Shown here: piece after piece, positions 1 to 64,000 of the stretch
Numbering within the stretch: position 1 is the stretch's first letter
Layout: each line of letters starts with the position of its first letter
NCBI RefSeq assembly: GCF_004359215.1
Contig: NW_027152031.1
Coordinates: 671,252-735,251, forward strand
Direction: 5' to 3'
DNA: 64,000 nt
Origin: Bremia lactucae
Taxonomy: Eukaryota; Oomycota; Peronosporomycetes; Peronosporales; Peronosporaceae
The notes under the pieces: generated by a model
Told to the model about the DNA's origin: nothing
What the model saw: only the letters and a program-made list of their open reading frames with translations
Database searches by the model: none
Translations under genes and position numbers: made by a program

Positions 1-203
1 ACTTAATGAGTGCGCACGAGGAGCCAGATTACAGCTCCCGTGCGACACTTAACTAAAGTTCTTAGTGCGGTGGGTGTGGACGCTAACGCGCCCACCACAA
101 CAATCTCACTGCACGCAAAGAGAAGACGGTCTAACCACTTCATCGCTGTGCTAGGGTGTGTGTCTACGTAGAGCGTGGCCGCATTATGAAGTGCCCGCCT
201 ACA
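1..203 (+). repeat. Family A 5' LTR, 3' portion (A1)
   Basis: Aligns by eye with the last ~190 bp of the A2 5' LTR (to 52090), including the shared AGAGAAGACGGT block and the terminal GCCCGCCTACA. It ends directly before a primer-binding site, so it is the end of a 5' LTR whose beginning lies outside the window. Confidence 0.75.
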
Positions 204-205
204 CT

Positions 206-214
206 TGGTAGCAC
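206..214 (+). other. Primer-binding site, family A (A1)
   Basis: TGGTAGCAC two bases after the LTR end. The first eight bases match what a tRNA 3' end reading TGCTACCA, as in many initiator Met tRNAs, would pair with. The same core is found in families B and C. Confidence 0.55.
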
Positions 215-249
215 TCGCACGACCCGCATCTCTGCGTGTGAAAGTAAGG

Positions 250-1282
250 ATGAGCCTCAATATCGACCGGGCTAATTTCCCCCACCTCTCCTAACATCTT
301 CGGGAGGTGGCAGAGCACATGGCGCAGGGACTTGGTGAACAAGCCCTGGCCAGGCTCCTGGGTAGTCCTCCTAAGACACATGTTGCTCAGTTGGGGCAGC
401 TTGAGGCATTCGTGCTCGGACAGCGGAGAGCCGCGTCAGAGGCACAGAGCCATGCTCAGGCGGAGTCCGTCACTCAGACTCAGGATGAGCTAAGGCATGA
501 GCAGGCTCGGAGCGAGGCTCTCAACAGGACTGTTGAGATGCTCTCTGCCCGGCCGCATCAGCCGAGGCTCATTCGGATGGACCCGCCCAAGTTCGATGGA
601 ACTGCGGCGCACACGATTGTCCACTGGCTTTTAGCCATGGAGCAATGTGGTGTCGACCATCTCATCGAGGACGACAGCCGGATGGTGTCGTACGCTATGT
701 CGCATCTGCGCGGTAAGGCCTCAGAGTGGGCTTACTCGGCGCTTATGGCGGACATAAAAGCGTTCCCTTCATGGGCGATCTTTAAGGAAAAGATTCGCGC
801 CATAGACCAGCCGCCGAACATCGAAGTGTTGCTTCAGGCGCGCTTCTTTGGAGCGCAACAGGCGAAGCGATCACAGCAAGAGTATGTGCAAGATGCGCTC
901 GCTGTTGGCGTCCATTACTGTAGCTCCGATTTTGGAGCACAGTAAGGTGCCCACGTTTATGAACGGACTACGGCATGGCCCATCTCAACAGACCTTTTTC
1001 AAAATGGTGCCGTCGACGATGGAAGAAACTATCCAAACTGCCTTAGTTGAGGAGCAATCCTACAACAGTGCCTCGGCAACAGCTTGGTGTAAGCCGTCGG
1101 CCGAGAGGTCAGATGCCACTCCCATGGAGTTGGGCAATGCAGACATTGTCTGTTACAAATGCGGCAAGTGCGGCCATATGATGGCTCGCTGCTATGCCAG
1201 GGTCCCTGCTGGGGCACAGATACCCAGCAAGAGGACTCCCTTCCAAAGGGCGATGGCAAGAACCAGCGTGCGAAACGCATGA
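250..1282 (+). pseudogene. gag: Family A gag, broken (A1)
   Basis: Gag polyprotein (capsid/nucleocapsid) of a Ty3/Gypsy-type element. The ATG at 250 matches the A2 gag start (52147). Codon 15 is TAA (292-294) where A2 has GAA, so the frame is closed almost at once; it reopens at 307 and runs to about 945. A frameshift near 890-930 moves the rest to another frame ending at 1282. A retrotransposon-gag-like helical region spans about 580-900. A CCHC zinc knuckle, CYKCGKCGHMMARC, lies at about 1153-1194 with all four metal ligands present. Non-functional as it stands. Confidence 0.8.
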
Positions 1283-1382
1283 GGTCTGCATCGACCACTG
1301 AGGGGTCGGGAAATGCAGGAGCGCAGTAGGGGCGTGATGCCCTACTGACGCGGACTCTGAAGCTACCCCTAAGTTTAGAGCT

Positions 1383-1735
1383 GTGGAACAAAAGGGTAGC
1401 ATTTTTCCTGAGGTCTCGAAATTTCGGATCTCAACCCTGCTGGTCTACAGCGCTCAGGTACGAGGCTATGACCAGGTGATGGCCCTCCTACTGGATTCGG
1501 GTGCATCACAAAATTTTGTGAAACTCGCGGCTCTAAGAATGAGACCGGCGATGTTTGAGTTGCTTTGCCAGGATGGCAAGCGAGAAGAGGAGACCGTTCG
1601 TTTAGCCAACGGCGCGCTCGTTAAGTCTGAGGGATTCAGGTAGAACTCGCCTTCGGCTTTAGTACATTCTCTTGTAAAGAGAAGTTCACAGTGCTAGGTA
1701 TGGAGAGTCCGTATGACCTCATCCTACGCAACCCT
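1383..1735 (+). pseudogene. Family A aspartic protease, broken (A1)
   Basis: Retropepsin-like protease region that would cleave the Gag-Pol precursor. The catalytic motif LLLDSGASQNFV is read at about 1480-1520, and the second conserved block MESPYDLIL at about 1700-1730. The frame stops at 1641-1643 and resumes in another frame, so at least one frameshift separates the two blocks. The A2 homologue lacks the DSGA motif that is kept here. Confidence 0.7.
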
Positions 1736-2052
1736 GGATAGACTGGTGTACACGCACAGTTGCGAACTCTACGTAGTACACCGGAAAGGATGTGCTCCTG
1801 CGAGAGGTGTATGCAACTGATGTCGTGTCGCACACGGTTGAGAGTGCGTTGACGGGATGTCAAATGTCACCGATTCCTACCCAGCTCGTGGAGACTGGGT
1901 TAGTAAAAAGCACGATGACAAGTAGTCATGCGTCCGAAAGTCCTGCACAAAGCCAAAAGTCTGCAACAATAGACCGCGAGCTGACAGTAAGACAAGCGTT
2001 GCATAAACCGGCACAGTGCCTAGAGCCTGGTGCGGTTGGAAGGGGTGCGTTA

Positions 2053-2657
2053 AGTCGAATGTCTTGGCTGACGCTTTATCGCGCAGACCAGACTTCGAGG
2101 TTAGACACCAGGAAAGTGTGTCTACTGCGAAAGCACAATCTAACCTGTCAACGTTGGCAGCCATGAAGGCATGCCACGTGACGAGCTCATTGGCCTCTGG
2201 AATAAAAGAGAGCTATAGTCAGGACGACCACTGTCGCCTACTGTGGGATCACTTTGGTGGACGAAAGGTTTCCCTTCCGTCACACCAGAAAGCTAAGCTA
2301 AATCGCTTAGCTACAGCGATGGCCTGTTATGGCATCAGCTGTCACCTTGTGATCCCTTCAAATCTATGCGCCTCATCACACAGATCTCAAGCTGACGATC
2401 CTTCACGGGCTCCATGATGCGCCATCTAGCTGGTAGCCGTGAAAAGACATTCTTACGAGTGTCAGAGGAATTTTGGTGGCCACACTTATATAGATGGGTG
2501 GCCAACTATATTCGCTCTTGCGAGCAGTGTCAGCGCATTAAGCCTGCACCGTTTGGCATGCCGCTCGATCATAAGAATCGGACGGGGCTCGACGTCTTTG
2601 TAGACAGACTGAGCTTAATGGTGCATTTAGAACCATGTAAACACGAGGCTCCCAACT
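2053..2657 (+). pseudogene. Family A RNase H end plus integrase fragment (A1)
   Basis: Compared with A2, the sequence jumps at about 2052 from the post-protease linker straight to the last part of RNase H (NVLADALSRRPDF), so the RT and most of RNase H (about 1.75 kb) are missing. The integrase zinc-binding end follows at 2414-2560 (FWWPHLYRWV, CEQCQR). About 84 bp is then missing before VFVDRLS, and the reading frame ends at 2657 soon after the first catalytic Asp. Not functional. Confidence 0.75.
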
Positions 2658-2689
2658 AACATTCGAGGGTGGATGTTGCAGGTGACTAA

Positions 2690-2851
2690 TACCAGTCAAC
2701 TCCAATTGAAGTAGGTGACAAATTTCCCACAGTAGACGCAATAGCGTCTACTGAAATATTTGCATCGCTAACAGCTGCATTGAGCCGTGCAGCTGCCAGC
2801 TGTGCGGCCTCACAGGCGACGCGCACGGATTTCGAAACCATGCACAATTAA
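2690..2851 (+). other. Unrecognised open stretch after A1
   Basis: A stop-bounded frame of 53 codons running from just after TAA (2687-2689) to TAA (2849-2851). It is alanine/serine-rich (TAALSRAAASCAASQ) and has GC-rich, coding-like composition in an otherwise AT-rich stretch. It has no ATG near its start and I do not recognise it. It could be a fragment of another transposon protein. Confidence 0.2.
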
Positions 2852-2961
2852 AGTTGGCTTTAAAATAAAACAAACAAGTGCTAATTTACAGACAGTGACA
2901 TAATAATACTCTCTGTCACTTTACAATAGTCACTAAAGTGACTTTTGTTTAGTGGGAATAA
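2852..2961. other. AT-rich spacer, nothing recognised
   Basis: Short AT-rich sequence with local TGTCAC/GTGAC repeats. No gene or element end was identified. Confidence 0.4.
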
Positions 2962-3467
2962 TGCAACGGGTTGTCCCGTCTCATAAATATTTTCTCTTAT
3001 AAGAGAAATTAAAATTTCATTTTATTTGAGAGGAAATAAAAAAGAAGTACAAAATTATCATCTTCATTAATTTTAATTTAATAGTTACAATATTCCCAAG
3101 TTGGTATTATTGACGCAATAAGACATTACTTTTGATAGTTGGTTAATTTAAATTTAAATTAACCCCGCCAATCGTAACAAGACACGATTAGGCGCCGCGC
3201 AAGGAGGCGTATTGCATAGCTAGTTACTAATGTATTAAAGCCAGTAGATAGAAGATCATTATGAAAAAACTTAATATATTTGTACAGTTTTACTTTTTTC
3301 CTATTCTATAGCCTTAGAATTACCTTTACTAGTTAAGACTTCTTAGCTACTTAGAACCTTCTTTTGCACGTCGTGTACGTGAAGTAGTCGAGGCACCCTA
3401 CCTTCACTGTAGTCAGTGTAGGTTGACTAGTACTGTTATCAGTTCTAGCAAAAAGTTTCCCGTTACA
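2962..3467 (+). repeat. Degenerate LTR related to family C
   Basis: Begins TGCAACGGG and ends CCCGTTACA, the same inverted termini as family C LTRs (TGTAACGGG...CCCGTTACA). Its 3' part keeps the family C order: GCACGT...GTACGTGAAGT, then GAGGCACC, then a terminal CCCGTTACA. The flanking 5-mers (AATAA, AAGAC) do not match, so no target duplication is claimed. Confidence 0.4.
3141..3164. repeat. 24-bp perfect palindrome
   Basis: GGTTAATTTAAA followed by its exact reverse complement TTTAAATTAACC, with no loop, inside the degenerate LTR. Confidence 0.9.
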
Positions 3468-3556
3468 AAGACCCACTCCAGCAACAAACAGGATTATTTT
3501 TAGCCAATCAGAATACCTCAAAATTCGGTGGGGTAAGTTAAGCAAAAACCTGGATG
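3468..3556. other. Flank of the B tandem, nothing recognised
   Basis: About 90 bp of non-repeat-like sequence before the target-site duplication. No gene was supported. Confidence 0.4.
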
Positions 3557-3561
3557 GGTCT
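3557..3561. repeat. Target-site duplication, left copy
   Basis: GGTCT directly before the outer family B LTR (3562). The same five bases follow the other outer LTR at 18363-18367. Confidence 0.75.
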
Positions 3562-4012
3562 TGTAGCGGAGCGATCTCGCTCCTAAAGTCAGAGGAAGAC
3601 TTTCAGACTCAGATAGTCACTTAGTTCTATTGAACTAATGGGTTTAACGACTCAGGGAGTCGTACAAGCTATTAGAGCTTAAGGAATACTAATTCAAGGG
3701 ATTCAGGGGTTCGTAGAATTAAGCGGCAACTCGTATCTCATACAGATCAATGCGCAAGCTTATGAAGGCACTTGACGCTTTAAGATCAAAAGGGGAACTG
3801 CAGTTTATTTTATTATGTAATCTAAAACCTTACGCTAGCTAATTAAAAAAGATTTTGGCCGCCAGATTTATATCTGGTGGCGACCACATTTATTACCCAT
3901 AACAAATGGGATTTAAGTAACTTACTATTTTAAAATTAGATAAAAGGGTATGTTACCCATTATGTAAATGTACCACAACAACGGCTCACCAACCGATGCG
4001 TGCTTCATTACA
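3562..4012 (-). repeat. Family B LTR 1 (3' LTR of B1)
   Basis: Read on the - strand it starts TGTAATG and ends CGCTACA. On the + strand it runs from TGTAGCGG to TTCATTACA, 451 bp. It is adjoined by a polypurine tract (4013-4021), which makes it the 3' LTR. It carries the CCGCCAGAT/ATCTGGTGG stem-loop shared by family B LTRs. Confidence 0.85.
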
Positions 4013-4021
4013 CCCTCCCCC
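4013..4021 (-). other. Polypurine tract of B1
   Basis: GGGGGAGGG on the - strand, directly upstream of the 3' LTR: the expected site of plus-strand priming. Confidence 0.7.
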
Positions 4022-4125
4022 ATCAGACTGTTGACACCGATTGACAACATTTGCGTCATTTCCTCTTTGAGGTTGGAACCTAAACAGCTAACAGTTTGGT
4101 TGTGTGTTTTCCATTCCTTTGTCTA

Positions 4126-5399
4126 ATGACAATCAAGCGTGAGTCACAGACTCTGAGCACCTTCCTCGACGATGAGGGAATGGTGGACTCTCTCAGAGGA
4201 GGAGGAAAAAAGCGGCGTTCGCTCACGCCTTCTCCTCCGGACGAACGTCGGCGAGCCCCGAATCCGTTCCCAGAACGTGGTGCCGTTGATGTCTAACTGC
4301 ATTGAGCAGGATACGGAACCCTGAGTCCAACATCATTCCGATTCCGCTCGATGAAGAGCAAGAGCAGATAATCCTCATAGAGGAAAGAGCTCGTCGTCGG
4401 GCTGCCGAGATAGCGAAAGCTAAAACTCATAGTGAAAAAAGATTCACCCCGCTTAGTGCGGACGAGCGTCTCAAAGAGGTAGCGGGTCACAGCTTGGGCA
4501 CCTGGATCTCCGGTGACCCGGCGAGGACGCCGAAGGAGATTGCTGCCCCCGACGCTCTTCATGAGCAATACCTTACGCCAAAGGTAATGACGCGAAGCCA
4601 GTATCTGACGCGTTTACGCGATCAAGCCCGTGGGGCTTCGGTGACCTTCATGAGGGAAATTCCGATCATTTTGTTTCCAAACGAAACAAGGAATGAAAAC
4701 GAAGTCTCATTTGAGAACTGGGTCCACCGGGCCCGCCGACTTCGTAATATTTGGAATATTAGAGTCTGCGGATAGAGGTGATGTTCGTTTGGAACGGAAG
4801 CTTCGCTTCGATTTCGCTAAGCTTAAGGCCAAAGGCAGCCGATATTTCAGTGCTTCGGTTACCCGTACAACCATGGATCGAAGCCGCACTGAGGCTATAG
4901 ATCCACCTTATCCCATTTTTAGTGGTGGAAGCGTCGTTTGACGCGAGTTGACCCTGAGCTTGGCGCTCAAAAACGTCAACGGCGTACGGGCAATCTTGCC
5001 GAAGAGGTACCTCAAACTCCCCAAGAGTTATCAGAAGAGGGGTACCCTAGCCACTTCAACAGATACTGGTATTGACCCTTGCGACGACGTCGCTTTAAAA
5101 GTTTTTCCACATGTAACTGAAGGTTCATACGCACATCGATCAGCGCGGGAGGGGGGCGAAATTTCGGCGGAAGCATTTGATGCTCTACGGCTCAGGGGCA
5201 ATTTCTTCGTGAGGTCCTTGCTCGGTTTGAGAGCTCTTTTGAGGCGGTTCTGGACCGTCTTTCGACGCTGGAGAGTCAGCAGCCTCGTTTAGAGGGCCAG
5301 CTGAACATCCTGGTGAGGTTGCAGCAATCTGAGGCACGGCCGCCTGTCTTGGCGCAAGCGCCTTCAAGTCCACGTGAGAAGGGTCCCGATATGGCTTAA
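4126..5399 (+). pseudogene. Antisense reading region of family B (B1)
   Basis: A long region on the strand opposite gag-pol, between the 3' LTR and the end of pol. It starts ATG at 4126 (MTIKRESQTLSTFLDD), shifts frame near 4296, 4760 and 4940, and ends near TAA 5397-5399. It reads as charged and helical (EEQEQIILIEERARRRAAE). Its last ~200 bp overlap the C-terminus of pol on the other strand. The same order of motifs is found in B4 (21378) and B3 (30940). I do not recognise the protein. It may be an extra retrotransposon ORF like the antisense ORFs known from some plant Ty3/Gypsy lineages. This copy is broken. Confidence 0.5.
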
Positions 5400-6535
5400 G
5401 CAAGCCAACGTAAGACACTGGGTGTGTATGCAGCTTGCTGGGAAGGTTTAGCGTATAAGCTAGGCCTTTCTTGGCCATGGTCCAATAAAGCGCGGGCGCA
5501 ATTTGGTCTTGAAGACCGCGGAAACCAAGTTGGTGGGTATGTTTTTAGCGTTTAGTAAAACTCGGTCTCCTACCATATAAGAATTAATACAGCTTTTGCC
5601 TTTGGCATCTGCTTGTTCTTTTCGTTTGTCTTGGCTATCAGCCATCGTATCCCTTACATGTCTTAAGACGCGAGAAACTCGCTTACGTGTTTCCGAACGG
5701 TTACAGGGCTGATATCAGCAAGCCTATCGGCCAATTCTCCCCACCAAGCCCTGAACCACGCAGTGGTATCGTTAGTGGAACGCGCAGGTGGGTAAGAGCG
5801 TTTATGTAGAACGGAGTATAGCCTGTAGAGGCATGTATAGCGTTACTTAACGCAAATTCCACTACTGGGAGCATGGAGCTCCAGCGCTTTGGTGTCTGAG
5901 CCACACGCTGCGTAAAACGTCTTCAATGACGCAATTGACACGTTCAGTTTGACCATCGGTATGCGGACGGTCCGCAGTGGGCATATCCAACCTGGTGCCA
6001 AGCACTCGGAAAATTGATTTCCAGAATTTACCCGTGAAACGGGGATCCCGATCAGAAACAATTGCCAGTGGCAAACCATGTTGTCGAAGCACGCGATCTA
6101 TAAACAGCTTCGCTGTACCCTCTCTAACAATGGAATCCGGCACGGCCGCTAAGTGAGCCATTTTGCTCAAACGGTCAACAAAGACCAATTAACCGGAGTT
6201 ACCGGCTGAATTTTTCGGTAGCCCAAAAACAAAATCCATACTTATAGACTCCCAGCATCCGATGGGGACGGGAAGACTCGCCAGTGGCGCAGCAGCATGT
6301 GCCGAGGGTTTTTAAACCGTTGGCACGTTTCGCATGTGCAAACATATGTGCTGACCCATTTATAAAGTTTGGGCCACCAATAACTCTGGCTGATAGAGCC
6401 GTAGGTCTTTTCTCTACCGAGATGACCACCAAGGACGGTATCGTGTGCCTCATAGAGGATCCGGTTCTTCAAATCCTCATCATGAGGAACAGCGACACGC
6501 GGAGGGTCCGCGGTGTCTGTGCAATAAAGCAACAC
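5185..6535 (-). pseudogene. Family B integrase, broken (B1)
   Basis: Integrase end of pol. From the 5' end (right): zinc-binding module with HDTVLGGHLGREKT, YWWPKLYKWV and CETCQR (6535-6300); catalytic core with VFVDRLSKMAHL, VSDRDPRFTG and DGQTERVN supplying Asp, Asp and Glu (6188-5862); core end near 5904-5701; then a GPY/F-like module (RFIGPW, GLAYTLNLPSKLHTHP) at 5530-5390 and a proline-rich tail ending at 5185. No chromodomain follows. The pieces lie in at least four frames, so no continuous protein can be made. Confidence 0.8.
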
Positions 6536-6639
6536 GTCGTTATCGATAGAAAATTGATGTAACCGTGCAGCAAACGTGCCGGTAATTTAATACCCGAATC
6601 CGAGTTCTTGGCTCGGCTCGTAGCCGAGCTACACACTGT

Positions 6640-7281
6640 TCATCCTTGGCGTAAGCCGAACGGATTATTTCAGGAATAGGTGACGAGATAGTCGTTGAAT
6701 GAGAAAGCTCAAAATCCGGCCTGCTTGATTAAGCATCGGCCAAAGCATTTTGCTTGCCGGGTTTATACTTCACCTCGAAGTTGTATTCCGCAAAAAAGAA
6801 AAGCCACCAAGCCATTCTCTGTGAGAGATGGGACGACTTGGTCGCGTGCGTAATGACGCGTGATCTGTATAAATCACAAACGGCTTAGAGCCGAGCAGAT
6901 GAACTCTGAATTTGACGAGATCATACTTCATAGCAAGTAACTCTTTGTCATGAACTGGGTAGTTTTTCTCCGCAGCTTTAAGCTGTCTAGACTCGAACGC
7001 AATATCGCGTTCGTGCCCATCATCATCTGTGTGTAACAGAGCACTGCCAATGGCAAAATCTGATGCGTCACAGACGACACTGAAATGCCAATTTGGGTTT
7101 GGCAGTGCCAGAATCGGGGCATGGATAAGACTATCCTTAGCTGCTCGAAAAGCATTATTTTCGGTGCTAGTCCAGCACCATTCTGTATCCTTTTAAGGAG
7201 ATTAGATAATGGCCTAGCCATTTCAGCGTAAGTTTCGCAATATATGTGTAGATAATTGGCGAGACCCAACCACTTACGCAA
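6640..7281 (-). pseudogene. Family B RNase H, broken (B1)
   Basis: RNase H domain that would remove RNA from the RNA-DNA hybrid. Read in shifting frames: VVCDASDFAIGSALLHTDDDG near 7090-7020, YPVHDKELLAMKYDLVKF near 6970-6910, YTDHASLR near 6870, and the connection to integrase up to about 6640. Frameshifts occur at several points. Confidence 0.7.
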
Positions 7282-7287
7282 ATCCTT

Positions 7288-8213
7288 TTAGTTTTTAGGA
7301 ACCGGCCAATCTACTATGTATTTTACCTTAGCGGGATCCGCTCTAAGGCCTCGCTTTCCAATGAAGCATCCTAAAAAAGGAACTTCGTCTGCGCCAAAAA
7401 GGCATTTAGATGCATTGGCATACAATTTGTTTGTGCGCATGCATTTGAGCACTGCTCGCAAATGGTCTAAATGGTTTTCCATATCCAACCGACCCTGCTC
7501 TGCACGACTATCGACAAAATTATCATGAAAATAAGTCTGTGCATAACCTTGATGAGGGTGGAACAGTTGCGTCACTAGACAATTAATTATCGCCGGGGCG
7601 TTGGAAAGCCTTTGTGGCAATACAACCATACCGCTTGGGGTGCTAACCGCTGTAAGTGGGATATCGTTAGCTCGCATGAGCAATTGATAGTAACTATCGA
7701 CTAAGTCCAATGCACTTTACATTGTACATCCCACCAAATTATTCTAAAATCCTTTCTACGAATGGGGGTTTATGCTGGTATAGTGACAGCATTAAGCTTA
7801 TTATAAACATGTACAATGCGCCATTTACAATTTGGCTTTTTGACACAAAATGTCGGTGTCAAATGAGGAGATTTGCTCTCTCGTACCATTCCAGCCTCGT
7901 GCTTAGCACGGAAGAAATCGTCAATGACGTCACACTGCTCCCTTGGTAAAGGCCATCGTCTTGTGACACAGTATTTGGTTCCCGGAACTAAGTCAATTTC
8001 ATGACGAACACCTCTATCCGGAGGTAAAACAGATGGTGGGTTATTACATACCACATCTTGGAATTGCTCAATCAAGGAATAAAAGGGATCTGTAGAATCT
8101 TTAAGGATCGATGACCTATTTCGCGCACTAAGTGCAGCTTTTGTGTCATCCAGGACAGCTTCGTCAAGAAGGGACGATGAGTTTAACTCAACCATAGGTC
8201 GAACGACCACCAT
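7288..8213 (-). pseudogene. Family B reverse transcriptase, active site lost (B1)
   Basis: RT fingers and palm. 8213-7770 carries [20 protein letters not shown] and [18 protein letters not shown]. 7710-7288 carries LTAVSTPSGMVV, LPQRLSNAPA and the thumb block LYANASKCLFGADEVPFLG. The catalytic box that reads YFDD in B4, C1 and A2 is YFHD here (7522-7533), so the first metal-binding Asp is replaced by His. A frame break near 7715-7770 splits the domain. Dead enzyme. Confidence 0.85.
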
Positions 8214-8253
8214 TTCAGATAAGTCGCCAGCTTTTCAGACTTAACCGCACTCA

Positions 8254-9060
8254 TCAAAAGACATTTCGTCTAGCTCTAAAAGAGCATGTCGAAGGGATTG
8301 CTGCAAGGCTAACTTCCCCCTCAATGTTACCGGTTACGCCATTTACAAGCGTATGTACTTGCTCACTCGTAGCACTATGTGAGGGTATACACGCTTCGTG
8401 TCCATCCTGTCTCGGAGTGGAGACAATACGCCTCTTAGAGGCCGACACATTCACGTCCCCGGGTTTTCCAGCCTGTATTGGTTCTATACAAGACATGGTG
8501 TCTAATTTGACATCCGACAAGGAGTTAGGTAACTTAACTTATCCAGCGAACGTTTACGTGTCGCTTCACGTACATTAGGAAGGTTTGACCCAAAAAGCCC
8601 TGGCGAAGCGCCAATAGTCACTATTGACACTCAGTATGGTTCCACCTCGGCCACCGCACTCGGTGGACTAAGACGTGCCACTCCACGTATCTCAGGGATA
8701 TTGCACCCTTGAGGTCCTGGCAAACCGCCAACAGTGTCACTACTGACACTCAGTATGATGCCACCTCGGCCGACCATACTCGGTGGACTTAGACGTGCCA
8801 TCCACGTATCTCAGGGATATTGCACCCTTGATGATTTGGTCTTAGGCCAACAATGCTTTCAGCATTTAGTGAATCGTTATTATAACGAGTGTCACTCGAC
8901 GGAGTACGTGCCGTTCCACTTATTTCTGCTGAGTCGGGCTCAGAATTATTTTTTTTAACATTAAAGTTTACTAACTCAGATTTGCCAATGTCTAAAACAC
9001 TGACAGACTCATTCAATGATCCGCGCCAATAGCGCTTTTGTTGCCTAGCAAAGGTGGGTT
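8254..9060 (-). pseudogene. Family B protease-RT linker with 119-bp duplication (B1)
   Basis: Poorly conserved spacer between protease and RT. It contains a block reading QVHTLVNGVTGNIEGEV (about 8380-8300) that is duplicated in tandem in B4, and a ~119-bp direct duplication at 8598-8714 and 8717-8833 on the DNA level. Confidence 0.55.
8598..8833. repeat. Two-copy 119-bp direct repeat (B1)
   Basis: Two units with the same order: GCCAA(T/C)AGT, CACTCAGTATG, CCACCTCGGCC, ACTCGGTGGACT, GACGTGCCA, CCACGTATCTCAGGGATATT and GCACCCTTGA. The CAGTATG and TTGCACCCTTGA landmarks are each offset by 119 bp. Confidence 0.85.
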
Positions 9061-9099
9061 CATGACTCTCCAAAACTTTGCTAGGATCATTGCGCGTAG

Positions 9100-9430
9100 C
9101 GCCTAAGGTCTAAGACCTCCAATCGATCCATGGCTCATGGTGTTCTAACCAGGCCATACCAAGGATAAGATCATATCTCGAATCCAAATCAAGGACGAGA
9201 CAGCTTTCTATACTGTCAAAGTCCAGAAACTTTATACCTAAGTTCAATGGAACTTTGGGAACAGTGACACGAGTCCCAGTCGCTAAGCGAAACGTGATTG
9301 TATCACTTCATGCGCTCTAAGCGCCTCAACGTATTGTTGACTTCCTTCAAGGGAAAGGCGTCGAGCATAATTGCAGATGATCCTGAGTCAATTAAATCGA
9401 CCGCGGCTTATCAATGCCCTTTACAGTCGC
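9100..9430 (-). pseudogene. Family B protease, broken (B1)
   Basis: Retropepsin-like region. LIDSGSSAIMLDAFPLKEV is read on the - strand at about 9412-9355, then an LDLDSRYDLILGM-like block at about 9205-9150 and AMDRLEV near 9130. Stops interrupt it (for example, after the first block). Confidence 0.65.
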
Positions 9431-9639
9431 TTGAGCGACTAGCAAGCCAGGCTTGTATTCTCGCCCCGTGCCATTGAGCACCGAGCTAATTGGGGCTAGG
9501 TTCTCTTTATTCTCACCTCCTTGAGGTTCAACAGAGCCTAGGTCTTCCCCAGTAGGGTGCACCGCACCTACTGGGTATCGACGTTTTCCCGCACCGTACC
9601 AGATCTCTGGTATAGGTCGGAGTTAGAGCTCTTTCGAGC

Positions 9640-10591
9640 TTTACGCGAATTTCGAAGAGGGCAGGCAGGGCGTAAATCGTTCGTGCTTCCGCACATATAA
9701 CATCTACGGATGGTCTTATGCTGTTCTACAGCTTGAAGAGCCTCTTCTTCTTCCTTAACGAGGCTTAAATCCGTAGGTCCGCTCTATTAGACGGAACCCA
9801 TGTGCTCGAAGAGCTTGTTCGGTAGACAGGCGTGCTAACGCGAGCAGACTCAAAGTCAAACTCGGCGCGTAGCGCTATGGTAACTGCCTCTTCGAACTTA
9901 GCCGGATGAGATCGGAACAATTCCGTCCGGGCAACGCCCTCATTGAGACCCCCCATAAAGATGGTCACTACAATTGCTTCTTGCACCGGGTCTTGATGCA
10001 TAGATGCAATGAGAGTTCTCAACTCCTGGACAAAGTCCCCTAGGGTTCTTTTACCCTGTCGAGTCGCTAGGAGCCGTGCTCGCATGCGAAAAGCCTGATC
10101 AGGCGGTGCAAACATGCTCGTCATTTGCTATTTTAGCGAATCCCATGAGGGAAAAGCGTCGTTTATGGACGTGCTGCACTGCACGATAGTTGCCACTCCA
10201 TGGCTCTACCTCCAAGTTTGGAAATGGCCATAGCCACCTTCTGCCGTTCTGATAAGAACAAGGCGGAATCAATCGAATTTTCCATCTGCTTAATCCAAAA
10301 AGGGAGATTTTCTCCCTCTTTTCCCTCGAATGTTTTCACATTAACAATTAGAGGGCGAGCCCTCGGCTCTGAGCCAGGTACAGAGATGTACCGGGTTGGC
10401 ATAGATGCCGCTAAATGGTCCTGTATCTGACTGATCAGGGAGGCTTCGTACCGCATGAAGGCTTCAGCCTTGCATGCAGGACCTCTTGTCCCTGGGAGAT
10501 AATAAATTCCACGTGCTCAAGCCCGAATAAGTTTTTTGAGCTTGTCGTAAGCGGCCTGTCGCGCTTCTGACAATTCTGGAACCTCTTCCAT
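9640..10591 (-). pseudogene. gag: Family B gag, broken (B1)
   Basis: Starts ATG 10591-10589 (MEEVPELSEA). Capsid-like helices follow at 10456-10163 (VKTFEGKEGENLPFWIKQME) and 10124-9765 (MRARLLATRQGKRTLGDFVQ). The nucleocapsid knuckle at about 9712-9665 reads CYMCGSTNDLRPAC: spacing is right for CCHC, but the His is Asp, whereas B3 keeps His. There are frameshifts near 10490 and 10140. Confidence 0.75.
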
Positions 10592-10640
10592 TTTCGTGAG
10601 AAATTAGTCTTTTAAAGACTCAGGCGTAGATTGACTACTA

Positions 10641-10649
10641 GTACTACCA
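10641..10649 (-). other. Primer-binding site, family B (B1)
   Basis: TGGTAGTAC on the - strand two bases inside the 5' LTR end. It differs at one base from the TGGTAGCAC found in B2, B3, A and C. Confidence 0.5.
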
Positions 10650-10651
10650 AG

Positions 10652-11158
10652 TGTAGCGGACCTACCTCGCTCCTAAAGTCAGGGATAGACTTTCAGACTC
10701 AGAGAGTCACTTAGTTTTATTGAACTAATGGGTTTAACAACTCAGGGAGTCGTACAAGCTATAAAAGCTTAAGGAATCCTAGTTCAAGGAATTCAGGGGT
10801 TCGTAGAACCAAGTGGCAACTCGTGCCCAAGACGATATACCTTAGAAAGGCTACTATCTCTTACAGATCAATGCGCAAGCCTTAGGAAGGCACTTAACGC
10901 TTTAAGATCAAAACGAAAACTAAACTTTATTTAATTATTTAAATCTGAAAACCTTACCCTAGCTTATTAAAATAGATTTTGGCCGCCAGATTTTTACCTG
11001 GCGGCGACCACATTTTTACCTGGCGGCGACCACATTTGTTACCCATAATAAAATGGAATTTAAGTAACTAACTATTTTAAAATTAGATAAAAGGTATTTT
11101 ACCCATAAAGTAAATGTACCACAACAACGGTTCTCCAACCGATGTGTGCCCCATTACA
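10652..11158 (-). repeat. Family B LTR 2, shared by B1 and B2
   Basis: 507 bp, same termini as LTR 1. It serves as 5' LTR of B1 and 3' LTR of B2. A ~23-bp unit ending GGCGGCGACCACAT is repeated in tandem near 10984-11035, so it is longer than LTR 1. Confidence 0.85.
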
Positions 11159-11167
11159 CCCTCCCCC
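11159..11167 (-). other. Polypurine tract of B2
   Basis: GGGGGAGGG on the - strand, directly next to LTR 2. Confidence 0.7.
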
Positions 11168-11271
11168 ATCAGACTGTTGACACCGAGTGACAACATTCGC
11201 TTCATTTCCTCTTTGAGGTTGGAACCTAAACAGCTAACAGTTTGGTTGTGTGTTTTCCATTCCTTTGTCTA

Positions 11272-12545
11272 ATGACAATCAAGCGTGAGTCACAGACTCT
11301 GAGCACCTTCCTCGACGATGAGGGAATGGTGGACTCTCTCAGAGGAGGAGGAAAAAAGCGGCGTTCGCTCACGCCTTCTCCTCCGGACGAACGTCGGCGA
11401 GCCCCGAATCCGTTCCCAGAACGTGGTGCCGTTGATGTCTAACTGCATTGAGCAGGATACGGAACCCTGAGTCCAACATCATTCCGATTCCGCTCGATGA
11501 AGAGCAAGAGCAGATAATCCTCATAGAGGAAAGAGCTCGTCGTCGGGCTGCCGAGATAGCGAAAGCTAAAACTCATAGTGAAAAAAGATTCACCCCGCTT
11601 AGTGCGGACGAGCGTCTCAAAGAGGTAGCGGGTCACAGCTTGGGCACCTGGATCTCCGGTGACCCGGCGAGGACGCCGAAGGAGATTGCTGCCCCCGACG
11701 CTCTTCATGAGCAATACCTTACGCCAAAGGTAATGACGCGAAGCCAGTATCTGACGCGTTTACGCGATCAAGCCCGTGGGGCTTCGGTGACCTTCATGAG
11801 GGAAATTCCGATCATTTTGTTTCCAAACGAAACAAGGAATGAAAACGAAGTCTCATTTGAGAACTGGGTCCACCGGGCCCGCCGACTTCGTAATATTTGG
11901 AATATTAGAGTCTGCGGATAGAGGTGATGTTCGTTTGGAACGGAAGCTTCGCTTCGATTTCGCTAAGCTTAAGGCCAAAGGCAGCCGATATTTCAGTGCT
12001 TCGGTTACCCGTACAACCATGGATCGAAGCCGCACTGAGGCTATAGATCCACCTTATCCCATTTTTAGTGGTGGAAGCGTCGTTTGACGCGAGTTGACCC
12101 TGAGCTTGGCGCTCAAAAACGTCAACGGCGTACGGGCAATCTTGCCGAAGAGGTACCTCAAACTCCCCAAGAGTTATCAGAAGAGGGGTACCCTAGCCAC
12201 TTCAACAGATACTGGTATTGACCCTTGCGACGACGTCGCTTTAAAAGTTTTTCCACATGTAACTGAAGGTTCATACGCACATCGATCAGCGCGGGAGGGG
12301 GGCGAAATTTCGGCGGAAGCATTTGATGCTCTACGGCTCAGGGGCAATTTCTTCGTGAGGTCCTTGCTCGGTTTGAGAGCTCTTTTGAGGCGGTTCTGGA
12401 CCGTCTTTCGACGCTGGAGAGTCAGCAGCCTCGTTTAGAGGGCCAGCTGAACATCCTGGTGAGGTTGCAGCAATCTGAGGCACGGCCGCCTGTCTTGGCG
12501 CAAGCGCCTTCAAGTCCACGTGAGAAGGGTCCCGATATGGCTTAA
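11272..12545 (+). pseudogene. Antisense reading region of family B (B2)
   Basis: Base-for-base copy of 4126-5399 at an offset of 7146, including the same frameshifts. It begins with ATG at 11272 and overlaps the end of pol on the opposite strand. Confidence 0.5.
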
Positions 12546-13681
12546 GCAAGCCAACGTAAGACACTGGGTGTGTATGCAGCTTGCTGGGAAGGTTTAGCGT
12601 ATAAGCTAGGCCTTTCTTGGCCATGGTCCAATAAAGCGCGGGCGCAATTTGGTCTTGAAGACCGCGGAAACCAAGTTGGTGGGTATGTTTTTAGCGTTTA
12701 GTAAAACTCGGTCTCCTACCATATAAGAATTAATACAGCTTTTGCCTTTGGCATCTGCTTGTTCTTTTCGTTTGTCTTGGCTATCAGCCATCGTATCCCT
12801 TACATGTCTTAAGACGCGAGAAACTCGCTTACGTGTTTCCGAACGGTTACAGGGCTGATATCAGCAAGCCTATCGGCCAATTCTCCCCACCAAGCCCTGA
12901 ACCACGCAGTGGTATCGTTAGTGGAACGCGCAGGTGGGTAAGAGCGTTTATGTAGAACGGAGTATAGCCTGTAGAGGCATGTATAGCGTTACTTAACGCA
13001 AATTCCACTACTGGGAGCATGGAGCTCCAGCGCTTTGGTGTCTGAGCCACACGCTGCGTAAAACGTCTTCAATGACGCAATTGACACGTTCAGTTTGACC
13101 ATCGGTATGCGGACGGTCCGCAGTGGGCATATCCAACCTGGTGCCAAGCACTCGGAAAATTGATTTCCAGAATTTACCCGTGAAACGGGGATCCCGATCA
13201 GAAACAATTGCCAGTGGCAAACCATGTTGTCGAAGCACGCGATCTATAAACAGCTTCGCTGTACCCTCTCTAACAATGGAATCCGGCACGGCCGCTAAGT
13301 GAGCCATTTTGCTCAAACGGTCAACAAAGACCAATTAACCGGAGTTACCGGCTGAATTTTTCGGTAGCCCAAAAACAAAATCCATACTTATAGACTCCCA
13401 GCATCCGATGGGGACGGGAAGACTCGCCAGTGGCGCAGCAGCATGTGCCGAGGGTTTTTAAACCGTTGGCACGTTTCGCATGTGCAAACATATGTGCTGA
13501 CCCATTTATAAAGTTTGGGCCACCAATAACTCTGGCTGATAGAGCCGTAGGTCTTTTCTCTACCGAGATGACCACCAAGGACGGTATCGTGTGCCTCATA
13601 GAGGATCCGGTTCTTCAAATCCTCATCATGAGGAACAGCGACACGCGGAGGGTCCGCGGTGTCTGTGCAATAAAGCAACAC
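12331..13681 (-). pseudogene. Family B integrase, broken (B2)
   Basis: Identical to the B1 integrase (offset 7146): zinc module, D-D-E core blocks and GPY/F-like module in the same broken frames, ending in the same proline-rich tail and without a chromodomain. Confidence 0.8.
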
Positions 13682-13785
13682 GTCGTTATCGATAGAAAAT
13701 TGATGTAACCGTGCAGCAAACGTGCCGGTAATTTAATACCCGAATCCGAGTTCTTGGCTCGGCTCGTAGCCGAGCTACACACTGT

Positions 13786-14427
13786 TCATCCTTGGCGTAA
13801 GCCGAACGGATTATTTCAGGAATAGGTGACGAGATAGTCGTTGAATGAGAAAGCTCAAAATCCGGCCTGCTTGATTAAGCATCGGCCAAAGCATTTTGCT
13901 TGCCGGGTTTATACTTCACCTCGAAGTTGTATTCCGCAAAAAAGAAAAGCCACCAAGCCATTCTCTGTGAGAGATGGGACGACTTGGTCGCGTGCGTAAT
14001 GACGCGTGATCTGTATAAATCACAAACGGCTTAGAGCCGAGCAGATGAACTCTGAATTTGACGAGATCATACTTCATAGCAAGTAACTCTTTGTCATGAA
14101 CTGGGTAGTTTTTCTCCGCAGCTTTAAGCTGTCTAGACTCGAACGCAATATCGCGTTCGTGCCCATCATCATCTGTGTGTAACAGAGCACTGCCAATGGC
14201 AAAATCTGATGCGTCACAGACGACACTGAAATGCCAATTTGGGTTTGGCAGTGCCAGAATCGGGGCATGGATAAGACTATCCTTAGCTGCTCGAAAAGCA
14301 TTATTTTCGGTGCTAGTCCAGCACCATTCTGTATCCTTTTAAGGAGATTAGATAATGGCCTAGCCATTTCAGCGTAAGTTTCGCAATATATGTGTAGATA
14401 ATTGGCGAGACCCAACCACTTACGCAA
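13786..14427 (-). pseudogene. Family B RNase H, broken (B2)
   Basis: Identical to the B1 RNase H region, with the same frameshifts. Confidence 0.7.
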
Positions 14428-14433
14428 ATCCTT

Positions 14434-15359
14434 TTAGTTTTTAGGAACCGGCCAATCTACTATGTATTTTACCTTAGCGGGATCCGCTCTAAGGCCTCGC
14501 TTTCCAATGAAGCATCCTAAAAAAGGAACTTCGTCTGCGCCAAAAAGGCATTTAGATGCATTGGCATACAATTTGTTTGTGCGCATGCATTTGAGCACTG
14601 CTCGCAAATGGTCTAAATGGTTTTCCATATCCAACCGACCCTGCTCTGCACGACTATCGACAAAATTATCATGAAAATAAGTCTGTGCATAACCTTGATG
14701 AGGGTGGAACAGTTGCGTCACTAGACAATTAATTATCGCCGGGGCGTTGGAAAGCCTTTGTGGCAATACAACCATACCGCTTGGGGTGCTAACCGCTGTA
14801 AGTGGGATATCGTTAGCTCGCATGAGCAATTGATAGTAACTATCGACTAAGTCCAATGCACTTTACATTGTACATCCCACCAAATTATTCTAAAATCCTT
14901 TCTACGAATGGGGGTTTATGCTGGTATAGTGACAGCATTAAGCTTATTATAAACATGTACAATGCGCCATTTACAATTTGGCTTTTTGACACAAAATGTC
15001 GGTGTCAAATGAGGAGATTTGCTCTCTCGTACCATTCCAGCCTCGTGCTTAGCACGGAAGAAATCGTCAATGACGTCACACTGCTCCCTTGGTAAAGGCC
15101 ATCGTCTTGTGACACAGTATTTGGTTCCCGGAACTAAGTCAATTTCATGACGAACACCTCTATCCGGAGGTAAAACAGATGGTGGGTTATTACATACCAC
15201 ATCTTGGAATTGCTCAATCAAGGAATAAAAGGGATCTGTAGAATCTTTAAGGATCGATGACCTATTTCGCGCACTAAGTGCAGCTTTTGTGTCATCCAGG
15301 ACAGCTTCGTCAAGAAGGGACGATGAGTTTAACTCAACCATAGGTCGAACGACCACCAT
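14434..15359 (-). pseudogene. Family B reverse transcriptase, active site lost (B2)
   Basis: Identical to the B1 RT, including the YFHD substitution at the catalytic box (14668-14679) and the frame break near 14870-14915. Confidence 0.85.
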
Positions 15360-15399
15360 TTCAGATAAGTCGCCAGCTTTTCAGACTTAACCGCACTCA

Positions 15400-16206
15400 T
15401 CAAAAGACATTTCGTCTAGCTCTAAAAGAGCATGTCGAAGGGATTGCTGCAAGGCTAACTTCCCCCTCAATGTTACCGGTTACGCCATTTACAAGCGTAT
15501 GTACTTGCTCACTCGTAGCACTATGTGAGGGTATACACGCTTCGTGTCCATCCTGTCTCGGAGTGGAGACAATACGCCTCTTAGAGGCCGACACATTCAC
15601 GTCCCCGGGTTTTCCAGCCTGTATTGGTTCTATACAAGACATGGTGTCTAATTTGACATCCGACAAGGAGTTAGGTAACTTAACTTATCCAGCGAACGTT
15701 TACGTGTCGCTTCACGTACATTAGGAAGGTTTGACCCAAAAAGCCCTGGCGAAGCGCCAATAGTCACTATTGACACTCAGTATGGTTCCACCTCGGCCAC
15801 CGCACTCGGTGGACTAAGACGTGCCACTCCACGTATCTCAGGGATATTGCACCCTTGAGGTCCTGGCAAACCGCCAACAGTGTCACTACTGACACTCAGT
15901 ATGATGCCACCTCGGCCGACCATACTCGGTGGACTTAGACGTGCCATCCACGTATCTCAGGGATATTGCACCCTTGATGATTTGGTCTTAGGCCAACAAT
16001 GCTTTCAGCATTTAGTGAATCGTTATTATAACGAGTGTCACTCGACGGAGTACGTGCCGTTCCACTTATTTCTGCTGAGTCGGGCTCAGAATTATTTTTT
16101 TTAACATTAAAGTTTACTAACTCAGATTTGCCAATGTCTAAAACACTGACAGACTCATTCAATGATCCGCGCCAATAGCGCTTTTGTTGCCTAGCAAAGG
16201 TGGGTT
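15400..16206 (-). pseudogene. Family B protease-RT linker (B2)
   Basis: Same spacer as B1, including the 119-bp two-copy repeat at 15744-15979. Confidence 0.5.
15744..15979. repeat. Two-copy 119-bp direct repeat (B2)
   Basis: Identical to 8598-8833. Confidence 0.85.
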
Positions 16207-16245
16207 CATGACTCTCCAAAACTTTGCTAGGATCATTGCGCGTAG

Positions 16246-16576
16246 CGCCTAAGGTCTAAGACCTCCAATCGATCCATGGCTCATGGTGTTCTAACCAGGC
16301 CATACCAAGGATAAGATCATATCTCGAATCCAAATCAAGGACGAGACAGCTTTCTATACTGTCAAAGTCCAGAAACTTTATACCTAAGTTCAATGGAACT
16401 TTGGGAACAGTGACACGAGTCCCAGTCGCTAAGCGAAACGTGATTGTATCACTTCATGCGCTCTAAGCGCCTCAACGTATTGTTGACTTCCTTCAAGGGA
16501 AAGGCGTCGAGCATAATTGCAGATGATCCTGAGTCAATTAAATCGACCGCGGCTTATCAATGCCCTTTACAGTCGC
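16246..16576 (-). pseudogene. Family B protease, broken (B2)
   Basis: Identical to the B1 protease, with the DSGSS block near 16545 and the same stops. Confidence 0.65.
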
Positions 16577-16785
16577 TTGAGCGACTAGCAAGCCAGGCTT
16601 GTATTCTCGCCCCGTGCCATTGAGCACCGAGCTAATTGGGGCTAGGTTCTCTTTATTCTCACCTCCTTGAGGTTCAACAGAGCCTAGGTCTTCCCCAGTA
16701 GGGTGCACCGCACCTACTGGGTATCGACGTTTTCCCGCACCGTACCAGATCTCTGGTATAGGTCGGAGTTAGAGCTCTTTCGAGC

Positions 16786-17730
16786 TTTACGCGAATTTCG
16801 AAGAGGGCAGGCAGGGCGTAAATCGTTCGTGCTTCCGCACATATAACATCTACGGATGGTCTTATGCTGTTCTACAGCTTGAAGAGCCTCTTCTTCTTCC
16901 TTAACGAGGCTTAAATCCGTAGGTCCGCTCTATTAGACGGAACCCATGTGCTCGAAGAGCTTGTTCGGTAGACAGGCGTGCTAACGCGAGCAGACTCAAA
17001 GTCAAACTCGGCGCGTAGCGCTATGGTAACTGCCTCTTCGAACTTAGCCGGATGAGATCGGAACAATTCCGTCCGGGCAACGCCCTCATTGAGACCCCCC
17101 ATAAAGATGGTCACTACAATTGCTTCTTGCACCGGGTCTTAATGCATAGATGCAATGAGAGTCCTCAACTCCTGGACATAGTCCCCTAGGGTTCTTTTAC
17201 CCTGTCGAGTCGCTAGGAGCGTACTCGCATGCGAAAAGCCTGATCAGGCGGTGCAACATGCTCGTCATTTGCTGTTTCAGCGAATCCCATGAAAGAAAAG
17301 CGTCTTTTATCGACGTGCTGCACGATAGTGCCCACTCCATGGCTCTACGTCCATGTTTGGAAATGGCCATAACCACCTTTTGCCGTTCTGTTAAGAACAA
17401 GGCGGAATCAATGGACATTTCCATCTGCTTAATCCAGAAAGGGAGATTTTCTCCCTCTTTTCCCTCAAATGTTTTCATATTTACAGTTAGTGGGCGAGCC
17501 CTCGGCTCTGAGTCAGGTACAGAGATGTACCGGGTTGGCATAGATGCCGCTAAATGGTCCTGTACCTGACCGATAAGGGAGGCTTCGTACCGCATGAAGG
17601 CTTCAAGCCTTGCATGCAGGACCTCTGGTCCCTGGGAGATAATAAATTCCACGTGCTCAAGCCCGAATAAGGATTTGAGCTTGTCATAAGTGGCGCGTTG
17701 CGCTTCTGACAATTCTGGAACCTCTTCCAT
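16786..17730 (-). pseudogene. gag: Family B gag, broken (B2)
   Basis: ATG at 17730-17728 (MEEVPELSEAQRATYDKL). The first 177 codons are open (to about 17197), better preserved than in B1: LFGLEHVEFIISQGPEVLHA, then the FEGKEGENLPFWIKQME block. It then shifts frame near 17230-17270 and stops again near 17135. The zinc knuckle has the same His-to-Asp change as B1. From 17141 rightward it differs from B1 at many positions; to the left the two copies are identical. Confidence 0.75.
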
Positions 17731-17779
17731 TTTCGTGAGAAATTAGTATTTTAAAGACTCAGGCGTAGATTGACTACGA

Positions 17780-17788
17780 GTGCTACCA
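17780..17788 (-). other. Primer-binding site, family B (B2)
   Basis: TGGTAGCAC on the - strand, two bases inside the 5' LTR. Confidence 0.55.
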
Positions 17789-18027
17789 GGTGTAGCGGAG
17801 CTACCTCGCTCCTAAAATCAGAGGAAGACTTTCAGACTCAGAGTCACTTAATTCTATTGAACTAATGGGTTTAATAACTCAGGGAGTCGTACAAGCTATT
17901 GAAGCTTAAGGAATCCTTGTTCAAGGGATTCAGAGGTTCGTAGAACCAAGTGGCAGTTCGTGCCCAAGAGGATATACCTTAGAAAGGCTTCTATCTCTTA
18001 CAGATCAATGCGCAAGCCTTAGGAAGG

Positions 18028-18116
18028 CGTGCCAAAACGTGGGCATTATGCCTTAAGTTGCGCGACCCATATGTCTTTGGGTCGCTGGAGGCTTTCAAAG
18101 CCCGGCTCAAACAGAC
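18028..18116 (+). repeat. Family C gag patch inside a family B LTR
   Basis: Matches C1 gag at about 35516-35604 with a few changes: GTGCCAAAAC, GGGCATT, CCTTAAGTTGCGCGACCCATA, GTCTTTGGGTC and AAAGCCCGGCTCAAACAGAC. In LTR 2 the corresponding point reads straight from GGAAGGC to ACTTAACGC. Confidence 0.85.
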
Positions 18117-18205
18117 TTGACGCTTTAAGATCAGAAGGGAAACTGAACTTTATTTAATTATTTAAATCTAAAAACCTTACCCTAGCTAATTAAAATAGAT
18201 TTTGG

Positions 18206-18226
18206 CCGCCAGATTATATCTGGCGG
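18206..18226. other. Conserved stem-loop in family B LTR
   Basis: CCGCCAGAT, loop TAT, ATCTGGCGG: a 9-bp perfect stem. The same hairpin sits at about 3864-3885 and 10983-11004 with one or two changes, and a decayed form is near 51381-51400. Confidence 0.6.
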
Positions 18227-18362
18227 CGACCACATTTATTACCCATAATAAATGGGATTTAAGTAACTAACTTTTTATTCTATAAATCAGATAAAAGGGT
18301 ATTTACCCATAGAGTAAATGTACCACAACAATGGTTCTCCAATCGATGTGTGCCTCATTACA

Positions 18363-18367
18363 GGTCT
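18363..18367. repeat. Target-site duplication, right copy
   Basis: GGTCT, identical to 3557-3561. The two copies bracket the whole LTR-body-LTR-body-LTR array. Confidence 0.75.
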
Positions 18368-18565
18368 ACACATCCCTAGACAGATATATTTAAAAATATT
18401 AACTACTAAAAATGTAACTAGTATTTTTATGCGCATTTTTTTAATTGTTATTGAGGTTTTGCATTGCATTCAGTTTGCAAGATCTATACGCAATAAAAAA
18501 AATATTCTATTTTGTATTCAGAAAAGCGTATTGTGTAAGAGCACTCGTGCATCGCTTTTATTACG

Positions 18566-18892
18566 ATGGTTGACTACAAGGGGCAGGAGCGCGCCGAAAC
18601 CTTATTGGTACTGTGCTTTGTGGTAATATGCACGCCTGCCTGGATTTATGGCTTCATATACCAAGACTTTTCGTACGCATTTCAAGCTTGGGTGCTAGCA
18701 ACAGTTACAAGCGCCTTGGTACGAACATCTGTAACAAGAGACACGTAGCACTGTTCTAACTTATCACTACACAAATATTGTCAGTTGATCCTTCCAAATT
18801 GGCCATTTTACAATCGTAACCCAATCAAGTGGCTGTCAAGCGTTATGTACGTCAAGAGGGAAACACAAAAGGGAAGCATAAAGACAGAATGA
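18566..18892 (+). CDS. SPCS1: Signal peptidase complex subunit 1 (SPC12 family)
   Basis: Small non-catalytic subunit of the ER signal peptidase complex, which removes signal peptides from secretory proteins. Two exons, 18566-18718 and 18785-18892, with a 66-bp phase-0 intron (GTACGA...TTGTCAG); 86 aa. The N-terminus MVDYKGQERAE matches the family signature MDYKGQ. Two hydrophobic segments at about residues 12-32 and 36-56 form the expected hairpin. The C-terminal cytosolic motif NWPFYNRNPIKWL, also a family hallmark, is reached only by splicing. The start is the ATG directly before DYKGQ. A family B array ends about 200 bp upstream, so its LTR lies in or next to the promoter. No defect is seen. 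Family recognition is firm; subunit function is taken from the family. Confidence 0.9.
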
Positions 18893-18973
18893 AGCGTAAC
18901 TATGCATGATGAAGAAAGGATAGTCTAGCAGTTTGTTCGTAGACGACTTTACTGGACTGATAAGTAAAAACAA
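18893..18973. other. Short spacer between convergent genes
   Basis: 81 bp between the + strand SPC1 gene and the - strand SET/NAP gene, so the two 3' ends nearly meet. Confidence 0.6.
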
Positions 18974-19911
18974 TTATTCCTTGTCTTCACTATCAGCATC
19001 CTCTCCATCACCCACGTCTTCGTCTTCTTCATCTTCCTCGTCCTCATCATCTTCGCCTTCGTCCTAACGTAACCGATATAGTAATAATAATAAACACTGT
19101 TCTAGCCCTTCAGTTAAAGGAGTCAGCACCTACCAACATATAGAACGACACCGGGTTTTTCCACACTTCCTCCTTGATGATCTCAGCTACATCTTGGTCC
19201 CCATCAGTCGATATAAACCACTGCACAAAGCATTCCAATCAAATACCAAAACTACCAATGCAACACACAGATTAAATACCTGAAAGAAAGGATATTTCTC
19301 CGACTCTTCTGTCATGTTTGCCTTATCCTTCCAGAAAATTTCCGAGGCAGTGACCTCCACTTCTTCCCCGTCCTCCGAAAACTTTACTTGCTTCCACAAG
19401 GTCGGTGGCGAAAAGAATGGATTATCTTGGAAGGTCTAAATCAGTCCAAACGCAAAATATTATGCGCCGCACAGTGACTGCATCATAGCTAAAATTCTTA
19501 CCATCTCCATCTTAAAACTTCCATCTTTATTAATGAAATTGACGTCGAACGTTTGCAGTAAACTCATCAGAATTTCGTCATCCTCATTGATGTAGTTGCC
19601 CACAAGAGGATGGTTCATGAACTGCAGCAAAAAAAACATTAATTGACGGCAGCAATATCGAACACGCCGGCGCGTACCACTTGCTTCCAGAAATGGGGGA
19701 TGTCCGCCAGCAATTTGTTGCGCTTAATGTACGTCGGACGCTTTTTGGCATTGTACTTGGTCTCAATGACAAGAATTTCTTTGGCTTGCTCCACATCAAT
19801 CTTTTCAATTTCCTTTTCCACATCTTTCACAGACTCAAGGATATTTTGCACCTTCTCGTCATGTAATTTTTCGTCGGTGCGCTGGCGCTTGGGGGACGGA
19901 GGGTTTGTCAT
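18974..19911 (-). CDS. SET/NAP-type histone chaperone
   Basis: Nucleosome assembly protein family (NAP1/SET), an acidic histone chaperone expected in nucleus and cytoplasm. Five exons on the - strand: 19911-19678, 19621-19502, 19435-19280, 19220-19134, 19063-18974. All junctions are GT-AG, all introns are phase 0, 56-70 bp. Product 228 aa. Residues 10-50 are a charged helix typical of the dimerisation coiled coil. Family blocks are KRPTYIKRNKLLADIPHFW (58-76), FMNHPLVG (79-86), NPFFSPP, YPFFQ|WFIST (exon 3/4 junction) and VWKNPVSFY. The tail 200-228 is almost entirely Asp/Glu. Closer to SET than NAP1 by length and the IPHFW block. No defect seen. Confidence 0.9.
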
Positions 19912-19939
19912 ATATCTCAGCTGTTTTTGAAGTAAATAC

Positions 19940-19960
19940 TTCGCTGAATGATTGGTTTAG
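19940..19960 (-). promoter_or_regulatory. Possible initiator of the SET/NAP gene
   Basis: On the - strand, ACCAATCATTCAGC lies about 35 bp upstream of the ATG. TCATTC resembles the core of the oomycete initiator element, and CCAAT precedes it directly. Motif resemblance only. Confidence 0.3.
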
Positions 19961-20887
19961 TTACGCCCGTTTTTTAGTCCCTTTAAGATCGGATAAATTT
20001 TAATCTTCATTTTTGAATAAACCTACAACCTAGACAATTATTTGTGGCGAACAGCGGACTCCTTTCCCCATTTTACTCAGGAATTCACCAATTATAACAC
20101 CATTCAAGTTGCGCTTTACGTCATTTTTTGCATGGCCTCATTTTTGCTAGCTTGTCTGTAAAAATCGGTGTTGAATCTGCTTGACGCGACTGACATTTAT
20201 CCAAACCAAAGGCGCTTAAAAACGTACTGGCCTACTGTACCGACAGGTTGTTGTATAGCTCAGGGTCGTTTGATAGTTTGCAACCGAAAGCCAATTTTTT
20301 TAATTCAAAGCCGGCGACCTTCAATTTAATTTCGGTTGCGACATACGGGCTTGAACATAGCCTTGAATGCCATCGCCGTGAAAAACGCTCATGGTTAGTC
20401 TCAAGCATCAATGTTAGATAAATTGTGCCCAGTAGCTTCGGCTGTCATTGTTTTTCAAAAGATACTGAGTTTTTTTTTATGTACAATCTAACGAAAAAAT
20501 GTCGCTCTGCAATGAACTTCTTTTCATGAACAAAATATGATTGCTTGTGTATTGTTGTAACGCTAAACATGTGTGCACAACATTGTAATCTGTCATATCT
20601 CGAAATTTTCATAATCTTTCGACTCGAATTTCTAAATCACCCCCTTTTTTCGAAAATTCACAATATACCTCTTTCTCATACATATTAGTGACCAGCCATC
20701 ACATCATATTCAAAATATTCTTGACCTCAACACGTCTGCCGCTTACTCTAAGCTCAACTTTCACAATTAACAGCAATGTTGTCAACCACTAGCTTTTCAT
20801 CAGTGAAGGTCTCGCCGGGTCTTTTGACGAGGTAATTAACGCAGCTCAAGACGCGGCTGTATCAGTTTTCGTGTGGAGCATGATCAG
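19961..20887. other. Intergenic, nothing recognised
   Basis: About 0.9 kb of AT-rich sequence between the SET/NAP gene and element B4. No frame with family motifs, no RNA gene and no LTR ends were seen. Confidence 0.5.
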
Positions 20888-21267
20888 TGGAGCGGAGCTA
20901 CCTTGCTCCTTAAGTCAGAAGAAGACTTATAGACTCAAAAAGTATCTTAGTAGGTTTAACAACTCAGGGAGCCGTACAAGCTATTTAAGCTTAATCAATA
21001 GTTAAAGAAATTTAGGGGTTCGTAGAACCAAGTTGCAACAAGTGCCCGAGATTATGTACCTTAAAAAGGCTTCTACCTCTTACAGATCAAAACGCAAGCC
21101 TTAGGAAGGCACTAGACGTTTTAACATCAAAGGGGGGAACTGCACTTTATTTAATTATATAAGTTAAAACCCTACCTTAACTATTCTAAAATAGGATAAA
21201 ACGGTAATTTATATATAAAGTAAATGTACCACAACAACGGTTCTCCAACCGATAAGTGCCCTATTAC
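20888..21267 (-). repeat. Family B LTR (3' LTR of B4)
   Basis: Begins TGGAGCGGAGC (family form TGTAGCGGAGC) and ends CCCTATTAC before a run of C. About 380 bp, shorter and more diverged than LTRs 1-3. It lacks the CCGCCAGAT hairpin region. Confidence 0.75.
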
Positions 21268-21275
21268 CCCCCCCC
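21268..21275 (-). other. Polypurine tract of B4
   Basis: Eight G on the - strand next to the LTR, followed by the conserved CATCAGACTG context. Confidence 0.55.
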
Positions 21276-21377
21276 ATCAGACTGTTGACACAGATTGACA
21301 ACATTCGCTTCATTTCCTCTTTGAGGTTAGAACATAAACAGCTAACCGTTTGTTTGTGCTTTGCTTTTCTTTGTCCC

Positions 21378-22690
21378 ATGGCATCGAAGCGTGAGTCACG
21401 GACTCTGATCACCTTCCTCGACGATAAAGGAATGGTAGACTATGAAAGTCACGCTCCACCGGAGGAGGAGAAAAAGGAGCGCGGCTCCTACACGCCTCGT
21501 CGTGTGGACGAATCTCGGCGGCCCCAAATCCGTTCCCAGAAGTGGTGCCGAGAATGTGTAGCTGCATGGCGCCGGACACCGGACACTGATTCCAACATAA
21601 TTACGAAACCGCTCGATGAAGAGCAAAGAGCAGGCAATTCTCATGGAGGAACAAGATCGTCGTCCAGCTGCAGACCTTGCAAAAGCTAAACCTCACAGTG
21701 AATATCGATTCACTTCACTTAGCGTGGAAAAGCTTCTCAAAGAAGTTACGGGTCGCAGCTTGACCACCTTGACCTCCGGATCCAAGGCGAGGACGCCGGA
21801 GGAGCTCGCTGCTCGCGACGCTCTCATGAGCGATACCTTACGTCCAAAGTAATGACGCGAGTTCAGTAATTGTCGCGTTTACGTGATCCGGCCCGTGGGG
21901 CTTCGATGACATCAATGAGAGAAATTCCGATAGTTCTGTTTTCAAACGAACCAAAAAGCGAAAGTAAAGTTTCGTTTGAGAACTGGGTCCATCGGGCCCG
22001 CCTCCTCCGCAATATTTGAAATGTTAAAGAGTCAGCGTATGTGGCTGATGTTCGTTCGGAACGGAAGCTTCGCTTCGTATTCGCCAAGCTTAAGGCCAAA
22101 GGCCAGTTAGGAGTTCGGCATTTATGCCTCAAAATGAGTATAGGCCTAGTCAACACTTCAGTGTTTTAGTTTTTTGCGCGACCATGGATCGAATCCGCAC
22201 TGAGGCTATAGATCCACCTAATCCCTCGTCTAGTGGTGGGAAGCGTCGTTTGACGCGAGTTGACCCCGAGCTTGGCGATCAAAAACGTCAACGGCGTACG
22301 GGCAATCTTGTCGAAGAGGTACCTCAAACTCGCAAGAGTTTTCAAAAGAGGGGTCTAGTATTGGCCCTTTCGATGGCGTCGCTTCAAGAGTTCCCCCACG
22401 TGAAACTGAAGGTTCGCTCGCGCATCAAGCAGCGCGATAGGGAGCCGAAATCTTGACGAAAGCATTTGATGCTCTAAGGCACGAAGTGCAACTTCTTTGC
22501 GAGGGCCTTGCTCGGGTTAAGGGCTCTTTTGAGGCGGCTCAAAACCGTCTTTTAATGATGGAACGTAAGCAACCTCGTTTGGAGGGTCCGCTGGACATCA
22601 TGGTGCTGATGTAGCAGTCTGCGGCATGGCCGTCTTTTTGGCGCAAGCGCCTCCAAGTCCACATGTATAGGCTCTGATATGGCTAAGCAA
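21378..22690 (+). pseudogene. Antisense reading region of family B (B4)
   Basis: Starts ATG 21378 (MASKRESRTLITFLDDKG), matching the B1 start MTIKRESQTLSTFLDDEG. Later blocks also match: HSEYRFTSLSVEKLLKEV, ARTPEELAARDALMSDTLRP, SFENWVHRA, TMDRIRTEAIDPPNP and KRQRRTGNL. A long first frame runs to about 21689, a second from 21616 to 21852, and a third from 22124 to 22456, so frameshifts and stops are present. The end overlaps the pol C-terminus on the other strand, as in B1. Independent divergence from B1 makes it the best comparison copy. Confidence 0.5.
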
Positions 22691-23790
22691 GCCGACGTAA
22701 AACACTGGTGTGTCCGCAGCTTGCTAGGAAAATTTAGCGCTTACGCTAGGCCCTTCTTGACCGCGACCGTAAATGGTCCAATAAAGCGCGGGTGCAATTT
22801 GGTCTAGTAGACCGCGGGAACCAAGTTGGTAGGTAGAATTATAGCATTTAATCAAACTCGGTCTCCGACCGCATAAGAATTAATACAGCTTCTGTCTTTG
22901 GCATCTGCTTGTTTTTTTGTTTGATATGGCTATCAGCCATCGTGTCACGTACATGTCTTAAGGCACTTAATTGCGTTGCGAGAAACTCACTTGCTTGTTT
23001 CCGAATGGTGACAGGGCTGATATCAGCAAGCCTAATGGCTAACCCCCCACCAAGCCCTGAGCCACGTAGTGGTATCGTTATCGGAACGACTGGGTGGGTG
23101 AGACCGTTGACATAGAATGGAGTGTAGCCTGTAGAAGCATGGCAGCGTTATTAAACGCAAATTCCAGGACTGGGAGCATTCAGCTCCAGCGCTTGGTGTG
23201 TCTGAGCACACACACTCCGCAGAACGTCTTCAATGACGCGATTGACACGTTCAGTTTGACCATCGGTCTGTGGATGGTCCGCTGTGGACATGTTCAATCT
23301 GGTGCCACGCACTCGGAAAATCGATTTCCAGATTTACCCGTGAAATAGGGATCTCGATCAGAAATAATTGCCGCTGGCAAATCGTGTTGTCGAAGCACGC
23401 GATCTATTAACAGCCTTGTTGTACGTTCACCATCAATGGACCCGGCACAGCCGCTAAATGAGTCATTTTGCTCAATCGGTCAACAAAGAGCACGATGCCT
23501 GTGTTATCGGCCGAATCTTTCGGGAGGCCGAAAACAAGTTCCATACTAATGAACTCCCAACACCCTGTGGGTACAGGCAGACTAGCCAGTGGCGCAGCAG
23601 CATCCGCCGAGGGCTTAATTCTTTGGCAAGTTTCGCATTTGCGAGCGTATGCGCTGACCCATTTGTAAAGTTTGGGCCACCAATAAATCTGGCTTACAGG
23701 GTCAAAGGTCTTTTTTCTAAGACGTCCACCATGGACAATATCGTCTTAATCATAGAGGATTCGGTACTTCAATTTCTCATCATGTGAAAC
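22675..23790 (-). pseudogene. Family B integrase, broken (B4)
   Basis: Same domain order as B1: zinc module near 23790-23620, catalytic core with an SDRDP-like block near 23360-23330 and DGQTERVN near 23260-23230, then the GPY/F-like end near 22870-22690. Several frameshifts. Confidence 0.7.
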
Positions 23791-24560
23791 AACGACGCGC
23801 GGAGGATCCGCAGCGTCCGCGCAACAAAGCAAAGGTCGTCATCGATAGAAAATCGATGCAACCTTGCCCGCAAACGTGCGACAATTTAGAGCCTGATTTA
23901 GTGCTCTTTAGAGCTTGTAGCAGAGCTACACACTGTTCATCGTGGGCGGAAGCCGAACGGATTAATTCAGTAATAGGCGACATTATAGTCGTTAAAGTAG
24001 AGATCTCACAATCTGGTCGGCATGAAGACGCATCAGCCAAAGCATTCTGCTTTCCAGGCTTATTCTTCACCTCAAAGTGTATTCGCCAAAAAAACGATAG
24101 CCATCGAGCAATTTTCTGTGAGAGATGGGGCGACTTCGTCGCAGTGCGTTACGACACGTGATCTGAATATTTCACAAACGGCTAAGAGCCTAACAGATGA
24201 ACTCTGAATTTGTCAAGGGCATACTTCATTGCAGGTAATTATTTGTTATGAACTGGGTAGTTCTTTCCCGCAGCTTTAAGCTGTCAAGACTCGAACTCAA
24301 TTACACGTTCACGCCCATCCTCATCTGTGTGTAACAGAGCACTGCCAGTGGCAAAATCCGATGCGTCACAGACGACACTGAAATGCCAATTGGGATTTGG
24401 CAGTGCAAGAGTCGGGGCATGAAAAAGACTATCCTTATCTGCTTGAAAAGCATTATGCTCTGTGCTAGTCGAGCACCAATCCGTATTCTTTTAAATGAGA
24501 TTAGATGATGGCCTAGCCATATCAGCGTAAGTTTCGCAATATATGTGTAAGTAATTGGCG
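23780..24560 (-). pseudogene. Family B RNase H, broken (B4)
   Basis: KPGKQNALADASSCRPDCEI is open at 24070-24000. Upstream blocks correspond to VYTDHASL-type and VHDKELL-type RNase H motifs in other frames. Confidence 0.65.
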
Positions 24561-24572
24561 AGACCCAACCAC

Positions 24573-25480
24573 TTACGCAAATCCTTTAGAGTTTAGGAAC
24601 CGGCCAATCACTATGGCTTTAACCTTAGCGGTATCAGCTTTAAGGCCTCGCTTCGCATTGAAGCACCCTAAGAAAGAAATTTCTTCTGCGCCCAAAATGC
24701 ATTTTGATGCATTGACATACAATTTATTTGTGCGCATACACTCGAGCACTGTTCGCAAATGGTTTATGTGGTTTTCCACATCCGTATGGCCCTGTTCCGC
24801 ACGACTGTAGACAAATATATATCATCAAAATAAGTATGTGCATAACCTTGATGAGGGCGGAACAGTTGCGTCACTAGACGATTAATTATCGCCGGGGCGT
24901 TAAAAAGCCTTTGTGGCATATACAACTATACCGCTTGGGGTGCAAATCGCTGTAAGCGGGATATCACTAGCTCTCATGAGCAGCTGGACTATCGACTAAG
25001 TTAAGTGCACTGTACATCGTGCATCTAACCTATTGTTCTAAAGAACATCCTTTCTACGAATGGGGGTTTGTGCTGGAATAGTGGCAGCATTAAACTTGTT
25101 GTAAGCGTGTACAATGCGCCAATTGCCATTAGGCTTTTTGACATAAATTTCGGGGTAGAATTTGAAGATTTACTCTCACGTACTATCCAAGCCTCGTGCT
25201 TAGCACGAAAAAAATCGTCAATGACTTCTCCCTGTTCCTCTGGCGAATGCTACTGTCGAGTAAAACAGTATTTAGTCCCTGGAACCAAGTCAATTTGATG
25301 ACGGACACATCTATTCGGAGGTAAAACAGATGGTAGGTTGATACACGTCACATCTCGCAAAGGATCGATGATCCACCCCGCGCACTAAGTGCCGCTTTTG
25401 TGCCCTTCAGGACGGTTTCATCCAGAAGTGACGATGAGTTAACTCACTATCTGGTCGACGACAACAATCATAGGTAAGTC
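24573..25480 (-). pseudogene. Family B reverse transcriptase, broken (B4)
   Basis: Catalytic box YFDD intact at 24821-24832, unlike B1/B2. The thumb block LYVNASKCILGAEEISFLGC is at 24720-24650. Frames are broken on both sides of YFDD (an extra base pair set follows it), so no functional RT. Confidence 0.75.
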
Positions 25481-25534
25481 ACCAGCCTATAAGGCTCGGT
25501 CGAACTCATCAACAGACATTTCGTCTAGCTCTAA

Positions 25535-25773
25535 GAGAGCATGTAATTAAGAATTGCCTCAAGGCTGACTTTTTCCTCGATGTTACCAGTCACACCATTA
25601 ACAAGCGTATGCAGCTGCTTGCAAGTATCACTTTGTGACATAACTTTTGTCTCGATGTTCCCAGTCACACCATTAACAAGCGTATGCAACTGCTTGCAAG
25701 TACCACTTTGTGACGTTATTGACGCTTCGCGTCTTCGCTGTCTTCGCTGTCTCGGTATCGAGACAATACGCCT
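25535..25773 (-). pseudogene. Family B linker with in-frame 75-bp duplication (B4)
   Basis: Carries QLHTLVNGVTGNIE twice in the same frame. The DNA unit starting TCGATGTT recurs at 25577 and 25652 (75 bp, 25 codons). The element stops abruptly at 25773, where family C sequence begins. Protease, gag and 5' LTR of B4 are absent here. Confidence 0.7.
25577..25726. repeat. Two-copy 75-bp direct repeat (B4)
   Basis: Units begin TCGATGTT(A/C)CCAGTCACACC and end at CACTTTGTGAC. The period is a multiple of three. Confidence 0.85.
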
Positions 25774-26040
25774 CTTCTGACGGACGAGGCCCTCACCGTC
25801 AGCAGCCAGCTGGGAACGAGGCTCCCAGCTGTCACGTGAAGGTGGATAACCAAGCCAGCGATCAAGATAACTCGTTCGCTGCCCCTTCACATCACGGTAA
25901 TTCTGGATACGTTCCACAAGGAAACGTTGATCACCGTGGGAATCCACCAATGATTGTGGTGGAGGAGGGAAAATAGATCCGAACCGTGTGTCGGATCTAA
26001 TGTCGAGGATCGACAAAATCGATCACTTCCTCCATGATTT
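25774..26040 (-). pseudogene. Family C chromodomain end of pol (C2)
   Basis: RFLVERIQNYRDVKGQRTSY followed by a W..GYPPS.DSWEP core (about 25950-25820) is a chromodomain, the C-terminal module chromoviral integrases use to recognise chromatin marks. The first aromatic of the YLVRW motif is followed by D instead of V (YLDRWLGY). The antisense region and 3' LTR expected next are missing at the B4 junction. Confidence 0.85.
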
Positions 26041-27830
26041 GGAGGAGATACTTGACCACTAGCGCGGCAGCGTCGCTCGTTGGAGCAGACGGTGCAGGAT
26101 CACCATATCGAACGGTTGCAAGACTGTTCGAAGAGTGCGTACTCCATGTTGGAGTACGAACGGAAATATCACACTGTTCGCGATGAGCTGTCGTCAGCTC
26201 ATTGCAGTTTCGAGGATATTTGGAACCGGCATGAGAAACTTCAGGTTCAACATGAGAATCTGGTTCGCGATCACAATAATCTTTTAGGGATTCTTGAAAA
26301 GGGTCGTCAAATCCGTCCTCGGAAGAAGCCGCGTACTGATGGAACGGGCGGAGCCGACCAACGTAAAACGTAGGATGCGTTCGCATCCTACGTGGCAATT
26401 CTATTGTGTACGCATTGCCTCTGCGATGCAGTACACGGAGAGGCCCAATGAACTTGGGTAGTAGTTTACTGCTATTCACACTAGTGACTAAACGCTTAGG
26501 TAGGTTTACCGTAGAGAGTAGCACTAGATCATTAATTTCAAATGAATGAACATTTGGTCTTCCACGTTTGACTGCATTCCGTTTCTGACGGTCCACTGCG
26601 TTAGCAATGTAATCCTGAACGAAACGGATTATTGATTCTCAAGCCAGAAGAAATTTCTCTGCTGACGCATTTGTTTTGTCTTTTTCAGTACGCTTTGTGC
26701 GTACTGCCATGAGATCATTCTCGTCTTCGATGTCGATTTCGTCGACACCGACATCACTCGCGTCGTTGTTAAATCGATGCGTGATGAGCATGAGCCAGAA
26801 ATGCTTTTGCTCGTGCGAGTCCACCCCCCCTTAAACTAGAGGATCCTTCTAATTGGGTGGGTATGCGAGGATGACGTAAGCCATTCACGAAGAGCGGTGT
26901 ATGCGTTGTAGACGCATGTACCGAATTATTGATGGCGAATTCCACCATCGGTAAAAACTCCCTCCAATTTGGATGCGATTGGACGTACCTCGAAGTATCT
27001 CTTCCAGGACGCGATTTACGCGTTCTGTTTGACCATCCGTTCCTGGGTGGTCGGATGTTGACATATTGAGCCGTGTTCCGAGAAATCGGAACACGGATTG
27101 CCAAAACTCCGCCGTGAACAGTGGATCTCTATCCGAGACCTGTTCACGGGGTAACCCATGGAGTTTAAATACCGTGTCGATAAAGACACGGGCACAACCC
27201 GGAGCCGTAATTGACTCTGGTACTGCAGCAAGATGTACCATCTCGCTGAATCTGTCTACAAAACAAGGATTCCATTGTTTTTGTAATCGTCTTCATGAAA
27301 TCCGAAGACGAAGTCCATAGATACGGACTGCCAACACTCTACCGGAAGTGGTAGAGGTTGAAGAGGTGCACGGGATGAAGGGCTAGGCTTCATTCGTTGA
27401 CATACGTCGCAAGCATGAATGTACTTGCGCACGAACTGATACTGGCGGGGCCAGTAAAAGTCGCGACTGACTGTGAGGTAAGTCTTCTCACGTCTACGAT
27501 GCAAACTTGTTGGAGCATCGTGACACTCATACATGATGCGCAAGCGCAAATCATTGTGAGTTGGGACGACGACACGTGGGGTGTCGCCGGTAACGGCTGT
27601 GTAATTCAATAAGCCGTTACGTGTTGTGTATCGATCGGATGACGATCGATAAAACGCCGGTAAATCTGTAAAAGATTTATCGGATGGATTCATTAAAAGA
27701 TCCATCGAGCATAGAAGGTCCTTATCTTCTGTGTAGGCTTTCTTTATGTCATCATCTAGGGTTGATGACGGAACACTCGTAGTGAGTGTTGCAAAAGTAG
27801 GATTATTTTCACTATTGGAGTGCAATGCTG
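26040..27830 (-). pseudogene. Family C integrase, broken (C2)
   Basis: Zinc module HDAPTSLHRRREKT, FYWPRQYQFV, CDVCQR (27560-27390). Catalytic core MVHLAAVPES, VSDRDPLFTAEFW and DGQTERVN (27241-26990) with Asp/Asp/Glu. FAINNSVHAST near 26950. GPY/F module LLPKFIGPLRVLHRRGNAY, RTHPTFYVGRLRP (26470-26350). The frames change at about 27250, 26880 and 26620, so it is not translatable as one protein. Confidence 0.8.
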
Positions 27831-27839
27831 ACTCGAAAT

Positions 27840-28400
27840 CGGGTCGGCGTGATAACGCATCAGCAACGACATTAAGTCGTCCTGGTTTTTATTCGACGGA
27901 GAAATTATAATCCGCGAAGAAGGATAGCACCCTCGCCATTCTTTGCGAAAGGTGTGGGCTGTTTACGGCCGTGCGTAATGACGCATGAACGGTCTATCTC
28001 CTCGGAAATAGACCCTAAATTTAGCCAATGCATATTTTATGGCAAGGAGTTCCTTGTCATGCACTGGGTAATTGCGTTCAGCTGGTTGCAGCTAATGCGA
28101 TTGGTAACAGACGAGGCGCTCCGCAACGTCTGTATCGTATTGCATTAACGCGCTAGCGATTGCAAAATCGCTGGCGTCACAGACCATATGGAATGGTCTG
28201 TCTTGATCTGCAATCGCCCATCTTGGCGATTGCATCAAGCTTTGCTTGATACCTTCAAACGAACGCTGACAATCAGTGTTTCATAACCATTTCTCGTCTT
28301 TTTCCAAGAGACGAGCGAGATGAACTTTATTCTGCATAATTGCGAGAGTACTTGTGCAAGTACGCCGCTAAACCAAGGAACTTCCGAAGTAACTTCACAT
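27840..28400 (-). pseudogene. Family C RNase H region, broken (C2)
   Basis: Homologous to RNase H of C1 and C4 (CDASDFAI-type block near 28180, YPVHDKELLA-type near 28070-28040, YTD-type near 27990). No frame stays open across it. Confidence 0.6.
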
Positions 28401-28413
28401 CGACTGGAACTGG

Positions 28414-28599
28414 CTAGTCGGTGATTGTCTTAATCTTTTCGAGATCAGGGCGCACGCCATATTTACCGACGATGCACCCAAGAAGTGGTATTTCGCTTGC
28501 AGCGAATATACACTTCTTGAGATCTGCGTACAACTTATGCTTTCGCATAAGTGTAAGAACCTGACGAACGTGAGTTTTATGAACTTCCACGTCCGTCTT
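28414..28599 (-). pseudogene. Family C RT thumb fragment (C2)
   Basis: Open frame reading VRQVLTLMRKHKLYADLKKC, IPLLGCIVGKYGVRPDLEKI, which lies just C-terminal to the YFDD palm in related elements. The palm itself falls in the gap. Confidence 0.75.
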
Positions 28600-29542
28600 N
28601 NNNNNNNNNNNNNNNNNNNNNNNNNNNNNNNNNNNNNNNNNNNNNNNNNNNNNNNNNNNNNNNNNNNNNNNNNNNNNNNNNNNNNNNNNNNNNNNNNNNN
28701 NNNNNNNNNNNNNNNNNNNNNNNNNNNNNNNNNNNNNNNNNNNNNNNNNNNNNNNNNNNNNNNNNNNNNNNNNNNNNNNNNNNNNNNNNNNNNNNNNNNN
28801 NNNNNNNNNNNNNNNNNNNNNNNNNNNNNNNNNNNNNNNNNNNNNNNNNNNNNNNNNNNNNNNNNNNNNNNNNNNNNNNNNNNNNNNNNNNNNNNNNNNN
28901 NNNNNNNNNNNNNNNNNNNNNNNNNNNNNNNNNNNNNNNNNNNNNNNNNNNNNNNNNNNNNNNNNNNNNNNNNNNNNNNNNNNNNNNNNNNNNNNNNNNN
29001 NNNNNNNNNNNNNNNNNNNNNNNNNNNNNNNNNNNNNNNNNNNNNNNNNNNNNNNNNNNNNNNNNNNNNNNNNNNNNNNNNNNNNNNNNNNNNNNNNNNN
29101 NNNNNNNNNNNNNNNNNNNNNNNNNNNNNNNNNNNNNNNNNNNNNNNNNNNNNNNNNNNNNNNNNNNNNNNNNNNNNNNNNNNNNNNNNNNNNNNNNNNN
29201 NNNNNNNNNNNNNNNNNNNNNNNNNNNNNNNNNNNNNNNNNNNNNNNNNNNNNNNNNNNNNNNNNNNNNNNNNNNNNNNNNNNNNNNNNNNNNNNNNNNN
29301 NNNNNNNNNNNNNNNNNNNNNNNNNNNNNNNNNNNNNNNNNNNNNNNNNNNNNNNNNNNNNNNNNNNNNNNNNNNNNNNNNNNNNNNNNNNNNNNNNNNN
29401 NNNNNNNNNNNNNNNNNNNNNNNNNNNNNNNNNNNNNNNNNNNNNNNNNNNNNNNNNNNNNNNNNNNNNNNNNNNNNNNNNNNNNNNNNNNNNNNNNNNN
29501 NNNNNNNNNNNNNNNNNNNNNNNNNNNNNNNNNNNNNNNNNN
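28600..29542. other. Assembly gap, 943 N
   Basis: Unsequenced. In C1 the same two flanking points are about 2.65 kb apart and hold gag C-terminus, protease and RT palm, so the stated length is either a guess or reflects a deletion. Confidence 0.95.
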
Positions 29543-29916
29543 ATACAACTCGCTAAGAGTCGTATGTGCTGGGCATATGCGTGAACATCACGCTTGCCTT
29601 GCTTGAGTTTCAGAAGCTCTGAACGAGCTCTGAACTCAGCCCTTGGCGGTTCAAACGTCTGTTTGAGCCGGGCTTTAAAAGCCTCTAGTGACCCAAAGAC
29701 GTATGGGTCGCGCAACTTAAGGCCCAATGCCCAAGTTTTGGCACGACCTGCCAAATTTGATTGAGCGAATGCGACTTGCATTTGCTCGTCGACGATGTGA
29801 CGTGCCCTTATGGCATCGTCAGACTCGACAAACCATCTCAAGAGGGAGTCTTCTTTGACTCCTCTATACTTAGAGATGTCAATCTTTAAGGTTTCGGGAC
29901 GACGCGTTTGCGTCAT
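29543..29916 (-). CDS. gag: Family C gag, 5' part (C2)
   Basis: Open from ATG 29916 (MTQTRRPETLKIDISKYRG) to the gap. Retrotransposon-gag-type capsid region: LRWFVESDDAI, GRAKTWALGL, FEPPRAEFRARSELLKLKQG, VHAYAQHIRLL. Lies in the same frame as the short upstream ORF (30234-29932), separated by one TAG and 15 bp. Almost identical to C1 gag in inverted orientation. Confidence 0.75.
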
Positions 29917-29931
29917 CCCAGGTACAGGGGT

Positions 29932-30234
29932 CTATACCTGTTGTAAATTCAACAGGTCTGCCTGTTGAGAGCCTTGCTGATTCAGCAAGGCTACCTTCTC
30001 CTTCATCTCGTCAAGTTCATGTTTTATGAATTTGGCGATGGCTGAATGGAGGGCATCTCTGTCCAAATTGGACAGCATTGCCAAGATGGCATCGTTTTCT
30101 ACGGTCGAACTCATTCGTTCGACCGCAGTCTTTTCTATGTCACTTAGAAAGGAGTAGCTTTTACGCGAAACGTGATGCGTACTTTGGAGCAGGATCAGCA
30201 GCAGCAATCTCCCACTATCATCTAACATGTCCAT
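29932..30234 (-). CDS. Short ORF in frame before gag (C2)
   Basis: 100 codons, MDMLDDSGRLLLLILLQS to NLQQV, ending TAG. Predicted mostly helical (ERMSSTVENDAILAMLSNL, KHELDEMKEKVALLNQQG). It could be the N-terminus of gag, with TAG read through or a defect inherited by both copies. Differs from the C1 copy at one residue (QSTHHV versus QSTHPV). Confidence 0.5.
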   Translation of the reverse strand: MDMLDDSGRLLLLILLQSTHHVSRKSYSFLSDIEKTAVERMSSTVENDAILAMLSNLDRDALHSAIAKFIKHELDEMKEKVALLNQQGSQQADLLNLQQV

Positions 30235-30273
30235 GTTAGGTGAAGGAAACGTGGTCCTTGGACGGACTACAAA

Positions 30274-30282
30274 GTGCTACCA
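30274..30282 (-). other. Primer-binding site, family C (C2)
   Basis: TGGTAGCAC on the - strand, two bases inside the 5' LTR end. Confidence 0.55.
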
Positions 30283-30284
30283 GG

Positions 30285-30732
30285 TGTTACAGGGCACTAC
30301 GGCTTGTACTGCTTCAGTACAAGTCCACTTCGCACTGCTTCAGTTGCGAGTGGTGCCTTAGTTATTTCACGTACACTAGTACGTGCAGAGGAAGACTTCT
30401 CTTTAAGGTAATTAGCTTAAAGAGGGTTAAATGAAAAATGTATTAATATAATTAACTATTTCTTCTTTATATCTGTTAACTCTAACTTAAATATAAACTA
30501 ATACTAAACATGCAATTGAAATCTTATCTTATCTTATCTGTCTCTCTCTTTTATTTACATCTACAGTTGATTCGTCTGCGGGATAAATAGATTTAATGGC
30601 CTATACCTATTTATGGATAAGATTTCTGAGCATTACTATTTAAAGTAATATCCTCATGTTATCTACCTTTACATAATATATTAACTAACAACCTTTAAGC
30701 GTTAATTTCATGTAACGATACAGCCCGTTACA
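30285..30732 (-). repeat. Family C LTR (5' LTR of C2)
   Basis: 448 bp, TGTAACGGGC...GCCCTGTAACA on the - strand. It is followed on its inner side by the primer-binding site and gag. It cuts into a family B LTR whose remainder starts at 30733. Confidence 0.85.
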
Positions 30733-30840
30733 CATTATGAATGGGATTTGAATGATATTTCCTATTTTAAAATTAAAAATGGGTATTTGACCCATAATGT
30801 GAAATGTACTAGATTAGCGGTTTACCAACCGAAGGATAAT
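30733..30840 (-). repeat. Family B LTR remnant (3' LTR of B3)
   Basis: Matches the part of family B LTRs around ATGGGATTTAA and the GATTAGCGGTTTACCAACCGA block of the B3 5' LTR (51495-51520). The outer part was removed by the C2 junction. Confidence 0.65.
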
Positions 30841-30847
30841 CTCCCCC
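30841..30847 (-). other. Polypurine tract of B3
   Basis: GGGGGAG on the - strand with the CATCAGAC context seen in B1, B2 and B4. Confidence 0.55.
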
Positions 30848-30939
30848 ATCAGACCAAGTGTCGACATTTGCTCACATTTTTCATTGAGGTTGGATAACGA
30901 ACACTAACCTTACAGTTGTGTTTACATCTCTTTTATTTT

Positions 30940-32231
30940 ATGACACCCAAACCAGGGTCGCCGACCATTGTCTGTTCCCTGAGGACGAGGAGCTCGTAGA
31001 CTATGAAAAGTCTTACTCGGTCTGAGGAAGTGTAAGGACACCTAAAACTAGCACACAACAGCATGAAGATGAGTCTCGTCAGGCTCCTAATCCGATCCCA
31101 GAACGTGATTTAGCGGATTCTATAACCGCATTGAGCAGAACACCGGGTCTGGAGGCGAATACAACAACGAACTCGCTCGATGAAGAGCAAGAGCAAGTTA
31201 TTCTCAGGAAGGAGCAAGCTCGTCTCCGGGCTGTGGTCCTTGCAAAAGCAAAAGCTCATAGTGATTATAGATTCACTATGAGTCGTGTGTTGTACGCGTG
31301 GGCTCCTGGACCAAGGCGACCACGCCGGAGGAGCTCGCCGCACACGCTGCTCTTAGTAAGCGAAACCTTACCCCCCCCTAATGTGACGCCACGTCAGTAT
31401 CTAGCGCGTCTGTGTGATTAAGCACGTGGTGCCTTTGTGACCTCTATGAGGAAAATTCTAATCATTTTATATCCAAACGAGTTGGAATCCGACAGCGAGG
31501 AATAGTTTCTTGAATGGGTACACCCGGCAACCACTCTTACGGATATATGGTAACTTAGAGACTCTGTCGATATGGTCGACGTTAGCTTAGAACGAAAACT
31601 CCGCTTTGATTTCCCAAAGCGGAAGGCCAAAAGCCAAAAAGGTGCGGCGTATCGACCGCATTACGATATACGGTCTAGCTAGCATTCTTGTGCTTCGGTT
31701 GGTTACGCAACCGTGATACAAGCCTCCTTAAGGCTGAGGATCCATTCATCTCCACCTCTATTGGTTCAAAGCATCGATTGAAGGAAGTTGACCCGGGCAC
31801 TGCGCTCAAAAACTTCAACGGCGTACGGGGAATGTTGCCGAGGAGGAATCTTGTACTCTCAACAGTTTTTGAACGGCACGTCACCAGATAATGGAATCGA
31901 CCTTTGCGACGACGTCGCTTCAGAAGTCTCTCGACGTAAAACTAAAGGTTCCCTGCTCGTCGGGTAACGCAGGAGAGGGCGGAATATCGGTGACGTCTGT
32001 GTTGGCGTTAAGGCACGAGGTGCAACTTCTCTGTGAGAATCTTACTCGAACGGAGCGTACCCTTGGCGAAGTCCAAGAACGTCTGTTGACATGACGCATT
32101 ATCACCTCGCTTAGAAGGCCAGCTAGACCTTCTGATGAGAATGCAGCAATCTGCAGCGCAGCCGACTTACTCGCCGCGAGCGCCTTCCAATCCACATGTG
32201 AGGGGTCCCAATAGGGCTTGTGTAAGTCAAC
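30940..32231 (+). pseudogene. Antisense reading region of family B (B3)
   Basis: ATG 30940 aligns with the B1/B4 starts, but a TAG interrupts within 25 codons. Matching blocks follow: SLDEEQEQVILRKEQARLRA (31180-31240), KAKAHSDYRFTM, then HEVQLLCENL near 32016 and LEGQLDLLMRMQQSA near 32115-32160. This copy preserves the C-terminal helical block best. Broken by several stops. Confidence 0.45.
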
Positions 32232-33323
32232 GTAGAGCACTACGTGTGTACGCAGCTTACGTAGAAGTTTCGCGTATACGCTAGGCTCTTCTCGGCCACA
32301 ACCGTAAAAGGTTCAATAAGCGCGGACGCAAGTTGGTCTTAAGACCGCAGATACTATGTTTGTAAATAGAATTTTAGCATTAGGTCATACTCGGTCACCG
32401 ATTTCATAATAGTTAATACAGGTTCTGCCTTTCATCCGCTTGTTTTTTTTGTTTGTCGTGGCTATCAGCTATTGCATCCCGCACATGTCGTAAGACATTT
32501 AATCGCGTTGCAAGAAACTGACTAACCTGTTTCTTAACCGTTATTGGGCTGATATCAGCAAGTCGATCTGCTATCTATCCCGCACCAAGTCCTGAACCAC
32601 GGAGTGGTAGCGTTAATGGAACGCGTGGGTGTATGGGACCGTTCACGTTGAACGGAGTATAGCCGGTAGAGGTATGCACTGCATTGTTGAACGCAAGCTC
32701 AACACCGGGAGCATTGTGCACCAGCACGTTGGCGTCAAAGCACACACGCTCCGCGGAACGTCTTCAATGACGCGACTAACACGCTCAGTCTGACTATCGG
32801 TCAGAGGCTGATCCACCGCAGACATGTCCAATCTGGTGCCAAGCTTTTGTAAGATCGATTTCCAGAACGCGGGGCCTCTATCAGAAACAATTGCTACTGG
32901 CAACCCGTGTTGACTAAACACACGATCAATAAATAGCCTTGCTCTACCTTTACCATCGATGATACCTGGCACAGCCGCTATATAAGCCATTTTGCTTTAA
33001 CAAAGCCCGTATTACGGGCCTCATTTTTCGGTAGGTTTAACCAAAATCCATACTGATGGACTCCTAACACCCACTGACAAGCAGTGCCGTTGCATGTGCC
33101 GTAACCCGTTGGCAAGTTTCACATGTGCGGACATAGGTGTTTACCAATTCATAGTATTTTGGGCCATTAATAACTCTGGCTCACGGAGCCGTAGACTATT
33201 CTCGACCGAGATGACCACTAAAACACACGATATATGTGCCTCACAGAGGATTTGATACTTAAGGTCCTCATCGTGATGAACCACGATGCGCTGGAGATCC
33301 GCGGCATCAGTCGAATTGAACAA
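31920..33323 (-). pseudogene. Family B integrase, broken (B3)
   Basis: Zinc-module remnant 33323-33141, catalytic core 32990-32643 (AIVSDRGPAFW in place of SDRDPRF, then DSQTERVSRVIEDV), GPY/F-like end 32240-32180 (YVDLHKPYWDPSHVDWKAL). The second catalytic Asp context is altered and the frames are broken. Confidence 0.7.
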
Positions 33324-33499
33324 AGCCCCTTGTCGGTAGAATATAATGTAAGGTTGCTCTCAATCGCTCAATCGAGCCGAAAATATAATGTTTTTAGAAC
33401 TCCTTGCTGCCAAGAGCGCAAAGCAAAGCCACGACATCCGTGGCATATGTCGAACGGATTTAGTCATCGATCGGCGACGTCGCGGTTGTCACATGAGCA

Positions 33500-34060
33500 A
33501 GCTCATAATCTAATATGCGTGATAACGCATCTGCCAAATCATTTGCTTTCCCGGCTTATACTTGACGTCAGAGTTATACCCGGCAAAGAAATAAAGCCAT
33601 CTAGGCATTTTCTGTGAGAGATGAGGCGACTGATCGCGGGCGTTAAGACGCATGATCTATATATTGCACGAAAGGCTTCAAGCCCACTAGATTTACTCTG
33701 AATAATTTGGTAAGAGCATACTTCATCGCACGTATCTTTTGTCATGAATAAAATTAATTTTTTCTGCAGCGTTAAGCTTTCTAGACTCGAACGCAGTTAC
33801 GCGTGTCCGTCCATCTTAATCTGTTCGAAACAGAGCACTACCGATGGCAAAATCAGAGCGTCACAGATGACACTGAATGGCCGATTAGGATTTGGCAGAG
33901 CCAAAATCGGAGCATGAATGAGACTATCCTTAACTGCTATAAAAGCATCACTTTTGGTGCTTGTCCAGCACCAATCTCTATCCTTTTAAGAAGATTGGAT
34001 AATAGGCGAGCAATATCAGCGTATTTTTCGCTGTAGTTGTGCAAGTAGTTGGCTAGACCA
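33500..34060 (-). pseudogene. Family B RNase H, broken (B3)
   Basis: Homologous to 6750-7250 of B1. Short open pieces only. Confidence 0.55.
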
Positions 34061-34549
34061 CTTTTGTAAATCCTTTTAATTTTTAAGAACTGGCCAATCA
34101 ACTATGGCTTTTATCTTAGCAGGATCTGCTCTAAGGCCTCACTTATCAATAAAGCATTCTAGAAAAGGATCTTCTTCTGCACCAAAGATGTATCCAGAAG
34201 CGTTTGCATATAGCTCATTTGTGCGCATGCATTCGAGCATGGCTCGCAAATGAGCGATGTGGTTTTCCACATCCGACCGGCCTTGCTTGTACGACTGTGG
34301 ATAGAAATGTTATCAGCTGTGCATAGCCTCGATAAGGAACGGTCGCTCACGACGAGTAAAAGTAGCCGGGGCACCGGAAAGTCTTTGTGGCTTTACCAAC
34401 CACTCACATAGCATGCCGCTTAGAGAGCTAACCGCGGTAAGCGGGATGTCACTAGCTCGCATGAACAACTTATAAAACCATGGACTAAGTCGAGCGCACT
34501 TTACATTGTACATCCCACCATATTGTTCTGAAGAGCATATTTTCTAGAA
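34060..34549 (-). pseudogene. Family B RT, C-terminal part (B3, left half)
   Basis: Palm/thumb portion homologous to 7310-7740 of B1. The YFDD region near 34310 is disrupted. The RT is cut at 34554 and continues at 48361, where the B1-like sequence AATGGGGGT resumes. Confidence 0.7.
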
Positions 34550-34554
34550 ATAGG

Positions 34555-34976
34555 TGTAATGGGGTGTATCGTTACTTGTAATAAACACTTAAAGGTTGAT
34601 AATATGAGGATATTACTTTAAGAAGTAATGCTCAGAAATCTTATCCATAAATAGATATAGGCCATTATATCTATTTATCCCGCAGACGAATTAACTGTAG
34701 ATGTAAATAAAAGAGAGAGACAGATAAAAAAGATAAGATTTCAATTGCATGTTTAGTATTGGTTTATAATTAAGTTAGAGTTAACAGATAGAAAGAAGAG
34801 ATACTTAATTATATTAATACATTTTTCATTTAACCCTCTTTAAGCTAGTTACCTTAAAGAGAAGTCTTCCTCTGCACGTACTAGTGTACGTGAAATAACG
34901 TAAGGCACCACTCGCAACTGAAGCAGTGCGAAGTGGACTTGTACTGAAGCAGTACAAGCCGTAGTGCCCTGTAACA
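34555..34976 (+). repeat. Family C LTR (5' LTR of C1)
   Basis: 422 bp, TGTAATGGGGTG...GCCCTGTAACA, followed by primer-binding site and gag. Near-identical inverted counterpart of 30285-30732. Confidence 0.9.
34875..34958. other. Three consecutive hairpins before the family C primer site
   Basis: Stem 1: CACGTAC/GTACGTG (34875-34892). Stem 2: CACTCGCA/TGCGAAGTG with one bulged A (34909-34935). Stem 3: CTTGTACTG/CAGTACAAG, loop AAG (34938-34958). CTGAAGCAG occurs at the apex of both stems 2 and 3. The same set ends every family C LTR in the window. Confidence 0.65.
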
Positions 34977-34978
34977 CC

Positions 34979-34987
34979 TGGTAGCAC
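34979..34987 (+). other. Primer-binding site, family C (C1)
   Basis: TGGTAGCAC two bases after the 5' LTR. Confidence 0.55.
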
Positions 34988-35026
34988 TTTGTAGTCCGTC
35001 CAAGGACCACGTTTCCTTCACCTAAC

Positions 35027-35329
35027 ATGGACATGTTAGATGATAGTGGGAGATTGCTGCTGCTGATCCTGCTCCAAAGTACGCATCCCGTTTCGCGTAA
35101 AAGCTACTCCTTTCTAAGTGACATAGAAAAGACTGCGGTCGAACGAATGAGTTCGACCGTAGAAAACGATGCCATCTTGGCAATGCTGTCCAATTTGGAC
35201 AGAGATGCCCTCCATTCAGCCATCGCCAAATTCATAAAACATGAACTTGACGAGATGAAGGAGAAGGTAGCCTTGCTGAATCAGCAAGGCTCTCAACAGG
35301 CAGACCTGTTGAATTTACAACAGGTATAG
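35027..35329 (+). CDS. Short ORF in frame before gag (C1)
   Basis: 100 codons beginning MDMLDDSGRLLLLILLQS and ending TAG at 35327-35329. The gag ATG at 35345 is in the same frame (318 bp from this ATG). Rich in hairpins on the DNA level (35136-35159, 35186-35202, 35269-35291, 35293-35312). Likely a gag N-terminal extension or leader ORF; function unknown. Confidence 0.5.
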   Translation: MDMLDDSGRLLLLILLQSTHPVSRKSYSFLSDIEKTAVERMSSTVENDAILAMLSNLDRDALHSAIAKFIKHELDEMKEKVALLNQQGSQQADLLNLQQV

Positions 35330-35344
35330 ACCCCTGTACCTGGG

Positions 35345-36552
35345 ATGACGCAAACGCGTCGTCCCGAAACCTTAAAGATTGACATCTCTAAGTATAGAGG
35401 AGTCAAAGAAGACTCCCTCTTGAGATGGTTTGTCGAGTCTGACGATGCCATAAGGGCACGTCACATCGTCGACGAGCAAATGCAAGTCGCATTCGCTCAA
35501 TCAAATTTGGCAGGTCGTGCCAAAACTTGGGCATTGGGCCTTAAGTTGCGCGACCCATACGTCTTTGGGTCACTAGAGGCTTTTAAAGCCCGGCTCAAAC
35601 AGACGTTTGAACCGCCAAGGGCTGAGTTCAGAGCTCGTTCAGAGCTTCTGAAACTCAAGCAAGGCAAGCGTGATGTTCACGCATATGCCCAGCACATACG
35701 ACTCTTAGCGAGTTGTATNNNNNNNNNNNNNNNNNNNNNNNNNNNNNNNNNNNNNNNNNNNNNNNNNNNNNNNNNNNNNNNNNNNNNNNNNNNNNNNNNN
35801 NNNNNNNNNNNNNNNNNNNNNNNNNNNNNNNNNNNNNNNNNNNNNNNNNNNNNNNNNNNNNNNNNNNNNNNNNNNNNNNNNNNNNNNNNNNNNNNNNNNN
35901 NNNNNNNNNNNNNNNNNNNNNNNNNNNNNNNNNNNNNNNNNNNNNNNNNNNNNNNNNNNNNNNNNNNNNNNNNNNNNNNNNNNNNNNNNNNNNNNNNNNN
36001 NNNNNNNNNNNNNNNNNNNNNNNNNNNNNNNNNNNNNNNNNNNNNNNNNNNNNNNNNNNNNNNNNNNNNNNNNNNNNNNNNNNNNNNNNNNNNNNNNNNN
36101 NNNNNNNNNNNNNNNNNNNNNNNNNNNNNNNNNNNNNNNNNNNNNNNNNNNNNNNNNNNNNNNNNNNNNNNNNNNNNNNNNNNNNNNNNNNNNNNNNNNN
36201 NNNNNNNNNNNNNNNNNNNNNNNNNNNNNNNNNNNNNNNNNNNNNNNNNNNNNNNNNNNNNNNNNNNNNNNNNNNNNNNNNNNNNNNNNNNNNNNNNNNN
36301 NNNNNNNNNNNNNNNNNNNNNNNNNNNNNNNNNNNNNNNNNNNNNNNNNNNNNNNNNNNNNNNNNNNNNNNNNNNNNNNNNNNNNNNNNNNNNNNNNNNN
36401 NNNNNNNNNNNNNNNNNNNNNNNNNNNNNNNNNNNNNNNNNNNNNNNNNNNNNNNNNNNNCGTATGCCAAAAAGGGCAACGGTCGCGGATCCGACGTTGT
36501 TGCGAAATCGCAACAGCGAGGCGGACCGCCAAAAAATGGACGGGGTCAGTAG
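35345..36552 (+). CDS. gag: Family C gag, interrupted by assembly gap (C1)
   Basis: The 5' part, 35345-35718, is open and almost identical to C2 gag (capsid helices, VHAYAQHIRLL). The gap 35719-36460 hides the middle. The 3' part, 36461-36552, reads YAKKGNGRGSDVVAKSQQRG and ends TGA-like after GRGQ, in a frame that typically follows a CCHC knuckle. The zinc knuckle itself is not visible. Whether the two sides belong to one copy is uncertain. Confidence 0.6.
35719..36460. other. Assembly gap, 742 N
   Basis: Begins at exactly the same base of gag (after GCGAGTTGTAT) as the gap in C2 reaches on its right side, which suggests a repeat boundary in the assembly. Confidence 0.95.
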
Positions 36553-36602
36553 GGGCGCAACGCCCTACTGATCCAGCAACCTCAAGAGAATTTGCAAATC
36601 TC

Positions 36603-37121
36603 TTGACTAAAGTTGCTCCAGACACACAATCATTATGTGTCTCTGCACCTGGTGATGAGGTATCCCTCATCACCTTGAAATTAAAAGTGACAAATGATTT
36701 GTCACTTAGAGCCCTAGTGGACTGTGGAGCGTCGAATAACTTTATTCGTCGCCAGTCGCTAGAGGGTCGTAGGCTCAAATATGTTGGGCGCGACATCCCT
36801 CCAACGAGGATGACGGTGCGTCTAGCGACAGGCGCATCGATAACAGTGATGATACGCGTAGTGAAATTTCACTACACGTTAAGAGATTTACAGTATGATG
36901 ATGATTGCATCGCACTGGATTTGGATGACAAATTTGATGTCATCCTAGGTTTACCTTGGCCCAGAAAGTATGAGCCAAGAATCAGGTGGCAGCATCGATC
37001 CGTAAAGATGCCTGCCACTCGTTCATCAGATGGCCATCTGATGATGGTCTTGGAGCGTCCACAAGCGTGTGGATGTACTACGACTGAGTGCGATGGTTTC
37101 ACTTGTGGTACGGGTCGTTAG
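36603..37121 (+). CDS. Family C aspartic protease region (C1)
   Basis: 172-codon open frame with a retropepsin-like fold pattern: LRALVDCGASNNFIRRQSLE (D-C-G in place of the usual D-S/T-G, a variant found in other Ty3/Gypsy proteases), VRLATGASITV, then the second lobe LDLDDKFDVILGLPWPRKYEP and IRW. Best-preserved protease in the window. The frame ends at 37121; the start chosen is the first ATG and the true boundary is inside a Gag-Pol precursor. Confidence 0.75.
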   Translation: MTKVAPDTQSLCVSAPGDEVSLITLKLKVTNDLSLRALVDCGASNNFIRRQSLEGRRLKYVGRDIPPTRMTVRLATGASITVMIRVVKFHYTLRDLQYDDDCIALDLDDKFDVILGLPWPRKYEPRIRWQHRSVKMPATRSSDGHLMMVLERPQACGCTTTECDGFTCGTGR

Positions 37122-37503
37122 TACGACTGCACAAGATCACAGTGTGATTACCAATCCACCTGTGTAGTCAGCTGCCGGTGGCTGTGCTAATGCAGGCAGC
37201 GCCGACGGTCCACCACTCGAAGAAGTCGAGTGGATTGAGACATTAGTGTACGCCTGGCGGGCGACAATCAAGGAGTATACCGGTTGCCCCAAAGGGACAA
37301 CACGATGATCCTAGGTCGAGTAGAGAGTCGACCGTAGAGGACCCGACTGTGATAGCGCAATCACACTCGGAAGACGTTGAGGGAAGAGGTCCCCACGTAC
37401 TTGAGGAGAAATCTCCTCAAATAGTTGAAGTTACTAGACTTCTAGATCCCGAGGATTTAATCCCTCGGCAGCCTGTGGATAAATCCCAGGAAAAACCGAG
37501 ACA
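37122..37503 (+). pseudogene. Family C protease-RT linker (C1)
   Basis: Spacer equivalent to the linker of other copies. Interrupted by stops; no domain recognised. Confidence 0.45.
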
Positions 37504-38604
37504 TTGAATGTCTTTGTTAATGACGGATCCAGAGTAGGCGCTTATACTCTTGATCTGTATGCGCCTCCGAAGTTAACTTCGGAGATAACTCAATTACCAA
37601 CCTTAGAACCCAAGCGGTTCTTGAGAAAGATCTGCATAGTGGTAAAATCAAGTAGCTGCGTGCTTGTCACAGAGGACGAATACGTAACCTATATTCGGCC
37701 AGCAGTAATTTTTGCAGAGAACGAACGATTGAGAGAGATACTGCTCAATCGTGGGAGTCACTTAAGACAAATCCCTTTACACAAGGATTTGATTAAATTC
37801 AGGGGTGTATTCTCTTAAACAATGCAAGTCACATAAGGATGAAGGCACTCGACATGGGATCGAGCTAAAACCGGGCTCGTAGTACTGTGTCATGAAGCAG
37901 TGGCCACTGCCTCGTGAACAAGTACTTGCGATCGATAAATTTTTATCAATCGATTCAAAGCGGGCCATGTGAGGGAGCCAACCTCCCTACATAGCTCTTC
38001 GACCTTCTGTGTGCGAAAGGCCACAGGAGGGTGGCGGATACTGCACGCATTCATTAAACTGAATGCTGCAACGGTACCGGATCAAACGCCGATACCTAGA
38101 AAAGACGTAACACAGATGATATGTCTAAAAGTACCATCTTTCGTCTATGGATCTGATGAAGGGATTTTCTAGATTCTTATGCGTAAACGCGACAACCCGT
38201 ACACAGCAGTGAGCACTCCCAGCGGGATGGTCTGGGAATGGCTAGTAATGCCACAGGGGCTTAGTAACGTCCCTGCAACATTCAACAGATTCGTAACGAA
38301 GCTGTTGAGACCGGTGCGGGAATTTGCGCCGAGTTATTTTGACGATGTATTCGTCCATAGCCGGGCCATGGACAGAAGGCGGATGTGGAAGTTCATAAAA
38401 CTTACGTTCGTCAGCTTCTACACTTGCGAAAGCATAAGTTGTACGCAAATCTCAAGAAGTGAATATTCGCTGCAAGCAAAATACCACGTTTTGGTAGCAT
38501 CGTCGGTAAACACGGCGTGTGCCCTGATCCCGAAATTATCAACTCAATTACCGACTGGCCAGTTCCAGTCGATGTCAAGGGACCAAGAAAGTTCCTTGGA
38601 TTAG
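37504..38604 (+). pseudogene. Family C reverse transcriptase, broken (C1)
   Basis: The N-terminal extension 37504-37818 is open. Fingers and palm follow in changing frames: QWPLPREQVLAIDKF, STFCVRKATGGWRILHAF (37990-38060), TAVSTPSGMVWEWLVMPQGL (38200-38260), and an intact catalytic box YFDD at 38335-38346 followed by VFVHSRAMD. A frameshift just after it (near 38375) destroys the thumb reading. Stops lie near 37815 and 38170. Confidence 0.8.
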
Positions 38605-39150
38605 CGGCGTACGTGCAAAAGTACTTCCGCAATTATGCCGGGATGACAGTTCATCTCTCTCGTCTCTTGAAAAAGACGAAAAATGGTCATGGGACGCTGA
38701 TTGTCAGCGTTCCTTTGAGGGTATCAAGCAAAGCTTAATAAAATCGCCAATGATGGCAATTGCAAACCACCAACCTTTTTTATTTGGTCTGTGGCGCCAG
38801 CAATTTTGCTATTGTCTGTGCGTTAATGCAATATGACACAGACGGCGCAGAGCGCGTCGTCTGTTAATAATCGCATCAGCTGCAACCAGCTGAACGCAAT
38901 TACCCAGTGCATGACAAGGAACTTCTTGCAACGAAATATGCACTGGCTAAGTTTAGGGTCTATCTCCTCGGAGATAGACCGCTCATCGTATGTACGGACC
39001 ATGCGTCGTCACGGCCGTAAATAGCCCACACCTCTCGCATAGAATGGCGAGGTGGCTATCCTTCTTCGCGGAGTATAATTTCTTTGTGGAATATAAACCA
39101 GGACGACTACGTGTCGTCGCTGATACGTTATCACGCCGACCTAATTTCGA
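38517..39150 (+). pseudogene. Family C RNase H, broken (C1)
   Basis: ITDWPVPVDVKGPRKFLGLA (connection) at 38540-38610, then RNase H blocks in several frames, ending in an open piece VVTAVNSPHLSHRMARWLSF, FAEYNFFVEYKPGRLRVVAD at 39000-39130. Confidence 0.7.
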
Positions 39151-39159
39151 GCCGGCTGC

Positions 39160-40987
39160 GCATTCCAACAGTGAAAATAAATTCACTGTTGTAACACTGA
39201 TTTCAAGTATTCCGTCATCAACCTTGTTTGATGACATAAAGAAAGCCTACGTAGAAAATAAGGACCTTCTGAGCTTAATGGATCATCTGATGAATCCATC
39301 CGATAAATTTTTAAAATATTTACCGGCTTTATATCGATCGCCCTACGATCGATACACAACACGCAACGGCTTATTGTATTACACAGCCGTTGCCGGCGAC
39401 ACTCCACGTGTCGTCGTCCCAACTCGCAATGATTTGCGCTTGCGCATCATGTATGAGTGTCACGATGCAGAACAAGTGGGCATCGTGGACGTGAGAAAAC
39501 TTATCTCACAGTAAGTCGCGACTTATACTAGCCCCGCCAGTATCAGTTCGTGCGCAAGTACATTCGTGCTTGCGAGGTATGTCAAAGGGTGAAGCCTAGC
39601 CCTTCATCCCGTGCACCCCTCCAATCTCTACCACTGCCGGCAGAATGTTGGCAGTCCGTATCTTGGACTTCGTTTTCGGATTTCCCGAAGACGATCACAA
39701 AAACAATGGAATCCTTCTTTTTGCAGACAGATTCAGAAGATTGTACATCTTGTTGCATACCAAAGTCAATCACGGCTCCGGGCTGTGCCCGTGTCTGTAT
39801 CGACACGGTTTTCAGACCCCACGGTTTACCCCGTGAACTGGTCTCCGATAGAGATCCACGGCTCACGCTGAGGTTTTGACAATTCGTGTTTTGATCTCTC
39901 GGGACACGGCTGACTATGTCAACTTCTGATCATCAGAGACAGATGGTCAGACGGAACGCATAAATCGCGTACTCGAAGAGATTGTTTGAAATTACGTCCA
40001 ATCGTATCCGAATTGGAGCGAGTTTTTACCGATGGTCAAATTCGCCATCAATAATTCGGTGCATGCGTCTACATCGCAAACACCGTTCTTCTTGAATGGC
40101 TTACGTCATCCTCGCATACCCACCCAATTAAAGGGATCCTCCAGTTTGAAAAGGGGGTGGACTCGCACGAGCAAAAACCATTTCTGGCTCATGCTCATCA
40201 CGCGTCGAAGTTAACAACGACGTGAATGATGTCGATGTCGAAGCAATCGACACCGAAGATGAGAAAACTCTAATGGCAGTGCGCACAAAGCGCACTGAAA
40301 AGGACAACACAAATGAGTTAGCAGAGGAATTTCTGCTGACTCGAGAATCAGTAATCCGTTTCGTACAGGATTCCATTGCTAATGCAGTGGACCGTCAGAA
40401 ACGGAACGCAGACAAACATGGAAGAGCAAATGTTCTTTCATTTCAAAGTAATGACCTAGTACTACTCTCTACGGGAAACTTACCTAAGCGTGTAGTCACT
40501 AATGTGGGGAGCAGTAAACTTACTACCCAACTTCATTGAGCTTTTCCGTGTACTGCATCGCAGAGGCAATGCGTACACAATAGAATTGCCGCGTAGGGTG
40601 CGAACGCATCCTACGTTTTACGGTGGTAGGCTCCGCCCGTACCATTATTACGCGGTTTCTTCCGAGGACGGATCTGACCACCCTTTTCAAGAATCCCTAA
40701 AAGATTCTTGTGGTCACGAACCAGATTCTCATGTTAAATCTGGAGTTTCTCATGTCGGGTCCGAAGATCCTCAAAACCGCGATGAGAGGACGACCGCTCA
40801 TCACGAAAAGCGTGATATTTCCGTTTGTATTCCAACATGGAGTACGCACTCTTCGAACGGTCTTCCAACCGTTCGATATAGTGAGCATGCAGCGTCTGCT
40901 CAACGAGCGACGCTTACCGCGCTCGTGATCAAGTCCCTCCTCCAATTCATGGAAGAAGTGATCAAGTTTGTCGATCTTCAACTCTAG
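39160..40987 (+). pseudogene. Family C integrase, broken (C1)
   Basis: The linker is open to 39514 (LRLRIMYECHDA). Zinc module C-terminal part CEVCQRVKPSPSS at 39570-39610. Catalytic core in several frames, with ELVSDRDPRLTLRF near 39840-39870. FAINNSVHASTSQTPFFLNG at 40038-40098. GPY/F module HRRGNAYTIELPRRVRTHPT near 40555-40615. The linker to the chromodomain is open to 40987. Multiple frameshifts. Confidence 0.75.
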
Positions 40988-41029
40988 ATCTCACACATGG
41001 GTCGGATCTAATTTTCCCTTCTCTGCCAC

Positions 41030-41192
41030 AACCATTGGTGAATTCCCACGGTGGTCAACGTTTCCTTTTGGAGTGTATTCAAAACCGCCGTGATGTGAAG
41101 GGGCAGCGAACGAGTTATCTTGTTCGCTGGAGCGGTTATCTACCTTCACATGACAGCTGGGAGCCTCGTTCCCAGCTGGTTGTTGACGTGAG
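41030..41192 (+). pseudogene. Family C chromodomain (C1)
   Basis: RFLLECIQNRRDVKGQRTSY followed by LVRWSGYLPSHDSWEPRSQL: all aromatic-cage positions of the motif Y..RW.GY....WEP are present. Cut at its C-terminal flank by a solo LTR. Confidence 0.85.
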
Positions 41193-41637
41193 TGTAACGC
41201 GGGGTATTGTTAGCTGAAATTAACACTTAAGGTTGTTAACTAACATATTATCTAAAAGGTGGATAATATTTGGAGAATTTTACTTTATATAGTAATGCTC
41301 GGAAATCTTATCCATAAATAGGTATAAGCCGTTATATCTATTTATCCCGCAGACTAATCAGCTGCAAACGTAAATAAAGAGAGAGAGACAAACAGATTAA
41401 ATTCCAATCGCATGCTTAGTATTAGTTTATAATTAAGTTAGCATCAACAGGTAGAAAGAAGAGAAACTTAATTATTAATACAGTTTTCATTTAACCCTCT
41501 TTAAGGTAGTTGTCTTAAAGAGAAGTCTTCCTCTGCACGTACTAGTGTACGTAAAGTGACGTAAGGCACCACTCGCAGTTGAAGAAGTGCGAAGTGGACT
41601 TGTACTGAAGCAGTACAAGTCGTAGTGCCCCGTTACA
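41193..41637 (+). repeat. Nested solo LTR, family C
   Basis: 445 bp, TGTAACGCGGGG...GCCCCGTTACA. The right flank TTGAG and left flank GTGAG match in 4 of 5 bases. In C3 the uninterrupted site reads GACGTTGAGGGCC (about 46694), so this is a later insertion reduced to one LTR by LTR-LTR recombination. Confidence 0.85.
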
Positions 41638-42731
41638 TTGAGGGCCTCGTCCATCAGTATGACGAGAGCCATTCATGGATCAGAAGGTCCATCGGGAAAC
41701 ACGCGCCCCTGGCGCATGTAAATCGATTGCAAAACGTCAATCTCATCGCGCATCTCGATCGAGATGCGAGCCCTTCCCCAGGGCGAAGAAAGGGAATAGA
41801 CATCCCTTTTGCTTTCTTCGTGTTGTCAACACAACACGGACAGGGATCACCCCACGTGAGGCATGGAAGCCCAGCCTCACGTGACAACCGATGCAATTTA
41901 TACTTGCACCGGTTGGAATTCGTTTCTCAAACTTAACACGATTCGCGTTAAGTCTATGAAGCCAGGCTTCGCGTCCAATGTCTTTGACATTGCGAATGAA
42001 CGCGCTCCAGGCTTGCAAAAGCGAGACCTTATCTCGCTTATTGTTGCCACTAAACCATCGATGCTTAAGAAAAGCATCGAGATAATAATCTTCCTTAGCG
42101 CAAAATTTCTTCGCGCTGGGATCAAGGCCATGTAGCTTTGTCGCAATAAATAAGGGATATTTATTGTGAGGAGTAGTCTCTCCAGACAAGCTATTGATTA
42201 GCTGTTCGGGCAAAAGCCACGGCTTCTTTGCAGGGGCGAGATGAGACATTGATTGTCTTCACTCCCCTGAGTGGTACCCACTGAAGCAGGGGTACCACAA
42301 GGATTTTTGTTACAATGGCTTATGCCATCGTCATCAACTTGCACATAACAGGTGCAGGTGACCGTACGGGAGACGGTGCTGGCGAAGAGGAATCATTATC
42401 TTCGTCAGAACCGAACATGCTGTAGCGAATGCTAACAGCACGTCTACCCGAATGAGCCCCTCATTCGTGGGATCATTGTCAGCCGCCTGACGATGATGAT
42501 CAGGTTCCTGTTCTGTTCTCCCCAAGTCGGCCATTTCGTCCGACTCGCATTCGTAGTCGACCTCCAAAGAGGAGTCGCATTTTCGTGGTGTATCACCACG
42601 TGCACCCGCAACATTTAGAATTGCTAAATATGACACTACAGCAGAGCCGAAGGCGCCGCACTATTCGCATACCGCATGGACTTGTTAGCCATGCGATAGA
42701 ATTAAACATGATGGTTCTTACCAATCGACAT
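41638..42731 (-). pseudogene. Antisense reading region of family C (C1)
   Basis: On the strand opposite gag-pol, from ATG 42731 towards the chromodomain. Blocks shared with C3 and C4: GAR/GD(T/S)P, VDYECESDE, DDEDD-rich acidic stretch, then a conserved ~85-residue core QLINSLSGETTPHNKYPLFI, LHGLDPSAK, WFSGNNKRDKVSLLQAW, FIRNVKDIGREAW (about 42190-41970). In C1 the core is open for 168 codons (42249-41743). No signal peptide, no known domain. Broken upstream by stops. Confidence 0.5.
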
Positions 42732-42797
42732 CGTTTTTAATTAAGTGGTCTTATAGTGATCACTCTACCGAATGACAGTCAGAGTGATTGTCGCTTA

Positions 42798-42808
42798 GTG
42801 AGGGGTGA
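42798..42808 (+). other. Polypurine tract of C1
   Basis: GTGAGGGGTGA, purine-rich except one T at each side, directly before the 3' LTR. Confidence 0.55.
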
Positions 42809-43236
42809 TGTAACGGGGTGTATTGTTACATGAAATTTACTTTTAAAGGTTGTTAATTAATATATTATGTAAAAGGTAAATAATATTTGGAGAGTATTAA
42901 TTGATGGTAATATTCTAAAAGCTTATCGATTGGTTGATTTAGACCATTATATCTACTTTCTTCGCGGTCCAGTCAGCGCTGGACGCGCGCAAAGAGAAAG
43001 ACAGATAAGACTTTAGTACATGTTTTGTATTAGCTTATAATTAAGTTAGTATTAAGTTGATAGAACAGAAAAACTTAATTATATTAATACTGTTTTTAGT
43101 TAACCCTCTTTAAAGCAAGTGTTTTAAAGCGAGTCTTCCTCTGCACGTACTAGTGCACGTGAAGTGACGTGAGGCCCACCACTCGCACTGAGGCAGTGCG
43201 AAGTGGACTAGTACGAGTCAGTAGTGCCCCGTTACA
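42809..43236 (+). repeat. Family C LTR (3' LTR of C1)
   Basis: 428 bp, TGTAACGGGGTG...GCCCCGTTACA. It differs visibly from the 5' LTR at 34555 (for example, CACTGAGGCAGTG against CAACTGAAGCAGTG and a TTCTTCGCGGTCCAGTCAGC segment shared with the C4 LTR), so the two are unlikely to be partners from one recent insertion. Confidence 0.85.
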
Positions 43237-43238
43237 CA

Positions 43239-43371
43239 TAGGGTTGTCACAATGTGAACCACCCGAGTGCTGGGTCTAATTACTTTATTTAATTAATTGA
43301 CCATCCCCTTAAGTACGCCAAGTGTACCTAACGGGGACTGTGTAACATTAGGGCAACTTTTGTCCGTTACA
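43239..43371 (-). repeat. Family A LTR remnant
   Basis: Reverse complement of the first ~130 bp of family A LTRs (compare 51572-51700). Shared blocks include GTCACAATGTGAA, AATTGACCATCC, AACGGGGA and GTGTAACAT. Truncated by the C1 3' LTR. Confidence 0.7.
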
Positions 43372-43609
43372 GGTGCCCCGTTAAAAGTACGCGGGCAACC
43401 TTTATTCGATTCCACGATAGCTAATTCTTGTTACTATCTACTCGAACAATTGGCTGAATTTTTCGCCCAGATTGTAAAAGCCGCTAAAAGGGTGATATTG
43501 CTTATTTATATGAGCGTCGATTAGTGCGGTGATTCTAATGAAAAAATGTGGTGCACACAAAAAGCTGTTAGCTTTACGTTCACAATCGTAGCCGATAGAA
43601 ACACGACAA
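43372..43609. other. Upstream region of the ERH gene
   Basis: About 240 bp of single-copy-looking sequence between LTR debris and the proposed ERH start codon. No promoter motif is claimed. Confidence 0.4.
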
Positions 43610-44007
43610 ATGGTACGTGTCATGTAGCTGATAGAAGGATAAAGATCGATGCTTGACGGAATCTTGCATGTGCGTGTACTTGTTTTCAGGCAGAATTTCG
43701 ACAAGCCAAGCATACCATTATACTGGTGCAGTACACGCGCGACCCGAACTCGCGCACGTATCTGGACTTTGAGTCGGTTAACGGTGGAATGGACGGCGTG
43801 GTAAAAATGTACGAGGCAAAGCTCAAGCAGCTCAACCCCAGCTTGAAAAACATCACGTACGATATACAAGATTTGTACACGTACATTGATTCGCTTACGG
43901 ATCTCAGTGCGCTCGTGTTGGACCTTGAGACGAAGACGTACTTACCTTGTGGTAAGGAGTGGATTAAGAAGAAGGTCTTCCAGGTGCTTAAAAATCAGGC
44001 TGGCTAA
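43610..44007 (+). CDS. ERH: Enhancer of rudimentary homolog
   Basis: Small, highly conserved nuclear protein that binds RNA-processing and methylation-linked partners in other eukaryotes. Proposed structure: the start codon alone as exon 1 (43610-43612), a 77-bp phase-0 intron (GTACGT...TTTTCAG), exon 2 43690-44007; 106 aa against about 104 in animals. Family blocks are HTIILVQ, RTYLDFESVN, MDGVVKMYEAKLKQLNPS, ITYDIQDLYTYIDSLTDLSA, LETKTYLP, KEWIKKKVF. Exon 2 has no ATG before HTIILVQ, which is why splicing to an upstream ATG is needed. An untranslated first exon elsewhere is the alternative. Family call very firm; first exon inferred. Confidence 0.88.
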
Positions 44008-44471
44008 GTTATAATGTACTGGATCAATGATTTGATTACTTAATTAAGCCGCATCTCCGAAAATTGGAACGTAGATCAACTGCTTTAGTATCTAGTTGAA
44101 TGGTTGATGTAGAAGAGCATTATAAGGGAAGTACAACATAAATTAAGGACTCGCGCTGATCATTATGACAATATTCTTCTTTCAAACGAAGAGGCTCAAT
44201 AGTCAGAAGCAGAGGCAATTAAGTTCTTTCTGAGGGTAAGAAAATATATTCAAAAGAAATAACAAAAAGGTGAAACAGAAAACCCAAAATTTCAAGTATT
44301 GATGCTCGTCGCCTAAATTGTTGGGGTTCGGGTTTGTCTGTGCTTAGGTAGATAATTCATTTCTGACTTCCCACGTCCTTATTTTTTTCTAAACTCTCTC
44401 GAACCCAGCCGAGAATAAGTCGCCACCTTCGTCTACAATCTTACTGCGGCACTTATCGCAGCCTGGACACA
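44008..44471. other. Intergenic between ERH and the membrane-protein gene
   Basis: 464 bp, AT-rich in the first half, with no coding frame. It contains the 3' flank of ERH and presumably the promoter of the next gene; no recognisable motif. Confidence 0.5.
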
Positions 44472-45098
44472 ATGATGAAATCTACGACTGTGGTGATTAA
44501 TACGGACAGCGTGAGTGGAAGCATGGCGGCCGCTGCACCGCCGAAACGCAGCTTTATACAGAAGGTCAACGACGTGAACAAAATGGAGTTGCCGAAGTTG
44601 CTTAGATACATGCGGCTCGGCAATGTCGGCTGCTCTATCTTGCAGATCATCGCTGGTATTGTCGGAATCACATCATTTATAACACTTAACATCACTGGCA
44701 CGCTCGTGTCCATCTATGTCATCATGTTCGGCATCCTGTTCCTGCTATTCGAGTGTCGCCTTTCGCGGATGGAGACGGTCATTCGCTCCAACTTTGGTTT
44801 TTTATACAGCTACAAAGGACGCGCTGCGTTTATCTTCTTTATCGGGTTCCTAGACTTTGGCATTGGATCGGCTCTTGCCACTATCGCTGGCGTCTTCATG
44901 TGCCTTAATGCTTTCATTAATCTCCTCGTCATGTGCCGCCATCCGCAATTTAGGTCGACGCTTAGCGCTGGCGCAGACCCCACTGCCGGCTATACCACGA
45001 GCAGCCAGGAGGCGGCCAATTTTATGGGCAAGAATCCAGAACTTGCGGCGAAAGCGGGACAGTATGCCTTCCAGCAAGCCGCTGTTACTCGTCATTAA
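44472..45098 (+). CDS. COPI-associated / TVP15-like Golgi membrane protein
   Basis: 208 aa, single exon. A hydrophilic N-terminus (residues 1-48) is followed by four predicted membrane helices at about 50-71, 75-94, 118-134 and 136-155. The turn FECRLSRMETVIRSNFGFLY after helix 2 and the LDFGIGSALATIAGVFMCLN segment are typical of the COPI-associated protein family (yeast Tvp15), small Golgi proteins linked to vesicle traffic. A soluble tail of about 50 residues contains an SQEAANFMGKNPELAAKAG repeat-like helix. Two ATGs are adjacent at 44472 and 44475. No defect. Localisation is from the family, not the sequence. Confidence 0.82.
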   Translation: MMKSTTVVINTDSVSGSMAAAAPPKRSFIQKVNDVNKMELPKLLRYMRLGNVGCSILQIIAGIVGITSFITLNITGTLVSIYVIMFGILFLLFECRLSRMETVIRSNFGFLYSYKGRAAFIFFIGFLDFGIGSALATIAGVFMCLNAFINLLVMCRHPQFRSTLSAGADPTAGYTTSSQEAANFMGKNPELAAKAGQYAFQQAAVTRH

Positions 45099-45429
45099 GC
45101 GATATGATGGCTTAGCCAACCATCAAATGTTAGTTTGGCGCTATACCAGCAGTTTTGCCGTAACACCACCTTTAATAACAAGCTTAATCGTGTCTCGTCT
45201 AGCTTCAGCTACGCACTTTGCTTTATTTTAACTAAAGCTTAAGCATCGATGTTGCCGCCGTAAGTAAAGTAGAAGAGCACAGCATAAAGCATAATTACAT
45301 TTCTTGGAAGTATGACATTTTCATTAAAAAATAGCTAGAAACCTCGCTGAGTACAATCGAAAACCATGATTTATATAAGTACTCAATAATGTTCAGCCAA
45401 CGATACAGAGAAAAAGAAAACGTCTTGAC
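45099..45429. other. Spacer between convergent genes
   Basis: 331 bp between the stop codons of the membrane-protein gene (+) and the P450 gene (-). AT-rich; nothing else is seen. Confidence 0.5.
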
Positions 45430-45789
45430 TCAGAAGGCGGGAGCACTCGCTTCGTGGATCGTGCATTCAAGCGAACCCTTGACAGGAAGCGTCACACTGT
45501 AGTCGTACGTAATCTTAAACGGGTCCTCCACCGTTTTAATATTGAAGCGGCTAAAGAGCACAGCAATGACTGTCTGCATCTCTAGCATGGCGAAGCGCAT
45601 ACCCACGCACTGGTGTGGACCGCCGCCGAACGTGATGAATTGGAACGAATTCATCTGTTTCATCTTGCCACTTTCCGCATCAATCCAACGATCGGGGTTG
45701 TACTCGGCCGCATCGTCGCCCCATACACTACTCATACGTGCAGCGGCATACACCGACATGACGACATGGGTACCAAACGGTACAAACGT
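45430..45789 (-). CDS. Cytochrome P450, C-terminal fragment
   Basis: 119 codons plus stop, open up to the gap. Haem-thiolate monooxygenase. Visible: the end of the region before the meander (FVPFGTHVVMSVYAAARM, WGDD), the meander motif EYNPDRW, the haem-binding loop FGGGPHQCVG with the Cys ligand (Arg of the usual FxxGxRxC is His), and the L-helix MRFAMLEMQTVIAVLF. The pattern resembles CYP86-like fatty-acid hydroxylases. About three quarters of the protein, including the oxygen-binding I-helix and the ExxR motif, is missing because the sequence changes to retroelement after the single N at 45790. The truncation is probably an assembly break rather than a biological one. Confidence 0.88.
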   Translation of the reverse strand, partial: TFVPFGTHVVMSVYAAARMSSVWGDDAAEYNPDRWIDAESGKMKQMNSFQFITFGGGPHQCVGMRFAMLEMQTVIAVLFSRFNIKTVEDPFKITYDYSVTLPVKGSLECTIHEASAPAF

Positions 45790-45790
45790 N
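45790..45790. other. Single-base N joining unrelated sequences
   Basis: Left side is P450 coding sequence; right side is family C integrase in the opposite sense. The P450 frame stops making sense exactly here. Confidence 0.85.
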
Positions 45791-46720
45791 TCATGGCAGT
45801 ACGCACAAAGCGTACTGAAAAAGACAAAACAAATGCGTCAGCAGAGAAATTTCTTCTGGCTTGAGAATCAATAATCCGTTTCGTTCAGGATTACATTGCT
45901 AACGCAGTGGACCGTCAGAAACGGAATGCAGTCAAACGTGGAAGACCAAATGTTCATTCATTTGAAATTAATGATCTAGTGCTACTCTCTACGGTAAACC
46001 TACCTAAGCGTTTAGTCACTAGTGTGAATAGCAGTAAACTACTACCCAAGTTCATTGGGCCTCTCCGTGTACTGCATCGCAGAGGCAATGCGTACACAAT
46101 AGAATTGCCACGTAGGATGCGAACGCATCCTACGTTTTACGTTGGTCGGCTCCGCCCGTACCATCAGTACGCGGCTTCTTCCGAGGACGGATTTGACGAC
46201 CCTTTTCAAGAATCCCTAAAAGATTATTGTGATCGCGAACCAGATTCTCATGTTGACCCTGAAGTTTCTCATGCCGGTTCCAAATATCCTCGAAACTGCA
46301 ATGAGCTGACGACAGCTCATCGCGAACAGTGTGATATTTCCGTTCGTACTCCAACATGGAGTACGCACTCTTCGAGCAGTCTTACAACAGCTCGATATGG
46401 TGATCCTGCACCGTCTGCTCCAACGAGCGACGCTTGCCGCGCTAGTGGTCAAGTATCTCCTCCAAATCATGGAGGAAGTGATCGTTTTTGTCGATCCTCG
46501 ACATTAGATCCGACACACGGTTCGGATCTATTTTCCCTCCTCCACCACAATCATTGGTGGATTCCCACGGTGATGAACGTTTCCTTGTGGAACATATCCA
46601 GAACTACCGTGATGTGAAGGGGCAGCGAACGAGTTATCTTGTTCGCTGGCGTGGTTATCCACCTTCACATGACGGCTGGGAGCCTCGTTTGCTGACGTTG
46701 AGGGCCTCGTCGGTCAGTAT
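45791..46720 (+). pseudogene. Family C integrase end and chromodomain (C3)
   Basis: Begins mid-integrase (MAVRTKRTEKDKTNASAEKF), TGA-type stop near 45862, then an open frame 45907-46617 with FEINDLVLLSTVNLPKRLV, the GPY/F module FIGPLRVLHRRGNAY and RTHPTFYVGRLRPYH. The chromodomain RFLVEHIQNYRDVKGQRTSY, LVRWRGYPPSHDGWEP is at about 46578-46685. Nearly identical to C2 in this part. Confidence 0.8.
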
Positions 46721-47833
46721 GACGAGACCCATCCGATGGTTCAAAAGGCCCATCGAAAACACGCGCCCCTGGCGCTTGAAATTCGATTGCAAAAGGTCAA
46801 CCGCATCCCGCATCTCAATACAGATGCGAGCCCTTCCCCTGGGCAAAGAAAGGGATTAGACATTCCCTTTTACCCTCTTCGAGTTGTCAACACAACACGG
46901 ACAGGGATCACCCCACGTGAAGCCTTGAAGTCTAGCCTAACGTGACAACCGATGCAATTTATACTTGGCACCGTTTGGAGTTCGTTCTCAAATTTAACGC
47001 GATTCGCGTTAAGCTTTTAAAGCCAGGCTTCGCGTCCAATGTCTTTGACATTGCGAATGAACGCCCTCCACGCTTGCATAAGCGAGACTTTATCTCGCTT
47101 CTTGTTGCCACTAAACCATTGATGCTTAAGAGAAGCATCGAGATAAAAATCTTCTTCAGCGCGAAAGTTCTTCGCGCTGGGATCAAGGCCATGTAGCTTT
47201 GTCGCAATAAACAAGGAATATTTATTGTGAGAAGTAGTCTCTCCAGACAAGCTATTGATTAGCTGTTCTGGCAAAAGTCACGGCTTCTTTTCAGAGGCGA
47301 GATGAGACATTTTACTGTCTTCAGAGTGGTACCCACTGAAGCAGATGTACCACAAGAACTTTTATTACGATGGCTTACGCCATCGTCATCACCTTGGACA
47401 GAAACAGGTGCAGGTGACCGTACGGGAGACGGAACGAGCGATGAGGGATCATCCTCATCGTCGGAACCAGTTAAACTATTAACTCGTCTATCAGAAAGAG
47501 CCCTCTCATTCGAAGGCTCATAGTCAGCTGCTTGACGTCTATCAGGCGACTGTTCTATTCTCCCCGAGTTGGTTATTTCGTCCGACTCGCATTCGTAATC
47601 GACCTCCCAAGAGGGGTCGTATTCAGGTGGTGAATCACCACGTGCACCCGCAACATCTAGGGTTGCGCGAGTGAAAGATACTACGGCAGACGTTCCGTCT
47701 GCCGCAAGAGATAACAGTGCGTCACCCGCGGCTGCACGAACCGCAGCCGAAGGCGCAGCACTATTAACAACCCGCATGAGTTTGTTCTTCATGCGATGGA
47801 ATTTAAAATGATAGTTCTGACCAATCAACATCG
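46655..47833 (-). pseudogene. Antisense reading region of family C (C3)
   Basis: Best-preserved copy: open from ATG 47831 for 190 codons (MLIGQNYHFKFHRMKNKLMR, then an Ala-rich stretch, VDYECESDE and an acidic GSDDEDDPSS segment), ending near 47259 at a frameshift. The conserved core QLINSLSGETTSHNKYSLFI to NVKDIGREAWL continues in another frame (47274-47017), and a third piece (46846-46655) overlaps the chromodomain on the opposite strand. Confidence 0.5.
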
Positions 47834-47897
47834 TTTTTAAATTAAGTGGTCACATAGTGATCACTCCATCCAATGACAGTCAGAGTGATTGTCGTTT

Positions 47898-47910
47898 AAG
47901 GGAGGGGTGA
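47898..47910 (+). other. Polypurine tract of C3
   Basis: AAGGGAGGGGTGA directly before the 3' LTR. Confidence 0.65.
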
Positions 47911-48360
47911 TGTAACGGGGTGTATTGTTACATGAAATTAACACTTAAAGGTTATTAAATAATATATTATCTAAAAGGTAGATAATATTTGAAGGATATT
48001 ACTTTAAATAGTAATGATCGGAAATCTTATCATAAATAGGTATAGGCCATTATATCTATATATCCCGCAGACTAATCAACTGTAGATGTAAACAAAAGAG
48101 AGAGACAGATAAGAGAAGATAAGATTTTAATTGCATGTTAGTATTAGTTTATAATTAAGTTAGAGTTAACAGATAGAAAGAAGAGATACTAAATTATATT
48201 AATACAGTTTTCATTTAACCCTCTTTAAGCTAGTTACCTTGAAGAAATGGCTTCCTCTGCACGTACTAGTGTACGTGAAATAACGTAAGACACCACTCGC
48301 AACTGAAGCAGTGCGAAGTGGCCTTGTACTGAAGCAGTACAAGTCGTAGTGCCCCGTTTA
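47911..48360 (+). repeat. Family C LTR (3' LTR of C3)
   Basis: 450 bp, TGTAACGGGGTG...GCCCCGTTTA (terminal ACA altered). Family B RT sequence resumes at 48361 with AATGG, close to ATAGG at 34550-34554. Confidence 0.85.
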
Positions 48361-48900
48361 AATGGGGGTCTGAGCTGGCATGGTAGCGGCATTAAGCTTA
48401 TTAAAAGCATACACAATGCGCCATTTACCATTTGGCTTTTGACACATTACGTCGATGTTGAATGGGGAAATTACTTTCTCTAACCATTCCAGCCTCGTCC
48501 TTAGCACTTAAGAAATCGTCACTGTTCCTTTTGTAAAGGCCACTTTCGTGCAACACAATATTTGGTTCTATAAACCATGTCAATTTCATGACGTACACCT
48601 CTATCCGGAGGTAAAACAGACGGTGAATTCTGACACACTAGGTCTTGATATTCCTTTATTGAGGAAAAGAACGGATCTGTGGGATCTTTAATGACCGATG
48701 ATCCACTCCGTGCACTAAGTGCCGCCGTCGTATTTTCAAGGACAGCTTTATCCAGCAGCGACGACGAGTCTTACTCAGTGTCTGGTCAAATTACCACCAT
48801 CTCGGATAAGGCACCCGCCTTTAAGACCTGGCCAAACTCTTTGTCATACATTCCATCTAGCTCCAAAAGAGCATATAGCGAGGGATAGCCTGAAGGCTAA
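48361..48900 (-). pseudogene. Family B RT, N-terminal part (B3, right half)
   Basis: Homologous to 7760-8220 of B1 (the segment opposite TTAAGCTTATTAAAAGCATACACAAT). Stops throughout. It continues the RT interrupted at 34554. Confidence 0.7.
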
Positions 48901-49309
48901 TACCACCCTTCACTTCGCCAGTCACATTATTACCAAGTGTATATAGCTGTTTGCTATTGTGACTGTGTGACATGATAGACACGTCGCGCCCCTTCGGGTC
49001 GGACTTTGTTCTTATCGTCCCGATGACGAGACAATGCACCTCATAGAGGTCGGAACGTTGATAGTCTTAAATTTTACAGGTGGACAAGAGCCGATGCTCA
49101 AACCTACATCCGGTGAGGAGTTACTTAATTTGAACTCGTCACTCAGAGAACATTTACGTGTCACATCACGTGCACCTGGGGAATTACATCCTTAATGACT
49201 CGGCCCTTGGCCCACAATGCTTTCGGCGTTTAGTGATTTATATCACGACGGCTATAACTCAATGGAGTCCGTGCCGTTTCACAAACAAATAATGAGCTAC
49301 GCTCACTAA
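48900..49309 (-). pseudogene. Family B protease-RT linker (B3)
   Basis: Corresponds to 8280-8940 of B1 but has a single copy of the region duplicated there (119-bp repeat absent). No open frame. Confidence 0.5.
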
Positions 49310-49745
49310 TAATATGGTCTCAATGTTGGTCATCAATTTTATTGACTCAGGAGCGTCTTGTAATTATGCTCCACGTCATTCCCTTAAAGAGAATCACCGA
49401 TGTGCTGAAGCGCTTAAAGTGAATGGAGGTAATTCGATCACGTTTCGCTTAGCGACTGGGAGGAGTCGTTTCACCGTGCCTAAAGCTCCTTCGAACTTAG
49501 ATGTCAAATTTCTTGACATTGGCGGTATGGAACGGTGTCTTGACCTTGATCTGGATTCGAGATATGATCTCATCCTTTGTATAGATTGCCTCGAATGCCA
49601 AGAGCCATGGATTAATTGGAGGTCTAGGCTCTTAGGCGCCACGCGCAGTGTTCCTAGCGCACCTTCGCTAGACAACAAAAGCGTTATTAGCGTGAGCCAC
49701 AGACATAATTTGTCAGTGTGTTAAGCATTGGGATGTCGAGCTAAT
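49310..49745 (+). pseudogene. Family B protease in inverted orientation (B3)
   Basis: Protease read on the + strand while gag and RT of this element are on the - strand. Open 49314-49724: VINFIDSGASCNYAPRHSLK, FRLATGRSRFTV, LDLDSRYDLILCIDCLECQE, PWINWRSRL. The active-site DSGA motif and second lobe are intact, making it the least damaged family B protease, yet it cannot be part of a Gag-Pol reading frame here. Confidence 0.75.
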
Positions 49746-49839
49746 CTTAACAGTCGCCTTCGCGACTAACATACCGGGCTTGTATTCACGCCCCATGCTA
49801 TAAAGCATAGAGATCTTTGGGGATAGACTTGGTTGACCT

Positions 49840-50912
49840 TTAGATCAAAGAGGTTCCATAGAGCCTAGATCTTCCCCAGTAGGGCGCCCCTACTGTGTAC
49901 CTGCGTTTTTTCGCACCGTACCAGGTTTCTGAGTATGAGGTGGGGTTATTGCTTTTTTTCTTCTTTACGCGCGTTGCGTAAGGGACAGGACGGGCGCAAG
50001 TGTTCCGTGCCCCCGCACATAAAACATCTACGAATGTTCTTGCGCTATTCCACAGCTTAAAGTCCTCTTCTTTCTCCTCAACGAGGCTTAGGTCCATGGG
50101 GTCCAGTCTTTTAGACGAACCCAATGTGCTCGACAAACTAATACGGTAAACCGGCGTACTAAACACGAGAGGACTCAAAGTCAAGCTCCGCGCGTAACGC
50201 TTTGACAACTGTCTCTTAGAAAGTAAGGGGATGGAATCGGCACAATTCCGTCCGGGCAACGCACTTATTGAGACCCCCCCATGAAGACGATTACTAAAAT
50301 CGCTTCTTATACTGGGTCTTGAGGCATAGCTGCAGTACGAGTTATCAACTCCTGGACATAGTCCCCTAAGGTTCGTTTACCCTGACGAGACGCTATGAGT
50401 CGTGACGGGTACGAAAACCCTGATCAGGCGGTCGAAATATGCTAGTTGTTTGCTATTGCAGTAAATTCTATAAGAGAAAAGCGTCATGTATGGACGTGCG
50501 GCAGGTGAGTGCCCATTCCATGGCTCTACCCCCGAACTTAGAGATGGCCATGGTCACCTTTTGTCGTTCTGTGACGGACATGGCAGAGTCTATGAACGTC
50601 TACATTTGCTAAACTTAAAAAAGGAAAGTTTCTCTCTCTTTACCCTCATATGTCTTAACATTGACAACAAGACGGCGAGCCTTAGGCTCTAGATCAGGTA
50701 TACAAATGTACCAATTTGGGATAGATGCCGCTTAGTGGTCCTGGATTTGTCCGATGAGAGAGGATTCGTTCTGCATAAAGGCTTCAAGCCTTGCATCCAG
50801 AACCTCTGCCCCCTGGGACATAATAAGCTCAATGATTTCTATCACAAACAAGGTTTTGAGCTTCTCAGATGCTGCACGTTTTGCCCCTGATAGCTCGGGA
50901 AAAGTGTCCATT
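49840..50912 (-). pseudogene. gag: Family B gag, broken (B3)
   Basis: ATG at about 50912 (MDTFPELSGAKRAASE). Capsid blocks are found in several frames. The nucleocapsid knuckle near 50035-49990 reads CFMCGGTEHLRPSC, a complete CCHC, unlike B1/B2 where the His is Asp. Frameshifts and stops throughout. Confidence 0.7.
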
Positions 50913-51021
50913 TCAGCAGAGGCTTAGTTTTGTAAAGACAGGCTTAGTCTTATAAAGTCTAAGCCTCTGCTGAAATGGACACTTTTCCCGAGCTTTCAGG
51001 GGCAAAACGTGCAGCATCTGA
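50865..51021. repeat. 63-bp inverted duplication around the gag start
   Basis: Arms 50865-50927 and 50959-51021 are reverse complements with about one mismatch, separated by 31 bp. The arms contain the first 20 codons of gag and its 5' leader. Confidence 0.9.
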
Positions 51022-51041
51022 CAGGCGCAGATTGATTACGA

Positions 51042-51050
51042 GTGCTACCA
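51042..51050 (-). other. Primer-binding site, family B (B3)
   Basis: TGGTAGCAC on the - strand, two bases inside the 5' LTR. Confidence 0.55.
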
Positions 51051-51052
51051 GA

Positions 51053-51536
51053 TGTAGCGGAGGTACTTCGCTCCTAAAGTCAGAGGAAAATTTCAAACTC
51101 AAATGGTATCATAGTTCTATGGAGCTAAGAAATGTTAACAACCTAGTAAATCTTCAATCTCATAAAGCTTTGTGAAAACTAATTTAAGGGACCCAGTGGT
51201 TCGTAGAACCAAGTGGCAACTAATGCCCGAGAATTTGTACCTTAGGAAGGCTTATTATTATCGGTGATAACAGCGCAAGCGTCAGAAAGGAATTAGACAC
51301 TCGAAGATCAAAAAGGGAACTGAACTTTATTTTACTTTAAAAAATATCAACCTTACCACTATTAATTTTTTTTAATTATGCCATCAAATATCTATCTGGT
51401 GGCGACCACTCCAAATACCCATTATATATAGGGTTAAGATGATAATGCATATTTTAAATAACAATGAGGGGTAATTGATACAGAATGTGAAATGCACCAG
51501 ATTAGCGGTTTACCAGCCGAAGTGTACCTCATTACA
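51053..51536 (-). repeat. Family B LTR (5' LTR of B3)
   Basis: 484 bp, on the + strand TGTAGCGGAGG...CCTCATTACA. Diverged from LTRs 1-3. The right flank TAAAG does not match the left flank of B4 (ATCAG), so no target duplication is found. Confidence 0.8.
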
Positions 51537-51571
51537 TAAAGCGCCTCCTTGCGCACTACCCAATCGTGTCT
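51537..51571. other. Short flank between B3 and A2
   Basis: 35 bp, GCGCCTCCTTGCGC...CAATCGTGTC; its reverse complement is partly found at 3181-3215. Confidence 0.4.
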
Positions 51572-52090
51572 TTTAACGGGCTAAAGTTGACCTATGTTAC
51601 ACAATCCCCGTTAAGTACACTTTGTGTACTAAATGGGATGGTCAATTACTTAAGCGAAGTAATAAGACCCACCACTTAAGTGTGATTCACATTGTGTCAC
51701 CCTTGTGTATGTGATGCATCTGAGGCATTCAAATTAACTGGGATGACGGCTAGCGTCATCCAAGAAACGAGATATTTAGAACAATACACTCGCAATACAT
51801 ATTCTACAGAGATGGCGTTTATGTTTGGTTAAAAAAGATTTTTTTCATATAATACGACCAAATATAAATCAGTCTGAAAACTACTTCCTAGTTCACAAGT
51901 GTGCACTTAGCGACGGATTAATGCCCCCGTGACGTCACTCGACTAATACTTCTAGTTCGTAGGGTGAGGTTGCCGAGGTGCCCACCCACTACCCCACTGT
52001 ACGTGAGAGAAGACGGTGAAACGCTTTCTTACTGTGCTCGGAAGGTGTGTGCGAGTAGTAAGTGGTAGCTTTTAGTAGCGCCCGCCTACA
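51572..52090 (+). repeat. Family A 5' LTR (A2)
   Basis: About 519 bp. The first part matches the A2 3' LTR (58937-59191) and the last part matches 1-203 of A1. The start is set by alignment to the TGTAACGG-like end seen at 43371 and is approximate. Confidence 0.7.
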
Positions 52091-52092
52091 CT

Positions 52093-52101
52093 TGGTAGCA
52101 C
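52093..52101 (+). other. Primer-binding site, family A (A2)
   Basis: TGGTAGCAC two bases after the 5' LTR. Confidence 0.55.
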
Positions 52102-52146
52102 AAATATTTCTTCCCACGACCCGTCTCTCAAAGCGTGTCAGTGAGG

Positions 52147-53192
52147 ATGAGCCTCAATATCGATTTACATTTACCCTACCTCTCCGAACATCATCGAGGG
52201 GTGGTAGAGCACTTGGCGCAGGGACTTGGTGAACAAGCGTGGCCAGGCTCGTGGGCAGTTCTCCTGAGCGACATTTTGCTCAGTTGGAGTAGTTTCAGGC
52301 ATTTGTGCTTGGACAGCGAAGGGCCTCGTCCGAGGCACAGAACCATGCTGCGGCAGAGTCTTAGGCGTGAGCAAGCTCGGAGCGAGGCTCTCAACTGGAC
52401 TGTTGAGATGCTCTCAGCCCGGCCGCATCAGCCGAGGCCCATTTGGATGGGTCCACCCAAGTCGATTGAACTGCAGCGCACACAATTGTCCACTGGCTTC
52501 TAGCTGTGAAGCAATGCGGTGCAGCACAGCTCATCGAAGACGACACCCGGGTGTCGTTCGCCATGCCGTATCTACACAGTAAGGCCTCAGAGTGGGCTTA
52601 CTTGTCGCTTATGACAGACGGAAAGGCTTTCGCTTCATGGGCAATCATTAAGAAAAGGTTCGCTCCATGTACCAGCTGCCGAACAACGATGTGTTGTTTC
52701 AGGCGCGCTTCTTTGGGGCGCGACAGACGAAGCGATCCCTGCAAAAGTATGCGCAGGAGATACGCTCGCTGTCGGCTTCCATTATTGTAGTCAGTTTTTG
52801 GAGCACCTTAAGATGCCCACGTTTGTGAACAGACTATGGCACGGCCTTCGCGACAGGCCCTATTCAGAAACGTGCCGTCGACGATGGAAGAAACAATCCA
52901 AACTGCCTTAGTTGAGGAGTAATTCTACAACAGTGCCTCGGCGACAGCTTGGTATAAGCCGTCGGCCGAGAGGTCAGATGCCACTCCCATGGAGTTGGGC
53001 AATGCAGATGTTGTCTGTTTGAATGCGTCAAGCACGGCTATATGCTGGTCCGCTGCTATGCCATGGTCCTTTCTGGTGCGAAGACGCCCAGCAAGAGGTC
53101 CCTTCCAAAAGGGCGATGGCAAGAACCAGCGTGCGAGACGCATGTGTTCTGCATCGACCTCTGAGGGGTTGGAAAGTGCAGGAGCGCAGTAG
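52147..53192 (+). pseudogene. gag: Family A gag, broken (A2)
   Basis: ATG 52147 (MSLNIDLHLPYLSEHHRGVV). Homologous to A1 gag throughout, but with a frameshift near 52240 and others near 52490 and 52780. The zinc knuckle lies in a shifted, damaged stretch near 53015-53060, where the Cys/His spacing is lost, unlike A1. Confidence 0.75.
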
Positions 53193-53254
53193 GGACGGGA
53201 TGCCCTATACTGACGCGGACTCTGAAGCTACCACTAGTTCAGAGTTGTGAAACA

Positions 53255-53700
53255 AATGGGTATCATAGTCCCTGAAGTCTCGAAATTTCGGACCTCAACC
53301 CTGCTGGTCTATAGCGCTCAAGTAAGAGGCTATGACCAGGTGATAACCCTTCTCGTGGATCACAAAATTCTTCAAAGCTCGCGGCTCTAAGGCAGAGACC
53401 GGCGGTGTTTGAGTCGCTTTACCAGGATGGCAAGCAAGAAGAGGCGACCTTTCGTTTAGCGAACGGCGCGCCGCTGAGAAAATTCAAGTAGAACTCGCCT
53501 TTAATTATAGTGACTTCACTTGTAAAGAGAAAGGTCACAGTGCTAGGTATGGAAAGTCCGTATGACCTCATCCTAGGCATACCTTCGCTAGCAAAACATG
53601 AATCATGGATAGACTGGCATACACGCACAGTTGGGAATCCTACGCATGACACCGGAAAGGATGTGATCCTGCGAGAGGCCTATGCAACTGGTGTCGTGTC
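53255..53700 (+). pseudogene. Family A protease, catalytic motif deleted (A2)
   Basis: STLLVYSAQVRGYDQV matches A1. At 53360/53361 ten bases present in A1 are missing, removing Ser-Gly-Ala of DSGA and shifting the frame. The second lobe MESPYDLILGIPSLAKHESW is at 53549-53608 in another frame. Confidence 0.75.
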
Positions 53701-54339
53701 GAACACAGTTAAGGGTTGGTTGACGTGATGTCAAACGTCACGAAGTCCTGTCCAGCTCGTGGAGACTGGAGTAGTGAAAAGGACGATGACAAGTAGTCAT
53801 GCGTTCGAATGTCCTGCACAGAGCTAAAAGCCTGTGGCAGTAGTCGGCGAGCTGACCGGAAGTCAAGCGTCGCATGAGCCGTCACAGTGCCTAGAGCCTG
53901 GTGCGGTTGGAAGAGGTCCGTTAGCCAGGAGAGCAACGGCACCCGCTTCCCGGTTAAAGGTCGTGGTTGCTTGGAGAACGAGTAACCGACATATAAGGAC
54001 GATCAAAGGCACGTCGAAAGGAGTAACATTTGGATCGGTCCCAATTGAAGAGAACGGGCCTTCGAACGAGGTGTTCTAGACCGTCGAAGATGAAATAGCG
54101 GAGGCATCCTTTGTTGAGGTGCTCCAGCATGTCTTAAATCATCTGCCAAGGAGATAGTAAATCCTGGACGTGTCGTAAGATCTGTTCCTTGCCGAATGAA
54201 AGGAAGAAAAGATCCACGAAAAAGTCATACCAGTTCCAGAATAGTACTTGGTGGACTGTTGCTCGTCCGTGAAATGGACAAAAAGAAACGATTCGCTGCT
54301 CAAGGTAAGGATGCCTTGAGAGACAGTGCGCTCTTCAAT
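53701..54339 (+). pseudogene. Family A protease-RT linker (A2)
   Basis: Spacer with no recognisable domain. It includes the CLEPGAVGRG point (about 53890-53920) where A1 carries its large deletion. Confidence 0.45.
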
Positions 54340-55000
54340 AGTTTGTAGCACATCTCGATGCGTTTCCAGAAGTGCCGAGCCGCCTACTAGCAGATAGGGG
54401 CATCGGGCACGAAATTGATTTGGAACCTGGCACCAAGTATTGTGTGACCATGCAATAGCCGTTGCCGAAAAACAAGTCGAATATATCGATGAGATCTTCG
54501 ACAAGTGAGCCAAGGCGGGACATGTACGTGAGAGCAAGTCGACTCACTGCAGCCCGACCTTTTGTGTGCGTAAAGCCACAGGTGGATGGCACGTGGTTCA
54601 TGCTTACAATAACCTGAACACGGCGACCATACCAGCACAAACGCCAATCCCGCGAAAAGATGTTCTGTTGAAGTCCATGGAAAGTCAACTATCTTTTCCG
54701 CGTTGAATTTAAAGGTTGGCTACTATCAGGTAGTCATGAGTGTCCGGTGCAGCCAAAACGGCAGTAAGCACCCCAAGCGGTATGCTTCGGGAGTGACTTG
54801 TGATGCCCCAAGGTTTGAAAAATGCGCCGGCGACATTCAACCGAGTGGTGGCTTACGTGATGTGTCAGCACCATGTCTACGCGCCCCAATACTTTGACGA
54901 TGTATTCGTGCATAGTAGGGCCGAGGACGGCTGAGCGAAATAGAGTCGCACAAGCGTCATTTAGACGCTGTGTAGCAGACTTTAAAGGACGCCCAATTGT
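54340..55000 (+). pseudogene. Family A reverse transcriptase, broken (A2)
   Basis: Fingers and palm blocks in several frames: PTFCVRKATGGWHVVHAYNN near 54555-54615, LVMPQGLKNAPATFNRVV near 54800-54850, and an intact YFDD at 54890-54901 followed by VFVHSRAEDG and a stop. Frameshifts surround 54480, 54700 and 54780. Confidence 0.75.
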
Positions 55001-55844
55001 ACGTCAACTTGCAAAAGTGTGTCATAGGGGTTTCTGAGATACCTGTGCTTGACTGCATCGTAGGTACACATGGAGTACGAGCAGACCCAGACAAGGTAAG
55101 AATAGTAAAGGAATGGCCAATCCCACGACATGTAAAGGATTTTAACCAAGTCCTAGGGCTAGCTAATTACTTGCATAAGTGTAGTAAGAATTATGCTGAG
55201 CGAACTAAACCATTGTCTGACCTCCTTAAAAAGAATGTTGGATGAGTTTATTTAGAAAACAAGAAGACGCGTTCACATCAATGAAGCAATCTCTTGTAGA
55301 GGCACCGGTCTTGGCATTCACAGAGGCGTATAAGCCTTTTGATGTCGTCTGCGATGCAAGCAATCTTGCAATCGGCAGCGTGCTCATGCAAAAAGATGAC
55401 GACGGCGTTGACCGTGTCATTTCTTATCAGACCCGGCTTTTAAAAGCCGCGGAACTGAATTACCCTGTGCATGACAAGGAGCTACTTGCAAACAAGTATG
55501 CTCTTGTTAAGTTTCGAGTTCACCTATTAAGCATCGAACCGTTTGTGGTTTATACGGATCACGCATCATTGCGGATCGCAATAAACTCACCGCACCTATC
55601 GCCAAGAATGACAAGATGGCTTACATTCTTCTCTGAATTTAATTTTAAAGTTGAATGCAAGGCGGGTAAGTCGAATGTATTGGCTGACACGTTGTCGCGC
55701 AGACAGACTTCGGACTTCGAGGTAAGACACCAGGAAAGTATGTCTAGTGCTAAAGCACAATCTAAGCCGTCAACGTTGGCAGCCCTTAAGGCCCACCACG
55801 TAACGAGCTCGTTAGTCTCTCATATTCAAGGGAGCTACACTTAG
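54985..55844 (+). pseudogene. Family A RT thumb, connection and RNase H (A2)
   Basis: Connection domain 54997-55245 (IPVLDCIVGTHGVRADPDKV, FNQVLGLANYL). RNase H open 55242-55844: FDVVCDASNLAIGSVLMQ, NYPVHDKELLANKYALVKFR and VYTDHASLRIAINS, then the linker KSNVLADTLSRR. RNase H is the best-preserved piece of A2. Confidence 0.8.
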
Positions 55845-55849
55845 GACGA

Positions 55850-57290
55850 ACATTGTCGCCTGCTTTTAGATCACTTCGGTGGACGAAAGGTTTTACTTCC
55901 GTCGTACCTGAAAGCTTAGCTAAATCGCTTTATCTACAGCGATGGCCTGTTATGGCATCAGCTGTCACCTTGTGATCCTTTGAGAATCTATGTGCCCCAT
56001 GACACTTCACGAGCTCCATGATGCGCCATCTAGTGGGCATCTGGGCCGTTGAAAGACATTCTTACGAGTGTCAGAGGGATTTTGGTGGCCACCCCTTTAT
56101 AGATAGGTGGCCAACTATATTCGCTCTTTGCGAACAGTGTCAGCGCGTTAAGCCTGCACCGTCCAGCAGTGCGCCATTAAAGCCGCTACCGATTCCAACG
56201 GATTGTTGGAAGTCGGTATGTCTGGATTTCATATTTGGCATGCCGCCCGACCAGAAGGGTCGGACGGGGCTTGTCGTCGTTGTAGATAGACTGAGCAAAA
56301 TGGTTCATTTATCACCATATAAAACATAGATCACAGGCACGGAGGCAGCTCTATCGTTCCTGTATCCTGTATACCGAATACTCGGCCCGAGTCCATAGTA
56401 TCGGACCGGGATCCACGTTTTACGTCAGGGTTTTGCCGACATGTGTTTGAGCTGCTAGGTAGCAAGCTCCACATGTCGACCGGAGGTCATTCCAGACCGT
56501 TTGCCAAACAGAACGTGCCAATCGGTTCGTGGCAGATGTATTACGCACGAAAGCGACTCATAAAGAATGGAGCAAACAAATGCCATTTGTTGAGTTCGCT
56601 ATAAATAATAGTGTCCACGCCAGTACGGGTGAAAGACCATTTGTATAAATGGACTGCGCCATCCTCGGACGCTAGTCCCTTTGCGCGGAGCCCGAGTCTT
56701 AGTGCGGGACCCCCCACTACGCTCGGTGCGAAAGAGGTGCAAAGTTTCGTCAATATGACGATGACCCGTGAGGGTATAATATCAAATACAGAACTTGCCC
56801 TAGTGACCCAGCCAGTTTGGCAGCGGTCAGTATGGAGTAACGGCAAGGACCGCCTGTGCTCCAAAAACATAACGATGTTTAGTTAATGTCGACTACATCC
56901 TACGACCAACCTCTCGGCGGTGTCATAGGCGATTTAAATGCTAAAAGCGTTAACGCGGCTCAACGCTTTGTGGATGAGCGATTAGCCATCACACGAACAG
57001 TCCGTGACCTGATGGCAAGCGCACAGGATAAACAAAAAGAATACGCTGGCCGAAATGGTCGCAAAAATAATGAATGCTTTTGAGTTGGAGATAAAGTACT
57101 ATTTAGTACTGCTACCTCTACCAGAGAATGCAATTTCTGGACTACCTGGAGGTACTACGAGACTATCGCCGCTTCACATTGAGCCATTTACTGTGGTCGA
57201 GTAGCTTGGAGACTTAAATTATAGGCTCACCATCCCGCCATATATGAAGACGCACCCCGTCTTTTCGTGGGTCGTCTTAAACGGTTTGTA
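55850..57290 (+). pseudogene. Family A integrase, broken (A2)
   Basis: Zinc module FWWP- and CEQCQR-type at 56080-56150. Catalytic core with VVVVDRLSKMVHL (56270-56310), SDRDPRFTSGF (56400-56440) and TERANRFVADVLRT in another frame (56500-56550). FAINNSVHAST near 56595. GPY/F-like module LHIEPFTVVERLGDL near 57170-57215, MKTHPVFFVGRLKRFVDSN near 57245-57295 after frame changes. Confidence 0.75.
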
Positions 57291-57293
57291 GAC

Positions 57294-57895
57294 TCAAATG
57301 AGGTCACATATCCCCATCAGTCTAAGGAGACTAATGGTGACACCGACCATGGGTCGAGTTTCAACAGACATGGGAGATGAGGAAGGCGAAAGACTTACCA
57401 CCAATATTCTCCTCCGATGAGAATGTAGCGGACTCGGAGAGCAAGGGATACCACTCGCATAATGCGGGTGTCTCAGCATCAACTTCTCCAAGATGTCCAG
57501 TCGAAGTTTCAGGCGTTCGTAACACTGACGATCCTTCGCGCAGACATCATGAAGAGCCGAGGTCGTGCAAGACTTGACCCCCGAGATCCCCAATGCGTTA
57601 TTCAGCAGCGCTTGACGTCTGCGCCTGAACGGACGCGAGTAAGGCAGCCGCGAATAGGCGGGCGTAATCGTCACATCTCGGGCGCCGCCTGTATTGGTGG
57701 ATGCGGGTTGGAACCAACGCTTCCTTGTTGAAAGGTTGCTTGCCACGGCCCGTGAGGAAGAAGTATCAGATTCTCGTCCAGTAGAGAGGATATTCGAAGA
57801 GTATCAACTATTTGGAACCGATCGATACTCTACGTATTGACGTGCCCGGCTTGGTGACTGCCTTTGAAAAGGAGCACCAGCTGAAGCCTCTCCGC
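57294..57895 (+). pseudogene. Family A linker and decayed chromodomain (A2)
   Basis: After an acidic/proline-rich linker, NQRFLVERLLATAR (57711-57755) and, one frame over, KKYQILVQ-stop-RGYSKSINYLEPIDTL (57760-57830) make a chromodomain. The Trp of the VQWRGY motif is a TAG and the Trp of WEP is Leu. DVPGLVTAFEKEHQLKPLR closes the protein at 57893-57895. Confidence 0.7.
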
Positions 57896-58017
57896 TAATC
57901 ATAAATGGACTAGCAGGAGAAGCGTGGTGAAAAAAAAACAGGAGGTACAGTACCGCCCATTGTTTCTGTCACACGCAAGCGGGCGAAATTAATTCGCTGC
58001 GACCGCTGTTTTACCGC
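57896..58017. other. Spacer after A2 pol
   Basis: No gene; includes an A-run at 57931. Confidence 0.4.
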
Positions 58018-58018
58018 A

Positions 58019-58786
58019 TCAATGCGGTTGAAAGCTGCGCGTGAATTTCGCCTCATATTGGTCGGTTTTTATATTTAAACGCAACACGTCCGGGATCGGG
58101 GAAATACGTCTAAGCGATTTCCCCTGGGCCTTCCATGAAATATCGACGCCATAACAATTATGAGCGTCAAGAATAGCGCGCTCTAGGAGCGACGATTTTG
58201 GCCCATTGATACGAGGCCGCTGAGATGGAGAGGGCGTAAGTGGTATGCCACTCGTCACATAACCACGTTCAAATGGACTGGCTTGTGACACCGACTGGAC
58301 AAATCACGTGCCGTCGGTGGAGCTTATCGCTCAGGCTCTTCTGCGTCAGACCTATTAAGGATGATGGTCTGCACGATAGATATTGTGGTTTCACCCAACT
58401 GAGAAGCAGCTGCGGCTTTGCAGGCAGCGCTCTCACTAATGGTCGCTGCGCTAGCCAGCGCGGACGACGAGACAGCATTAGAAAGCTTTTTGTTGTCTCC
58501 CTGTTAGCAAAAATGAGTGAAGTTTGGATGGGCAATAAAGCGCCATCATCCTTCTTCATTAGCTCGCTGTAATCATCCTGATGGCAGCGGTGTCGACTCC
58601 ATGTAGTCAACAATGAGCGACGGGTCTGCATCCTCACTGTGAAAGTGAGATGGATCATTCAGCCCAATTAATAGCGCGACAGCAGCAGTAGTTGCCGGCG
58701 TTGTACTGAGCGACGGCTGCGTGTTAACGCGTCGCGTACGCTTTATGCGCGGTTGTGTAGGCGTCTTGCAGACGACCCATCATCTT
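58019..58786 (-). pseudogene. Possible antisense reading region of family A (A2)
   Basis: Between pol and the 3' LTR, the - strand reads MMGRLQDAYTTAHKAYATR (from 58786), then an open 129-codon frame (58658-58269) and an overlapping 90-codon frame (58291-58019) with IPLTPSPSQRPRING and LDAHNCYGVDISWKAQGKSL. Position and orientation equal those of the antisense regions of B and C, but sequence similarity to them is not evident. Confidence 0.3.
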
Positions 58787-58925
58787 TGCTCCTCTTTGGT
58801 AGCATGGTTGGCGCCGCGTTAAAGCACATAGGTTGCTAGAGTGACTGAGAGGACTAGAGCGGCGCGTAAAACAGCTCGCTGTCCTCGTTCCTCTTTGACG
58901 AATTTGCAAAATGAAAATACGTTCT
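58787..58925. other. Region before A2 polypurine tract
   Basis: No feature recognised apart from its position in the 3' untranslated part of A2. Confidence 0.35.
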
Positions 58926-58936
58926 GAAAGGGGGGA
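58926..58936 (+). other. Polypurine tract of A2
   Basis: GAAAGGGGGGA directly before the 3' LTR. Confidence 0.65.
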
Positions 58937-59191
58937 TGGTATAGCAGGCTAAAGTTGCCCTATGTTACACAATAACCGTTAAGCACACTTTGTGTACTTA
59001 AGGGGATGGTCAATTACATAAGTGAAGTAATTACACCCACCCCTTGGGTGTGGTTCACATTGTGATCCACCTTGTGAATGTGATGCAACTGAGGGCATTC
59101 ACAACGTGGATGACGGCTAGCGTCATCCAAGATACGAGGTATTTCGAACAATACGCTCGCAATACATATCAGTGCATATCTACAGAGATGG
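58937..59191 (+). repeat. Family A 3' LTR, first half (A2)
   Basis: Aligns with 51572-51815 (GCTAAAGTTG, AACCGTTAAG-like, TGACGGCTAGCGTCATCCAAGA, CTCGCAATACATAT, CTACAGAGATGG). It is interrupted at 59191 by the C4 insertion; the rest is outside the window. Confidence 0.8.
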
Positions 59192-59590
59192 TGTAACGGG
59201 GCACTACTGACTTGTACTGCCTCAGTGCGAGTAGTGCCTCACTTCACTTCAAGTAAACTAGCACGTGCAGAGGTGGACTCTCTTTAAAACACTTGCTTTA
59301 AAGAGGGTTTACTAAAAATTATATTTATATAATTAAGTTCTTCTGTTTCTATCTATTTAATACTAACTTAATTATAAGCTAGTAAAAAACATGTAATAAA
59401 GTCTTATCTGTCTCTCTCTTTGCGCGCGTCCAGCGCTGACTGGACCACGGAGAAAGTAGATATAACGGTCTATATCTACCAATGGATAAGCTTTAGAATA
59501 TTACCATGTAAAGATATTATCTACCTTTTAAATAATATATTATTAACAACCTGAAAGTGTTAATGTCATGTAACGATACACCCTGTTACA
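59192..59590 (-). repeat. Family C LTR (3' LTR of C4)
   Basis: 399 bp, on the + strand TGTAACGGGGCAC...CCCTGTTACA. Shares the GCGCGCGTCCAGCGCTGACTGG-type segment with the LTR at 42809, so it belongs to the same subgroup. Confidence 0.85.
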
Positions 59591-59603
59591 TCACCCCTCC
59601 CTT
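59591..59603 (-). other. Polypurine tract of C4
   Basis: AAGGGAGGGGTGA on the - strand, identical to that of C3. Confidence 0.65.
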
Positions 59604-59667
59604 GTACGACAATCACTCTGAATGTCATTGGATAGAGTGGTCACTATAAGACAACTTAACTAAAACG

Positions 59668-60775
59668 ATGTTGATTGGTTAGAACCATCATTTTTAATTC
59701 TATTGCATGGCCTTCGGCTGCGGTTCATGCAGCCGCGGGCGACGCACTGTTGTCTCTTGCGGCAGACGTTCCGTCTGCCGAAGTATCGTCTTCTACCGCA
59801 ACTCTAAATGTTGCGGGTGCACATCTCTTTGGATATGAGTGCGAGTTGGTCGTAACGGCTGACTCGGGGAGAACAGAACAGTCGCCTGATCATCGTCAGG
59901 CGGCTGACTATGAGCCTTCTAATGAGGAAGCTTATTCGGGTCGTGCTGGTAGCATTCGCTACAGCATGTTCGGTTCCGACGATGAGGATGATTCCTCATC
60001 GCCAGCACCGTCTCCCGTGCCGTCACCCGCACATATTTCTCTGCGTGATGATGACGATGGCGTGAGCCATCGTTATAAAAGTACTTGTGGTACCCCTGCT
60101 TCAGTGGGTACTACTCAGGGGATCGTAGACACTAAATTGCCCTTGAAAAAAAGGCTTGGCTTTTTCCGAACAGCTAATCAATAGCTTGTCTGGAGAGTCA
60201 ATTCCTCACAATAAATATCCCTTATTTATTGCGACAAAGCGACATGGACTTGATCCCAGCGCGAAGAACTTTCGCGCTAAGAAAGATTTTAATCTCAATG
60301 TTTTTCTTAAGCATCAATGGTATAGTGGCATTAACAAGCGAGATGAAGTCTCGCTGGTGCAACCCTGGAGCGCATTCGTTCGCAATGTCAAAGACATTGG
60401 ACGCGAAGCCTGGCTTTAAAAAGTCAACGCGATTCGCGTTAAGTTTGAGAAACGAACTCTACTCGATGCAAGGTAAAAATTGCATCGGTTATCACGTGAG
60501 GCAGGACTTCCGTGCTCACGTTGGTGATCCCTGTCCGTGTTGTGTCGACAACACGTAACGAGTGAAGGGGATGTCTATTCCCTTTCTTCGCCCAGGGTAA
60601 GGGCTCGCATCTCTATTGAGATGCGGGATGCGATTGACGTTTTGCAATCGATTTACATGCGCCAGGGGCGCGTGTTTTCTGATGGGCCTTCAAAATTATC
60701 GGATATGTCTCGTCATACTGACGGACGAGACCCTCAACGTCAGCAAACGAGGCTCCCAGCTGTCATGTGAAGGTG
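59668..60775 (+). pseudogene. Antisense reading region of family C (C4)
   Basis: ATG 59668 aligns with the C3 start, but codon 5 is TAG (CAG in C3). An open frame 59675-60184 follows with AADVPSAEVSSSTATLNVAG, SGRTEQSPDHRQAADYEPSN and an acidic MFGSDDEDDSSS segment. The core QLINSLSGESIPHNKYPLFI to NVKDIGREAWL is at 60165-60417 in another frame. The end overlaps the chromodomain on the opposite strand. Confidence 0.5.
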
Positions 60776-60950
60776 GATAACCACGCCAGCGAACAAGATA
60801 ACTCGTTAGCTGCCCCTTCATATCACGGTGGTTCTGGATACGTTCCACAAGGAAACGTTGATCACCGTGGGAATCCACCAATGGTTGTGGTGGAGGAGAG
60901 AAAATTAGATCCGACCCATGTGTCGGATCTTGAGTCAAAATTCGACAAAC
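60696..60950 (-). pseudogene. Family C chromodomain (C4)
   Basis: RFLVERIQNHRDMKGQLTSY, LVRWRGYPPSHDSWEP on the - strand at about 60855-60745. All cage-position aromatics are kept. Confidence 0.85.
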
Positions 60951-62829
60951 TCGATCACTTTGTTCATGTTTGGAGGAGGGACTTGATCACGAGCGCGGTA
61001 AGCGTCGCTCGTTGGAGCAGACGGTGCAGGCTCACGATATCGAACGGTTGGAAAACCGCTCGAAGAGTGCGTACTCCATGTTGGAGTACGAACGGAAATA
61101 TCGCGCTCTACGTGATAAACTATCTTCCGCTCCTCGCGGTTTTCGAGGATCTTCGGTCCCGGCATAAGAATATACAGATTCGACATGAGAATCTCCAGAT
61201 TCAGCATGAGAATTTGGTTCGTGATTACAAGAATCTATTAGGAATTCTTACAAAGGGTGGTCAAATCCGTCCTCGGAAGAAACCGCGTACCAATGGTGCG
61301 GGCGGGGCCGACCAACGTAAAACGTAGGATGCGTTCGCATCCTACGTGGCATTTCTATTGTGTACGAAATGCCTCTGCGATGTAGTACACGGAATGGCCA
61401 AATGAAGTTGGGTAGTAGTTTACTGCTACTTACATTAGTGACTACACGCTTAGGTAGGTTTACCGTAGAGAGTAGTACTAGGTCATTAATTTTAAATGAA
61501 TGAACATTTGCTCTTCCATGTTTGTCTGCGTTCCGTTTCTAACGGTCCACTGCGTTAGCAATGGAATCCTGTACGAAACGGATTACCGATTCTCAAGCCA
61601 GAAGAAATTTCTCTGCTGACTCATTTGTTTAGTATTTTCCAGTGCGCTTTGTGCGTACTGCCATGAGATCTTTCTCATCTTCGATGTCGAAGCAATCGAC
61701 ATCACTTGCGTCGTTAGTAACTTCGACGCGTGATGAGCATGAGCCAGAAATGGTTTTGCTCGTGCGAGCCCCCCCCCCTTTAAACTAGAGGATCCCTCTA
61801 GTTGGATGGGTATGCGTGGATGGTGTAAGCCATTCACGAAGAACGGTGTTTGCGTTGTAGATGCATGCACCGAATTGTTGATGGCGAATTCGACCATCGG
61901 TAAACACTCGCTTCAATTTGGATACAATTGGACGTAACCTTAAAGTATCTCTTCGAGGACGCGATTAACGCGTTCCGTCTGATCATCTGTTGCCATAGTC
62001 AGCCGTGTTCCGAGAGTTGGAACACAAATTGCCAAAACTCCGCCGTGAATCGTGGATCTCTATCCAAGACCAGTTCACGAAATAAAACATGGAGTTCGAA
62101 TACTGTGTCGATAAAGACACGGGCGCAGCCCGGAGCCGTAATCGACTCTGATGCTGCAGCAAGATGTACCATCTCGCTGAATCTGTCTATAAAAACAAGG
62201 ATTCCAATGTTTTTGTAATCGTCTTCATGAAATCCGAAGACGAAGTCCATAGATACGGACTGCCAACACTCTACCGGAAGTGGTAGAGGTTGAAGAGGTG
62301 CACGGGATGAAGGGCTAGGCTTCATTCGTTGACATACGTCGCAAGCATGAATGTACTTGCGCACGAACTGATACTGGCGGGGCCAGTAAAAGTCGCGACT
62401 GACTGTGAGGTAAGTCTTCTCACCTCCACGATGCCCCCTTGTTGGAGCATCGTGACACTCATACATGATGCGCAAGCGCAAATCATTGTGAGTTTGGACG
62501 ACGACACGTGAGGTGTCGCCGGTAACGGCTGTGTAATACAATAAGCCGTTACGTGTTGTGTATCGATCGGATGACGATCGATATAAAGCCGGTAAATCTT
62601 TAAAAGATTTATTGGATGGATTCGTCAGATGATCCATTAAACACAGAAGTTCCTTATCTTCTGCGTAGGCTTTCTTTATGTCATCAGACAAGGTTGATGA
62701 TGGAACACTTGAAATGAGTGTTGCAAGAGTGGGATTATTTTCACTGTTGGAATTCACAGCCGGCTCATAGTCGGGTCGGCGTGAAAACGCATAAGCGACG
62801 ACGTTAAGTCGTCCTGGTTTATATTCCAC
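60951..62829 (-). pseudogene. Family C integrase, broken (C4)
   Basis: Longest open pol piece in the window, 62829-61999: EYKPGRLNVVAYAFSRRPDY, then the integrase linker, an intact zinc module (HDAPTRGHRGGEKT, FYWPRQYQFV, CDVCQR) and the core start with FIDRFSEMVHLAAASES and LDRDPRFTAEFW. A frameshift near 61995 precedes the Glu block. FAINNSVHASTTQTPFFVNG at 61890-61830, GPY/F remnants near 61440-61280. Confidence 0.8.
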
Positions 62830-62859
62830 AGAGAAATTATACTCCGCGAAGAAGGATAG

Positions 62860-63240
62860 TCACCTCGCCATTCTTTGCGAGGGGTGTGGGCTATTTACGG
62901 CCGTGCGTAATGACGGACGGTCCGTATATACGATGAACGGTCTATCTCCTCCGAGATAGACCCTAAACTTAGCCAGTACGTATTCCATGGCAAGGAGTTT
63001 CTTGTCATGCACTGGGTAATTGCGTTCAGCTGGTTGCCGCTGACGCGATTGGTAACAGACGACGCGCTCCGCGCCGTCTGTATCATATTGCATTAACGCA
63101 CAGCCGATTGCGAAATTGCTGGCGTCACAGACTTCATGGAATGGATTGTCTTGATCTGCAAACGCCAAGATGGGCGATTGCATCGAGCTTTGCTTGATAC
63201 CTTCAAACGAACGCTGACAATCAGCGTTCCATAGCCATTT
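62860..63240 (-). pseudogene. Family C RNase H (C4)
   Basis: Open 63183-62860: FHEVCDASNFAIGCALMQYD, NYPVHDKKLLAMEYVLAKFR, YTDRPSLRTAVNSPHPSQRM. Core acidic positions appear present. Frameshifts lie on both sides. Confidence 0.75.
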
Positions 63241-63982
63241 CTCGTCTTTTTTTCAAGAGACAAGAGAGATGAACTGTCATCTCAGCATAATTGCGGGAGT
63301 TTTTGTCCAAGTACGCCACTAATCCAAGGAACTTTGTAAGACCCTTGACATCGACTGGAACTGGCCAGTCGGTAATTGCTTTAATATTTTCGGGATCAGG
63401 GCGTACGCTGTGTTTTTCGACGATTCACCCAAGAAGTGGTATTTCGCTTGCAGCATATTTACACTTCTTGAGATTTGCATACATCTTATTTTTTCGCATA
63501 AGTGTAAGAACCTGGCGAACAAGAGTTTTATCAACTTCCACGTCCGGCTTTCCGTCCATGACCCGGCTATGGACGAATACATCGACAAAATTCAATAGAT
63601 TCGTTACGCATCTATTGAATGTTGCAGGGGCATTACTAAGCCCCTCTGGTATTACTAGCCAATCCCAGATTAGCCTACTGGGAGTGCTCACTGCTGCGTA
63701 CGGGATGTCTCGTTCACGCGTAAGGATCTTATAAAATTCATCCATCCGATACATAGACGAAACGATGGAACTCTAAGACATACCACCTATGATTACGTCT
63801 TCTCTAGGTATCGGTGTTTGAGCCGGTACCGTTGCAGCATTCAGTTTATTGAATGCGTGCACTATCCGCCACCCTCCTGTGGCCTTTCGCACACAAAAGG
63901 TCGGAGAGCTATGTGGGGGGGGGGTGACTTCCTCACATGGCACGCTTTTGATCGATCGATAAAGAATTTATCGATCGCAAGT
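63240..63982 (-). pseudogene. Family C RT, catalytic box deleted (C4)
   Basis: AAVSTPSRLIWDWLVIPEGL (63690-63630), then LLNFVDVFVHSRVMDG where C1 has an 11-residue-longer stretch ending YFDDVFVHSRAMD: the deletion (near 63590) removes Tyr-Phe and one Asp. Thumb block MRKNKMYANLKKCKYAASEI at 63500-63450. The N-terminal part with PREQVLAID-type sequence runs to the window edge and is interrupted by a G-run near 63917. Confidence 0.75.
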
Positions 63983-64000
63983 ACTTGTTCACGAGGCAGT

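What the first reader, a model, noticed from the sequence alone, without database searches (positions are those of the whole stretch)
34555..36000. Family C DNA is a near-continuous chain of short perfect inverted repeats
Reading gag, pol, LTR and antisense region of family C, I keep meeting a short perfect hairpin every 30-40 bp. In C1: 35136-35159 (CGGTCGAAC/GTTCGACCG), 35186-35202 (CTGTCCAA/TTGGACAG), 35269-35291 (AGCCTTGCTG/CAGCAAGGCT, loop AAT), 35293-35312 (TCAACAGG/CCTGTTGA), then the TTTGGCA/TGCCAAA, GACCCA/TGGGTC and GCGTGA/TCACGC pairs in gag. In C2: 28179-28201 (ACAGACCAT/ATGGTCTGT), ACTTATGC/GCATAAGT near 28540. In C4 62221-62720 I count about a dozen stems of 6-9 bp in 500 bp, e.g. 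62372-62388, 62427-62454, 62522-62552, 62561-62583, 62593-62611. For stems of at least 6 bp with about 11 loop sizes, chance gives roughly 11 x 4^-6 per base, one per ~370 bp. Family A RNase H (55300-55700) has far fewer. The stems cross codons in gag, protease, RT and integrase alike, so this is a property of the whole element, not of one structured RNA. Ideas: selection for a beaded, compact genomic RNA; a strand-symmetric sequence that keeps both strands open; or palindromes made during reverse transcription by fold-back. I know of no described element with this property.
Basis: partly seen in the sequence, partly recalled or inferred. Interest (0 to 1): 0.8.

Follow-up and report, generated by a model that had tools for sequence, protein, structure and literature searches.

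The report
Retrotransposon built of perfect short hairpins
One family of jumping genes in a downy-mildew-like microbe is packed with short, flawless DNA hairpins, far beyond chance, and the pattern looks somewhat more like a copying process that makes one arm mirror the other than like a selected RNA shape.

Summary
Family C is a chromodomain Ty3/gypsy element of a probable peronosporalean oomycete. Window copies hold 8.7-10.5 perfect stems of 7 bp or more per kb against 0.5-0.7 in dinucleotide shuffles; three copies judged young exceed shuffles about 48-fold. It beats synonymous-codon shuffles. Other gypsy families tested are graded (1.8- to 12-fold); 30 RT-bearing loci are near chance (1.1-fold).

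Stems belong to the live element: the copies most alike are densest, and private substitutions hit arms about as often as elsewhere and make no excess of new stems. Mostly perfect Watson-Crick pairing, no consistent G-U preference, equal folding of both strands, hairpin-size loops, and two exact loop inversions, both in hairpins, favour arm copying by template switching during replication; that the step is reverse transcription is inferred. Against it: stepwise synonymous allele ladders, three hairpin sites shared between families (0.2 expected), about twice the control rate of two-sided changes, and no excess amino-acid change in arms. Nine literature searches showed no described equivalent.

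The parts
34588..35700 (+). C1: 5' LTR (12.9 stems of >=7 bp per kb in 34588-34976), leader and start of gag (16.3 in 34977-35344)
   Evidence: self-comparison, density, Retrotrans_gag match in 35345-35718
36603..41187 (+). C1: protease, RT, RNase H, integrase with H2C2, SH3; 5.4-13.6 stems of >=7 bp per kb by region (first region measured from 36461)
   Evidence: Pfam pieces for protease, RT, H2C2, SH3; density; RNase H placed by position only
41188..41637 (+). C-type LTR lying between C1 pol and the rest of C1 (probably nested or solo); left out of the C1 counts
   Evidence: self-comparison
41638..43236 (+). C1: region with an antisense open frame (41746-42258, minus strand) and 3' LTR; 11.1 stems of >=7 bp per kb in 41638-42804
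25777..30733 (-). C2: chromodomain end to 5' LTR (part reads N); 10.5 stems of >=7 bp per kb
   Evidence: chromodomain, SH3, H2C2 matches; density
45791..48358 (+). C3: 3' part of pol, antisense-frame region, LTR; 9.7 stems of >=7 bp per kb
59191..64000 (-). C4: LTR, antisense-frame region, pol 3' part; 9.8 stems of >=7 bp per kb
34647..34678 (+). 13-bp perfect hairpin with 6-nt loop in the C1 LTR, the only stem of >=13 bp in the window with a loop of 3-29 nt
35136..35159 (+). 9-bp perfect hairpin, intact in 6 of the 7 other aligned copies
35269..35291 (+). 10-bp perfect hairpin, loop AAT, intact in all 7 other aligned copies
28209..28234 (-). C2 hairpin whose 6-nt loop (AAGATG) is the exact reverse complement of the loop in C4 (CATCTT)
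62522..62552 (-). 9-bp hairpin; its homologue in other copies shows a T-A / C-G exchange on both sides

Best explanation
Family C is a chromodomain Ty3/gypsy retrotransposon whose DNA has been turned, while the lineage was replicating, into a dense series of perfect short hairpins by repeated template switching between nearby imperfect inverted repeats: the growing strand folds back or switches, copies one arm against the other and so replaces mismatches by perfect complements; now and then the loop is copied in inverted orientation. Over many rounds this acts as a ratchet, limited in coding regions by the protein sequence. After insertion the process stops and stems decay about as fast as the rest. 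Shown: the excess, its graded strength among the gypsy families tested, the near perfection, strand symmetry, loop sizes, decay, two loop inversions. Inferred: that arms are copied at all (no clear arm conversion was caught), that the copying step is the element's own reverse transcription, and that the differing strength between families reflects their polymerases or cycle.
For: Perfection: in L074 all 12 stems with >=8 WC pairs are perfect; E (L047) 12 perfect to 3 imperfect, F (L064) 15 to 3, L006 22 to 7, C1 41 to 18, C2 19 to 7, C4 26 to 11, whereas shuffles give 1.7-8 times more imperfect than perfect (5 shuffles, few counts). Loops: stems >=7 bp in C have loops of 3-10 nt in 142 cases, about 7 expected; the excess falls to about 2-fold beyond 14 nt; loops 1-2 (21) are roughly what chance inner pairing of loops 3-4 would give (my inference). 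G-U not preferred in three tallies: mismatches G-T 22, A-C 25; first outer mismatch 20 and 27; one-sided changes between copies 125 and 138 (my sum over the 18 overlapping comparisons). Both strands fold alike: z -3.75 to -4.15 sense, -3.76 to -4.48 antisense; young copies -5.2 to -6.4 and -4.5 to -6.7. Direct repeats show a small excess (8, 5, 2 against 3.4, 1.9, 1.7), mirror repeats none clear. Exact inversions of segments with >=3 differences occur at two sites in four alignments, both hairpin loops (L085 TCTC/GAGA in an 11-bp stem; C2/C4), with 0 reversed-only and 0 complement-only. [quoted passage not shown] Private substitutions fall in arms at 1.19% of sites (62 of 5,191), loops 1.36%, elsewhere 1.46%, and do not make new stems in excess (2 against 5). 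The seven copies at least 97% like L074, itself included, have 12-16 stems per kb, the other 14 have 6-14.
Against: Allele ladder (single-base steps, all synonymous, at one hairpin) looks like stepwise point change, though nested copying tracts or recombination could give it. No clear multi-base conversion of one arm was caught. Three of the hairpin sites compared are shared between families at the same centre (C-E, C-G, E-F; 0.18 expected), so some sites are kept or recur, which selection also predicts. Two-sided WC changes between copies are about twice the slid control (34 of 3,329 against 22 of 4,669 pairs, my sums over overlapping comparisons). Amino-acid change against Peronospora relatives is not significantly higher in arms (19 of 85 codons) than outside (41 of 219), p 0.52. 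One tally gave G-T 21, A-C 11. Gains are not in excess in any set, so copying is not seen in progress. LTRs are not clearly denser than coding parts (6.7-15.8 against 2.7-13.6 per kb). Only two inversions, and inversions at inverted repeats arise in host DNA too (PMC8755829, abstract). Nothing shows the enzyme. 'Young' is judged from likeness and open frames, not dated.
Confidence: 0.47

Rival explanations
1. Selection for local hairpins: live elements whose RNA (or cDNA) is folded into beads leave more copies, for example through packaging, protection, or poor accessibility to silencing guides. Hairpins accumulate by point changes and decay after insertion.
For: Stems belong to the live element and decay. 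Pairs formed only in the young group against only in the older group: 12 to 2, 5 to 3, 6 to 2 and 5 to 3 in four groupings, with unequal ascertainment. Synonymous ladder. Two-sided changes about twice control. Three sites shared between families. Folding energy 43-54% below shuffles in young copies. G-U as a likely intermediate at one pair and 21 G-T to 11 A-C in one tally.
Against: Pairing is mostly perfect and Watson-Crick; antisense folds as well; G-T not favoured in three tallies; 20 of 26 stems in four families have no counterpart at the same centre; loop inversions are not expected from point change.
Confidence: 0.34
2. A host DNA replication or repair process (quasi-palindrome correction, cruciform processing) makes hairpins in this genome and family C is merely a preferred substrate, for example because it is highly transcribed.
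For: Such processes are known in yeast, where they were seen only under high transcription (PMC3820800, abstract), and give spacer inversions (PMC8604942). Some excess exists in other gypsy families. A 31-bp perfect fold-back lies in another family (L059).
Against: 30 RT-bearing loci sit near chance (1.1-fold; two checked by Pfam); private changes do not add stems; window stretches 18363-20887 and 43240-45780 have 1 stem of >=7 bp each, no more than shuffles. A dedicated host-gene control could not be run.
Confidence: 0.13
3. Chance or composition artefact, or an assembly error.
For: None found.
Against: Dinucleotide and codon shuffles; the same stems recur in many separately placed copies.
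Confidence: 0.01

Closest known systems
Chromodomain Ty3/gypsy elements (chromoviruses; integrase relatives in Peronospora and Phytophthora, e.g. 'Transposon Tf2-8 polyprotein')
   Same: gag, protease, RT, H2C2 integrase, SH3 and chromodomain; integrase 68-72% identical to five Peronospora proteins and 52-54% to five Phytophthora proteins aligned; some unnamed proteins in public sources reach 80%
   Different: None of my searches showed a member described as a chain of perfect hairpins; DNA of the relatives could not be read here
Template switching between short inverted repeats (quasi-palindrome correction, spacer inversion) in yeast, PMC8604942
   Same: perfect arms, short spacers, exact spacer inversion with arms of 10-11 bp
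   Different: There spacer inversion in 10 genes among 50 strains; here hairpins throughout a mobile element, and multi-base arm conversion was not caught
Genome-scale ordered RNA structure (GORS) of some RNA viruses (recalled; only search listings seen)
   Same: folding energy below shuffles along the genome
   Different: Here both strands equally, by short separate, mostly perfect hairpins, and 43-54% below shuffles in young copies
miRNA-like secondary structure in maize transposable elements, PMC10760457 (abstract and opening seen)
   Same: local hairpins within transposable elements
   Different: There pre-miRNA-like regions; here stems mostly of 7-13 bp throughout the readable parts of the element

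Membership tests
Ty3/gypsy LTR retrotransposon, chromodomain lineage | gag and aspartic protease of Ty3 type | tested here: met
   PF03732, PF08284, PF12384 over cut-off; PF19259 just under
Ty3/gypsy LTR retrotransposon, chromodomain lineage | RT and integrase, RT before integrase | tested here: met
   RVT_1 at 38173-38601 and a partial, below-cut-off H2C2 at 39532-39876 in C1; H2C2 over cut-off in C2 and C4; rve below cut-off in C4
Ty3/gypsy LTR retrotransposon, chromodomain lineage | C-terminal chromodomain | tested here: met
   PF00385 in the frame 25534-26022 beside C2, 33.7 bits, cut-off 25.1; one copy only, not matched in the C1 and C3 pieces scanned
Ty3/gypsy LTR retrotransposon, chromodomain lineage | long terminal repeats at both ends | tested here: met
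   LTR-type repeats about 34588-34976, 41188-41637, 42805-43236, 47911-48357, 59216-59594; termini not resolved to the base, and no pair of one insertion established
Template switching between inverted repeats | exact inversion of the spacer between intact arms | tested here: met
   two sites, 0 control events
Template switching between inverted repeats | clustered multi-base change of one arm making it perfect | tested here: inconclusive
   L075 CC to TT against the other copies, but L082 carries a one-step intermediate
Selected RNA structure (GORS-like) | sense strand folds better than antisense, G-U pairs tolerated | tested here: not met
   none of six C sequences differs by more than 1.8 standard errors between strands (L074, sense better); G-T about equal to A-C, but 21 to 11
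Selected RNA structure (GORS-like) | stems kept by compensatory change | tested here: inconclusive
   within C two-sided changes about twice the slid control and 2 against 0.5 expected in one grouping, 0-1 in the other three; between families 3 shared centres, 0.18 expected, but 20 of 26 stems unshared

The most novel reading that the evidence does not exclude
A self-palindromising retrotransposon: the element's own replication copies one arm of near-hairpins onto the other, so that its whole genome drifts into a series of perfect hairpins, with strength set by the lineage. Sequence structure would then be a product of mutation, not of function, and could serve as a record of past replication cycles.
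Probability: 0.37. Interest if true: 0.88.

Novelty: new variant of a known kind. Interest (0 to 1): 0.72.

Why it matters
If the arms are copied, a known, usually rare mutation (quasi-palindrome correction) would here have reshaped a whole retroelement genome; structure-like signals in mobile elements could then arise without any selected RNA function, and a genome full of young and old copies makes the rate and direction of template switching measurable. If instead it is selected, it would be among the most strongly folded coding RNAs known to me, and would pose the question what the beads protect against.

Tried and rejected
Chance and composition: rejected by shuffles. General repetitiveness: direct and mirror repeats near chance. 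A known RNA family or tRNA: no Rfam match at gathering thresholds, no tRNA. Conserved stems (stems less diverged than loops): largely explained by ascertainment, since choosing perfect stems in one copy selects sites unmutated there (inference). The equality of broken stems (26 and 26; 16 and 16) is not informative, because nearly any base change breaks a stem; one search was run for that reason. Gains: 2 against 5 in integrase; in the LTR-gag set 12 against 4.5, but 9 of the 12 come from L004, whose LTR is not homologous and was misaligned, leaving 3. Non-coding parts being richer: dropped, LTRs run from 6.7 to 15.8 per kb. Palindromes driving protein change: no general effect, although one stretch looks so (FVFG, PEDE, HKNN, LVFV in L074 against PKDARGNTG-like sequence in Peronospora). 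Codon-phase restriction: none clear (26/24/18). A first inversion scan was flawed (it compared each hairpin with its own reverse strand) and is not used; replace it. One search failed on a typing error. Literature: nine searches, the last returning nothing; listings showed no described element of this kind; most subscription papers are outside the library.

Full report
What was checked. Counting perfect stems with loops of 3-13 nt, the four family C copies in the window hold 14.4-16.2 stems of >=6 bp and 8.7-10.5 of >=7 bp per kb; dinucleotide shuffles give 2.2-2.6 and 0.5-0.7. For >=8 bp the excess is about 32- to 42-fold. It survives synonymous-codon shuffling in six pol pieces (68 stems of >=6 bp against about 13; in one piece the shuffle maximum reaches the observed count for >=6 bp, in another for >=7 bp) and in three antisense-frame pieces. 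Direct and mirror repeats are near chance, direct ones slightly above.

What the element is. Pieces match Retrotrans_gag, retroviral protease, RVT_1, Integrase_H2C2, SH3_Tf2-1 and, in C2, a chromodomain, with LTR-type repeats: a chromodomain Ty3/gypsy element. Among named proteins its integrase is closest to Peronospora matthiolae (68%) and P. effusa (65%), then Phytophthora; the host is therefore most likely a peronosporalean oomycete (inference; G000 is unnamed, 116 Mb). The family looks abundant: 2,622 first-look candidates for a gag piece, of which 40 were scored, and 14,708 for integrase, of which 136 were scored.

Who has the property. Ratio observed/shuffled for stems of >=7 bp: RT loci L009-L038 1.1 (30 loci; two checked by Pfam as RVT_1, the rest not classified further), gypsy families D 1.8, a D-like group 2.8, G 3.8, L039/L062 3.8, E 6.3, F 11.8, C others (L077-L081) 16.3, C young (L074-L076) 48. 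Of the 30 integrase loci 25 were used; L048, L050, L055, L057 and L061, near-duplicates, were left out. Five random 4-kb stretches give 4.7, unevenly (0.75-5.5 per kb), which may reflect repeats in them (not checked). A host-gene control was not obtained.

Live element, then decay. Over about 1 kb of integrase in 21 copies, the seven at least 97% like L074 (itself included) hold 12-16 stems per kb and the other 14 hold 6-14. Substitutions private to one copy fall in stem arms at 62 of 5,191 sites (1.19%), in loops at 26 of 1,916 (1.36%), elsewhere at 202 of 13,822 (1.46%): about neutral, slightly lower in arms. They do not create stems in excess (2 against 5 expected). Many stems are shared between copies and differ by few changes.

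Nature of the stems. With >=8 pairs, perfect to imperfect: L074 12 to 0, L006 22 to 7, C1 41 to 18, C2 19 to 7, C4 26 to 11, E 12 to 3, F 15 to 3; shuffles show more imperfect than perfect in every case. Mismatches: G-T 22, A-C 25, transversion-type 14; first outer mismatch A-C 27, G-T 20, other 73; but one search gave G-T 21, A-C 11, so a mild G-U preference is not excluded. Loops cluster at 3-10 nt. Sense and antisense fold equally, z about -4 in old copies and -4.5 to -6.7 in young ones, with energy 43-54% below shuffles. Density varies along the element: LTRs 6.7-15.8, coding parts of C1 2.7-13.6, antisense-frame regions 11-12 per kb.

Birth of stems. Among four families whose integrases align (C, F, E, G; 26 stems of >=6 bp), three pairs share the exact centre (C-E, C-G, E-F); 0.18 expected, reached in 5 of 2000 random shifts and 1 of 200 synonymous shuffles; 20 stems have no counterpart. 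Within C there is a ladder: at one hairpin the right arm runs ACGG, ACGA, AAGA, GAGA, all coding DPR, each step adding a pair. Copying tracts of different length, recombination between variants, or selected point changes could each give this. Two-sided Watson-Crick changes between copies are about twice the slid control (34 of 3,329 against 22 of 4,669, summed by me over 18 overlapping comparisons); both models allow it. Two exact loop inversions were found: TCTC to GAGA in L085 within an 11-bp stem, and AAGATG against CATCTT between C2 and C4 (window 28209-28234). Among 1,560 hairpin-flanked and 150,372 other copy-pair segments with >=3 differences, inversions occurred at only these two sites (53 and 18 segment counts; the 18 are the L085 site against copies whose arms have changed or are gapped); reversed-only and complement-only controls were 0. 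Looser criteria add weaker candidates. Spacer inversion with arms of 10-11 bp is attributed to template switching in yeast coding genes (PMC8604942, abstract, introduction and spacer-inversion section read); a break-repair route has been proposed for human microinversions (PMC8755829, abstract).

Reading. Near perfection, strand symmetry, hairpin-size loops, loop inversion and restriction to the live phase favour a copying process over selection for an RNA fold. Because private changes do not add stems and RT-bearing control loci sit near chance, I place the process in the element's replication, most simply reverse transcription; that step is inferred. Selection remains a serious rival: gains in the live lineage look stepwise and synonymous, some sites are shared between families, amino-acid change is not significantly raised in arms (19 of 85 against 41 of 219 codons), and no multi-base arm conversion was caught.

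Novelty. Nine full-text searches, eight with results (one search returned none), list related ideas but no described retroelement of this kind; most subscription papers are outside the library. Plant LTR palindromes reported for Sireviruses are recalled, not read.

Noticed in passing
window 41746-42258 (-), 47262-47849 (-), 59675-60181 (+): Family C carries, between pol and the 3' LTR, an open frame on the strand opposite to pol in C1, C3 and C4 (169-196 aa); no Pfam family reaches its cut-off.
   Followed up: partly
window 2553-3561: A stretch without blastn similarity to C in the self-comparison is also hairpin-rich (8.9 stems of >=7 bp per kb); not identified.
   Followed up: no
window 29543-30671 against 34590-35718: C1 and C2 are 98.5% alike in the 5' part but about 86% in pol, suggesting mosaic elements.
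   Followed up: no
L059, about 1964-2029 and from about 1766: A 31-bp perfect fold-back with 4-nt loop, and a second fold-back nearby, in a copy of a hairpin-poor gypsy family: looks like inverted copying within one insertion.
   Followed up: no
L004 LTR: A C copy with a non-homologous LTR that has its own hairpins, one of 13 bp.
   Followed up: partly
window 44367-45095: Open frame matching COPI_assoc (PF08507), an apparent host gene; its surroundings 43240-45780 have 1 stem of >=7 bp in 2.5 kb.
   Followed up: no
window about 3.6-18 kb: Two copies of a family A element lie head to tail about 7,146 bp apart with long 100% identical stretches.
   Followed up: no
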